64,000 nt of DNA from Gossypium raimondii (taxonomy: Eukaryota; Streptophyta; Magnoliopsida; Malvales; Malvaceae): the NCBI RefSeq assembly GCF_025698545.1, contig NC_068567.1:1178001-1242000 (forward strand), in the 5' to 3' direction. This document shows positions 1 through 64,000 of the stretch, one piece after another; positions within the stretch are counted from its first letter, which is position 1; each line of letters starts with the position of its first letter. Position numbers and translations under genes: made by a program. The notes under the pieces are model-generated. The model did no database searches. It was given only the letters and a program-made list of their open reading frames with translations, and was not told the DNA's origin.

Positions 1-313
1 ATGTATGAACTTATAGCAGTCATATTCTGGTCTCCGCTTTGTGGTAGCTTGTACCTTCTCAATCCCCCTTTTTTCATTTATTAGCTATATTACTTGGACT
101 TGATCATGAGTGTTGGATATGTATATATGTCCAACCAGGGTATTTTCTTTTTTTAAAAGTTTTTCATGTCTTTGGAGGGTCATATCTTATCATACTAATG
201 TTCATATATGCATCAAATCCAAGCATCACAAGTACTTAAAGAAAAATGAAGATCCCGAGTAACATAGTTTATTAGTATTTATTGTTATTATTAAATTGAA
301 ACATGTCATGCAG
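1..313 (+). other. Intron of the glyoxalase II gene (window starts inside it)
   Basis: No open frame here matches the part of glyoxalase II that should precede the first visible exon (the HxHxDH metal-site region and the Cys-His-Thr-x-Gly-His turn). The stretch therefore reads as intron, ending in a CAG acceptor at 311-313. It is AT-rich and I see no other feature in it. Confidence 0.6.
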
Positions 314-1679
314 GCCATATCAGCTTCTATTTTCCAAGTTCTGCAGCAATATTTACCGGGGACACATTGTTCAGCTTATCATGTGGCAAGCTTTTCGAAG
401 GAACCCCGGAACAGGTATCTTCTTTGACATCTAAAATTTAAAGGGCTATTTGGACTTGGCTATTAGTATCGAAGGTCAGTATGTTCGATATTTTTCAAGT
501 TTTCCATGTATTTGGGGGTTGATCCGGTATCCCCGCACCTATATCCAGCATTAGACATGACTATCATACATAGGTTAGAAAAAATGAAGAGTCTGGATAA
601 GTCAAAGTAACATAGAATTAAATGTGAAACAAATGTAAAATTCTGGCGCCGTATATCACAAACTTTCATATTCTGGTGATCATCTGTGTTTTTATCAATA
701 CATATCTTAATGGCTGAATTCTACCTGGCAGATGCTTTCTTCCCTTCAGAGGATCATGTCTCTGCCTGATGATACAAATATATATTGTGGTCACGAATAT
801 ACTTTGGTTAGTCTATTAATCTTTTCTATCGAACCCTTCAGTTTTCCCCATTCAGAATTCAGAAAGGCACTAACCATATAATGTACCTGTTTTGGCAGAG
901 TAATTCGAAATTTGCATTGTCGATAGAACCCAAGAATGAAGCACTTCAGTCGTATGCAGCGCATGTAACTCACCTTCACAACAAAGGGTTGCCTACGGTA
1001 ATTTCTATAGTTTGTCTTTCTTAGCTAATTTCTCATACCTTTTGAGGATTTCTTTTTTGTTCAATATACCTTTCAAGGACTAGATCATAAAATTTGTCGA
1101 ACAAACCGATAATGATTTGTTTTTGGTCATTGAACTTAGTAATTAGGTCTACTTTAGTACCTGAACTTGGATTTCGTCAAGATTTAATGATGTGACTAGT
1201 GTGCTTGGAAAATGACTGGATTGGTCAGTCGAATTAATTGGACCGATAATTGACCGGTATACTAGTCCAAACAAAGGGTTGAACCGATTGAATCAAAAAC
1301 TGCTTGAAACCTTTGGGTTGAACCGATTGAATCAAAAACTGCTTGAAACCAGTAAAAATAAAAAACTAGGACAGAAACCAGTAATTGAATAGGTTGAAAC
1401 GATTTAATAAATTTTTTTAGTTATTTATGCAACTGTGTTTGACCGTTGGCTCAACTCGATCCATGCGAGTCGAGCAAGCTCCCCCAAATTGCCTGATAAT
1501 GTAGCATCAACTAACAATCTGCTGTTTTTCAGATTCCAACTACACTGAAAAAAGAGAAGGCGTGTAATCCGTTCCTTCGAACGATGAGCTCAGAAATCAG
1601 GCAGGCATTAAATATTCCGGCCGATGCAAATGCGGCTGAAGCGTTGGGTGTCATTCGTCAAGCAAAGGATAATTTCTAG
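314..1679 (+). CDS. GLX2-5: Hydroxyacylglutathione hydrolase (glyoxalase II), organellar type, 3' part
   Basis: The last four exons are 314-414, 732-806, 899-997 and 1533-1679 (stop TAG 1677-1679). All have GT donors and AG acceptors and join in one frame; the first begins with two bases of a split Gly codon. Glyoxalase II hydrolyses S-D-lactoylglutathione to D-lactate and glutathione, the second step of methylglyoxal detoxification. The fragment carries the metal-bridging Asp in FTGDTLF and the metal-binding His in YCGHEYT, followed by the C-terminal glutathione-binding domain with NPFLR. Wording such as [12 protein letters not shown] and the acidic DNF end match the Arabidopsis mitochondrial/plastid forms GLX2-4 and GLX2-5 better than cytosolic GLX2-2. 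The 5' half, including the transit peptide, lies outside the window. A dispersed repeat sits in the last intron. Confidence 0.93.
1153..1450. repeat. Dispersed repeat in the last glyoxalase intron
   Basis: This segment (Gln/Asn-rich look: repeated GGTTGAACCGATTGAATC-type words) is similar along its length to 58130-58510, which lies in the intron of the small secreted-peptide gene. It contains a direct duplication of about 37 bp (1276-1348). The two copies share the GATGTGACTAGT word and the ACTGGTATACT/ACCGGTATACT word. It is probably a degraded member of one nonautonomous transposon family. Confidence 0.6.
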
Positions 1680-4600
1680 GGCTTGTTTAGACACCATTGC
1701 TGTATGTGTATAGGTGATGTTAGCTCTTCCATATGTGAAATAAAAAACCACAAATGTTTACCAATGTTCATATGCTTTGATTTTAAATTTTTTTGGTTCT
1801 TTCGAAATTCTCTTGAGCTAATCTCAAAATATTATTTCGCTTATTTCATCATAACAATTTTTTATTCCTTTGCCTCTTATATACATGTAATTTTTAACAT
1901 TAAAATCTCAAAATCGGATTGGAGATCGAATTGGTTTATTTTACGGTCCAATTAGTTTAATTGATTGGGTTGATTGGTTTTGGGTCAGACCAATTTAGAT
2001 CATGTTAATTTGAAGTTTTAAAAATTTCAGGTTTTTTTGACATGTAAGTTTCGAGGTTGGATCATTTTGAATCTGGTTCAATTGTGTTTGAGGTTTGGGA
2101 TTTTTGGGTTGAATAATTATTGGTATAGATCATTTTGGATTTTAATCACTTCGTTATTTGCGCTATATTTAAGTTTGAATCAATTTAAGTGTGATTGGAG
2201 AAGTGTAAGTTGTTTTTTTGGTTAATAAATTAGGTTAATCGGTTGGGGTTTAGGTTTGAATTGATTGAGCCGGATTTTAATATATTTTTTATAAAGATAA
2301 GGATAGTCTAAAAGATGAATTTGGAGAGAATGTCGATCTGAAACTTTAAAAATAAAACTTTTGTTATTTCATATTGATTTAATCAAAATTGATAAATTAC
2401 ATAAAGATTATCTTAAAATAGCATCGTTCTTACTTTGGTTTTTTTTTGTCAATTTAGTCATTACTGTTAGAAAATTTAATCAAAATGGTTATCCCATAGT
2501 TTGTTGACTGGATTTGCAAAAAGAAAAAGAAAAATTGTTCTTATAATCCCTTTAAAAATTACAAAATTTTTAAGTTAACCCTTTAAATCCCCATATTAAA
2601 TAACATAAAGAAATGCTAGATCTAGGTTCCGAACTTCCGATATGCTTTCACCACCGTCTTCCCCCACTATTTCTTCTGTTTCCTCCTCCGATTTAGACAT
2701 TGAGATAAATTTCTTAATTACTCATGTTCTCCATTTATTTATTTTCCTACTTAATAGCTTAGTTGCACAGTTTTTTCAAAAGCACTTTGATTTATGAAAA
2801 GATGATTACTCTTCAAACAGAAACTATATGTATTAAGGTTTGTTTTTTAAATACAAAGCTTTCTGTTAACCCAAATAGTGAAACCACAAAACAATTGCAT
2901 TCTGATCAAATCATACCAAAAAAATGAAAAAAAAAATTATTAATATGCACAACTTTTGATTAACCCAAACTCTGAAATCTTGATCTAGTTTTCTTATTTG
3001 AGTGAAAGACGACAAAGTGAATATTTTAAAATTTAGGTTCAATAATCACGGGGTTAGGTGACATGGTAAGTGTTTATTCTACTTTAAACAATGATTGAGG
3101 ATTTAATCCTCGCCTTGAGTATGAATTAGCTTTAAAACCTGTGACCATCATCTACCATTTTAATGGGCCTACAAAATGCTAAGGATTGGTGATTAGGTTT
3201 CTTTTGTTAAATGTATTGATTTAGGGAAAGGTTTAAAACCGATTGATGGCTTACAAAACGCAGAAGATTAGTGATTGAGTTTTTTTTATTAAATGTGTTG
3301 ATTCAGAGAAAGGCTTTAAATCAATTAAGCCAAGGAACAGTTGAACCATATTTTTTTATTCTTTTACTATTTTTATTTTGAAAATTTGAAATAATTTATT
3401 TAATTAAATTGGACGAACTAATTGGACTAGCAAACAGGTGGCTTGATCGATTTGATTTCTGAAAACCTTGGTAATTGGACTTGTTTTTTTTTATTAAAAA
3501 GTAAAGAGGCTAAATTTTAAGAAATAAAAGTAGGAAATTAAATTCTAAAAATACGAAAAGCATAAGAACTTAGAACATATTTTAACTGTTTATATATATG
3601 GTTAAAGTGAATGGCTTAAGTCCCTTGAGTACTTAGGCCTACGTCACTCCATATGTGTATAATATGTGTGGGTTTTTTTAGTTTTTTTTTATCATTCATG
3701 CTCGTTTTACAGTCTATATTCAGGATTTGTGACAATCATTTTTAACTATATAATCATTAAAGTTCGAACTTGCATTCTATTTTCGAAATTATAATATGTC
3801 TTACCACTACATCTACTACTTAGAGGTCTTAATCATATTCTTTTTAATTAATTTTTATTTAATATTAAAGATAAAATGAGATAACACGGTTTAAACCCAT
3901 ATCAAACAAGCAAATCAATACTTTAATCACCATGTTTATCATATATATTAATTGTTTTTATTTATAAGTTATATCATACTTATGTAATATTTATATCATC
4001 ATATTTAAAGAAAAATTTGGAACGAATTTAGGAAGACAATAATAGTAGGTGACAAATAAAGTTTAGTGGGAGCCGTAATTTTCACCTGAAAGCGCCCATG
4101 TATCTGACGCCCCATGGACTCACCCGATTTCTGGTCCCTACCACCCACTGGCCACTAGTCACTACCCCACTTTTTTTCCTTTCAACCAAAATATTAGTTA
4201 CATAATATTTATTACGTGGTCTAATTTTGGTTTTAATCCTCTATTACTTTGGAATTTAAAATTTAGTCCTTTTCTGATAATGGGTAAAGTTTAAAGGATT
4301 GCCTACGGGTCAAACTCGAGATTGGTGTTAACTAAATACTCTAACACAATTACTTTTTCACTCACTAGTGGTTTAGTGACAAACCATCTACTTTTGGTGG
4401 ATACCAAAAAAATTATAATTTAACTAATAACATTAACAATCAAATTTTGAGTTCTAGAGATTTTGAAGAAAAATTATAGCTAATAATATTAACTATTAAC
4501 TTTCATCAATTAAGTTAAGATCAGGTAAAAGTACCAGAGAAGCTCCTGTAATTAGGGGCAGATTGCATTTTGGCTCTTCTACTGGAAAAATAGACAAATT

Positions 4601-5310
4601 AGCCCTTATACATTTTGAAACATGCAAATTAGTCATTCCGTTAAATTTCATCTGTAAAATAATGATGTGGAATGTTAATTTAAATGGTTAATTCATAATT
4701 TGGTCCCTAAACTATAGCTAAAATATCATTTTGATAAAGGGTTAATTTTCATGTTTCAAAACAAATGGTATAAAGGTTAACTTATCCATTTTTTAGTAGA
4801 AGGTCTAAATGCAATCCACTCCTAAATAGAAGGGCTTCCTCATACTTTACCACTAAAATTAGTATATTAACAAAATCATGAGAACTCGAACTTAATATTA
4901 ACAATTAACTCTCGTCAAATCAAATTTAAAATCCAACTTAAATACTAAAAAATAATATAATAATCTTTAAATCCCAAAATGTACAATATTCACAAAATAT
5001 AAATATCACATTCGACAAAAGCAATACACATATATCATATTAAAAGATGTCAAACTAATGATAGAGATATTAAATAAAAATTTCATATAGTAGAGGGACT
5101 AAAATAAGAATTAGTCCTATTAATTTTCCTTCACGTTGAGAAGGGGAAAAAATAAATCAACGTTTTGCCCCGCCAAACAGCTTTTTTATTCACAACTTTT
5201 TTATTCACAACGACCATAATATTTATCAATTTTCCGCACACTAATCGATAATATCGACGATCCCCATTTTTTGCTGATAAAAAAGGGGAAAAAAAGAAAA
5301 AGGAGAGAAA
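1680..5310. other. Intergenic region, glyoxalase II to 3BETAHSD-like gene
   Basis: No convincing gene was seen. The two short plus-strand open frames near 1683 and 2037 have low-complexity translations with no family resemblance. The region is AT-rich with degraded repeat material around 1900-2300 and 3000-3480, where related GGTTTGAATTGATTGAG-type and GATTGATGGCTTACAAAA-type words recur. A foldback element lies at 4524-4851. The last 150 bases before the next ATG should hold the promoter and leader of the 3BETAHSD-like gene, but I could not fix a TATA box. Confidence 0.5.
4524..4851. mobile_element. MITE, family A (Mutator-like foldback)
   Basis: The left end GGTAAAAGTACCAGAG and the right end CTCATACTTTACC are imperfect terminal inverted repeats. 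The interior has paired statements such as GATTGCATTTTGGCTC against its inverse near 4800-4825. Relatives lie at 11222-11448, 33709-34603 and 41110-41394. No clear target duplication is left at this copy. Placing it in the Mutator superfamily follows from the 9-bp duplication at the 41110 copy. Confidence 0.65.
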
Positions 5311-8300
5311 ATGGCGGAGAAGGCGGCGGCGTCTGACGTAGCGCGTGGAGGTTGGAGCGAAACTCGGACGTGCGTTGTTTTAGGAGGTCGTGGATTCATA
5401 GGAAGAACGCTAGTCAACAGGTTACTGCGACTCGGAGGCTGGATCGTCCGAGTCGCTGACTCATCATCTCACTCGCTGCTGCTCGATACTTCCTCTGGTT
5501 TAGATTCTCTCCTCTCTGATGCTATCAGTTCTGGTCAAGCCACCTTTTGCCACGTCGATGTTCTCGATACTTCTCAAATCGTCAAAGGTAAAAAAGTAAA
5601 GTAAATATACGATCAATATTCGCATGTATATATATACCTCTTTAAACATATAAGCATTTCCGATGGAGATACTGGAGAAATGCTAGGAAAGAGAGCTCGA
5701 TCAGTTATCTATTTAAGTTTAAGGTGATTTAAAGTTAGTTTAACTGAGAATGGAGTTTGCGCTAAGCATTTTTGTTGATTGTTGATTTTTGGTTTCTAAA
5801 GAAGTTGCAGTGAAGTCAAATAAAACTCATAGTTGATCATAAATGAACAAATGATTGACAGGTCATATCCGTTATAGCATAATCGGTCTCTATAAAAGTA
5901 AAATCATATATATATATATATATTTAAAAATATGCTGTTTTGCTTTCGATTTAAAACTTGTTCGTTTTGTCTCTGGAAATGAACGTGAGTTGAAAAAGCG
6001 ATTGTTAAAATAGTATTAGATTTACATTAATTGAAATAGAGGCTTTTTGTTGTTACCTTAGAGATTAATATTACTAGATGGCTTTAACTTTAGCTGGAAA
6101 TCTTAGAAAATTAGGGATACACAATAGTTAGTTCGTGAGAAGCCATGAAAAAATGTTTGAGAGTTGAAAATGTTAGTTTTATCAATCTTGTTTGTTTTCA
6201 CCCTTTGCAAGGTAAACAAGGAAGATAGACCTACTGAATGTATTTGTTTCTGTTTGTTTGCGAGAAAAATAGATAAAAGAAATTAGTATCTGAATTTTTT
6301 TTTGTTAAGGAACTGAAGCGTATGCTGGGACAGAAAGGAAATAAATTGAATTCACATATGTTGCATTTTTATGTCATCTTCAGTTTTAAAATATCATTGC
6401 AACTTTGGAAATGTTTGAGAAATTGGCTCTGTTCTGACAATACACCTCTTGCAGTAACTACAGGGGCAGATGTTGTATTTTACATGGAACCGACTGATTT
6501 AGACACACATGATTTCAGTAATTGCTACGTGATCATAGTTCAAGGTAATGGGCCTTTCTTGTTTGCCTCTCTTTATGAGATTTATAACTATATACTATAT
6601 TTCAAAATCATACCATTGCGTTGACAATATTTTCAGGTGCAAAAAATGTCATTAATGCATGCCAAGAAAGTAAAGTTAAGCGACTTGTATACAATAGTTC
6701 TGCAGATGTTGTTTTTGATGGTTCACAAGATATACTTAATGGTGATGAGTCCTTCGCTTACCCAGGGAAAGTATGTTTCATATTGCTTCAATCTGATAAA
6801 ACTATTTTGGGTTTTGAGTTTCCATCTGTTTGCTAATTGTCCTTTTGTTTATTGATGCACCTCTACAGTTTAAGGATATGACAGTTGACCTTAAGTTTCA
6901 AGCTGAAGGACTAATCAGGTTAGCTAACAATATTGGCGGTCTTCAAACATGTGTACTTCGCCCTAGCAATGTCTTTGGACCTGGTGAAACACAATTTGTG
7001 CCTTTGCTAGCGAATCTGGCCAAGTTCGGTTTGGCAAAGGTTTGTGAACAATCTTAACTTCGCTTTATTTGTGTAGAGCTGTAGTTTTACTATTATCTTG
7101 ATTATTTTAAAATTCTTACTGTTATCTACCGTATCGTAATGGATATTTCTACATTGATTATCAAAGTATAGGCTAAAAGTGAAATATGGCAATGTGTCTT
7201 TAGGAACCTCTTTACTTTTAGCCCTAATTTCCCATGTTTGATTTATCTCAAGTAAGATCCTTTTTGCATCCCAGATCATTTATGCCTTTTGGGAATGTGC
7301 AGCTAGTTGTCTGTTTCTAAAATTATATTATGTCTTGCCTTTTTTTTTTTTTGGAAAATATATGTTTACTTTATGTTATGATGGAATAAGTAGTATTTCT
7401 ATTAATCCTTTTTATAGTAACAGCTCTCATTTCAGTTCATTACAGGAAGTGGTGGAAATATGTCTGACTTTACCTATGTCGAGAATGTTGCTCATGCTCA
7501 TATCTGTGCTGCAGAAACTATGGATTCTTGGGTAGTCTCGGTGGCTGGAAAGGTACTCCTTAAGTTTGAAAGATATGTAAAGTTCTCTCTTATTTTAATT
7601 AATATTAAAACTATGTCTAAGGGAGATGTTCTCAATATGCAGGCTTTTTTCATTACAAATCTCGAGCCTATAATGTTCTGGGAATTTATCTCTCTCATAC
7701 TTGAAGGCTTAGGGTATCAAAGGTAAAGCATGCTGGTTTTCCAATGTGTGAAAGTCTGCGATATCGTACTGATTCGTGGTAGGTTACTATGCTGTAGATT
7801 CATCAAACTAACATGATTGTGACATGTAATATATTTAATTGTGTTACATTTTTTGTTCATAATTTACTTGTGTTACTAAGACGGTTATCATGGGCCAGAG
7901 GAGGGAACAAAGAAACTATGATCATTTTATGAAGCGTTGTTCCTTATTTGGATCCTTTCCTTTGGTCTTTGAAATTTGAAATATGTTTTTCATTGCCAAT
8001 TCATCAGCACAAATACTGCTAGATTTTGGCATACCATCAAGAATTTTAGTGTAGGAATGGATGTTCTTTCTTGTTTGGAAGTGGAATCCTACTAATATGA
8101 TCTACAAAATCTGCTGGTTTATGTTTTAGTGTCCTGTTTGACTTCCTTCTCTGAATTCTCTTTTTCTTTTGGTTGACAATTTATGTACTTTTTTTCTTTC
8201 TGCTAAATTGGCTGCTGAAGCAATTACAAAATCCCTTTTCTCTTTTCTTTTCTTTTTTGTCACCTTTAGTATTCTCCTGACTGGAGTTGTCAATTGCATT

Positions 8301-11300
8301 GCAGACCGTTCATAAAAGTTCCTACTTGGATGGTTTCCTATGTAGTCATACTTAGTCAATACATACACGACAAGTTGGGCTACAGAATGTATAAATATTC
8401 CGTGTCACCTCATTACATTGTTCAGTTAGCTTCACGTAACAGAACTTTTGACTGCTCTGCAGCTCAAAAGCATCTTGGATACTCACTTGTTGTCTCACTA
8501 GAAGTAAGTTTCTGCTGTTTTTCCTTATATGTAAATCCATTCTTTTGTAACATATAATATTCTTGTAGTCTCTCTTTTCTTTTGGCACCCCTATTTTGTA
8601 CAGAATATTTCCAGATCCTCTGTTAGCTGTTAGTTTTTCATGATTTATTAGGACTTTTACAAAAATAGAAAAAAAAAAAATTCAGTTGACTAGCCAAAGT
8701 TTAAACTTAGTGCATTCAACATCCTTTTCAATATCTGAACATATATTTTTCATCTCTTGGTATTTCTGAATAATATTCATCTTCATAGAGTAGAAGCACT
8801 AATTATTGTCTCCACTTCTAAGGGATTGAGTGGTTATAACTCATAAGTTGACACATGAACATATCTTTGGTGGGTAGTTAGCTAGAGTTTAGGTTAATTC
8901 AGCTTATTTTCATGAACTGAACACTAGGATGAATGGAACTTGGTGGAATTGGGTATCCTCATTGCTTTGCTAAATTTGAAGGCTGGAGGAATTTTTGAAG
9001 CAAAGGAATGGCTGTTGGGTTTAGAATTTCTTGTAGAAACTAATAACTGCTTTTGTCCTTTACGCCTTATCCTTTTCTTCCCTAAGTTGATAAATGGAAA
9101 GACAATTTTCATTCTCTATTACACTTTTTCCCGTTCATGTTACATTTTGTTATTCCTTTAAGAAATTGAATTGAGCTCATAGAATGGTTTTATCTGAAGA
9201 TCGTTTTTGTCATCTCGTGATCACATCAATCACATAAAGTAGTTTCCAAAGATCCACTAGGGTGACTGCAACTTTTTTAATCTGAAAGTTTGACATACCT
9301 TTTTTATATTTGTTGCCGATAATGCAGGATGGTATCAAGTCAACAGTTGCATCATTCTCTCATTTATCTAAATACTCATCTTTTATGAGATTCGGCAATT
9401 TTGATGAACAATCCAAAGCAGAGAAGCTGCTAGGCAGCGGGATAGGTATTCTATTATATGTTTTTTATGCAGATTTCAATAATGGCATTGCATAGCTATT
9501 TCTCTGAAGTTTATGCTTAGCCAAAGAATTTGTAGTGTCCTTTCAACAATTGAGCACATGATTAGTTAGTTTGTAGATTTATTTTTGCGTACTACTTTTG
9601 AGCATGTCATGCTATGCCATGAGATTTTACTATGGGATTGAATAGTTAAAATGATTCTTTCTTCTAAAGTTGGTGAAGGTCTTTGAGGTTGTAATTGTAG
9701 CCGACAGGCTACATAGTCCATCTTGACTTCAGCTTTAAGCTTAAGCCGAGGCAACATTTCATGGCAAACTGTACAATCAGATGGAGGCATAAAACAAGAT
9801 GCATCAATTGGTCGCTAGTTGAATACTTGAGTCATGATCGTTTCTCTGGATGCATTCCATACCTGGGTGTTACATTTATTTTTTAATCTATTATGTGTTG
9901 TTTTTAGCAGTCATAAGATGTGGTTAGGGTTTTTCTAATATATGTTTTCTTAAAAATTTTAAAAGAAAAAAATATCTTTGATTTTGATTTTATTAATAAT
10001 AGTTTATTTAAACTTTTAGTAATTTTACCGAGTTGGTGTCATTTGAGACCAAAGCTGAATCAAACACTGTATTATAGCATATAGATAGATGCATTCAAAT
10101 AGGCTCTTATAAATAAATGAGGCATGATAGTGCAATTTTCTCCATATAGTGACCTTGAATTACTTCAATTCAGTTGCAGATGTCCTCCTGTGGAGAGATG
10201 AAAGGAGAACATTTATGTGCTTCCTTATACTGGCTTTGGCATTTTACTGGTTCTTTTTCTGTGGAAAAACTTTTACCTCATCTGCAGCCCAGCTTCTGCT
10301 GCTAGTTACAGCCATTCTTTATGGATACGGTATTTTAGCATCAGATATGTAAGTATTGCTAATTACATCCCTTGGTTCTTTCATCCCAGTTCATTGGGTC
10401 AATTTGTTGTAGTTCCCCGTTTTTACTCATCGATTGATTCAATCTGGAATGTGAACCAGTTCCATGGTCCTCTTTGGACCTCTTTCACTTTTTGTTTTCC
10501 AGTGTCCGTGTTTGATGCCAAACTCTTTTGATTAAGATACTCTTTCCATTACCTCTCTTCATTTCCATTTCCTTGTTTTGGCATATACCCCAGCTTCGGG
10601 AATGTCATTACCAATACAGAGATGGGGTTTGATTGCTTGTTTTCCTTTAGAATTCCTTTTTAAATAGTTAAAGAAATGTTCTAAAGTACTAATCATGTTT
10701 CCCTTGGTTCACTTTTACCATTTCTATCGACATGACCCAATCGGGCTTTCTTCCTGTCTGGTGAACTAGTTTATTAGATGCCATGCCCTTTTCCCCCTTG
10801 AAACAATTGGAACACCTACCTGAACCAATTTTCTCTTACAGTATTTACATTCCTACTATTAGCTTATAAAATCTGCAGTTCTATTTTTTATTCAGTAACT
10901 TGCTGAATATCGTATTATTGAAATATACTTTTCTGTCTTAATTATGATTGCCTTTGCGACAGATGTGGTTTTGCTGTTCAAAACATACCTTCATCTTGTT
11001 TTGAAATCCAAAACTCAGACGTGAAAAATTCAATCAGATCCATATCTTATATGTGGAATAGAGTAGTTTGTAGTATCCGATTGTTGGCCAAGGGAGAGGA
11101 TTGGAGCAGGTTTTTCAAGGTTTGTATTTTGATGGCAATGTGTTTACGGTTTCATGCTTTCTTTTATAGTTTCTTTTACTTTTTAAACTTTTCATTCTTG
11201 AACATGTCAAACACGTAATCTCAGTAAAAGTATCATGGACGCCCCTGTACTAAGAGTTGGATTATTTTGCCCCTTCTACTTTAAAAAGTGGGCAAATTAG

Positions 11301-12211
11301 CTAATGGTAGAAATGAATGGAATATTTTACGGAAGGATCGGTTTTCTCTTTGATCTAATGTGCAGAGGCTAAGTTGTCCTTTTTTTTATAGAAGGGGCAA
11401 AATGCAATCTCACTATTATAAAAAGGCCCTACATAGTACTTCTACCTGAAATCTCCGACGGTCCGACCTTATATGCTACCCTTGAAACCCTCATGTATTT
11501 CAGTTGAAATTTTGTATCCAGGTGCATTCTGGTACTTAATTGTTTTACAAAATGTGCCACTATAATTTCCCATTGCATCTTAGGTTTTAAATAAATGTAA
11601 TAATGTTATCGGGTTATTGAGTTACAACTGTCCATCTCCTCATTATACGTACTCATTGACGAAATTGGTTTCCCTGTCAAATATTTTGAATCTAACTGAG
11701 GAGTTAGCTTCTTTATAGCAAGACATGCGTAAACTTTACTGAAAACTCAATGTGGATCAGTTGCAAACTTCGACTTGAAGCAACCTGAAATTTTTTGATT
11801 GATTATAACCATATGAGCTATGCATAGGTCCATACAAATACTGACATATGCATGTAACTTATACAGGTTATGGCTTTCCTTTATTTGTTCAAGTGGATTG
11901 TATCATATTCCTTGGCTGTTCTTGTTGGCATCGGTAAGTAACAATATTACTTTTTGTTTAAATGGGTAATTATATTGGTTCATCGTGTGATACTGACTTC
12001 GGAAATTATCCGTAATGCAGTTCTGGTTTTTGCCTTCACTGCATTCTTCATTTACGAACAATATGAATCAGTGATCGAAGGATTATGGGCAGTTTTGTTG
12101 TTTGGTATCATGGAATCAAAAGGATTGATAATAAGTACCCTGCCAGATTACGTCACAGCATTTCTTCGAAACAACAACGGTTCGCATCAAGAAAAAGCTC
12201 ACTTTTCGTAA
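5311..12211 (+). CDS. 3BETAHSD/D: 3-beta-hydroxysteroid dehydrogenase/decarboxylase-like protein with reticulon domain
   Basis: The twelve exons are 5311-5587, 6455-6544, 6637-6770, 6869-7039, 7436-7552, 7643-7722, 8305-8503, 9328-9445, 10174-10348, 10963-11119, 11867-11933 and 12021-12211 (stop TAA). They total 1776 nt and encode 591 residues. Residues 1 to about 395 form an NAD(P)-binding Rossmann domain of the extended SDR family, with the glycine motif GGRGFIG at 25-31. Residues from about 396 form a reticulon homology domain, starting VADVLLWRDE and containing two long hydrophobic hairpins. That places the protein in the endoplasmic reticulum membrane. Arabidopsis relatives (3BETAHSD/D2 At2g26260 and At2g43420) act on 4-carboxysterols in sterol C-4 demethylation. 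The Lys of DLKFQAE is present, but the residue four before it, where SDRs carry the catalytic Tyr, reads Thr. The ATG follows an A-rich leader and is the first in frame. Confidence 0.93.
11222..11448. mobile_element. MITE, family A, in intron 10 of the 3BETAHSD-like gene
   Basis: The ends CAGTAAAAGTATCATGG and CATAGTACTTCTACCTG are imperfect inverted repeats. Inside, GGATTATTTTGCCCCTTCTA near the left end is mirrored by TAGAAGGGGCAAAATGCAATC near the right. The copy is intronic and does not touch the splice sites. Confidence 0.7.
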
Positions 12212-12684
12212 ATGCACGGTAATTACCAGTTCAAGCTCTTGTAGTAGTATTTTAGTTTTCCTTACTGATCGGCTTGTATTGTGTTTAGACTAGCTTAGAC
12301 TAGCATCGATGATCAGACGATAGAAATTGTTTTCCTATCAAAATATAGTAGCTTAATTGAACAGCATAAATTCTATCCCGTATCATTAAAAGTAAATCAG
12401 GGTAAAATACACATGTTACCAGACTTGACGGTGAGTGTTGAATACAGGTACGTTCATATTGTTATCTTTTCGTATCTCATCATTTTTCAACATCCGTATT
12501 CGAATATATGCCTAGTTTTAGAGAAAATGAAGATTCCGAGTAACATAGGGGACAACTATGTAGCACATGTTACCTGAATATTTCAACTGTTGAAATGTGG
12601 TTACTGGCCAAATTTAGTGTTCTAAAACTACATTCCATCGGGGACTTCCTTTTCCAGGTAGATTCGAAATTGAGAAAGGCTAGA

Positions 12685-13098
12685 TGTTGTAGTTCGAATT
12701 CTAGATTTATTAGATGTTCACTCTTTTATGTAGCTACATAAATAAAGGTAAATTAGTGAAAATTGGGCAAATTAGGTCTTACACGTTAGATTCAAGAACA
12801 AATTGGTTCTTCTGTTAAAAGTTTTATCCATTTTTACTATTAAAATTAGTCCATGTATGTCAGCACAAGGTGTACATGTCACGTATAATTGTGTTGTAGT
12901 TCGAATTCTAGATTTATTAGATGTTCACTCTTTTATGTAGCTACATAAATAAAGGTAAATTAGTGAAAATTGGGCAAATTAGGTCTTACACGTTAGATTC
13001 AAGAACAAATTGGTTCTTCTGTTAAAAGTTTTATCCATTTTTACTATTAAAATTAGTCCATGTATGTCAGCACAAGGTGTACATGTCACGTATAATTG
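12685..13098. repeat. Two identical 207-bp tandem copies
   Basis: The segment 12685-12891 is followed directly by 12892-13098. Reading base by base I found no difference between them. Each unit starts TGTTGTAGTTCGAATTC and ends CACGTATAATTG. The unit includes half of a family A foldback sequence (the ATTGGGCAAATTAGGTC portion). Confidence 0.9.
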
Positions 13099-14859
13099 TC
13101 TGGTTATTTTGTCAACTATGTTAGTTTTAAATAATAAAAATGGATTAATTTTTTAACAGAAAGAACTAATTTACTCTTTGATTTACTATACAGGGACTAA
13201 TTTATCTTCTTCTTTTATTTATTTATTAAAGGGGGTAAAATGTAGTCTTAGAGACCTTCATAATCCATTTACCCTTAAATAAATTATAGTAATCCTCAAG
13301 TTCAGCTCGAGATGTTTTGTATCAAGCATTTTTCTGTTTTTCACCTTTCTTCGGTCATATTGCTGGGGTTTGTTATTCAGACTTTAATGCGGCATGTTTA
13401 ATATTTTCTAAACTTTTTCATGTACTGAGATTGTAATTTGAGTTGCATTTTGTCCTAATTATAAATTTAGAATTTATATAATTTATAAATTTGTACTTAG
13501 AAATTTCGATCTTGATTTTTCATTCTCGATTTTTGTCTATTTTAATTCATTTGAAGAGAATATTAAGCTTTTCTCTTATACCCATAATTTTATTATTTCC
13601 AAATTCCGATCATAACTTTGAGAAATCTTTTTAAAATAGATACTATCTGATACATAATGAATTTTACTTAAAAGTGTTCTAAAATTTGAAAGAATTCTTT
13701 ATTAAAACATTTTTAATCCAGTTATTTTCCTTTTAACCAGCAAAGTCTTAGATTAAATATCAATAATCCAAATCCTTTCATAATATATACTATAAATAAG
13801 ACGTTACAAATCGATGTTTAAATGTCATGTTTGTAAAATAATTTTTAACGAAGAGAAAAACAAAATGACACTAACTGTAACATTGAAAAATTTATAAATA
13901 AATTAGAGATGTATCATTTTAATTTGATTTCAATTTAATAAGTATCATTATTGTACTCTATCATAATAAAACACTTTGAGAATGATTCTCAATAGACATA
14001 TCAACACTCTTATTTAGGCAAATCATGTATAAACATTTTAAACATGATTAGAAACTAAAATTAAAACAAAAACTATAACTACTTTCAAAGAAAATAGAGT
14101 GGACAAAACAAAAATTTCGTAAGTGTAGGCAAAAACCATCAATACCATGAATGAAAATTAAAAACAATTTTTTTAAATATCATTTTAAAACCATCATTAA
14201 AGAAACCGTAACCAACAACTAATTTGAAGATTGATGCCATCTCAAGTAAAGTAAAAAATTGAATTGGAAAAAATTAAGCAGTTAGGGTTTTTGATTTAAT
14301 AATGGGTGTTATGATTTGATAATACTATAAATAACTTTTTTAAAATTAAATTAATATTACACCCTTAAAAATCAAATAGATGAATAAAATGTTAAATTTA
14401 GGATCATAAGGTTTTCATTTATAAATAGTACACGGCTTTGAGGCTACTTAAATTGATCACGTAAGTAAACATTCTCTTTTCTAAATTCTATATAATTCAA
14501 TTTAATTGAATTCCAATATTATTATCAATAGGAATTTTATTATATTACTCAAAAAAATAGGAATTTTATTATTTACAAATAGAGAGCTAAATTTTAAATT
14601 TAAAAATAAAACTAAATTTAGATATATAAAAATACAGCGACGGAGCATAAATAAGCAAGTTGTATCATCGAATTTATAAATAAATATCTTGAATCATAAC
14701 TTCACCCTTCACTTATACCTAATTTCCTATTTCTATACTTAAATTTGTTTGTCCCATTTTATTATTGTGAATGCATACAATTTAATTGATTTAATACAAT
14801 GAATTGAATTGAGATTTTCTATTTTATAAAGTTTAATTTAATTGGTTAGATGAATTAAT

Positions 14860-15260
14860 TAGAGGTATCTTCAGGTTGGACCGAGTCCTAACAAAATTTT
14901 AGGCTTTACCCAAAAAATGGGTCTACATTTTGCTCAGACCCAATCCATTATAGATGCTAAACTTAAGTCCGGACCAATTCGACTCGTATTAAAGCCTATA
15001 GTATTAATATAGTACGGAAGGTATTGATACATTGGGGAGAGTATGGTGACTCAGCCAATTTTTCTTTAGGCATGTATCAATACCTTGAGGAGGGTATTAA
15101 TACCTTAAGTATGTATCTAGCCGCGTCGAACCTATATAAAAAAAAACTTTACTTGAAGCACGGCCTATTTTTTAATCAAACATTATTTTTTATCTAAACT
15201 CTCACACTTTGTGAAAGGGTCTTCAAGATGGACCGAATGATCTGGCCATAAACACCTCTA
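14860..15260. mobile_element. Inverted-repeat element upstream of FPA
   Basis: The left end TAGAGGTATCTTCAGGTTGG is mirrored by the right end, whose reverse complement starts TAGAGGTGTTTATGG and also contains GGTCCATCTTGAAG. The interior carries a second small inverted pair, GGTATTGATACAT and ATGTATCAATACC. No clear target duplication was found. Confidence 0.5.
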
Positions 15261-15452
15261 AAATCAGCCATTAATCCAATTCTAAATACATGGATAAAAA
15301 GTGCCAAAAATGAAAAAAGAAAAAGAAAAAAAAGCAGCCATCTGCTGACATCACTTACATGCACCTCACGAGCGGCACGGCCTTTGGGTCACGGGCTAGG
15401 GCTAGGGCTTCCTTTATTGAAACGACGACGTTTACCTTGTTTCTCCTCCCTG

Positions 15453-15466
15453 TATATATATAAATA
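15453..15466 (+). promoter_or_regulatory. Likely TATA box of FPA
   Basis: TATATATATAAATA lies about 165 bases before the FPA start codon. It is preceded at 15393-15410 by a GGGCTAGGGCTAGGGCTT run resembling the telo-box words common in plant housekeeping promoters. The assignment rests on position and motif only. Confidence 0.5.
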
Positions 15467-15631
15467 ACTTTTCCCACATCTTCTACAGATTTCGGTTGTT
15501 CGGTTTTTTCTCTAGGAAAATTCATTCAATTTGATTTTCTAATTTTTAGGGTTTCTTTCAGATTTCATTTCACTCTCACACAATTTAAGAAAAAAAAATA
15601 TTAAATCACTACCGTTTGGACATCTCTAACA

Positions 15632-18600
15632 ATGTTCCCGCCGATGAAGCAACAAAACATCGGGAAACAATCGGAAGTATCCGATACGCCGTCGAGCAAT
15701 TTATGGGTAGGGAACTTATCGGGTGAGACGGTGGATTCAGATCTGATGGATTTGTTCGGCAAGTTCGGTGAACTCGATAGCGTCGCTACGTACTCTTCTA
15801 GAAGCTTCGCTTTCGTGTTCTTCAAGCGTGTGGAAGATGCGAAGGCGGCTAAGGAAGCTCTACGAGGAGCCACCTTGCATGGAAACCAGATCAAGATTGA
15901 GTTTGCTCGACCGGTTCGTTTCGATGTTCTTATCTTTTCTGACTATTTTTTAGGTTTTTCAGTTTTTGCTCGGTTTTTGTATATTTATTTGTGTTTTGAA
16001 AGAACCAAAATAAAGTTTGATGTTTTAGTTCTGAATGCATATATTTACATTCTAGTTTTACAGTTTGTCATATATTATTCGTCTCATTTATATCAATGCT
16101 CGGAATAAATCTTGGAATTCTAAGGAATGCAACCAAATATGAAAATCAGAATTTAAATTTTATAAAGGGATATAAAATTTTTTATAAAGGGATATAAAAA
16201 TTAAGGAATGCGGGCTCAATATGATATAATTCTTTTGTATTGAAATAGTAGGCGAAATTACACAGAGTCAAGGTGTAATCTGGGTTTAGATGAGAAAGCA
16301 ATTTAGGCATGAGATTGCCGAAGGGAAATCTTTGCAACTGTTAAAGGCGTATCAATCTAATGCTTCAAATGCTTCAAATTTTATGGATTTATGGCTTAAG
16401 GAGGGTAATGGTGTGAAACTTTTAAGACAATTTCCAGTGTTCTAACTCTATAAAGCTTTTCTCAGAAAAATGTGCAATTAGTAGTCCAAAGTATACAAAT
16501 CCTAGTTTTTCCTTATTGTATTTGGATTGTTACAGATCGGTATAGCGATAATAATCTTACACCAAGCAATATTTCGGATTTTAACATGTACTATTATTCT
16601 TCTAGCTATATGAATAGAAAAACGGGTGCAGTAATGATCTTACACCAAGCAAAATTTCCAATTTTAACCTGCATGCTCAACGGATTGATACATGATCTTA
16701 ATGTGTATTCTTTATTATTCACAAAACTCTACTTTTTTATTTCATTTTTTTGTCTTATCACTTCTCCCCTTAATAACCTAGCAACAAGCAATAAAAAGGG
16801 ATATGAAGTATGAAGGTTGATGAAATTAAATAATATTTAGTTAGTAATATTTGTATAAAAAAGTGCTACTTCCTTTCCTTTTGTTTCTATAATGTGGGAA
16901 ACTTTATAGGAGAAACAAGTATCTTCAAAATGCCATACATGCCCTTTCAAAACTAGTTTCATTTGTAAAATGAGTTCAACCATTCCTCAATTGATAGCTA
17001 AATCATCACTGTTAGCTTAATTGGCTTCTAATCTAGCTGATAATCATTGGTAAAAATTTAACATGATTCATTTGGTGGCTATTGTTGACTGAGGTAAACT
17101 ACAAACTACAAACTACTTATTGACATGTTCTTGCAATGAAAATTTACAAGATATATGGTATTTTGTCTAAGAGAAGACTAAAGCCCTTATAAACTAGAAG
17201 TATAAACTAGAAACCTTCCATAAAGAATCATAAACTATAATGTTAAAGAGAAACCAAAGAGCTCTGTGAATTCATTGACCTCCCTTTTTATATGTCATTC
17301 CATATGAATTAACAGAGGGTTCTATGAGGGTTGTATCCCCCCAATTGTGTTTGGATATGTTTCGGGTATTTATGCTTAAAGAAATGAAAAAGTTGTAGGA
17401 ACATAATTTAAAAGATCTCGAGATACAAATTTGTTTCTTCATTGTCTTCTTCCTAAAACCCATCTTCATTTCCCTTCCATCTTTTTTCTGAATATGGTTA
17501 CTCTTGTGCGCATTGGGCCTTTGTGCCCATGAGAAAAGAGAACAAAAGAAAAAAAAATTGATGTGGTCATCAATCTTAATTGGAGTGTCATAGTCCTATT
17601 TTTACTAAGCTTGATTGAAGTCCTTTTCATTCTGACATCTAGAGCGAAGGGTCAAATTTATACAACATTAAGCAGAAATTGATCTTGTGGGAATCCTTTG
17701 AGACTTTCGCTTGTTCTTTTATTCTTTAAATATGCTTAAGTTCCTCTTAAAGGAAGTGAATTTCTATTTATTTGTTTTCTCTTGACTTGAAAGAGAAGTT
17801 TGTCATGCTGAAAGTGGTTTATATTGTTTTTATTTGCTATTTTTTCCCTTGTTCCTTGTTCTTGACTTGAAGGATGGTAGAATGGCAGATCTAGACTTTT
17901 TCTTGCAATAGAATAAATATTTTGCATTTATATGAATTCATAGTAATAGAATGCTAGCATCACATCAGTAGGTTGTGATTCAAATTTTGCAGTTATATGA
18001 CTTACATTCCTCCAGTAATTAGCGTGTTTAAACTTGGATCATCTATTTTCTTTTTCCTTCTAACTTGTCCTGCCTTATGTGATAAAACATGTCTAATCTT
18101 TTATCTTTTTGGGGTTTGTTGTGAAATTCCTCAGGCAAAGCCTTGTAAGAGTCTATGGGTTGGTGGAATTAGTCAAACTATTTCGAAGGAAGAATTGGAA
18201 GAAGAGTTTTCCAAGTTTGGTAAAATTGAAGACTTCAAGTTCCTTAGAGATCGTAATACTGCATTTGTAGAGTATTTTAGAATGGAAGATGCTTCCCAGG
18301 CCATGAGAAGCATGAATGGAAAGAGAATAGGCGGTGCACAGATACGTGTTGATTTTTTGCGATCCCATCCTTCAAGAAGAGTAAGTACATACATTTAGAA
18401 TGTTAAATCTGCTTTTAATAGTTAGATAACGAATTGGTTAGCATCTATATTCCCAGACTAGTACTTCCCTGTACTCAACACCTGTTCAACCGTTTTTCCA
18501 TTTCTTCCATGTAACTTGAAAGTTGAAACACTCATTTCAAATGCTTAATGTGCTAGTAGTTGTCATATTGAATGACCTTTCTCCTTGATCTTTTTGACAG

Positions 18601-21600
18601 GAACAGTGGCCTAACTCTCATGATCTCAGAGATGGGCCTTTTACTGGTAGAATGGGGCCTTCTGATAGCCATTTGGCGAAAAGACCAGTGAGTAATAAGC
18701 CTAAAGCCTCTGTTGAACTAGACTTTGCATAATTATTCTTCACTGTTCTTGCACCTACATTTATTGCTTAAATTGAATATTTATACATTTTTCATGTAAA
18801 TCATCTTTGTAGCATTCTCAAATAGTTGGCCGAAAGGGAGACAGTCAGCCTACCAATGTTTTGTGGGTAGGCTATCCTCCGTCTGTGCAAATTGATGAAC
18901 AAATGCTTCATAATGCCATGATACTGTTTGGTGAGATTGAGAACATTAAGAGCTTCCCTTCAAGACACTATGCTTTTGTGGAGTTCAGGAGCGTGGAGGA
19001 AGCTCGTCGTGCAAAGGAGGGTTTACAGGGTCGTTTATTTAACGATCCAAGGATTACTATTATGTTCTCAAGCAGTGAACTTGCACCTGGCAAAGATTAC
19101 TCTGGCCTTTATTCAGGCATAAAGGGGCCAGGGCTTGCCATGCTCTTAAGTGATCATCCATTTAGATCTTCACAAATGGACATGTTTGGTCAAAATCATA
19201 CACTACCACCAAATACAGTAACTGGACCATTAGCAACTAGTGGTATTCTCGGATCAAATGTGCCAGTCAGGCCTTTTAATCATCAAGGTAGCTATGACCC
19301 TTTGCTTTCTGGTCCAGAATACAACGATTTATCTTCACATCATAATATGTTGGATGCTGATCTTAAAAATCTCACGGGTCCTAATTGGAGAAAATCTTCT
19401 CCTTCTCTCCCTTCTGCTCAAGGTGTCAGGCCTCCAATGAGACAGACGTCTGGTTCTTGGGATGTTTATGATGTGAACCAATTTCAAAGAGATGCAAAAC
19501 GTTTGAGGATAGAGGCTTCATTGCCTATTGATGATGCTTCTTTTCCTTTAAGAAAGATGGATGATCTTGGGCCTGGCTCAGACCATTTTGGGCCAGTAAT
19601 TGGTGGGGGTGCTTCAAGTCCATTTTTGAATGTCCAGGGAAAGGGTCGTTTGAGTCCAGTGCCTGGAAAGCTCCCTGCTGGTGGACCTGGACGAGCTCAT
19701 CCTGATAATGATTACATTTGGCGTGGCATTATTGCCAAGGGTGGAACCCCTGTTTGTCATGCCCGATGTGTTCCCATCGGAAAAGGGCTCGAGACAGAAC
19801 TGTAAGTGCTGTTATTTTCCTTGGTACATCTTTTCATTTAGACTTCCCTATTTGTGAAGGAAATGCATGATATTTGTTTGATCTGGCTAGATTCCCATTA
19901 AGGCTTACTTTCAGTTTTGAATTCTGGACAGTGTATATTGTAGTTTTACTGGAACCATTCTTTTGACTCTGTATTCTGTGGTTAATGTTCTATTAGATTG
20001 ATGAAGGGCGTATTCCATAAACATTCCTGTTGTAATTTATGTGCTGTTCATAAATGTTTTGCATGCTACTCTTGTAATTTGTTGTAGTTTTAAATTCCTC
20101 TTGGGTTTCATTTTACTCGTAGTATCTGAATGAAATTTCTTATTTACTAAAGATTCATGTGTTTGAGGCATTGCCTGTAAGGTTATTTTCTTTGAGTGCT
20201 CACTTCCTCAAAATATGTTAAATTTGAGTTTTCTTTGTTGTACTTAGGTGATCTTTTGTTTATTTATTTACTTTTAATTCCTTTCAGTTGGATATTATTA
20301 TGTTACTGAATTTCCTTCTTTCCTTTTCCTCAGTCCCGAAGTTGTTAACTGTTCAGCCAGAACAGGATTGGATATGCTAGCAAAACACTACTGTGAGGCC
20401 ATTGGATTTGATATTGTTTTCTTCTTACCAGATAGTGAAGATGATTTTGCATCATATACTGAATTCCTTCGCTACCTTGGCTCGAAAAGCAGAGCTGGTG
20501 TTGCTAAGTTTGATGATGGGACAACACTATTTTTGGTGCCCCCATCAGAATTCTTAACCAAGGTTCTTAAAGTTACAGGACCTGAACGACTCTACGGAGT
20601 TATTTTAAAGTTGCCTCCACAGGTACCTTCCACTGCACCTCTACAATCGCATCCACCTTCTCTTTCTCAGCATGATTATAGTCTTCCACATTTGAAGGAA
20701 GAACAAGCTTTGCAGAGGGAGTATGGAAGGGTTTCACACGAGGAGTCCATACCTTCTGCAAGACCTCTAGCGCAAACTACTGTGCAAAATCAACCACCCA
20801 GCAATGCTGCAGCAATTCCCCAAACTGGTGTTTCTTTAACACCAGATCTGATTGCTACTCTGGCCTCTTTTCTCCCAACGGTGTCACAGTCTACTGCTGT
20901 TGGTGGTGTTCAGCCTCCATTAGTGACATCAACTACACAGCCCTCATTTCCTCAAGGCATTGCACCGAAAGGAGCTCCTGCACAAAATTGGAACCAGGAG
21001 CAGCAAGCTTATGATCCTGCAGCCTCATCCTTCCAACAGTTCAATCCTCCAGCACAGTTACCACCAGCTCAGCATTACTCATCGATATCCAATACACCCA
21101 TCCATTCTGCCCAAGTGGCCCATGGCAGCACCCAATATCTGGATTCTGCAGCGGGCTTACCACAGCAAACTGCTTCATCTTCAAGGCCATTAACTAATTT
21201 TAGTATCCCTTCTCAAAGAGAACATGTTTCTGCCCCTTTTAGCCAACAGTATCATCCCGAGGCCCCTTCGAATACACAGAATGGCTATGGAATGATGCAT
21301 GGAGCAGATACTTCTGGGTTGTATGGTGCGCCAGCTTTTCAGCAGCCGAGCAATCCTGATGTTTTGTCTAATCAGGTTAATGGTGCTAATGTATTCCAGC
21401 CACAAAATTTGATGCAAGGTGACAAACAAAATTTGGAGCTTCCTAGTCACGGACAGCAGCTGCAGTCTGTGGTTCCTGGAGCTGGTCAGGGCACATCAGA
21501 TGTAGAAGTTGATAAAAACCAGCGATACCAATCAACGCTGCAATTTGCAGCTAGTCTTCTCCTCCAGATTCAGCAACAGCAGCAGACAAATACTCCAGGT

Positions 21601-21627
21601 GGACAAGGGACAGGGAGTCAGCTGTGA
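15632..21627 (+). CDS. FPA: Flowering time control protein FPA (spen family: 3 RRMs plus SPOC)
   Basis: The five exons are 15632-15913, 18135-18380, 18601-18687, 18813-19801 and 20334-21627 (stop TGA). They total 2898 nt and encode 965 residues, against about 900 in Arabidopsis. Three RRM domains lie at about 24-92, 99-172 and 221-293; RNP2-like cores are LWVGNL, LWVGGI and LWVGYP, and RNP1-like cores are SFAFVFF, NTAFVEY and HYAFVEF. A SPOC domain spans about 508-635, starting near [11 protein letters not shown]. The tail is Pro/Gln-rich and ends with a QQQQQ run. FPA is nuclear, directs poly(A) site choice and promotes flowering through the autonomous pathway. Intron 1 is long (2.2 kb). Reading through its donor gives a 158-codon open frame that stops at 16108, close to two AATAAA words, which fits the known intronic poly(A) autoregulation of FPA. 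Confidence 0.95.
15914..18134 (+). promoter_or_regulatory. Long FPA intron 1 with candidate premature poly(A) region
   Basis: The exon 1 frame continues into the intron to a stop at 16106-16108. AATAAA occurs at 16009-16014 and 16104-16109, with T-rich sequence around both. In Arabidopsis, FPA represses itself by promoting cleavage and polyadenylation within its own intron 1. The position here matches that, but I cannot see cleavage sites. The 113-codon open frame at 16472-16813 has no recognisable product. Confidence 0.45.
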
Positions 21628-23754
21628 TATCTTCTTCAATCTAGGTAATTATCCTTTCCACAACTTACTTTCTTGAATGGACACATGCTAATTGGTTAGT
21701 CTAGGGATATGTCTTGATATTTGTTTATCATGTGATGATGGATGTTTGTTGACTATTATTAATCCTTCTTTTAGATGGTTGCATATGCATTCTTAAAATT
21801 ATGTATAACCTTTTGGATTTAGAACTTAGAAAATGTTGGTAGTGTGTAGGGCAAGTGTCATTAGATTCGGCTAGACCTTTTACTATTTTGAGAATAGGAA
21901 GTGGGGCATTAATATGAAAGTGTTGGGATGTTATGTCATGTAATGAGATGGTTGGAATCCTTTTTTGTTTGTCGAAGTGTTTCAAGGTATAATGGTATTT
22001 TGAGATTGTTAGGATTGGTTGTGACAAGAAGGATATGAGAGTTTGATTTAATCTGATGTGTTTTTTAAGAGGTGTTTTGGAGGTTGAAAGCGAATTTGCT
22101 GTTTAGGTGGTGCAAAGGACGTGCACAATATCTAAAGTTGAGACTTTCTAGTCATTTTTTATCCACCATTCCCATTAGCCTTCCCGTTGTAGGATGGCTA
22201 TTATTTAATGGTTCAAGCTAAGATGATGTGGTTTGATGCCTGTTCTTTTTGTTCCTTTATCATGTTCGACAAAAAGACTGTTCTCCGAACTGAAAATAGG
22301 TTTTTATTTTAGAAGTATTGCATTGGAAAATGTTTGGATGCTTATTCACATGGTTAAGAATTAAGCTGCAAATTTTGTGGTGCTGGGTAGTTCCAGATTG
22401 ATCTAATCAACTAAAATATACCTGTTGGATAGTTAAACAATTGGTGCATTGCTCGAGATATAACCCCACAAAGACCTTCCAAATACATGTAAAACTTTTT
22501 AGAAAATTGAAAATACCCGTGTCAAACACAACCATTTCTGACATTCACACGTGAGTCCATGTAACATAGGTTTTTATAATTAGTTATTTCTTTACTGAAT
22601 CCATAAACATTTGCATTGGTATCTTTTCCTCTTTGTTTTCCCCGCACGGGAATGAAATTCTTTTTTCTCTAGCTCACTAGTTTTATCTTTATAGAAATTA
22701 TTGTATGCATATGTTTTCCTCTAGAAATAGTAAATGTTAGTTTCTTTATTCTTTGCTTTATGAGCATTGTTACCGTAATTATACATATCACATCTTATGC
22801 TATTTATCTTATTGTTTGCATATATTTCAAAGCATTAATTTTGAAGATTTTGCCCTTTTCACTAGACTATAGGATGAACCTTTCTTAGAATTCTAGAAAT
22901 GTAAATATTTATGGGATTCAAATTTGTAATTTTGCTTTGTAAAACTGAGTTTTACTGCATTTGAGACTTACGTTGAAATGCCAAAACTGCTTTTTCACTC
23001 AAATATTTATCGTAAAGCTAGGTGCCATAAGCCTCTAACTGTGTTGAGTCAGCCACTCGGCTATTAAATGACGTTTGAAACTTAACCTTAGCGTAGTGTC
23101 CCTAATAATTTAAAGGGCAATAAACTCAAATCACCATTTATAAACACACTCCTGTCATCATCGTCATCCCCATCTTGAATTTCTCCAAAGCCACAAATTG
23201 TACATTTTAAAGTACTCAGTAAACACAAATTGCGGCCAATCGTATTGACATTCGTTACAATGATTCAGGAGATAGGAATTTGGATGGTCTACTCTATTTT
23301 TCATTTCTTTTAGTTTTTACTCTTTTAAGTGATCAATCTTTTATACTTAGGGGATTGTTTTTGCTTTGCTTCAAGATGGGACCCCCCTCTACCTAGTTCG
23401 TAGTTAATCCCAAATCCTCGAAACAAATACTGCAAAAATTATTCTTCGAGAGTCAATTTTTTGCGAAACAAATGATCTGAAGGTTACTGATATATTTTGA
23501 AATTGATCTGGTATATACACACACACACAAAGAAAGCAATTTTCGTAAAAGAGATATTCTTATAGTATATAAAATAATATATTAATCTTGATTAAGGCTC
23601 TATAGTAGCATTTGAGAATCTAGTCAGCCAAATTCCAAATACGTTGGAATTTGATGACAAGGATGTTGAGGCACTTTGTTAAAAACGTCGGGGTCCGTTA
23701 TGATTTTGGTTGGGGATTCGATTAAACTTAGGTATCAAACTGTGGTTGGCTTCG

Positions 23755-24480
23755 CAATACAATTTATACTATCTGCCCTTTAACTTTGACGAAACATGTC
23801 AACTTGAATGGATAATGTATTTCATGTTCCGAGTTTTGGTTTCGTTGAGTTCCGTTAGTATCGAAGCGTTGGAACAATGTTGAATCCGGTGCTCTATGAT
23901 GTGAAATTTCTTATCTATGAGCTTGCCCACTGAGATGTGCATTAATCCTCAATTATTTGCATACATAAATCAATGTTGTCATATAACGTTTGGTGTTGCA
24001 TTATTCACTATGATCTTACATACATGAATGCATTGAAATGCTATCGAACTGTCGATACCCTTTTTGGTTCATTTGTATCGACGTTTAAGGGGCCGAAAAG
24101 GGTTGAAACTACAGGATGGATTACAACCCAGTTTTTGTCAAGTTTCATCTCATTTTTCGTTTCCTTTTTAACATAAAACAGATCGCGTGGGGGACTTGTC
24201 GGGGTTGGGGTTGGAATAGGTCGTATTCATTTGAATGCTTCTATATGATTTAAACTCAAACCAATCTGAGCTTTAGCATAACTTTAATAGAAAAATGCAT
24301 AGAATCCGAGCTCTGATTAAAAAAGAATACTGCAAACAATCTCCATACGTCTATTCAAATAACATAGCTTTTCTAAGGGTGAATATATCTCTTGATACCT
24401 TAAATTAGCTTCAATGTTCACATTGATACTTATGGAGATTTTTTTGTTTAAATTGGTACCGTGTTTTAGTCCATTTCTGT
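23755..24480 (+). repeat. Duplicated block, copy 1 (upstream of SKIP16)
   Basis: This is similar over its whole length to 30610-31229 in the same orientation, with small indels. Shared words include CTTATCTATGAGCTT, CACTGAGATGTGCATTAATC, GGGCCGAAAAGGGTTGAAAC and TAACATAGCTTTTCTAAGGG. Copy 2 lies just upstream of the decayed SKIP16 copy, so the pair marks a segmental tandem duplication that included the SKIP16 5' region. Confidence 0.85.
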
Positions 24481-25708
24481 AACACCATTAAAATGGTGTG
24501 ATGTGGACCAATCAAGCTATTGCAAGTGGCAACTACATCAGTTGATAATGTCTCATTGCTTAGTTTGGAATTTAATTTTAGGTACTAATTTGAAACTAAA
24601 TTAAGTTGTTAAAAGGTAAATTTAACCCTTTCTTTTTAGCAGCGGTAGCATCATTATTTTTTGATTTTCTGATACTAAAATATGAGGTTAACTTATCTAC
24701 CATTTTTAATGCAAATGTTTGCTTTCTATTCCAGCTGCTTAACGTTCATTTAAATATCGGATATGGGTATTCCTGTTTTCACTCAAGCTCATCAACGTTA
24801 TATATATGTTCGGTGAATGTCGGATATGAATATGTTTACTAGCTCGTTCGAAGTTTGTCAACATAATTGCAGTAGGATTTAGGATTCATATTCATGGCAA
24901 AAACAAAATCCAAAATAATTTTCCATGTTTATTTCGTTTGTTTCCAAGTCCCAACATAACAAAGCCTTTTTATATTAATTCATTTATTCGATTTATGTAG
25001 GCAAAAATTTTGGGCTGTGAATCCGTAGGTACGAAGCAAATTTCGAATTTTTCTGAAAATGAACAACTATGATTGCCGTCGACTGTTCGTGAGCGAAAAA
25101 TCCTTGTTATGCAAATTTTGTGGGTAATAGATTGACTTCAATCGAGGACTAGATTGTACAAATTAATTTTTTTTCCTTTAGTTAATGAATATTGGCTTTG
25201 ATTTTTATTTAGCCATGTCAAATATTTCGGCACCATTTATGTTCAATTATCTCGCTGTCTTATCGTTTTGTTATATTTAATACGGAAGAAAGTTGAAATA
25301 TGGATAATAAAAAATAAAAAAAACAGAAAAAATAATCGAGTTTAATTCAGTGAAATTATGGAATGGGATAAAAGCTGCTTTTCTCACTTTGAACCTTCAT
25401 TTTTCTTATTACGGTTAATCCCTTGAATTTGGACTTTTTTTCAATTTAATCCTAAACTTTGGCTCTAAACATGCCTTGCATAATATTTGCCGAAAAACGC
25501 CTGCCATGTATCATGTTTTAGATTGGTATCATGTCAAAGTAAAACGTCATTGATTAAAACTTAAATTTTATTTTAATAAAACTTTCTGATAAAAAAAAAT
25601 TGGTCCTTGTAGATGCACACGTGGCATAATAGTAAATTTTAATTGGGATAATGGTAAATTTGGCCCTCGATGTTTGTATTTTTTTCAATCTTTGGTTATA
25701 AACTTTTG

Positions 25709-26011
25709 GGTAAACCACACTAGTAGTAATCCAGCTATTAGTGAATTTCTTTTGTGGTCCCCTGATTGTGAAATGTTAGAAAATAATCATTCAACCATAA
25801 AAAGTTACAAAATGGTCACTTAGCTATTCAATCTTGCCTTTTTTGGTTACTAATTGGCTAACGTAAAAATGAAAGCACTCAGAAATTCAAGATAGTGGAG
25901 TGGTCAAAAAAGAAAAAATTGAACAGTTGAGTGATGATTTTGTAACTCCTTATAGTTGATGACCATAAAAGAAATTTACTAATAGTCGGTGATTACTAGT
26001 GTGGTTTATCC
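25709..26011. mobile_element. Foldback MITE, family C
   Basis: The terminal inverted repeats are GGTAAACCACACTAGTAGTAA and GATTACTAGTGTGGTTTATCC, continuing inward as ATTAGTGAATTTCTTTTGTGG against its inverse. A related element follows at 26147-26564, and partial relatives lie near 30443-30560 and 31240-31362. Confidence 0.75.
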
Positions 26012-26146
26012 AATTATATTTTAGCCATCTAAATTTCAAAAGTTACACACTAACCTTATCTAATTATTATATTTTGGATTGAAAATTGATGTTTTAGTCA
26101 ACATTTTCGTTATAAAAAGCAATTTGGCTATTTTTGGAAGGTTAAT

Positions 26147-26564
26147 GGTAAATTACACTAGTAATATCTAACTATTAGTAAATTATTTTTGGTCACTCAA
26201 TTGTGAAAAGTTACAAGATGGTTACCTAATTATTAGTATTTTTTGGTCACCCAACCATGAAAAGCTACAAAATGATCACTAATTATTAGTAAATTTCTTT
26301 TTGGTCACCTAACTATGAAAAGTTACAAAATGGTCACTCAATTATTCAATTTTTTATCACCCAATTATCTTGGATTTTTAGGTGTTTCCATTTTATATTA
26401 GCCAATTGGTAACCAAGAAAGACAAAATTGAATAGTTCAATAATCATTTTGTAACTTGTCATAATTGGGTGACCAAAAAAGAAATTTACTAATGGTTGGA
26501 TGACCATTTTGTAACTTTTCATAGTTGAGTGACTAAAAAGAATTACTAACAGTGTAGTTTACTT
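26147..26564. mobile_element. Foldback MITE, family C, second copy
   Basis: The left end GGTAAATTACACTAGTAATA and right end TACTAACAGTGTAGTTTACTT are inverted. The inside is a series of alternating TTTGGTCACNNAA / TTGGGTGACCAAA phrases, so the whole element can fold back on itself. It ends about 320 bases before the SKIP16 start and close to its TATA box. Confidence 0.65.
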
Positions 26565-26882
26565 AATATAATTTTAAATCATTTTTAGGGACTGTTGTTG
26601 AATTTACCCTTTTTAAAATGAAAAATCTCGAAAAATTTCTCATGTAAATACAAATCGCTCTACCACACCGGCCACCGCGAGATAGCACAGTATAAAGCAG
26701 CCAACAAATATATAAGATCTTTGCTGTCTCTCTCTATCCTTATCACCATCTCACTAGTTGAAAAAACCCCCCAAATTTTAGCACAATTCTGTTCAAGATT
26801 TAGTCATAGAAACTTTTCCCAACTTTTCTTTTTTCTCTTATTTTCTAAATTCAGGGTTTTGAAGTTTTGGAATTGCTTTTCA

Positions 26883-29800
26883 ATGGGAAAAGAATTAGAT
26901 GGGCTAGGGTATTTACCTCTCCACATAATTCTATCAAAATTATCTCCTTCAGATATTATTAAAGTTTCTTGCGCTAATAAAAGGCTTAGAGCTTCAGCTT
27001 CTGACGAGTCCCTTTGGGCTCAAATTTGTTATCAAGAACTTCAGCTTTCAACCCCTCAAGATGATCATGGAAACCCTCTACCTTGTTTTATGGTAATGTT
27101 GATTTCATTTTTCCAAAACCCATTTCATTATTTGTTTCTCTAATTCTTTTCTTAGTTTGTATGCTTGGATTTTTTGTTCTTCATTGTGTTTTTCTGTGAA
27201 TTTTTTTATTATTATGCGGATGTTCTTGTTATTGAATTAGGAAAAGATCTAACTTTATATTGGTTAGTTAAATCAGTTTATTGGGATCGATGACTCAAAC
27301 TCTTGAAATTTTACTTAATAAGTTGGAATTTATAACGAGGAAAAGATTTGGCTGAAATATTAAATAAATCTGTTTAAGGGGACCAGAGACTCAAATTTAA
27401 GAAATTTTAGACGAAAATAAGTTGAAATTTATATGTTGTAAAATATTTTATGTTGTTTAATTTTCTAATTCTTTTTCTTCGTCTTGGTTTCTTTAATGGA
27501 TTTTTTGGATAAAAGGACCATTTTACAAATAAATCAGTTTAATGGGACCAGGGACTCAAATTTTGGAAATTTTAGAAGAAAATAAGTTTGGAATTTATAA
27601 GAAGGAAAATATTTGAATAAAATATTAAAATAGCCCTGAACCATAATGTTTTACTTAGATAAGCCCTTATACTTTTCTGCACCTAAACAAACCCTTATTC
27701 TTTTATTGATACCTAAGGAAACCCTTATTCTCTAGTGAAAAGTTTATTTATGTTGAGGGTTTTAGGTATAGATTAAAGATTAAGTGATTGTTTAGGGTTA
27801 AGTTAAAGTTTAAGGGTTTATTAGAATACAAGTTAAAAATGTTGAAGGGATTACTTTTGTGTACAAAAACGAATGCGAACTTATTTTAATACAATGGTAA
27901 AGTCAAGGGCTTTTTTATATTTTAGTCAAAATGTTTAATTAGGGTTGAATACTATATGATATGCATGAATTTATGGATTTGGAAATGTAGATGATTAAAT
28001 TCTTTCAAGTAATGTTTTTATATTTGTTTCTTTTTCCTTTCCAGTTAGCTTATCAGTTGTGGCGAGAGGCTTTCTCGATGTATCCATGGCCACTTGTTAA
28101 ACGAGTTAAAAGATGTTGGGATAAGCTTAAGAAATGGTTTAACAACAATTTCCCGGAGGCTGAGGCGACACTTAGAAGGGGTGCATCGGAATCCGATATT
28201 GAACAATTACAAACACTTTTAAAAGTCAAATTGCCGCTTCCCACTCGGCTTCTCTATCGTTTTCATGACGGTCAAGAACTGCCGGAAAAAAGGAACCCGA
28301 AGACAGCTTCTGGTAGCTGGTTGGGAATTATAGGTGGTTACTCTTTCTATAACCATTCAGTTAATGTTTACTTGTTACCGTTAAATCAGGTTATTGCCAA
28401 GACAAGATATGTCATTCGTCACCTAGGTTTTTCGAGCCGATCTAAGTGCATCGTCATGGCTTCTTCTTTCACTTTTAGTAGGAAAGTGTTTTTCTTGAAC
28501 TGTACCAATGGCCAACTTTTTGTCGGTACAAGGAAGCCTCTTACAGATGGTGAAATGATTCCGTGTGTCCCGAATGCACTTATTCGTTCCGTGCACGATT
28601 TGTATGGTGAAGAGCAACAAGATGCCATGCTGCTGTGGTTAGAGGAACATGGACGCCGTTTAGAGAATGGTATTATCAAAGTCCGTAAAGAAGGAGATGA
28701 TCGAAGTATCAATTTATTTCCCGAGGTTCCTCCCTTATGTGTCACTACTGTAACAAACGGTGTGCAGGTAATTTTTGGATACTTCATTGTTTTGAATTGA
28801 TTTTATTGAAGAGTTAGTACATGTGTGTTGCTAGCTCAGTTGACTTTGACTAACCAAAAGATTTATTGGTTTTTGTATATTTCTATCCATGGTGGAAACT
28901 AAGCAATTATTTTAACATTTTTTAGTCGTTTTTGATATTCATGACCCTACTCTTAATGGTATTGCAATAATTGTTTTCATTATTTTTGACATGATGGCAC
29001 TAACAAGAAGTATTAGCTTCCAGGTTCGTGCTTCGGCTGTGTTCGTTCCAGAATTTGCTGACCTAGTAGATGAAGCCGAGAAGTTCACGTTTGCTTATTC
29101 AATCCGCATGTCACTCTTACCTGAAGGGTGCGTCATTAATGGAATGACCTTCGTCTCCTGCCAATTGAATAGGAGGCATTGGATCATTCGTGCTGATGGA
29201 GAAGTCGTATCCAGTGTTGATGATGAGGCCGTGATCGGAGAGGTGATGAAATGCCTATTTCTCTCAGTTTAATTTCTCCTATATAAATTTATGCTGGTTT
29301 GACTCTTCATTTCCTTTTATCTTGCTCGATTTTCTTTATATAAGTGAGCCTTATTAGAAAATAAGCTTTTGAAATGACGTAGCACTACCAGGTTTCTTCA
29401 TTATTGAGTTACGTGATCGACAATGATTAAAGAAGGAAGTTCGATGTTCGAGTGTTGTTTTCAGTGGACTATCACTAGACTTTCACCTTTTTTTTTGTGT
29501 ATATTATTGACAAGATTCATCAAGTCATCAACGTTTTCTATAAATCTTGTTTTCCTTTATGCTTGCAGTACCCTCTGTTGCATCCAGGAGAAGGCGAATT
29601 TGTTTATCAGAGCTGCGCGCCCTTACCATCTCCTTCAGGTTCCATTGAAGGTCATTTCACATTTGTCCCTGGAAGGTATGTGAAACAAACTTTTGATTAC
29701 TTTTAGAAGGTCTATTTCAATGAATCATGCTACCTTTGACCGACTGTCTTGTCCCAATGTCTTGTAACGTGAGTCGAAATCCTTCGGCAACAGAGTTTAG

Positions 29801-30288
29801 ATTTAAATCCGATGTGGTTGTAGAAATCTGTTGAGAAGAATGGGTGTGAGAGTGATATAAATACTTTTAAGAGAAAATAAGAAAGTCCGGAATGTATTTC
29901 GAGCGTAACCAATGAGTTCACTTTTGTATGAGAATTATTACATAAACATCGTTTTCTTCCTACATTTAGTTTCTTCTTGGTTAAGACTGGCAATATTTTC
30001 CCAATAAACGGCAACGATAATTTATAAACAAGCTTAATTGAGCTCAAGCTTTGAGTAGCTCAAACTAGCCACTAGTCGAGTTCATCTCAGCTTGAGTACA
30101 CCCTTACTTTTATGATGCCCGAATATGCCCGTCATTCCTTACTGATGTCGGAATATATGAAGTGAACACAGATAGTTACTAATGTAAACTTTGATTATTT
30201 TGTGGTTAGGTTGGCTGATCCAAGAGGCGGTCCATTTGAAGTTCAAGTGGCAAGGTTCCCATTAGAAATGCCAGACTATGTTTTTTGA
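26883..30288 (+). CDS. SKIP16: F-box protein SKIP16 (F-box, SMI1/KNR4, ApaG/DUF525)
   Basis: The five exons are 26883-27092, 28045-28767, 29024-29242, 29569-29675 and 30210-30288 (stop TGA). They total 1338 nt and encode 445 residues, close to the Arabidopsis protein (about 436). Residues 5-50 form an F-box, starting LDGLGYLPLHIILSKLSPSD. Residues about 100-250 resemble a SMI1/KNR4 (SUKH) domain, with GIIGGYSFYNHSVNVYL. Residues about 312-440 form an ApaG/DUF525 domain, with FTFAYSIRMSLL and a GHFTFVPG strand. Family knowledge: SKIP16 binds SKP1-like ASK proteins and should act as a substrate adaptor in an SCF ubiquitin ligase; its target is unknown. The in-frame ATG at 26883 was chosen because the F-box follows at once; upstream in-frame sequence looks like leader. 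A decayed second copy lies downstream (31411-32900). Confidence 0.95.
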
Positions 30289-30609
30289 CAGAAATTCCTG
30301 ATTTCAGACTTTTTGCCTGTTTGTATGTGTGAAAACCCTATTTTGCTCTTCCATTACATTTTGCGATATTACTGTCATCATAAAATTTGTTACTTGTCGT
30401 TAATGAATGGGGTTTGCTTGTGTGTAAAACACAGAATATATTGGGTAAATTACAGTCAAGGTCATTAAACAATTAGTAAGTTTATGTTTTAGTCACTCAA
30501 TTTTAAAAATTTACAAGATGGTCATTATCAATTTTGATATTTTTTCAATTTTTGTAATGACATGCGTGGCACCATATCATCACATTGGACTAAATTTGAG
30601 AAATATTTT

Positions 30610-31229
30610 TCAAATTCCAAATACAATTTATATCATCTGCCATTTAACTTTGACGAAACATGTCAACCAACTTGAATGGGTAACGTATATCATGTTTCGA
30701 ATTTTAGTTTTGTTGGTATCGAAGGCCGTGAAATTTTCTTATCTATGAGCTTACCCACTGAGATGTGCATTAATCTTCAACTATTTGCATACATTATTCG
30801 CCATGATGTTACATATATGCATGCATTGAAATGCTATCTAACTGTCGATACCCTCTTTGGGCCGAAAAGGGTTGAAACTACAGGACGGATTACAAGTTTA
30901 CAACCCGGTGTTTGTCAAGTTTCATCTCATTTTTCGTTTCTAGGGAACTCGTCGGGGTTGGGGTCGGAATAAGTCGTATTCATTTGAATGCTTCTGTACT
31001 CAAACCAATTTGAGCTTAAGCGTAACTTTAATAGAAAAGTGCCCAGAATCCGACCTCAGATTAAAAAAGAATACTGCCATACGTCTATTTAAATAACATA
31101 GCTTTTCTAAGGGTAAATACATCTCTTGATACCTTAAATTAGTTTCAATGTTCAAATTGATACTTATGATTTTTTTTTGTTTAAATTGGCAGTTGAATTC
31201 GACTTCCGTCACATGTTTTAGCCCATTTT
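30610..31229 (+). repeat. Duplicated block, copy 2 (upstream of the decayed SKIP16 copy)
   Basis: This is the direct-orientation partner of 23755-24480. It ends about 180 bases before sequence similar to SKIP16 exon 1. The intervening 2.4 kb present in copy 1 is reduced here to a fragment of a family C foldback element (31240-31362). Confidence 0.85.
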
Positions 31230-31410
31230 TTAATTAAATAGTTGGATGACCAAAAAAAAAACTTATTAATAGTTAGATCATTATTTTATAATTTTTCATA
31301 ATTAAGTGAGCGAAAAAGAAATTTATTAATAGTTAGATGACTACTAGTACAGTTTATCCAATATAATTTTAAATACCCTTACCTTGTTAAATGATAACCT
31401 ATTTTCCAAA

Positions 31411-32900
31411 TTTTAGGTTTTAAGGTTTTGGAATTGTTTGTCGAGGGAAGAAGAATTACATGGTTAGGGATTTAGGTCTCCATATAATTCAATCAAAATT
31501 TCAAGAGTTTGAGTCTTTGATGCCGATAAACTTATTTATTTGCAAAAAAATAAATAAAAATTATATAAGGAAATTGACATGTCTAATATAAAGTTATTGA
31601 TCTTTTCCTAATTCAATAACAATAACAAGATCATCATGGCGAGAGGCTTTCTCGATTTATCCTTGGTTGCTCGTTAAACGAGTTACTAGACATTGGGATA
31701 AGCTTAAGAAATGGTTGAACAATCTCGGAGGTTGAGGCTACACTTAAAAGGGGTGCATCGGAATCCGATATCGAATAATTACAAACACTTCTAAAAATCA
31801 AATTGTCACTTTCAACTCGACTTCCTCATTGCTTTCATGACAGTTAAAAATTGCCGAACAAAAAGAACCCAATGACGGTTTCTGGTAGCTAGTTGGGAAT
31901 TATAGGTGATTACTATTTTTATCACCATTCGGTTAATGTTTACTCGTTACCGTTAAGTCAGGTTATTTCCCAAGTAATGTATGTCATCTCGACAATTAAG
32001 TCAGAGGCAATAACCTGACTTAACGGTATCAAGTAAACATTAACCAAATGGTGATAGAAAGAGTAACCACTTATAATTCCCAACCAGAAGTCGCCTTCGA
32101 GTTCTTTTCTTCCTGCAATTCTTGATCGTCATAAAAGCAATAGAGAAGTCGAGTTGAAAGTGACAATTTGATTTTTAAAAGTACTTGTAATGATTTGATA
32201 ACGAATACCCATGCACCCTTTCTAAGTGTAGCCTCAGCCTCCGAGATTGTTGAACCATTTCTTAAGCTTATCCCAACGTCTATTAACTCGTTTAACGAAC
32301 GGCCATGGATATATCGAGAAAGCCTCTCGCCATGATGATCTTTTTATTGTTATTGAATTAGGAAAAGGTCAATAACTTTATATTAGTTTAAATTTCCTTA
32401 TATAAAAGTTTTTTTTTTTTGCAAATAAATCAGTTTATTGACATCAAAGACTCAAACTCTTGAAATTTTACTTAGATAAGTTGAAATTTATGACGATGAA
32501 CAAATTTGGTTGAAATGTTAAATAAATCAAATTACGGGACCAGATACTCAAATTTTATAAAAAAAAGTTAAAATTTATATGGAGGAAATTATTTTATGTT
32601 GTTTAATTTTCTAATTATTTTCTTAGTCTGGGTTCTTTATTTTTTGGATTTTTGGTCCTTCATTGATTTAATACTTTTCACTGTGTTTTATGTTAAGGTT
32701 TTTGTTTTGGGTTATGTGGTTTTTCTTGTTATTGAATTGATTTAAGTATTAAGGGCTTGTTTAAATTAAATGGTAAAGTTGAAGGGCTTTTTCCATAATT
32801 TAGTCAAAATGTTTCACATTGTATTTTCCATGAATATTTGTGTTGATTGCTTGATTTTAATGAAATTTAAAAGAAATAATATGCAAAATGAAAAATATAA
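31411..32900 (+). pseudogene. Rearranged, decayed second copy of SKIP16
   Basis: The segment 31411-31494 resembles the SKIP16 leader and first exon (26861-26946), without an intact start. Then come an inverted piece of intron 1 (31495-31630), a forward piece of exon 2 (31631-31970, similar to 28060-28400), the inverse of both (32009-32469), and forward intron 1 sequence continuing to about 32820. Stops and indels break every frame. For example, both exon 2 arms lack about 5 bases just before the CGGAGG word of the intact gene, and TAA replaces a Gln codon in the left arm. Exons 3-5, the ApaG domain, are absent. I infer that a tandem duplicate was truncated and later inverted on itself. It cannot make SKIP16 protein. 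Confidence 0.88.
31495..32469. repeat. Palindrome made from SKIP16 exon 2 and intron 1 sequence
   Basis: The left arm is 31495-31967 and the right arm 32009-32469, with a 41-nt spacer. The arms pair along their length with scattered mismatches (I estimate 85-88% identity by eye). The inner parts correspond to SKIP16 exon 2 and the outer parts to intron 1. The small deletion before CGGAGG is shared by both arms, so the inversion arose from a single, already damaged copy. Confidence 0.9.
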
Positions 32901-33708
32901 TAAAACCAATTTGCCAAAATATACACAAAATACTAACACTTACAAAATTATTTAAATTATTTTAATAAGATTATAATATTTTAAACTTTGAAAATATTAA
33001 CACAAAAGCAAAACATAAAACTCTTGTAGTTAAATGAGTGACGGAAAGCTGACATTAGTTTCATTTTGATCACTCAATTATTGACTTCCTTCTATTTTGG
33101 TCATTCAATTATTAATTTTTTGATTTAATCACTAAACTTTTCGAGATTCTAAAAATTAGCCATTTAATGTTTACACATTTTATCAATTTGATATTAAATA
33201 TAAAAAATCTGACAAATTTGGCCCTCAAAGTTTACAAAATTTGTCATTCTAGTTTAGATTCTAAAAATTCAATAAATTTAGCCCTCAATATTTACAAAAT
33301 GTCACATTGTGCTATTTGATTGGCTAAAATAGCCAAGAATTTTTTAAACCCTGTTAAAAATTTAGACCAAAACCCATAAGGAAACGATACTTTAGGTGCT
33401 AAAAATAAAATTTAGCCCTCAACATTTACAAAAACTTTAAAAATAAAAATTTTTATTTTGTAAATGTTAAGAATTAAATTTATTGAATTTTTAGAATTTG
33501 AATTAAAATGAAAATTTTCATAAATATTGAGGGCTAAATTTGTTGAATTGTTTTATATTTAGGATCAAATTAATCGAATGTGTAAACATTAGAGGGTTAA
33601 ATTTGTTATTAGACCAATAAGAAAACACACACGTTAGCCTTTTGTCACTCACCTAGCAGCAACTACTAGAAGAGTGACTAAAATTTTAATTTTGAAAAGT
33701 TTAGTGAC

Positions 33709-34603
33709 GGTAAAAGTACTATAGAGACCCTTGCACCATGAGTCAGGTTGCATTTTGCTCCATTTACTTAAAATATAAGCAAATTAGTCTTTGTATGTTA
33801 AATCAAAGAGCAAACTAGTTAGTTTAATTAAAAATTTAATCCATTTCTATTGTTAAAAAATAATGTAGCTGACGAAATAACCAAACAGTTACACGTAGCG
33901 TGTCATGTATCAAGGGTGAAGCAAGAAATTTTTTTTGGGAGATCGGAATTAAAATGTATATTTTTACGATAGTAAAAATATAATTTTGTTATTTTAATAG
34001 CCTATATCTTTATAATTTTAAAAGATTAAACCAAATTTTATCATTTTTAGGGGGCCTAAGTGTAATTTTACCATTTTTAATTTGAAATCTTATAAATTAT
34101 AAAAGGGTCTAAATGGAAAATTTTCCATTTTAGGGGGGACCGGGCCACTGCCATAGCACCCCCTAAAATGGTAAAATTTAAATTTAGGCCCTTTATAATT
34201 TATAAAAATTTAAATTAGTAATGGTAAAATTACAATTTGCCCCTCAAAAAATGATAAAAAATTAATTTAACCCTTTAAAAATTGTAAAGATATAGGCTAT
34301 TAAAATGATAAAAATTACATTTTTACTATCGAAAAAATATACAATTTAATTCCGGCCTCCCCAAAAAAAGTTTCTAGCTTTGCCATTGACCCCTACCAGC
34401 CCCTCTAGTTTCACCACTATCATGTATACCTCATGTCAACATACAAGAACCGATTTTTAACAATAGAAATAGATAAAATTTTGAACAAAATGATCAATTT
34501 GCTCTTTGATCTAACATACATGGACTACTTTGATCATTTCTTAATTGAAGGAGCGAAACACAATCCAATTCTTAGTATAAAGGCTTCCATAATACTTTTA
34601 CAA
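33709..34603. mobile_element. MITE, family A, carrying a nested insertion
   Basis: The ends GTAAAAGTACTATAGAGACC and ATACTTTTAC are inverted, and the next inner words (GGTTGCATTTTGCTCC and GGAGCGAAACACAATCC) also pair. The flanks TTTAGTGAC and TTTAATGAC could be a 9-bp target duplication with one change. The element is split by a second element at 33911-34419. Confidence 0.7.
33911..34419. mobile_element. hAT-like foldback element nested inside the family A MITE
   Basis: The 509-bp insert is flanked by the exact 8-bp direct repeat TCATGTAT (33903-33910 and 34420-34427). The left end begins CAAGGGTGAAGCAAGAAA and the right end, reverse-complemented, begins TAGTGGTGAAAC. The interior arms pair closely around GGCCACTGCCATAGCACCCC at the centre. 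An 8-bp duplication and CA(A)GGG-type ends fit nonautonomous hAT elements. Similar words occur inside 48900-49080. Confidence 0.78.
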
Positions 34604-35689
34604 TTTAATGACTAAATCGAAAAAAATTACAAATTGAATAACCAAGATTTTCGATTCCATGGTCTTTCTTTGCTTCTCTTCCCTCGTCTATCTTCTAAGG
34701 TCATTTTTTCTTTATAATCATGTATGTATGTATGTATATATATATATATATTCTTAATTTATTTATATGCCAATTTCACCCTTTTGAACCTTTTAAGGAA
34801 TTTTAAATCCTTCCAATGTGAACACAAGATTTCATATTGAAATTCCATTTATGGCATTCATTTATGCACTTGATTTTAAAAGGAAAGTGAGTCATTATTT
34901 AGTAATAATTAACTAAAAATAGTTATAATTATGATTTTCATGCCATATTTAAAGCTTGTTTTAATTTCCTAATAATTAACTAAAATAGTTTGTAATTAAT
35001 TGTTGTGCATTAATTACTTAAATATTAATGTAACGTCAATTATTGTTAAATTTTTATTTCTTTATTAATTGTCCCAATTTTTGAGAAATTAATATTTTAA
35101 CCCATATTTATGTCATTTATTGAATTTTACTTCCAAAATTCAAGCTTGTTCAATTAAATCCATCTGTTAAGCAAATTTGACTTTCATTCAAAATAGTATA
35201 CAATAAAAAAGGTGTAATGACAAATTTAGTTCTTAATATTTATATTTTTTGTCAATTTGGTCGTTATTCAATTTTTAGCTAAATTTGACCTTCAACTTAA
35301 AAAAAAAGAGACAAATTTGACCATAATCCTTATAAAATAGTCGATTTTTTTTAAATATTGACTAAAAATTAAATTTCTAAACATAGCAACCTACATGGCA
35401 ATCCACGTGTACTTCATTTTTTAAAATTTTATGAACTTTATATTTTTTGGATATTTTAATATTTTAATAATTTTAAATTATTTATTGATGTGATATATAA
35501 GATTAGCATGCGAACATCATTCAAATTTAACGTTCTAGTCTCGTATTCATAAAAAAATTATCTCTTTTGAAATGTTAACGGTTAAATTTAGCTAAAAAAT
35601 AAGATTTAATTGACAAAAATGTAAAATTTATCACTACGCCAAAAATAGAAACCGACTATGTATTTTGAGTTAATTAAGTATTACGATCT

Positions 35690-36340
35690 AGATTTTAGTT
35701 CGACAAGTTCAACTACTTAATCTAATTAGACAACAATCAACGGTCATATTAAATCGAGCTACTTGGATCTAATTAGACAACGGTCATCGATCATATTAAA
35801 CATTTGAATTATTTTTCCAAATTGGAATCGACAATGATCAAATTAGATTTGAATTTATCGAATTAAATTCCCATAGATTGCAATCTTACTTGCTTTTACT
35901 TCAAAGAAAAAAAAACCCGAAAATAAGTTTAATTAGTTCACCTGCTTCTATTTTTGAGAATTTAGTCATTTTACTTTAGTCATTTTACTTGCCTGATTTA
36001 GAAACTAACGTCTAACAAAAACACCATTAATAAAATTGTTGTTAAATTAATATTAGATTTAAGATTTTAGTTTGACGAATCAATTATGGAGTTTAATTAA
36101 AAAGATCATCGATCATATTAAATTTAGATTTTTCGAGTTAAACTCAAGTAGATTACGATGTTACTTACCATCACATCAAAGAAAACAAAATGGCACAAAT
36201 AGGTTATATTATATCACTATTAAAACATTTGAAATTTAAATTTCTATTTTTATTTTTAATAATTTTGTCCTTTTACTTGCCTAATTTAAAAATTAAAATC
36301 CAATCGGTAACACTATTAATAAAATATTTGTTAAATTTGA
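35690..36340 (+). repeat. Diverged direct repeat pair
   Basis: The segment 35690-36040 and the segment 36055-36340 share the order of words GATTTTAGTT(C/T)GACGA, ATCGATCATATTAAA, CTCAAGTAGATT-like, ACTTGCCTAATTTA and CATTAATAAAAT. This indicates an old tandem duplication of noncoding sequence. No coding potential was seen. Confidence 0.5.
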
Positions 36341-37019
36341 GTGCGTTATATTTAAATATTAAAAGTAAGATTTAAAATTAAAGCCCTATATTTAAAATAA
36401 TTATTACGTAAGATTTAATTTAAATTTGAAAAGTTTAGAATGTACAGGGACTAATTTTAAATTATACCTGGAAATAAAAGGAGTAAAATATAATGTTGTA
36501 GATCTCTTATTACATATAAAATTTTATGTATTAATTTTCCCTTTTTCTCTGTTTGGCCCTTTTCCCACCATGTGAAATCATATCCTTGTTTTCGATTCCG
36601 TTTCACTTTTAATTAAAAAAAAAAAACTATTTCATCATTAATTCCTCCCAATTTCCTTCCTTATATGGAATTTTTTGATTTATTTCCATTTATTCTCATT
36701 TTAATTTAATTTTTTTAAAAAATCTAGCGCTAGATTTTCAAGTCCCTGAGAAACTCCATCATTTTCCGGCTATTTAAACTACTGCTGTTGTTGTTTTTTG
36801 TTTTCCATTTTTCTTCACCAAATTCTCAGTTCGAGTTTCAGTAATTTTCTTTTTATTTATCGTTTCCCATTTGTTTTCAGTACACCTCTTTTTTTTTTTC
36901 TTCTTCTTCTTTTTCTAGTTTCAGATCTTTGCTTTTCTTAGGGTTTTTGTTTCTGCTTGGGTTTTAGTTCCAAAAAAAAATAGAGATTTAGGGGTTTCTT
37001 TTGGAATTTTCCTGAGAAA

Positions 37020-40000
37020 ATGGAGAAGGACAAATCCCCAGGCTTGCCACCGCCGTCTGGTCGGTATACTGGGTTTGCGGCCGTCGGGAATGTTTTGAAC
37101 TCAACTGGATGTTTTGGTCAAAGTTCTGATGCGAATCGTTTTAGTCAGGATATTAGCAAAATGCCTGATAATCCACCAAAGAACTTGGGTCATCGCCGTG
37201 CTCATTCTGAAATCCTTACTCTTCCTGATGATATTAGCTTTGATAGTGATCTCGGTGTTGTTGGGGCGGCTGATGGACCGTCGTACTCTGATGATACGGA
37301 GGAGGATATGTTCTCTATGTTCATTGATATGGATAAGTTCAATTCTTCTTCTGCAACATCGACTTTTCAGGTTGGTGAGTCGTCAGCCCCCGCCGCTGCT
37401 CCGGCAACTGCTCATATGGCTGCTGCTGCATGGACTGGGATGAATGGTGAGAACCAGAGTGTTACTGTTGGGTCTTCGGAGAAACCGAGGGTTAGGCACC
37501 AACATAGCCAGTCGATGGATGGGTCGACCAGTATTAAGCCGGAAATGCTTATGTCCGGTTCGGAGGAAGTTTCACCTGCTGAGGCTAAGAAAGCTCTGTC
37601 TGCTACTAAGCTTGCTGAGCTTGCTATTATTGATCCCAAGCGTGCTAAGAGGTATCTCTTTTTTTTTTTTTCTTTCATTACAATTTCTTATATGTATACT
37701 CAGTTGATTGAATTGGAATATATTGTTAGCTTTTTTAATTATGAATTTAGTTAAAAGATTCATGCTTTAGAAGGAAGGATTGCTGTTTAAGGAGGTAGGG
37801 ATTTTTACTTTTTTTACTATGATATTTGTTTTAATGACGACACAATTCTGTTTTATGAGTTTGGTGATTATATTTTGGGATGGAAGTGTGATCTAACTCA
37901 TGGCTGAAGTTATATCAGTGTGGTATGTGTTAGTGAAAGAATTGTTCTACTTGCTCAAGGTAATAATTTGTCGTTAGCTTAAATCCCAGCATTAAGCCTT
38001 TTGTATTGAGTTCCATGTGATGTTAATTTGTTGTTAGCTTAAATACCAGCATTAAGCCTTTCGCAACGAGTTCCATGTGATGTTAATTTGTTGTTAGCTT
38101 AAATCCCTGCATTAAATGTTCGCAATGTGCTCCACGTGTTGTTAATTTCTTGTTAGCTTAAAGTCCAGCATTAAGCCTTTCATGACATGTTCCACGTGAT
38201 ATTAATTTGTTGTTAGCTTAAAGTCCAGCCTTAAGCCTTTTGTAACGTGCTCCACGTGAGGTTAATTTGCCGTTAGCTTAAAGTCCAGCCTTAAGCCTTT
38301 TGTAACGTGTTCCATGTGATGTTAATTTGCTGTTAGCTTAAAGTCCAGCCTTAGGCCTTTTGTAACGAGTTCCACGTGATGTTAATTTGTTGTTTGCTTA
38401 AATCCCAGCATTAAACCTTCTGATGTGCTCCGCGTGTCATTAGTTTGTTGTTAACTTAAAGTCTTGCATTAAGCCTTTCATAACGTGCTCCACATGATGT
38501 TAATTTGTTGTTAGCTTAAATCCTAGCATTAAGTCTTCTCCAATTTGCTCCACATGTTAGTTTAAAGTCCAGCATTAAGTGATGTTGTTACTCTTTTTTT
38601 AGCTCAATTCCCAGCATTAAGCCTTTCACTGTCATGGCAAGGCCATCTTCATAAAGATGCCATGGCTCAGAGACTACTTAACTAGGTTTTAACTTGAAGC
38701 TAGCTTGAAACTAGGGCAGTTGCCTAAGTTATTGTTGGCTTTTTTATCTTCCCTTGTTCGCATCTCTTGGTAACCTCCTCTGTCCCCTCTTCTTCCCTTC
38801 TCCTTAAAAGAATCTTCCCCTTTGTATTAGACTTATCTTTTCCACAACAGGGATGATTGTTGTTACCCTGATTTTTTTTTTCCAATTTGATGCCACCTTC
38901 TTTTTTCTTTTAAAAAACAGGATCTGGGCAAATAGGCAGTCTGCTGCTAGGTCAAAGGAAAGAAAGATGCGATATATAGCTGAACTCGAAAGGAAAGTTC
39001 AGACGTTGCAAACTGAAGCAACATCACTCAATGCCCAGCTGTCTCTGTTACAGGTGGTTTCATAAGCTCCACACCCTCTCCTTGATTGTGTGCCAAATGC
39101 TGTTATATATATTGTACCTTCAGATATATATTATGATTTTGTGTTCTTTTAACTTATTTAGATCTAATGTTTCATATAACTCTTTATCTGGTAACTATTA
39201 ACAGAGAGACACCGGTACTCTGACTGCTGAAAACAATGAGTTGAAACTGCGTTTGACAACAATGGAGCAGCAGGTTCATTTGCAAGATGGTGGGCACCTC
39301 TTGAGAACTTGTTAATTTTAAATACCAAATACCAATATGTTTGCTTTATTGCATCTTTCCGTATACCTTTTTTGTGTAGTCCTCCTCATCTTGATGGAAA
39401 AAAATATCATGGGACAATATGCTATTTCATGATGATGTGAACATTTTACATGTGAGAATCTGGTTGAATGGACATTTTTAGTTTTAATAATACAATAAAC
39501 AAGACTCTTGGAGAGATGTTTCAATATATGCTTAAATTGTTATTTAGTTTATTGAATTGAGGCGCTTTATTTTATCTCTTATAACACGACGAGGTTCATT
39601 ATTGATGACAACCACGAGTAAGCAATTGTTGTTGTTGTTGTTTGTAAACAATTGTGTTTTTCATTCTTTCCACTGCACCTTTTTAAACGCTTTTATGTAC
39701 TTCTGCTACTTATTGCCAAGATTTGAGATTATGTAATCATTGGTATGGACGTGTGTGTATAGGGTCACACTGGTCGCATTTTAAGGCTATTCTTTCTTGG
39801 CTAGACTAAAAAATCCTGCTTGCTATTGATTAATTTGGCTTTTATTACTTTATTTGTGACAATGTGCTAGTAACGATATGGATATGTATCGAATTTGAGA
39901 GAAAAAGTAGGTATTTATTTTGAATGGCTGTATGACCCTTTGACTTCAGTTGGAAGCAGATAGTATATACTATAACCTTTGTTGGACTCCTAATTGCACT

Positions 40001-40798
40001 AAATGTAGCATGTTTAGGTGAAACCAGTTTCAATTATATTTTTGCACTTGCATATCGAAGTAAGATCTCTATAACATGGCTGATATAGGTTCTGAATATT
40101 CAATCTTTGTGGAGTTGAGCTCGAGCTCTAGCAATTCGAGTTTGATAAGAGAGTAAAATGTTTATCGAGTGAAGCCTGAGTAGATTACAAGTAATACCCC
40201 TAGCTTTTGATAATATGTGTTTTACTCAACTGTACCTCAGATTCCTTTCCATGCACAGAGACAGTATTTACTATTCCGATGTACACGGGTGGTGCATGAT
40301 GTAGTTTTTCCACTTTTGGTTTATGTATCAGTTATTATGATGTAGTGAGTAGTTTTTTATGTGGTTTTGTATACAAGTTATGAATATAAATGCCTCTTGT
40401 TCTACTACCATAAACATGGGATTTATGTTTGAACTGCTTTAATTATCGCTCATATTCATGATTCTCTTTCTTTTCGTTGTTTGGTAGCATTAAACGAAGC
40501 GCTGAAAGATGAAATCCAGCATCTGAAAGTACTGACCGGCCAATCTATACCAAACGGTGGACCGATGATGAATTATGCGTCTTATGGAACTAATCAACAA
40601 TACTACCCCAATAATCAAGCTATGCATACTCTGCTAACCGCGCAGCAGTTCCAGCAACTTCAAATCCAATCCCAGAAACAGCCGCATCCATTCCAGCTGC
40701 AACATCAAACGGGGGACATGGGAGTTAGAGGTCCCGTGCCAACCCCTAACCACAAAGATGCTTCATCGGATGTCAGCTTGACAGCATCAAAGGATTGA
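37020..40798 (+). CDS. bZIP69: Group I bZIP transcription factor (bZIP69 / PosF21 / RF2a type)
   Basis: The four exons are 37020-37651, 38921-39053, 39205-39289 and 40488-40798 (stop TGA). They total 1161 nt and encode 386 residues. The N-terminal half has the conserved phrases GHRRAHSEI (a likely 14-3-3/phosphorylation site region) and [10 protein letters not shown]. The basic region reads NRQSAARSK, the group I form in which Lys replaces the usual Arg of N-x7-R. A long leucine zipper follows across the exon 2-4 junctions. The C-terminus is Gln-rich. Group I factors (VIP1, RSG, RF2a, PosF21) are nuclear activators involved in osmotic or mechanical signalling and vascular development; several shuttle through 14-3-3 binding. 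The basic region is split by intron 1 at its usual site. Intron 1 contains a 60-bp minisatellite. Which paralogue this is (bZIP69, PosF21, bZIP52) I cannot settle. Confidence 0.93.
37961..38630 (+). repeat. About eleven tandem copies of a 60-bp unit in bZIP intron 1
   Basis: The unit reads roughly TTAGCTTAAATCCCAGCATTA, then AGCCTTTTGTAACG, then TGCTCCACGTGATGTTAATT. Copies differ at several positions and the last ones are shortened. Four copies contain an intact CACGTG (38133-38138, 38193-38198, 38253-38258, 38373-38378); others carry CATGTG, CGCGTG or CACATG at that place. Confidence 0.92.
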
Positions 40799-41560
40799 TG
40801 GGTTAGATGCCCCTATAAGACTTGGTATTTTGGGTTCCTTTTTATAGATAGGGCATATGTTCCCTTCCATATTTGTTGTTTCACATCTCTTTATCTCTCT
40901 AGGCCTTTTTTCATATAAACTTTATTTCTAGGTTGTTATATTTACATGTAGGTGGAGACTGAACTAAGATTTATATATAATATTATCCGGTATAGTTTTA
41001 CTGTTTCCGAAATTGTCCGATTTTTGATCTGTTTTGTGCCCCATTTTTGTTGCTCAGCTTGTTGTGTGTCCTGTTACGTGGATTTGAATGCGTCTGATAT
41101 GGGTATTTGGGCAAAAGTACCACGGAGGCTTGCATTTTGTTCCTTTTACTAAAAAAGATGGGTAAATTTGTTCTTATACATCAGATTAAAGAGTAAAGCG
41201 GTATTTTTTTATTATAAAAAACTCAATTTTGACTTACAGTGATAAATTTTTAACAATAAAAAATAATGAAATTGTAAACAAAATAATCAATTTGCTTTTT
41301 GAATTTGCTTACAAGAATTAATTTATCCATTTTTTTGAATAGCAAAGGAAAGATGCGATTTTACTCCTAATATAAGGATTTTTATGGTACTTTTGGGTAT
41401 TTGTCATGTTTTTTTTAGTTTTTCACATACATAAAGCTAAAGTACCACGTAGGGCCTTTGCTCTTTAGTGAGTTTGAATGGACGGTGCGATGTGTTTAGC
41501 TTAATTTTTATCTCACGCTACAATATTATTATAATATCTAATTTTACCACCAATGTTATT
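40799..41560. other. bZIP 3' UTR and spacer
   Basis: The 3' UTR of the bZIP gene probably ends within the first 200-300 bases. A family A foldback element follows at 41110-41394, then about 150 bases in which I see nothing. Confidence 0.5.
41110..41394. mobile_element. MITE, family A, with intact 9-bp target duplication
   Basis: The 285-bp element starts GGCAAAAGTACCACGGAGG and ends TTTTTATGGTACTTTT. It is flanked by the exact direct repeat GGGTATTTG (41101-41109 and 41395-41403). A 9-bp duplication with inverted ends is typical of the Mutator superfamily and supports placing family A there. Confidence 0.85.
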
Positions 41561-44500
41561 TTTACACTAATCGCAAATAATACAAAAGGCGATGTGTGAC
41601 TGGTTAAGTTTGGGAGATCGTAATACAAAATAGTCATGCTCTTTAAAAAAGATAAAAACAACCGAGTTTTTGCGATTCGTAATTCTAATGGTGAGTGGAT
41701 TTAAGACCTGGAGACACTTCAATCTGAGGCGATTAGCTTTTTCAAAAATTTGTATGGAGAAAATCCTGATCATCTCATGGGAAGTTTGCCCCTAATGCCT
41801 TCCTCCAGCTTGATCTTGTTCATACCGAATTTTTGGGTAAATCAATTATTGATGAGAAAATAAGGGATGTTTTTTTTGACATTAGTGATGACTTCAATGC
41901 TTTTTTTTCCAGAAACAATGCAGTACGGTAGCGGGAGTAGTTTGCGAATGGGTTAAAACAATTTTCGCTAATGGTACTATGGATTCGAATTTAAATAACA
42001 TCCTGATCGTTCTTTTCCCTAAGATTTCAAATTCTGAGAGCTTTACACAGCTCTGTTCTATAAGCCTTTGCACGGTTCTTTATAAGCTTGTTATAAAGAC
42101 AATAGCTAATCGCTTCAAGCTTATTTTCCCCAAACTTATAGCTCATGAGCAGACTGGATTTATTGCCAGAAGGAATATCACTGACAACATTGTCGTCACG
42201 CAAGAGGCAACTCAATCTATGCGAAGCAAAAATAAAAGGAAGTGGATGGCGATCAAAATCGACCTAAAACAAGCGTATGATCTATGGGATTTCATCGATG
42301 TTTCATTATAGGCGGCAAGTATCCCGGATTATCTTAGAAATGTTATATTATCTGCTATTACTAACTCTACCTTGCAGGTTTTGTAGAATATGGAGTCCCG
42401 TCTAATAAATTCCGGCCGGTCAGAGGGATTCGATAGAGTTGTCTACTTTCTCCCTATCTTTTTTCTATGGGTAAATTACACCCATGGCCACTTTTGTTTA
42501 CCTTAGGTTACATTTTAGTCACTTATGTTTGAAATGTTACGTTTTTGTCACTTATGTTATCGTGTTGTAATATTTTAGTCACTGAGCTATTAATTGTCGC
42601 TAACAGTGTAACAGTAAGTTGACGTGGCACGTTAAATCATCATTTCAAACAAAAATTTTATCGATCCCCATATTTTTTCATTTTGATCAATTTAATTTTT
42701 TTTATGTTCTTTAATTTTTTTCTTTATTTTCCATTATCTTTTGTTTCTCCCTCTATTTTCTTACCTTCTCCATTTCTTTTAACATATCAAGAAGCCGAAT
42801 TGGCAGTGAAGAAATAAGTCGAAAACCATCATTGCGTATAACCAAAACCCATAAACCCATACCATGCTTTTTTCTTCACTGCCAATTCGACTTCCTGATA
42901 TGTTGAAAGAAATGGAGAAGGTAGGAAAATAGAGGGAGAAGAAGAAGAGAAAGGAAAATAATGAAAAAAAGAAAGAAAGTTAAAAGAACATAAAAGAAAA
43001 AATTAAATTGCTCAAAATGAAAAAAATATAGGGACCAATTGTATAATTTAACCTAATTTTTTTTGTTTGAAATGATGATTTAATGCGCCACATTAGCTTA
43101 CCGTTATACTGTTAACGACAATTAATGGCTCAATGACTAAAATATTGCAACACGATAACATAAGTGACTAAAACGTAACATTTCAAACATAAGTGACTAA
43201 AACGTAACCTGAAGTAAACAAAAGTGACTATGGGTGTAATTTACCCTTTTTCTATTATGCATGAAATGGCCTGGTCACGGTATACATAATGCTATTTCAG
43301 TTGGGGAGTGGGGTCCTATACGTTTGTCCAGATCATGACCTACCCTTTCTCATCTTTTTTTTGTTGAGGATCTTGTCATCCTTTGCAAATCAGATTTGAA
43401 GCACGACAGAATCTTTATTAGGATTTTAGCACAATTTTGTGAGTTTTCATGTCATAGAATCAATGCTCAGAAGACTAATATTTTCTTTTCAAACGGAGTG
43501 GATGAGGCTACAACAGAAATATCAGTAACTCGTTCAGCTTTCAACGGGTGCAAAATCTTGGTTACTATATGGGAATTCCTCTTTTTCACCAAAGAATAAC
43601 TAATATCACCTTATACTTCGTTGTGAAAGAAGTTTGCAAAAAGTTGGGATGCTAGAAAGCTATCCTTTGTTGGTCGGGTTACCTTTGGCTCAATCGGTTC
43701 TCTTGTCTATCCCTAGCTATTTTACGCAATCATTAAGGGTTCTTGCAAAAATCTTTGAAGAGATTGAAAGCATGGTTAGGAAATTCATTTGGGGTTCTTC
43801 CGATGGCAAGAAGAAGATGCCCTTAGTGGGATGAGACTCGATATGTTAACTAAGAGATTGCGGAGGGCCTCGAATGAGGCAACTACGTGACCAAAATACT
43901 GCTTTTCTGATGAAACTTGGATATAATATTGTGGCAACTACTGATGCTTTATGGGTTCGTGTAATCTGTTCAAAATATGGGATGAAGGAGAGTATGCTGA
44001 AAAATATTGCACGAGGCCGCAGTTCGTTCCTTTGGAAGGCTATCTCAAAAGTTTGGCCTCTCTTATGAGACAATCTGATTATAGGGGTGATGGAAACAAC
44101 ATTAGATGCTAGAAGGATCCTTGGATATTTCCAAGTATAGGACCCTTGATTAATCATATACTTGTCTCAGATAATTTTGTTTCAAATTGCTTTCTTAAGG
44201 ATATGATTAAAGAGGAAGGCTCATGGAATCTTGAACTTTTACGTGGATGGATATCGTCTGACATTATACGATGTATTGTGAGTGTCCCTCTACCGCATCT
44301 TTCAGGGGGTCCAGATAGGATTTCATGGTGCCATACAACTACATGTGGCTTTTCGGTCAAAAGTGCTTACAGGATGTTAAAAGAAGATTCTTGGAATTCA
44401 AGAGAAAATAAATGGAAAATGGCATGGAAATACCCAGGATCTCAAAGTTCGTTTCTTCATTTGGACTGCTCTAAAATAACGACACCTTACAAATACCGAA

Positions 44501-45420
44501 AGAGTTAGAAGAGGGATTGGAGCTGACCCTTTATGTCCCATTTGTGGCCATGGTTCGGAAGACGTTTTACACGTGCTTAGATATTGTTCAGTGGCTAAGG
44601 ATGTCTGGCTAAACGTCGTAGCGGTAAACCAACAAAGAACATTTTTTTTCGGATAATTTTCATGATTAGCTAGTTTCTAATATGCAGGACTGTTCGAAAG
44701 TGCATGCGGGAGGAGTCAATTGGGCCTGTCGTTTTGGACTCCTATTTTGGCGTATTTGGAAGAACTGCAATCTCTTTTTCTTTTAAGGTTTAACGTGGAA
44801 TCTGAGCGAGATTGTCGAAGTTTTAGATACTTGCGCCAAACAATACTCTATGGTGTCTAGAGATGATTCCATTTGCTGCCAGGAACTAGGGTTGAGAAAC
44901 CAAAAGCAGTGAATTGGGTTTTCCTAAATACTGATGAAGTTGTTTCGTCGAGTTCTAACCTAGCTACTGTTGGGGTATAGTGCGGGATGAAAATGGGGAG
45001 TGGATCCTTGGATATAATCACTATTTGGGAAAACGCTGAACTATGAGGCATTCTGGATGGCCTCAAAATAGTTCAAAGAAGAGGCCATGACAAGGTTATA
45101 ATCTAAATTACTGATAATTTAGAGGTAGTTAAATTGATTTAGGACAATGCATTGACCATCTCGAATTCTACTAATTAGGAGGATCCAACATCTTTTATAT
45201 CAGGAAGACCACTGACTTGTAAGACATATATCTAGAGAATAGAACAACGTGGCGAATGCTTTAGCCAAATTGGCTTTTGAACAAAAGGAAGATATGCAAA
45301 TCCTTGATTGTCCTATAAGGGAGATTGAAGAAATCCTAGAAAAAGATAGAGTTAAAAATGTGTTATTTCATAATGTTTCTTGTAATTAATTGTTAGTTTT
45401 GTTTTATTTCACCAAATAAA
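41560..45420 (+). mobile_element. Decayed LINE (non-LTR retrotransposon), 5'-truncated
   Basis: Translations in changing frames give pieces of plant LINE ORF2 in the right order: a GDRN(T) phrase before the reverse transcriptase (about 41590-41640), reverse transcriptase core around 42000-42300 (HEQTGFIARRNITDN and KIDLKQAYD), later fragments from 43260, a zinc-binding RVT segment near 44300-44600, and RNase H pieces near 44910-45330 (for example FLNTDE and ITDNLEVV). Stops and frameshifts are frequent, so it is inactive. ORF1 and the endonuclease domain are missing, as expected from 5' truncation. It ends with an A-rich AAATAAAA tail near 45410-45420. A foldback element interrupts it at 42469-43246. 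Confidence 0.88.
42469..43246. mobile_element. Foldback MITE, family B, inserted in the LINE
   Basis: The 778-bp element is flanked by the exact 9-bp direct repeat TTTTTCTAT (42460-42468 and 43247-43255). The ends GGGTAAATTACACCCATG and ATGGGTGTAATTTACCC are inverted, and pairing continues for over 200 bases inward, then again in the centre (GAAGCCGAATTGGCAGTGAA against its inverse near 42874-42893). It is noncoding. Relatives are at 52573-53016 and 48679-49265. The 9-bp duplication supports a Mutator-type origin. Confidence 0.9.
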
Positions 45421-47112
45421 AGTGTAATATAAAATTATATTCAACCCCTTTAAGATTCTTAAGTTTTAATTTAATCCTTTTAAATTATTTCTTTTATCAA
45501 TTTAGTTTTATTCTTTTTGAGCTAAATTTGGTCATTGACCTTTCAAAAGAGTTAAAATTATTTTTAATGAAAATATTGACTAAAACATTAATGCTTTGTT
45601 TGGTTACTAGTATAATAAGCGAGTAAAAACATGTTTAACATGTGTTTTAAAATATTTAGACATAAAATAAAGAACAATTAGTAGAAATTTCAACGCATAA
45701 ATTAGAAAAATGAGTAAAAACTCTTGTAAAAAAATAAGATATCTTTAAAATAAACGAAAATTTTCATTTTCTTTGCTACAAACAAATCATGTAAGTGATT
45801 AAAACTATCAATTGGGAACTAGTTTATAATTAACCACGGTCTAAAACATGTGAAAAAATAATACTTCAACCAAATGTAGCATAATACTTTTAATAATATT
45901 AACATAGCAAACTCAGGTGGCAATTCTTTTGTACTTAAAGTCGATATGATACTATTTGTTTTATATGTCACATTAACAAGTAATTTAAAATTATAAAAAT
46001 ATTTTAAAAAATCAAAATTATAAAAATTTCCAGAAATAAGTATGGAGTACATGTAGATTATCATGTTGGTTAAAATATTTAAAAATTTAATATTTTAGTC
46101 GATAAAAGCTAAGTTTCTCCTCGTATAAAGGTGATGTTACTTAAAGGTCATAGAGGAAGTCTCTTTGATGCGAGATATCTGGACATGCTTCACATAGGTC
46201 AGTGATAAAACAACTAAAATTCAAATCCTAGGGTTAAAATTTTTTCTTCATGTAAAGTCTTATAATTTTGCTTTTATATGATGGAGTAGTAAACTAGAAG
46301 GCCTTAATGATGACCGGAGAGTATCAGCACTAGAGGTGCTCATGGGTCAAGTCGGGTTGAGTTTGAATTAGGCCTAAACATAATATTATTATATTTTATA
46401 CTTGTCCAAGTCTGGTCCAATCCAAAATCTAAACTTAAAATTTTGTCAAAATCCTCCTATATTTATAAAAGATTAACCCAAGCCTATTTTAGGTCCATCC
46501 ATATTACTTTTTAAATTTTTAAAAAATATATTTATATTATATTATATTAATATTTAATATTTTTATACATTTTTATTTATTGAAAATTTTGTATAGTCAT
46601 CTTAACATTATTTTAATGTAAATAGACTAGTATTATATATTTAGTATAAGTTTATTTTTTTGATGTGTTCTAAATTACACAAGATATAAAAAAATATAAA
46701 GTAACATAAACTTAAAACGGGTTAGGTCAGACCGGATTCAAGCATTGAATATTTAAACTCAAGCCCGATCTATATTTTAAACGGGTCTAATTTTTTTTTC
46801 AAGCCCATTTTTTAGGCTTAATATATTTGCCCAAAACCTTTAAAATTTCAAATAGACCTTCAAGACTAGAGAAGTAACCTAAACAATGAAGAGGTCTAAC
46901 CAGCACAAATATGAATGGAAAAGCTATTTCTGATTTCTAGGAGCTAAAACTTGATGAGTTCACCAATCGGATTCCCTTGAAAATAAAAATAGTAACTTAG
47001 TTTATCGTAATTGGGAAAAGGAGCTAGCATCTCTGTATCTAGCTAAGTTGAAGGTTTGAGCTTCCATGTCATAATCCAAAATAATCAGGAAAATAAGTTG
47101 GCTCTCCTGTAT
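45421..47112. other. Intergenic repeat-rich region
   Basis: No gene was seen. The stretch 45430-46320 is AT-rich with nothing distinct. The stretch 46325-46865 resembles a common dispersed repeat, beginning GGTGCTCATGGGTCAAGTCGG and ending with CCCAAAACC and CTTCAAGACTAGAG words. The rest is unassigned. Confidence 0.45.
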
Positions 47113-48165
47113 TTATTTCTTTGGTTTCTTCTTCACAACCGACGACTTGAATCGAGCAGGGTCACTTGAAGATTCTTCTGACACCTTTCTCCTGTTTAAG
47201 CCATTCGATAAACAGTTCAAATCCTCATCATAGATGAAAACATCATCTGAAATCCTTGGAACAAATTCCTTTGGTTTCTGCATTAAAGATGACATCAATG
47301 TTAGAAACATGGCCGCCTAGAACAAAGAGCAATCACAAGTGGTGATAATAAAAGCAATACACCAATTCTACCCTGGAAAATCGATTTAATGAGGGCTTCA
47401 TCTTCTTCTTCTAGTTTCTTTTCCTGTAAGCAGTAGTCAGAAAAGAGAAGAAATATATAAGCATGCTAAGCAACGTGAGTCCTACTTATCACTCCAATCC
47501 ATGTTTGTATGTCTGCATACTCATCTCCCTCTCACAGCAAGTATGCGAGCATTCATAAAGATTATAATATCAGAGTTCAGATTTAAGAGAACTTGCATTC
47601 ATTAAGCATGATTCAAGAAGACTATCTTACTAACATCAGAGTTCAGATTTGGACTACCACGAAGTATCTTACCTTTTCTGCAGCAGTGCGTTGCAAGGCG
47701 TCCAGCATTGAATCTACGCTCACCGTAGCATGTCTGGACTTCCTAGATTTCATCTTATCAAGTGCAGCAAGGATGTCTATCTCTCTTTTCGAATCCAACG
47801 TTCGGTTCTCCAAAGATTTCATCGCATCCCCCATTCTTTGAGATTTTCTTCTGTTTCTCTCTCTCTCTCTCCACTTCCTCATCTTCAGCACGCCAAGGTT
47901 CAAAATTTCTTGTTGGACCCGATTCAACAACATAATTTTTATTTTGTGGATCAGTCTTTGTCGTCATCTCAGCAAAGCAATTGGTGCATTTGAAATAAAA
48001 CCTATGCATTCGGATCCCTTAGAATGTCTCGCATGTCTTGCAACGTATACTCATCGGAAGCATATTCCGAACCTTCATCTGTAGATTCTTCGGCCGCCGG
48101 GCCCTCGGAAGCTTCGACGGATCGAAGTCCTGCGGGTTCCCATCTTCGAAGATCACAAAGATTTT
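47113..48165 (-). pseudogene. Pseudogene of splicing factor YJU2 (CCDC94/CWC16 family)
   Basis: On the minus strand the pieces appear in order. First comes an N-terminal part near 48140-48030 ([15 protein letters not shown] and [11 protein letters not shown]). A missing segment of about 27 residues should hold the rest of the first zinc-ligand half. Next is 48010-47673 ([58 protein letters not shown]), then an exon at about 47415-47365 (KKLEEEDEALIKSIFQ) and the last exon 47277-47113. Damage: stop TAA and deletion after CETF, a frameshift between the Lys/Gln-rich run and MGDAMK, a degenerate start, and an extra G at one donor. YJU2 helps the spliceosome in the first catalytic step. Introns remain, so this came from DNA duplication, not reverse transcription; an intact gene must exist elsewhere. 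Confidence 0.85.
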
Positions 48166-48256
48166 CGATCGGGATCTCAAATCAAAATATAGCAGAACGA
48201 GTTGAATCCATTAAGAAGTTAGTAACAGAACCAAATGCGGTAATCAAACTCTGAAA

Positions 48257-48600
48257 TCAATTCCCATCTCTTCGTTGTTGGACTCCAAAGTCCAAATTAC
48301 TCGAATTTAGATTCCAACCTACAACATCTTTATTTATGACCTTGCAGATATAGTGATTGTTCGAATCTTCATGATTGAGATAAAATCTTATATATTCATC
48401 TTTCGACTTCAAACTTAAATTCAAATCCAAATCATCATTTTGATTTCTGCTATAAAAAGTAACATCTCTGCTCAAATCATTGTGAATTGAATTAGTGAAT
48501 ATCGAAATCGATTCCATCTCTTCATGATTTGGCTTTGGATTTAAAATTTTAGATATAAGATTTAAATCTCCTTATCATTTAAAGAAGACCCCAAAATCAA
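48257..48600 (-). pseudogene. Fragment of a second NAC-like gene copy (C-terminal part)
   Basis: The minus-strand translation upstream of and including 48517-48257 repeats the C-terminal region of the NAC-like protein encoded at 49511-50566: KPNHEEMESISIF, a DLSRDVTF block, DDLDLNLSLKSKDE, and VINKDVVGWNLN. The NAC domain itself is absent and sequence upstream of about 48600 has lost the frame. A family B foldback element separates it from the complete gene. I read it as a broken tandem duplicate. Confidence 0.8.
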
Positions 48601-48678
48601 CTTTGGTTTTGAATTTAGGGTTTCAAACAAGATTACTATTTTGATTTACCTATGTCGATAACAACAACAACAACAATA

Positions 48679-49265
48679 AGTGTAAACTATAAAAGTAGTC
48701 ACTTTTATTTGTCTTATGTTACATTTTAGTCACTTATGTTTGAAATATTACATTTTAGTCACTTACGTTATCGTTTTGTTACGAAGTGGTCACTTTATCG
48801 TTAAACTCTATTACCTCCCTAACAACAGTCCTACGTGGCAGTCCAAATGAGTTTTTAATACCAACTTTGATGTCCAATTGTTGAGATGAAAATAAGTTTT
48901 TAATCAAGATTAAATCAATTTTTAAAGGGTTAAATCAATTTTTTATCACTTTTAAGGGGGGCCAAAGTACAATTTTACCTTTACTAATTTTAAATTTTAA
49001 AATTTCAAAAAGCTTAAATAAAAAATTTTCCATTTTAATGGGGGTCAGGGCCGCTACCAGCCCCTGTGATTTTGCCCCTATTTTTAAGTTGGTAATTAAA
49101 ACTCATTTGGACTATCATGTACGACCACCATTAGAAAGGTAACGGAGCTTAATGGTAGAGTGACCACTTTTGATAACGTAAATGATTAAAACATAACATT
49201 TCAAACATAAATGACTAAAATGTAATCTGAGAATAATAAAAATGACTAACTCTATAGTTTGCCCT
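48679..49265. mobile_element. Foldback MITE, family B, with hAT-like piece inside
   Basis: The left end AGTGTAAACTATAAAAGTAG and right end, reverse-complemented AGGGCAAACTATAGAG, are inverted. Paired words continue inward (GTCACTTATGTTTGAAAT, CTACGTGGCAGTCC/ATGTACGACC, CCAAATGAGTTTTTAAT). The centre (48900-49080) contains GGGGGTCAGGGCCGCTACCAG, similar to the centre of the hAT-like element at 33911-34419, so it may be nested or chimeric. The flanks are AAT/AAC microsatellite-like, which hides any target duplication. Confidence 0.7.
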
Positions 49266-49510
49266 AATAATAATAATAATGAGAAGAAGAAGAATTAGAA
49301 AAGATCAACTCCTATAAATATTAGGATTGAATAAAAAAATCATAAATTAACTTACTGATAATAAATATAATAACAGAATTTTAAATAATTCTGTTAAAAA
49401 AATAAAATGGAAATAACAGTTTAAGCCATTCTAATAAAAATTAGAAATAACCTCTCAACGTGGTAATTACAAACTATGAACTACAGATAAACTACTTCAA
49501 ACCCAAAAAA

Positions 49511-50566
49511 TTAACCATTTTCAGATTTGAATAGATTTTCATATATGGATTTGAACAAATTTTCCTCTTCAAACTTGTTTGATTCAATGATAAAATTTGG
49601 GAAAATATACAAAGGAGAATCGTCACTAATTCTTACATTTTGTCGTAAATAACGCTTTTTTCCATCTTCATCGTTCGACTTCAAATTCAAATTTAAACCC
49701 AAATCATCGTTCCTATTTCTGATCTCAAAAGTAACATCGCTGCTCAAATCTTCGTGATTTGAAGATCTCGAAATTGACTCTATCTCTTCATCATCTGACT
49801 CCAACTTACTCAAATTTAGATTCCGACCTGCAACATCTTTATTTATGATCTTAGGATCTTCATGATTCACGTAAAGTCTCAAATCTTCATCGTTCAACTT
49901 CAAGTTTAAATTCAAATCCAAACCATCATTCCTAGTTCTGGTCTCAAAAGTAACATCGCTACTCAAATCTTTATGATCTGACTCAGAGAATATCGAAATC
50001 AACCCCATCTCTTCATCATTTGGCTTTGAAGGTAGGTTCATCTCTTCATGATTCTTTTCCGAACTTAAGATTCTTCTCTTCTTCGTGTTCAATTTCGAAT
50101 CCGAATCCAAATCAGCGGCATTTTTATTCCTGATCTCGCAAATAACATAATCGTTCGACTCTTCCCGTTTCAAAGAAAATTCATGCATGATCCAATGCCC
50201 ATTATCCTGATTCATCCATTCATCGTTTTTGCAACTAAAAGTGAAATACTTATGATACCCTAAAAGCTTACCACCGTCGTCATAAACTTCTTTCGTATTC
50301 CGAGCAAGCCAACATCCCGAACCGGCGGTCCGATCGATTCTCAATCTGCTCTTCTTCTTCAACTTAGTGAAAACCCAATACGGGGTTTTCGAATTTTTGT
50401 CGAAAATATTCCACGGCTCTTTGTTTTCACCATAAATATCAACCTGGATTAAAGGACTAGAAGGCAAACACTCTCCATTTACGATTGGGAAAAGAAAACG
50501 GATGAAAATTTCTTGTCTTGAGGGACGAAATTGATAACCATAGGGAACTGGACTAGAGTTCAACAT
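49511..50566 (-). CDS. Divergent intronless NAC-domain-like protein with EAR-type motifs
   Basis: This is a single exon of 351 residues; the ATG is at 50566-50564 and the stop at 49513-49511. Residues 6-145 resemble a NAC domain: YGYQFRPS replaces the usual GFRFHPT/DEEL start, then PWNIF, PYWVFT, RTAGSGCWLA, GKLLGYHKYFTF, WIMHEFSL and DYVICEI follow in order. NAC proteins are plant DNA-binding transcription factors. The second half is acidic and holds two copies of a block of about 30 residues (198-227 and 271-301). Each contains an LxLxL stretch (LDLNLNL at 216-222, LGLNLNL at 289-295), the EAR type that recruits TOPLESS co-repressors; repression is my inference. KKRR at 162-165 could be a nuclear signal. 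NAC genes usually have introns, so this belongs to a divergent subclade. A partial copy lies at 48257-48600. Confidence 0.82.
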   Translation of the reverse strand: MLNSSPVPYGYQFRPSRQEIFIRFLFPIVNGECLPSSPLIQVDIYGENKEPWNIFDKNSKTPYWVFTKLKKKSRLRIDRTAGSGCWLARNTKEVYDDGGKLLGYHKYFTFSCKNDEWMNQDNGHWIMHEFSLKREESNDYVICEIRNKNAADLDSDSKLNTKKRRILSSEKNHEEMNLPSKPNDEEMGLISIFSESDHKDLSSDVTFETRTRNDGLDLNLNLKLNDEDLRLYVNHEDPKIINKDVAGRNLNLSKLESDDEEIESISRSSNHEDLSSDVTFEIRNRNDDLGLNLNLKSNDEDGKKRYLRQNVRISDDSPLYIFPNFIIESNKFEEENLFKSIYENLFKSENG

Positions 50567-51107
50567 TATGAATCAACAGCTAAAGCTTAAATACATATCC
50601 ATATATATCGATATAAAAAATATTTTAAAAATTATAGATAAGACTTGATCACATAGAATCCCATGGACTTAGGAATACTACCTCTTCGAAATTGGAAATT
50701 AGAATATTTATATATAAAATTATTTTTATACCTATATATCGGAAAAAGCTAAAGATAATATTCTTAATTTCGATTATATAGGCGATAAAGTTAATTCATT
50801 CGATTAGGATTTCTATATATTATCTATTTTAATGATTGGATGAAATCGAGTCGAATTATAAATCGAGATAGAAAGTTCGTTCGATATTTGAGTGGATCTC
50901 TAATTTTATAATATGGTATTTAGATTATATAAATCGAGATAGAAAGTTGGTTCGATATTCATTCGTTCGAATTATAAATCCTGAGTATAAAATAAAATAA
51001 AATAAAATATACTGAGTTTTTTTTTGTTTTTAATTTTATAATATGATATTTAGATTATTATTATTTAATAACCATGTTTCATTTATTTATTTTAATGTCG
51101 TATGGAG

Positions 51108-51650
51108 TAGGGGTGAGCAAATTCCGATTTGATTCGAAAAACTCGATAAAAATTTAAATTTTGAATTAAATAGTTCGAGTTATTTGAGTTAATGGAGTTA
51201 TTCAAACCAACTCGAATAAAAAATTTTAATTTTTCCGGTTTAACTCGAATATGAATTACACAATTCGAGTTATTCGAAATTTGAATAAAAAAAGAAAAAA
51301 CTACATCGTTTTGATAAATGTTTACCTTTTCTAAAGTTAAAAGTCAAAACTATTAATTTATAAGGCAAAACTACGTTGTTTTGATAATTGTTTACCCATT
51401 AAGTTAAAAGGCAAAACCATTATATTGTTTATGTAGTTAAATAATCTTGTACTTTGTCTACTAGTTCAATAATCGATCTATGTAAACGCAACATTGAGTA
51501 TAAATAACAAAATTTGTTAACTCGACTGGAAATTTTTTGACTCTATTCGATTCGAAAAAATTTTAATTTGAGATTGGTTGCTGAAATAGGATTTGTCAAC
51601 TAGACTAACGTGAATTTTTTTGACTCAACTCGACTGAATACTCACCCCTA
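51108..51650. mobile_element. hAT-like inverted-repeat element
   Basis: The ends TAGGGGTGAGCAAATTCCG and, on the other strand, TAGGGGTGAGTATTCAGTCG are inverted. The interior is rich in ATTCGAGTTATTCG-type words. The flanks GTATGGAG and GTCTAGAG agree at 6 of 8 positions, consistent with an old 8-bp target duplication. Confidence 0.65.
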
Positions 51651-52029
51651 GTCTAGAGTTGTTAATCACATTACTAGAGTTAAAAATTTTATTATAAATT
51701 GAGGGTAGGATATTTTAAATCTACAAATATAGTTAATAAACCATCATAATTGATTTTATAGGAAGGATAAATTACATAAATATTCATCAAAAATAAAAAT
51801 TTTATAATTTAAACACTCACGTTACGTAATTCGATTAGTTTGGTCAATTCCATTAAACGATAAGCTAACGTGGTAGTTAAAAATTAGTATAATAATAAAT
51901 TTAGCACTCTACTTTTACATATTACATCAATTTAGTCATAATTTTAATAATATAACCCTCAAAATTGACAAATTAACTCAATTTAATCCTATTCTAGAAA
52001 ATTCAAAAAAAAATATAAAAGGACATAAA

Positions 52030-52574
52030 TATTTTAAAAAAAGATAATAATAAATTTAAATTTTATATTAATACTAATATTAAATAAAATAAAAATCCCC
52101 CACTCCCGTTCTTCTCCCTCTCCCCGTCACACCGCCGTCCCTCCCCTCCTCCCCCACCGGATTCCTTTGTTGCAGCGTCTATACAAAAAGAAATTTACAC
52201 ACTCCAGCTAATCTGATACTATAAAATACCAATTACACACTATGCTTCAAGCACTTTCTACACAGAGGTAAGCTTATTAACGATTTTGTTAAGCGTTGTT
52301 GATTGTATTTCCTGTAATCGGCAATGATCGAGATCGATTCCCTTTTTAGTACGTAAGGTCGGCCTGTCTGTTGACAACTAAGCCGGTTTTGGACCACTTG
52401 TTAATTCAGAATCTTATGTTTGTTCTTCTCGGCAGCTCAGTGGAAAATCACTTAATCCGAAGTTATAGAAGGAGCAGAGAGGAAGACGGAGAGGAACGGC
52501 GGTGTGGGATTTTTATTTTATTTTAAATTAATATAATTATATAGTTAATATTAATATAAATATAAAATTTAAGG
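52030..52574 (+). mobile_element. Inverted-repeat element enclosing a GC-rich, gene-like segment
   Basis: AT-rich arms pair (about 52030-52100 with 52505-52574, meeting at AAAATAAAAATCCC and its inverse). The interior is unlike its surroundings: it has a C/T-rich tract (52098-52160) matched by a G/A-rich tract (52470-52505), a TATA-like word, and a start codon followed by a consensus intron. Such gene-like cargo between transposon-like inverted repeats suggests a Pack-type capture. The source gene was not recognised. Confidence 0.55.
52242..52526 (+). CDS. Possible two-exon mini-gene inside the inverted-repeat element
   Basis: Exon 1 is 52242-52267, starting MLQALSTQ. The donor AG/GTAAGC and the acceptor TTCTCGGCAG/C bound a 168-nt intron. 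Exon 2 is 52436-52526 with stop TAA. The predicted product has 38 residues, with a charged SREEDGEER stretch. TATAAAAT lies about 20-30 bases upstream of the ATG, which is close for a TATA box. The last codons run into the repeat arm. This probably is a truncated captured gene fragment that need not make a working protein. I do not recognise the family. Confidence 0.35.
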
Positions 52575-53016
52575 ATAAATTATTAAAATAGTAATTTTTG
52601 TTTGTCTCGGGTTACATTTTAGTCTCTTATGTTTGAAATGTTATGTTTTAGTCACTTATGTTATCGTGTTATAACATTTTAGCCACTGAGCGTTAATTTC
52701 CATTAACAGTGTAACAGTAAGCTGACGTGGCATGTTAAATCATAATTTCAAACAAAAATTTTAGGTTTGATTTTAGCTCAAAACAAAAAAATATATATAT
52801 AGGGACCAATTGTATAATTTAACTTAAAATTTTTGTTTGAAATGAAAATTTAACGTGCCACGTCAGCTAACTGTTACACCGTTAATGACAATTAACGGCT
52901 CAATGACTTAAATGTTATAACACGTTAACATAGGTGATGAGAACGTAACATTTTAAATATAAGTGACTAAAATATAACCTGAAGTAAATAAAAACGACTA
53001 TTTTGATACTTTACCC
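52573..53016. mobile_element. Foldback MITE, family B
   Basis: The 444-bp element has ends GGATAAATTATTAAAATAGT and, reverse-complemented, GGGTAAAGTATCAAAATAGT. Pairing runs through GTCACTTATGTTATCGTG and GCTGACGTGGCATGTTAAAT, which match the same places in the element at 42469-43246. The flanks AAAATTTAA and AAAAGTTAG agree at 7 of 9 positions. It lies directly against the possible gene-capture element. Confidence 0.85.
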
Positions 53017-53923
53017 AAAAGTTAGATAAATAATTTTATATATATATATATATATATTTTTAGAATTAAGATCAAATTGTAAATTTTAAGGATAAATTTT
53101 TAAAATTATGGCCAAATCAAAATTGAGAACTAAATTGATATAATTTGCTATAATATGTAAAAGTCAAACACGAATGGTAAACAAGCATTAATTCCTTAAA
53201 TGAAAAATTGATATAATTTGCTAACCTTGAAGGATCTTTCATCTTGGCTCCTTAAATGAAAAAATTGATCTTAATAGTTCCATTTAAATTATAAATTACT
53301 TTACCATAAAATTACACTTTAACCTTCAAATTTTTTTTTAAAAATTTTAATTCCTTTAAAAACCTGTATAATCATATACTAATATACTATAAAATTATGT
53401 TTTAATCTCTAAAAAATTTACTATTCTATTTTGGCCTCCATAAAAAATTTCTGGATTCGCCCCTGAATCTAATCACACCCATGGTCAAGACTCGCACCCG
53501 AGTTCGAATAACACGGCCAATAGAACTCCACATTCAAACTGAATCAAAGAGATAAAATCCAGAGAAATACATGTTTTTTTATTTATTCAAGTTATATTCA
53601 AACATAAATGTCATATGAAATTGAATTTTCATCATCATAAACTACATGGTAAAATAACAATAATGATGAACAATTATCAGTAAAATTGAAGTCCACCCTT
53701 AGCAACAAAGAAATTTATGCAAAAATCTTTTGGAAGTTCAAAAACAGACCTGAAAACTTATCCGATCATACCCGATGAACGCAATTGATCAGAAACATCG
53801 AATCATCAAGAATATCCCGGTTTTTCCAACTCCGGAATTACCATTGAACTGCAGTGCTGTTAAGGGATGACACAATGATCCGGACCTACATTGTACATAT
53901 AATGGCAACACCTTCGGAATGAA

Positions 53924-54733
53924 CTACGCTATTTCGATGCCTCCGAGGGGAACCGAGCTCATCTGCAATGTTCTACTGTTTCCCATAAACCGAACAGAAG
54001 GAAGAGAAGGATCCGTAACGGATTCGATTTCGAGGAAGTTGAAATCGTATGCACCGGACCGTTTCAAACTGAATACAAAAATAAGTACAATCCATCCCAA
54101 CATCGAAACAGCCCAATAATTAGTCATCCCATGAATCAAACCCCAAGCTATAGCATACCCCACTATGATTCCTGATAAATGACCGAGAAAACTCGCTTGC
54201 GGGACGATAATCGAAGTGAAAATCAGCGACTCGAATGGCGCGAAACTAATGGGAAGCGAAACGAATCCGAAAAGATCCAATTTCGACGAAGGTTGCTTAA
54301 CGGACAAAATTGTCATCCAACCGAAAACAACACAAGAATACCCAACAGCGGTAACTCGCCGGAAATACTCGATCTTAAACCGTTGAATCAAGATATGGTA
54401 CATTCCTAATACGAGTAAACCGGATAATACGACTAAAACAAGTGTATATTGTAGATAATAAGCTATTCCAAGACCTAAATAATCTAATTGTTCAACAATA
54501 CCAAGACTCCAAAGTGCACTCATATTGAAAACAAGATGAATAACACTGATATGTGAAAAAGCTGAAGTAATTAACCTCCAATAGTGACCTTCAATGGCGG
54601 TTTCATAACTTACACCAACATGTTGATAACCAATGTTCTTCTTTTGTATGTAAAACCATATTGTTGTACATATACCTATTATACAACTTGTTGCTGGTTT
54701 CTCCATTACCTCATAAAACAACGGCTTCCCCAT
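53924..54733 (-). CDS. RBL13: Rhomboid-like intramembrane serine protease (RBL13 type)
   Basis: This is a single exon of 269 residues; the ATG is at 54733-54731 and the stop at 53926-53924. It has the rhomboid motif HxxxxHxxxN (His61, His66, Asn70). The catalytic serine is in GYSCVVFG (Ser133) and the catalytic histidine in FLGHLSG (His185); the usual GxSG reads G-Y-S-C. About six hydrophobic segments fit a polytopic membrane protein. Rhomboids cleave transmembrane substrates within the membrane. The intronless structure and sequence resemble Arabidopsis RBL13 (At3g59520), whose substrate is not known to me. It is transcribed away from the secreted-peptide gene. The short Lys-rich open frame on the other strand at 54954-55175 lies in its probable promoter and looks accidental. 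Confidence 0.92.
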
Positions 54734-56109
54734 TTCTAAAAGAAAATTGTTTCAGCTTCCTAATTTTGTACTTTATTCAATCAATGGATCAAAACCCAGA
54801 ATTTCTATTCAAGAACCCATCAAAAAAATTCATTAAAAAAACCCAAATCTTGCATGAACTGAAAAACCCAGATCTAAAATACCCAAAAATTTTCAAATAC
54901 TAATAAATTAATTACAGAAAAAAAAAAGAGAAATTGGGGGGGTTTCAGAGTGGATGGATAAACTGGTTGAAGCAAAAAAGAAGAAGAGAAAATTGAGAAA
55001 ATTTAAAAGGAAATTTAAGAAGGGGGATTTGGGATCTTACTTTATGAGCTTTGATTGTAATTTTGTAAATCGATTTCAGTTTTTTTTGGTTGCCTTTCTA
55101 GATTTTGCTTCTGGTTTTCCTTTTCGTACTTTACCAATAGAAGATCAGGGAAATGATTCAATGTTTTTAATTTGATTAATAAATGTGTCTGGGACTCTCG
55201 CGAAAGAGTGTTAAAATTGAAGGTTTATATTAAGATTTGATCCTTTAACTATGTTCTTTTTCTCATTTTGGTATCTAAACTTTTTTTTGTTCCATTTTGG
55301 TACTTAACTATAAGTTTTTTTTCCCATTTTATCCAAAAATTACTGATGTTTAATAAGAACGTGCCATGTGACATATTATTGACAAATTTTCTTTTTGGGT
55401 AAAATGGGATGAAAATGATAATTTAGTTATCAATGTGGGACAAAAAATTTTGGGTACCAAAATGAAAAAAAAATGTATAGTTCTAGAGCTAAATCCAAAA
55501 TTAAAACTTAACCGGGTTGGGTTGGGTGATTTTTTTTCATAATCGGTAGGAGGTAATCCGAAATTTTCATTTATTTTAAAAGGTGAAATTTTAATTGTTG
55601 GTCCTCTATTATGATTAAATTTAAAATTTAATACTTATACTTTAATTTGATACAATTTGGTCTTCTAAATTAATTCAATGCTACTAGTTGGTTTAGATAG
55701 TTAACACTAACTATTTTGGTTTTTTTTTGCCTTAAGAACACCGACTAAATTATTATATTTCCCACTGGCTTTTCTAAAAATAATAATATGAAGAATTAAA
55801 TTATGCCAAATTAAAATACAAGGATTAATTTATTCAAAAATGTAGGGATTAAATATCATATTTGAGAATAATAAATTGATCAAAATCATAATTTGACTTG
55901 TTTTAAAATATTTTAAAATATTAAAATTTTAAAATATAATTTATATTGATATAAAAAGTTTTCTTTTCTCTTTACATCACTACATAAATTTGGATTTATG
56001 GGAAATTTTCATTTCTTAAGGCTAATTGTTGATTGATAGGGACACATTTTAATTTCTATAAAATAGAAAACATATTAAATATTTTTATTGCAATGAACTA
56101 GTAGCATGT

Positions 56110-56255
56110 ATTTTTTTTTCTTTAAGCAAAGGTAATTATAATTATTTTTGGTGAATTATAAGAGGAGGGTAAAGCTCTAATAACAAAGTGGCTAGAGCAA
56201 CTCAAACCCAGACCATATCTAGGGCGGTGAACACCCTGACTATTAGGCCAACTAA
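56110..56255 (-). mobile_element. Possible tRNA-derived SINE
   Basis: On the minus strand the head reads GTTGGCCTAATAGTCAGGG, resembling a Pol III box A. About 30 bases later GGTCTGGGTTTGAGTTGC resembles box B. The body ends in an A-rich tail (AAAGAAAAAAAAAT near 56110-56125 on the plus strand as T-run). Order and spacing fit plant SINEs. I found no target duplication. Confidence 0.5.
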
Positions 56256-57756
56256 AAATTGTTCCAAAGTAGTCTTTGTACATTAAAATTTTATTCAAAT
56301 AATGACACTTATAATTTATTGTTAAGTTATTGATCATTTGGACAAAATATATCATATCCAAATGATTTACTCAAAGATCCGACTGGTAAAAAAATCATCT
56401 AAGAAAATCAATGTATTTTTTAACTCTCGTAGATAAAATAAATACAAACTTAACATATCTTTTCAACCACATGATAGCTAAAAATACATAATTTTTTATG
56501 GGTCGGATGAAATTATGGGTAAATCAATTAAATATAATATTTATCCAAATTACGAACAAATTAATGACAAATTACAACAGTATCATAATTTGAATAAAAT
56601 TTTAACAAAAAAGACTGATCTATAGAAATTTTAGGTAAAATACTTCTAGTAGACTTTCACAATAACATCCTCTTGTAATAATCATTGCATTTTTTAATTC
56701 AACCAAACAAATCTCAAACAAGAACTCAATTTTGAGTTAATATTTAAGACTCATCCAACTCAATTCAATTTAAGATAAAATTAAATTATTCGAGATAACT
56801 CAATTAAATTTATTTATCTAATATAAAATAAATTTTGTTCTCTCAACTTTAAACTTGATTATTAGTGTTTGAGTTCGGACTCAATTTAAGATTAAACTAA
56901 AATTTTCAATACCAAATAAAAATAAAATATATATTTAATGAGTACTCAAGTCCAACATTAAAAACTTAAATTTCTCGAGTCAATAATGACCAAAACTTCA
57001 ATTTTCTTTTCTAAACCTAAATAACTTACCAATACATACATGCATACTGACACCATAATTCAACCAAATGGATGTAATGATGCATGAATGACAAAAGTAA
57101 GTTTTTATTTTCAAAGGTCAATTTATGCTATTAAACCTTCTACTTGCTTAAATCATGAATTTAGTACTTGTATTTAATTTTATCAATTTTAGACTTTTGA
57201 ATTGATCATTTTAGTCCTTATACTTTTCAATTTTTAAAATTTTAGTCTTGAATAAACAACAAGAGTTAAATTCTTTTAGTAATCGTATATTATGCGTAAA
57301 GTTATAAATTTAGTCCATGTTCTTCAACTAAATTATTCTTAGTCTTTATATTTTCTGAATTTTGAAATTTCAGTCTTAATGCAAACGATAGCAGTTATAT
57401 CTATTAATTGAGTTTCTTTTATGAGTAACTTGTAAAATAACAAACCGATATGCCATTACACATGTTCTATCAATTTTTAAAATAACAAATAGCTATAGTT
57501 TGATTAGGACTAAAATTTTTAAATTTTAGATATACAAAGACCGAAAATAACTAAATTAAAGTACAAGTACTATATCCACAATTTATACATAGCAAATTTA
57601 ACCTTTTCCATATTTACGATAATTGCAATGGCTTAAGTTGTAAGATCCGCCATGCTAAATTGAGTATACTTACACTATACATATATAGAGACAAACTTCT
57701 CTTAGAAAATATCGTCAATCCTATATGTATTTTGTTCCTCTAATGTAGCTAATCCC

Positions 57757-57764
57757 TATAAATA
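57757..57764 (+). promoter_or_regulatory. TATA box of the secreted-peptide gene
   Basis: CTATAAATA is the canonical plant TATA form and lies about 103 bases before the start codon, leaving a leader of about 70 bases. Confidence 0.75.
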
Positions 57765-57859
57765 GGTTTCAACATGCTCAAAATGAAATAAAACCAAAAA
57801 TCTATACATATAAACAAGAAAGAGTTCGTACCTGCAATTTGGGGCACATTTGATAATCA

Positions 57860-58953
57860 ATGGCTACGCTGAACGTCAAAGCATCAATGCTCTTTAACTT
57901 CATTCTGCTGATATCATTTCTTCTCATGATCACCATGGTTGAGAGCAAACTCCTGAACAGTAAGTAATTTACAATATACAAGATGAATCTTTTTGGTCAC
58001 AGATTTCATGTTTAATATTCGTTTTTTTTTGTATTTTTTTGGATAATATAAATTTTAGCTTCAGAACTTGGCAAACTTTGGTACTTATATATATATATAT
58101 ATATATTTTTTTTTTTTTCACTTTGGTACTTAAAACTTGGCAAATAGATCCATTTTGATCCTTAAACTTGAATTCTGTCAAGATTCAATGATGTGACTAG
58201 TATTCTTAGAACATGACTAGATTGACCAATTAGGTCGATTGAACTGGGAACCAACTGGTATACTGGTTCAAAAAAAGAGGTTAAACCGATTGAATCAGAA
58301 ATTAATTGAAACCAATAAAAATATAAAAATGGGATTAAAACCACTAGTTGAACAAATTGAATTAATTTATTATATTTTAAATTTTTTATGAATTTTGAAC
58401 TATTTATTTAATTATTGTTGATCTACCAGTTGAACCAATTAAACCAATTGAATCAGAAACTAGTGGTTTGATTGGTTCAACCACTGATCCAGTTATTAGA
58501 ACATTGCATGTGACACTCTAAGATTATATCATGTCATCATCAAACTTTTATATTTTTTGAGTTTAGGGACCAAAATAAATTTAGTTGTCAAGTTTAAGTA
58601 CTAAAATGAATGAAAAAAAATACATATACTAAAGTAAACCTAATTGTCAAGTTTAGAAGCTGAAAATTATATTATCCTTATATTTTGGGTACAAATGAGG
58701 CCATAGTTTGGAAATAATTAGAAAGGGTGGGTTGCAAATGTCAAGATCCGAATCTCGGATTTGCTAAAAAGATTGTAGGAACCAACTACGCTAAATGCAA
58801 GGTTCGGTTTTTGTATCCTTGATGCCAGTTATGATTAACTTGTGGTGGTGCTTTCATGCAGTTGGGAATGGAAAGATGAAATTCCAGGAGGCGATGAAAC
58901 AACCAAGGATAGCTTGTTCAGGCATCTGGTGCCCAAGGAAGAAACACCAATAA
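57860..58953 (+). CDS. Small secreted peptide precursor (63 residues, two C-terminal cysteines)
   Basis: Exon 1 is 57860-57959 and exon 2 is 58862-58953 (stop TAA), split by a 902-nt GT..AG intron with a phase 1 Ile codon. Residues 10-27 form a strongly hydrophobic core, so 1 to about 29 is a likely signal peptide, with cleavage near VES-KLL. The mature part would be about 34 residues, basic (many Lys/Arg), with Cys52 and Cys57 in CSGIWCPRKK close to the end. This layout is that of plant peptide hormones or phytocytokines made from a short precursor. I do not recognise the family; two-cysteine phytocytokines such as CTNIP/SCREW are one possibility that I cannot confirm from memory. A good TATA box stands upstream. 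The intron carries a degraded transposon (58050-58660). An alternative reading of exon 2 in another frame (58842-59030) looks less protein-like. Confidence 0.68.
58050..58660. mobile_element. Degraded inverted-repeat element in the peptide-gene intron
   Basis: TTTGGTACTTAAAACTTGGCAAAT near the left end is mirrored by GTTGTCAAGTTTAAGTACTAAAAT near the right. The part 58130-58510 is similar to 1153-1450 in the glyoxalase intron. A (TA)n run sits at about 58090-58106. Confidence 0.6.
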
Positions 58954-60143
58954 GCATTGATGAATTCATCAGAGTACTTAATAATAAATCCACAGTGGGC
59001 TATATGTATATAGCAAATAAACAAATATAGAAGAATAAATGATCAAATAGAATAATTTTTACTGGCACAAGATTATCTTTCATGTTCGTTTTGGTACGTT
59101 TTATTTAATATTTGTAAGTACAATTCTCAGCCCCGATAGCAAGTTGTGGCCCTCAGAAAACAAATTTAACACAAGAAGCAGATCATCATATTTAACATCA
59201 GCTAATAGCTAGTTTGCACAAAAACTAATTTGGATTAGTATTTGGTTCCCTGCTAATGAACTCCATGCTTCTAGTAACAATAATATATATATATATATAT
59301 ATGAAACTTATAAATCATTGAGGAAATACATGCATCTATTAGATCACAGACAACTAAATAAATTCTTCAAGCTGATGAAACAAGAGATCACAGATATGAT
59401 GCTCATTGATCAATTAAAACAAGAACTAATTAATAATACTTTCCTACGTATCTCACCTCTCTAATTATATATTTCTGAATCACCTTTCATACACCTTTAA
59501 GATTTCTAAGGAAATCAGACTGGACTCATTTGAGATTGGAGGATATTGGGATGTATCATATTTCTAAAAATAATCAATTTGTCATTTTTAAACAAGGAAA
59601 AGCGTTGTGACTCAATTATGTCACATTAGATATGATGTCTAATTTAACAGTTAAATTAACGATTTTAATAACTTAAGAATCTTCCTGATAAAATATCAAT
59701 AATTTGGGATATAATTAAAATGCTTTAAAGTTTAGGTATTAATTTAGAATAAGGGTTATAATTTAAGAATGTCTAGTGCAATTAACTCTTTAAGAAAATA
59801 AAATAATGATAACAATAAAAGAATCTAACGACATTTTCTAATATGTTATTTTATAGATTTAGTTTAATCCAATTCAGATTTTGTGTCATTCCACCAACTA
59901 GTTCTCAACCAAATGAGGGTAACAAATAGACTACCCCTATACTTATTTCCACCTAAAATTTTTCCATGGTATCACAGTCAAGAATTTTAAAGGAAAATTG
60001 AAGCATTCAATTATGAGTTATGACTTGTATATGTACTGCATTTTTTTTTCTAGAATATTGCAGCCAACTAAACTTGCATAAAGTTGAATGGTAAACAGCT
60101 CGGTTTCCAAATCATGAAGGATATAGTTTGAGATACTGCACCT
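58954..60143. other. Spacer between the peptide gene and At-4/1 (convergent ends)
   Basis: This stretch holds the 3' UTRs of the two converging genes. It is AT-rich, with a (TA)n microsatellite at about 59283-59301. I see no gene or clear repeat element. Confidence 0.5.
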
Positions 60144-63100
60144 CTAACACGCTTCCATAGAGGAAAGCTTCCTTTTGAGGATCTCATTTTCCTTTCTTAA
60201 TTTCATAATCTTCAGCTTGAGTGTTTCAACTTGCTGATTTGAAGCTGAATCTTGCTGTTGTTCTCCAAGCTTTGTTCTGCTGATCAATACTGCAGCAAAC
60301 TCATTATAATTATATCAATGGCATTATACGAGAGAACATCCTAAATTCTTAAGCAATGAACTCGAGTAAGAGTTACAGAAATCCCTATTATAGTGTCAGG
60401 CAAGATTTTTGCTTAATTAAGCTAGCATACTAAGTTTCATCAAAACCCGGTGTTAAATGATTTACTATTTACCAATCACAAACTTACATTCCTTTTCAGC
60501 TTCCTGTAGTTTCTTAGTCAACTCATTTTTCTCTTCTTGTTCTATCAGCAGACAATCTTTTAAGTCCCAAATCTCGAGAAGATCTGTAATGTATATTTAG
60601 TATTTATAAGATTATGCAACAAAATCAGGTTGGTAATTATTGAACAGTTTTAAACTTAGGATCTCACATTTTGATTCCTCATCAGACTGTAGTTGATCCA
60701 GCTTCTTTGATAGCACTTGTGCATGGGATTTATGTGTTGCTAAATCTTTACGCAGCTGAATTATGGTTGCTTCATTTGTTGCTTTTTCAAGTAGAAGACC
60801 TCTAACAGAAGGCAAATTATATTTACAGCCACAAAAACAGAATTCTTGAGGGGGGTTGGCTCTTTTGGGAGAAGTCTTCGAAGTTTCGTCCTTCGGACAG
60901 CCAATCTGATCTCCCAACAATTGTAGGGATTGTCTCTCTCAAGGAGGGTTTTGTCTTTTGTACTCTATCAAGAACTAGCTTGCCGTGAGCGGCTACCCTA
61001 AGGGCCTAGTTCAAAGAGCCTAGAGCGCCTCGACCGTACATGGACATATGACCACTCACCAAGATGTGATGTGAGCGTCTTGCCCTTGGTGGGGTTCCAA
61101 CCCCAGACCTATGCCAGTGGCTTTTGGCAGAGCATGGGAGGCACACTCCCTGGAAGACTTTTCTCTAAGGAACCTTCCCCCCTCAACAAGAATATACAGG
61201 AGCAAATTACCAGAAACTTACCTGACTTTAGCCTCTAGATCCGCAACTTCCTTTGCATGGTCTTTCTTAAGCAATTCCATAGCCTTCCTATGTTCCTGCT
61301 CAGAGATTTCAACTTCTCATTGTCATGCAACTTGTTTAAAACAGTTGTCTTTAGCCCCAACAAGATTATGGAACTCACCTCCAGACATTTTATGGAGCCA
61401 TTTTCTCTTTCATTTCAATCATCCATATTTTATTGGAGGTTAAATGTTCAAATTAAGGCCCGTTTTAGGGGTTGTTCATATAAAGGCCAAACCTTTTAAA
61501 ATGGTCATATAAGGACTTAACATTTACAACATTTGAGAAGCCTTTATTTGAACACTTTTGAAAATGTTTGACCCTTATTTGACCATTTTAAAATGTTTAA
61601 CTCTTATGTAAGCAACTCTTAAAACCTTGGGCCCCAATTTGAACATTTAGCCTTTCAGGGGCACACAAGCATAACTTAAAAAGAACTCAGAATCAAAGAT
61701 GCTTACCTCTTCTTTACTCGTATATTCATCCTTTCTTCTCCAGAGTTCTTCTTTCAATCTCTGACATTCAGCATGATTTTCAAGCTGGTTTCAGAAAATT
61801 GAAGTGGATTAGGTCACAACAAAATTTAAGTAAATAAATCTTAAAAGATGTCTAGACCACCAAGGACATGAAAAAGGATGGTGCACCTGCTCAGCAAAAT
61901 TGTTCAAGGATTCTGTGTACAGTTTTGTAAGCCGTGCATTATCTACAAATTATGGGAGAAAATTTTCCATTTTAAGTTTTGAACAAACAAAATTTCCACT
62001 CTGCAATTCTAGAAAAATTGGAACAACACAAAGGAGTATTACAAACTGTCCTCTTCACAAGAAACTATATATGAAAAACATACGAGTAGAATATGAAATT
62101 AGAAGGGAAGAAACCTGGGTCCTTTAGTTCAATGTAAGCTAAAAACTAGTGTAACTAGGGCCCTTTAGTTCAATGTAATGTAAAAACTAGTGTAACTAGG
62201 GATGGCAATAGAGTGGAACTGAAACAAATGTTGCTAAATCTATTACTACTTCACAAGTGGCACACTCTGTTCCATCACTCACCCCGCTTTACTATAGATA
62301 TATAATCTTGAAAATCACTACCACTTTTATGGATATTGGATGTATCCATTTTCACCCCGCTCCACTTAAATTTATGTTTTTGCTACTTATCTTTAATATT
62401 TTCAATCTTTTGAAGGCGAGTAAAAAATATAAACATAATTTTTCAAAAATATTATTTAAACATAAAATATATAAGATTTTCTGTAGCATATTATTACATT
62501 CACCTTTTTAATAATTATATATAAGAATAAAGTGATAAAGTGGAGCAGAGTGTGGTGGGACAAACAATTATTATAATCACTCCATGTCCAATTTTCAAAA
62601 GAAAAAACTCACTTTCTTAAATAATTGGTTTGAAATCCATTTTCGGATTTTGCACCATAGAAACTACTACATGCAAACTGATTCATTACAAGCAACTACA
62701 CTTGCAATCAGTGGATCAACGATTTTCGAATCGGTATGCACGACCCCGGTTAAGGAATGCTAGAGGTTCAATTCAATGAGACCAATAATCTGATAAGCAA
62801 ACAGTTCATTATAAAATTATTGAGTAAAACAAACAACTCGCAAGTTTCAGAATTTATTTACATTGAATTGTGTATTCATATAAACACGAAAACTATCAAT
62901 ATGTAAGTTCCCAAAAATACATTTAGCATTCCAATAAAATTGTATTTTGTTCCTACTAAATAAGTAGCAATTTGCTTTTTAATTTTTGTTTCTCGAATCA
63001 AACCTATACACGTTCTTGGTAAACATTGAACTAAATCTCTCATCCTAAATTAGATGTAATTTATAGGCATAAAATCTTTACAATTTCTTCTCCCAAAATT

Positions 63101-64000
63101 CACATCATGTTTGGTAGGAGAAAAAGAAGGGAAAATAATTGGATTTGCACATTCTAATTCCCTCCGAAACCTATTCTGTCAAATATGTTAAGAGGGGAAA
63201 ACTCATTTTATTTATACTCCCTAGGGATGTAATCGAGCCGAGCCCGAATACTGTCAAGCTCAAGTTTGAACTGAACTCGAAATTCAGAGCTCGATACTTG
63301 GCTTGAGCTCAATCGAACATCTATTTTTAAGATATAATTAAACTACTTGAGTTTTATTAAGCTCGTTTACCAAATTTTGTACTCAAGCTTAAGCTCAACT
63401 TAATAATTAAGCTTAGGGTTAATAATATATATTAAAGGTAATAACCTAATTTAATAATATATGAAAAGCTCGATAATGCTCGCGAGCCATTCGAGCCAAG
63501 TATTACTAAGCTTGAATTCGGCTCGACCAATACTCAAGCTCGGCTCGGTAATTACCAAATCAAGTTCAAATTTGAAACTTGCGAGGTTTGTCATTTACAC
63601 CCCTTTCTTTCCTTACATTTCTCATCTTCACCTTTTCTTTTTCCTTCATACCAAACAAAACTATAACTGAAAGCTTTGATCAGATTATGAAACTTATGAT
63701 CCTCAAATAAATAAAAAAGGATTTAAGGAAAGCAACCTTGTTTTAGAGAATCACAAGTGATTTTAAGAGCCTCTCCTCTTTTTATTTCTGCATTCCAATT
63801 TGATTTCAGAAACTGAATCTCTTCGGTTCTCCTCTTGAAATCCTGCATAATCCAAAACAAACCAAAAAAAAAAAACTCAAAGAGTTAATAAATTCCTTTC
63901 AATTAATCCATCATAAAAAGTGAAGAAAGGAACTGCGAAGGATAATATTTGGTAAGCTTAAATCTCTTTGGGAATTTGAAAAAGTTCTCACGTAATCCAT
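60144..64000 (-). CDS. At-4/1: Coiled-coil protein At-4/1 orthologue, 3' part
   Basis: On the minus strand the exons are 64000-63992 (end of an exon that continues outside), 63842-63737, 61942-61887, 61784-61707, 61298-61222, 60801-60668, 60583-60488 and 60289-60144 (stop TAG). All join in frame with GT donors and AG acceptors. The product is almost all coiled coil. It matches Arabidopsis At-4/1 in order: LYTESLNNFAEQ, LLEKATNEATI, THKSH and LSKKL, DLKDCLLIEQ, LLISRT, and VETLKLKIMKLRKENEILKR. At-4/1 was found as a partner of a tospovirus movement protein and is linked to plasmodesmata and long-distance trafficking; its biochemical role is unclear. The acceptor at 61299 (CTGAG/CAG) was chosen because it keeps the frame and gives QEHRKAMELL, matching the family. 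The N-terminus is outside the window. Confidence 0.93.
60841..61195. mobile_element. GC-rich inverted-repeat insertion in an At-4/1 intron
   Basis: The ends ATTCTTGAGGGGGGTTGG and, reverse-complemented, ATTCTTGTTGAGGGGGGAAGG are similar, and GAGAAGTCTTC / GAGAAAAGTCTTCC follow inward. The interior is clearly richer in G+C than the surrounding intron and has no open frame of note. It probably is a nonautonomous DNA transposon; target duplication was not resolved. Confidence 0.5.
62117..62200. repeat. Short tandem duplication in an At-4/1 intron
   Basis: A unit of about 43 bp, beginning (G)GGTCCTTTAGTTCAATG and ending AACTAGTGTAACTAGG, occurs twice in a row with a few differences. The second copy runs into TAGGGATGGCAATAGAGTGG, which looks like the end of another insertion that extends to about 62570. 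Confidence 0.65.
63232..63604. mobile_element. Inverted-repeat element in the first visible At-4/1 intron
   Basis: The ends TAGGGATGTAATCGAGCCG and, reverse-complemented, AGGGGTGTAAATGACAAACC are inverted. The interior is full of CTCGAGC/GCTCGAG words (for example AAGCTCGGCTCGG) that give many local palindromes. This type of repeat is common in dicot genomes. Confidence 0.6.

Follow-up and report, generated by a model that had tools for sequence, protein, structure and literature searches.

Introduction

According to the inverted duplication model, a young MIRNA gene originates when a fragment of its target gene is duplicated in inverted orientation. The palindrome described here, found in a stretch of 64,000 nucleotides of Gossypium raimondii that was analysed as a whole (the window), likewise originated by inverted duplication of gene fragments, in this case of SKIP16. 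Its arms are far longer than those of the usual MIRNA foldback. No Rfam miRNA family reached its gathering score in the palindrome (the best, MIR2593, scored 51.2 of 96.2 bits), and identity with a known miRNA was therefore rejected.

The closest case is that of the inverted pseudogene pairs of rice, which are also adjacent inverted copies. In the excerpted text of that study (PMC2708354), the threshold set for antisense small RNAs was reached by 145 of the 11,956 pseudogenes, and small RNAs that map to the hairpin are described for two pseudogene pairs in adjacent, inverted arrangement. One of these pairs, 83% identical over 185 bp, gave dense hairpin small RNAs, while none were detected from the parent according to the same excerpt. 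Its loop measures 1,283 nt, against 35 nt in the SKIP16 palindrome, and its parent lies on another chromosome, judging by the locus name, whereas that of the palindrome is 1.2 kb away. In contrast to the SKIP16 palindrome, the rice pair is a case in which small RNAs were observed.

In Arabidopsis Cvi the VIM4 and VIM2 genes, with an identity of 99.86% between start and stop codon, form a Cvi-specific repeat of ~6.4 kb for which siRNAs and effects on targets were shown (PMC13213937, in excerpt). This system and the SKIP16 palindrome have in common that they are derived from genes by local rearrangement, that they have the potential to form dsRNA against homologous genes, and that their non-palindromic centre is short (50 bp and 35 nt, respectively). 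Unlike VIM4-VIM2, the SKIP16 palindrome has arms of ~0.47 kb that are 87% identical and old. In poplar, two inverted segments that are partial duplicates of ARR17 form a hairpin, with more than 75% of the reads being 24 nt long and with differential methylation of the target (PMC9636151, in excerpt). Partial duplication, inversion and a match to an intact gene are shared with the SKIP16 palindrome, but the poplar locus is sex-linked and its target is elsewhere in the genome.

The inverted-duplication route is already established, and the SKIP16 palindrome is a fresh, old and decayed example of it. Among the matches listed in a search of titles and abstract openings, neither a palindrome of SKIP16 nor siRNAs derived from this gene were reported, and the same was true of those listed from the literature on inverted repeats and hairpin RNA in cotton, which does not prove that no such report exists. 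The palindrome represents a clean and roughly datable step before a hairpin-siRNA or MIRNA gene, with the useful features that the arms are gene-derived, the parent is nearby and the order of events can be read. If siRNAs are found, it would show for how long such hairpins can feed silencing without visible selection; if none are found, it cautions against calling every gene-derived palindrome a silencer.

The intact SKIP16 gene

Intact SKIP16 lies on the forward strand at 26883-30288 (exons 26883-27092, 28045-28767, 29024-29242, 29569-29675 and 30210-30288). Its spliced frame is open and encodes 445 amino acids, its introns are of the GT-AG type, and Pfam recognizes an F-box-like domain (4.5e-7) and DUF525 (ApaG; 1.3e-21) in the protein. 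The name was given in the first-pass annotation, and it suits a protein with an F-box and an ApaG domain. TATA motifs are present at 26691 and 26709, within the segment 26580-26838. SKIP16 is known for stable expression, in plants other than Gossypium raimondii. Judging by titles and by the counts of its occurrence, studies of reference genes in other plants include it among their candidates.

Geometry and composition of the palindrome

At 1,207 bp beyond the end of the SKIP16 stop codon at 30288 begins a segment of 975 bp (31495-32469) that matches its own reverse complement from end to end (993 columns, 83.8% identity, 36 gaps, E=0). When substitutions alone are counted, the identity of the arms is 87.2%, with 390 of the 447 aligned bases the same and 57 different. 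In this self-inverted alignment the left arm extends from 31495 to ~31970, with its intron part on the minus and its exon 2 part on the plus strand, and the right arm from ~32006 to 32469, with the exon 2 part on the minus and the intron part on the plus strand. The first-pass annotation had described two SKIP16-derived arms of about 470 bp, placed head to head 1.2 kb downstream of the intact gene and within a decayed duplicate of it, pairing over their whole length and resembling the intact gene in the exon 2 part. The alignment, which covers exactly this segment, and the composition of the arms and their flanks given below agree with this description. The centre proved to be short, as claimed, although it measured 35 nt (31971-32005) with fuzzy edges instead of 41 nt; by eye it consists of more exon 2 (to ~28422) followed by a few filler bases.

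Each arm joins a reversed piece of SKIP16 intron 1 (27221-27312) to a piece of exon 2 (28060 to ~28398), the two being in opposite orientation to each other, unlike in the gene. This implies that an inversion junction was duplicated together with the gene fragments. From left to right, an exon 1 remnant is followed by reversed intron 1 (27312 to 27221), forward exon 2 (28060 to ~28420), the centre, reversed exon 2 and finally intron 1 running forward from 27221. The intron part of the left arm (31495-31627, minus) is reversed 27221-27312 with ~40 extra bases that are common to the right arm (93% identity in one alignment of 43 columns and 88.6% in another of 44). Its exon 2 part (31637-31970, plus) is identical to SKIP16 at 285 of 334 aligned bases (85.3%). 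For the exon 2 part of the right arm (32006-32332, minus) this is the case at 283 of 327 (86.5%), and the adjoining intron 1 part is in its native orientation (32341-32469, plus; 88.9% over 45 columns).

The right arm runs without a break into the native intron 1 of the copy, which continues outside the palindrome on the plus strand (32470-32814, matching 27313-27936). The left arm adjoins the exon 1 remnant, and the join is at AAAATT, a 6-base microhomology that occurs both in exon 1 and in reversed intron 1. The 5' remnant of the copy (31360-31500, plus) consists of 31360-31374, corresponding to 26565-26579, and 31400-31500, corresponding to 26839-26941; the latter covers the end of the 5'UTR and the first codons, with an altered start codon. 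Between them, 25 bases (31375-31399) replace the 259 bp of parental promoter and 5'UTR at 26580-26838. Neither of the parental TATA motifs is retained in the copy, and no TATA motif was found in 31340-31500.

Since SKIP16 28415-30420 had no match in 1-28000 or 30421-64000 at E 0.01, the copy seems to have lost exons 3-5 and the greater part of exon 2. Past 32814 no homology to the remaining part of SKIP16 was found within the window. Further upstream, a block at 30615-31213 (plus) is similar to 23751-24484 (71% with gaps over 746 columns, 90.4% by substitutions) and may be where the tandem copy began, which would put its start upstream of the promoter. Its K2P distance is 0.103 (95% 0.078-0.132) and that of the other flank pieces 0.134-0.207. 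Because the block is less diverged, its membership of the same duplication is not certain, and one tandem duplication may not be the full account.

Coding use of the copy was rejected because the start codon is changed and 31495-32469 contains just two ORFs of 55 amino acids (ORFs of at least 50 amino acids considered), both antisense to exon 2.

Folding of the palindrome RNA

The prediction that a transcript would fold into long dsRNA held in the folding run. The palindrome RNA folded at -585.5 kcal/mol, against -192.1 +/- 5.8 kcal/mol in 20 dinucleotide shuffles, all of which folded less well; its stability is beyond chance. The number of paired bases was 852 of 975 in the plus and 858 of 975 in the minus transcript, with longest uninterrupted helices of 43 bp and 48 bp, respectively. 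Among five palindromes that were folded, it was the most stable per base (-0.60 kcal/mol per nt). The locus has inverted arms derived from a host gene and the capacity for long dsRNA, which are among the features that define a gene-derived hairpin siRNA locus. Judged by the predicted structure, the RNA, if made, would be an excellent Dicer substrate.

Order of events and age

Common to both arms are the ~40 extra intron bases, a gap of 5 bases and the inversion junction. This suggests that the rearrangement of the unit probably preceded its doubling. Of the 327 exon columns without gaps, 24 had a change specific to the left arm and 20 one specific to the right arm; both arms differed from the parent in 22 columns, and all three differed in 2. 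Together with the shared junction and indels, the 22 shared columns indicate that the unit, in its rearranged form, had already split from the parent by the time of the doubling. For exon 2 the K2P distance was 0.159 between the arms, 0.167 between parent and left arm and 0.152 between parent and right arm. The distance between the arms is thus similar to that between either arm and the parent, and the palindrome is therefore old. In the short intron part the distances were 0.098 (arm-arm), 0.130 (parent-left) and 0.103 (parent-right), values that are uncertain with 84-120 bases.

The youth that was implied in the first-pass annotation finds no support in the divergence between the arms (0.141; 95% 0.104-0.179), which is close to that between the parent and the copy in the intron flank (0.161; 0.101-0.219). 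At substitution rates of 3.5-7e-9 per site per year the divergence between the arms would correspond to an age of about 10-20 million years.

In the 15 flanking bases on each side of the palindrome no target-site duplication was seen by eye. Together with the continuity of the right arm with native intron 1 and the 6-base microhomology on the left, this makes the palindrome look like the product of local rearrangement. Given the microhomology and the mirror layout, it was probably formed by fold-back template switching at short homologies. The sequence of events would then be that decay and rearrangement affected a tandem copy of SKIP16, that a piece of exon 2 became inverted beside intron 1, that this inversion junction was doubled head to head to give the 975-bp palindrome, and that the arms have drifted since.

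Base changes, pairing and target matches in the arms

CHG methylation marks silenced plant DNA. C-to-T (or G-to-A) changes in the arms were found at 7 of 38 CHG sites and 13 of 202 CHH sites (Fisher p=0.023, uncorrected). They were not raised at CG sites (6/68, p=0.58), and CG and CHG together compared with CHH gave p=0.088. The weak CHG excess is a possible hint of past methylation or silencing of the palindrome. Downstream of it, foldback elements are present at 33152-33604 and 33674-34642, which could likewise bring silencing.

Under selection for pairing of the RNA, transitions that leave a G-U pair are expected to be favoured. Pairing was kept by 15 of 36 polarised transitions in the plus transcript and by 21 of 36 in the minus transcript (p=0.41), while 14 transversions break it; among the 36 transitions no significant difference between keeping and breaking was found, in a test of low power on one genome. 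Exact 21-mers to the SKIP16 mRNA numbered 8 in the left and 5 in the right arm, of 955 windows per strand; when up to one mismatch was allowed, the numbers rose to 54 and 58, respectively. Exact shared stretches of 24-25 nt lie at 31693-31716, 31748-31771 and 32253-32277. Under drift, taken as uniform random change at the observed divergence, 11.1 (0-38) and 15.5 (0-47) exact 21-mers are expected. Neither the pairing nor the target matches are kept better than drift predicts, at low power and in one genome. The proposal that the hairpin is conserved for silencing of SKIP16 finds no support in the wobble test or in the number of exact 21-mers, which is within the drift expectation.

The arm-specific exon changes were distributed over codon positions 1, 2 and 3 as 8, 11 and 5 in the left arm and as 10, 10 and 0 in the right arm. 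This pattern does not have the third-position excess of selected coding sequence. In the right arm (32006-32332) none of the 20 private changes is at a third codon position (binomial p=5e-4; one of many tests); such avoidance in a non-coding copy is unexplained.

Interpretation of the palindrome

The palindrome is probably a drifting pseudogene structure that possibly makes siRNAs directed against itself; any selected effect on SKIP16 would be small or nil. This is supported by the junction and indels common to both arms, the continuation into native intron 1 and the left join, the near-equal exon 2 distances, the wobble test, the few exact 21-mers, the missing TATA motifs, the changed start codon, the lack of a third-position excess and the precedent of the rice pair. 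Against it count the stability of the hairpin, the highest per base of the five palindromes folded, the CHG excess, the lack of third-position changes in the right arm, the low power of the wobble test and the lower divergence of the upstream block. Transcription, if any, would be by read-through from SKIP16 or by Pol IV, after which the RNA is predicted to fold into a long hairpin and could be cut by Dicer-like enzymes. The likeliest product, if any, would be siRNA directed for the most part against the palindrome and causing its methylation.

A stricter form of this interpretation, and a sub-case of it, so that the confidences in the two overlap, is that the palindrome is fully inert DNA, decaying, never transcribed and without siRNAs. 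Such inertness is plausible, though less likely than not. It would agree with the neutral appearance of the decay of the arms, with the lack of a TATA motif in 31340-31500 and with the low proportion of rice pseudogenes above the threshold for antisense small RNAs, as determined from one library (PMC2708354, in excerpt). On the other hand, some rice pseudogenes and the two adjacent inverted pairs in the same excerpt do yield small RNAs, the arms carry the CHG signal, and the neighbourhood at 33152-34642 is rich in foldbacks.

It is unlikely that SKIP16 is silenced or tuned in trans by the palindrome acting as a hairpin-siRNA locus, with siRNAs of 21-22 nt or 24 nt cutting the mRNA or methylating exon 2. 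A hairpin that is long and stable on either strand, the near-matching 21-mers in both arms, the weak CHG signature and the precedents of VIM4-VIM2 (PMC13213937) and poplar ARR17 (PMC9636151), as excerpted, speak for this activity. It is opposed by the lack of any sign of selection for pairing or target matches, by the loss of the parental TATA motifs from the copy and by the identity of the VIM4 and VIM2 genes, which is far above that of the palindrome (PMC13213937, in excerpt). The standing of SKIP16 as a reference-gene candidate elsewhere in plants, by titles, and its stable expression there also argue against it.

More speculative is a brake on SKIP16 encoded by the gene itself, which is doubtful at best: a palindrome of ~10 million years or older would have been kept across the genus, giving siRNAs from the exact SKIP16 matches by which exon 2 is methylated or the dosage limited. 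If this were true, a decaying hairpin would, between the pseudogene and the MIRNA stage, pass through a long phase in which its matches to the target are useful.

That the palindrome is a transposable foldback element (MITE or Pack-type) with captured SKIP16 sequence is very improbable, even though other palindromes in the window belong to repeat families, for example that at 42469-43246. The arm ends are internal intron 1 sequence, and the only match outside SKIP16 in the window at E 0.001 was a weak hit of 79 columns at 33439-33514. Neither a target-site duplication nor a repeated family, the marks of MITEs and foldback transposons, was found within the 64-kb window, and a transposon origin was rejected because no target-site duplication was seen and native intron 1 continues from the right arm. 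An assembly artefact, a class to which false palindromes are known to belong, is scarcely credible and was rejected because the arms differ at 57 of 447 aligned bases, and their flanks are collinear and decayed.

Other features of the window

Clustered direct and inverted copies of a MITE-like unit occupy 25700-26580, directly upstream of the SKIP16 promoter, and relatives of this unit were found at 30437-30558 and 31223-31371. A near-complete palindrome of 778 bp at 42469-43246 has GGGTAAATTACA ends and is flanked by the 9-base direct repeat TTTTTCTAT. It lies near a reverse-transcriptase ORF (41979-42308) and is related to 52511-53076 and 48676-49268, with which it makes up a putative MITE-like family. 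Rfam MIR7502, a family named together with Gossypium in 14 papers, matched 13020-13158 with 85.3 bits on one strand and 71.9 bits on the other, both above the gathering score. This match is within a self-inverted stretch (12948-13227), and 13081-13242 is 74% similar to 33751-33903; by its sequence, the family looks derived from a MITE-like foldback.

Upstream of SKIP16, four ORFs at 15632-21627, of which three have RRM domains and the fourth a SPOC domain, are probably part of one gene, presumably encoding an FPA-like RNA-binding protein. On the minus strand, an ORF with a NAM (NAC-type) domain is present at 49511-50566 and one with a rhomboid domain at 53924-54733.
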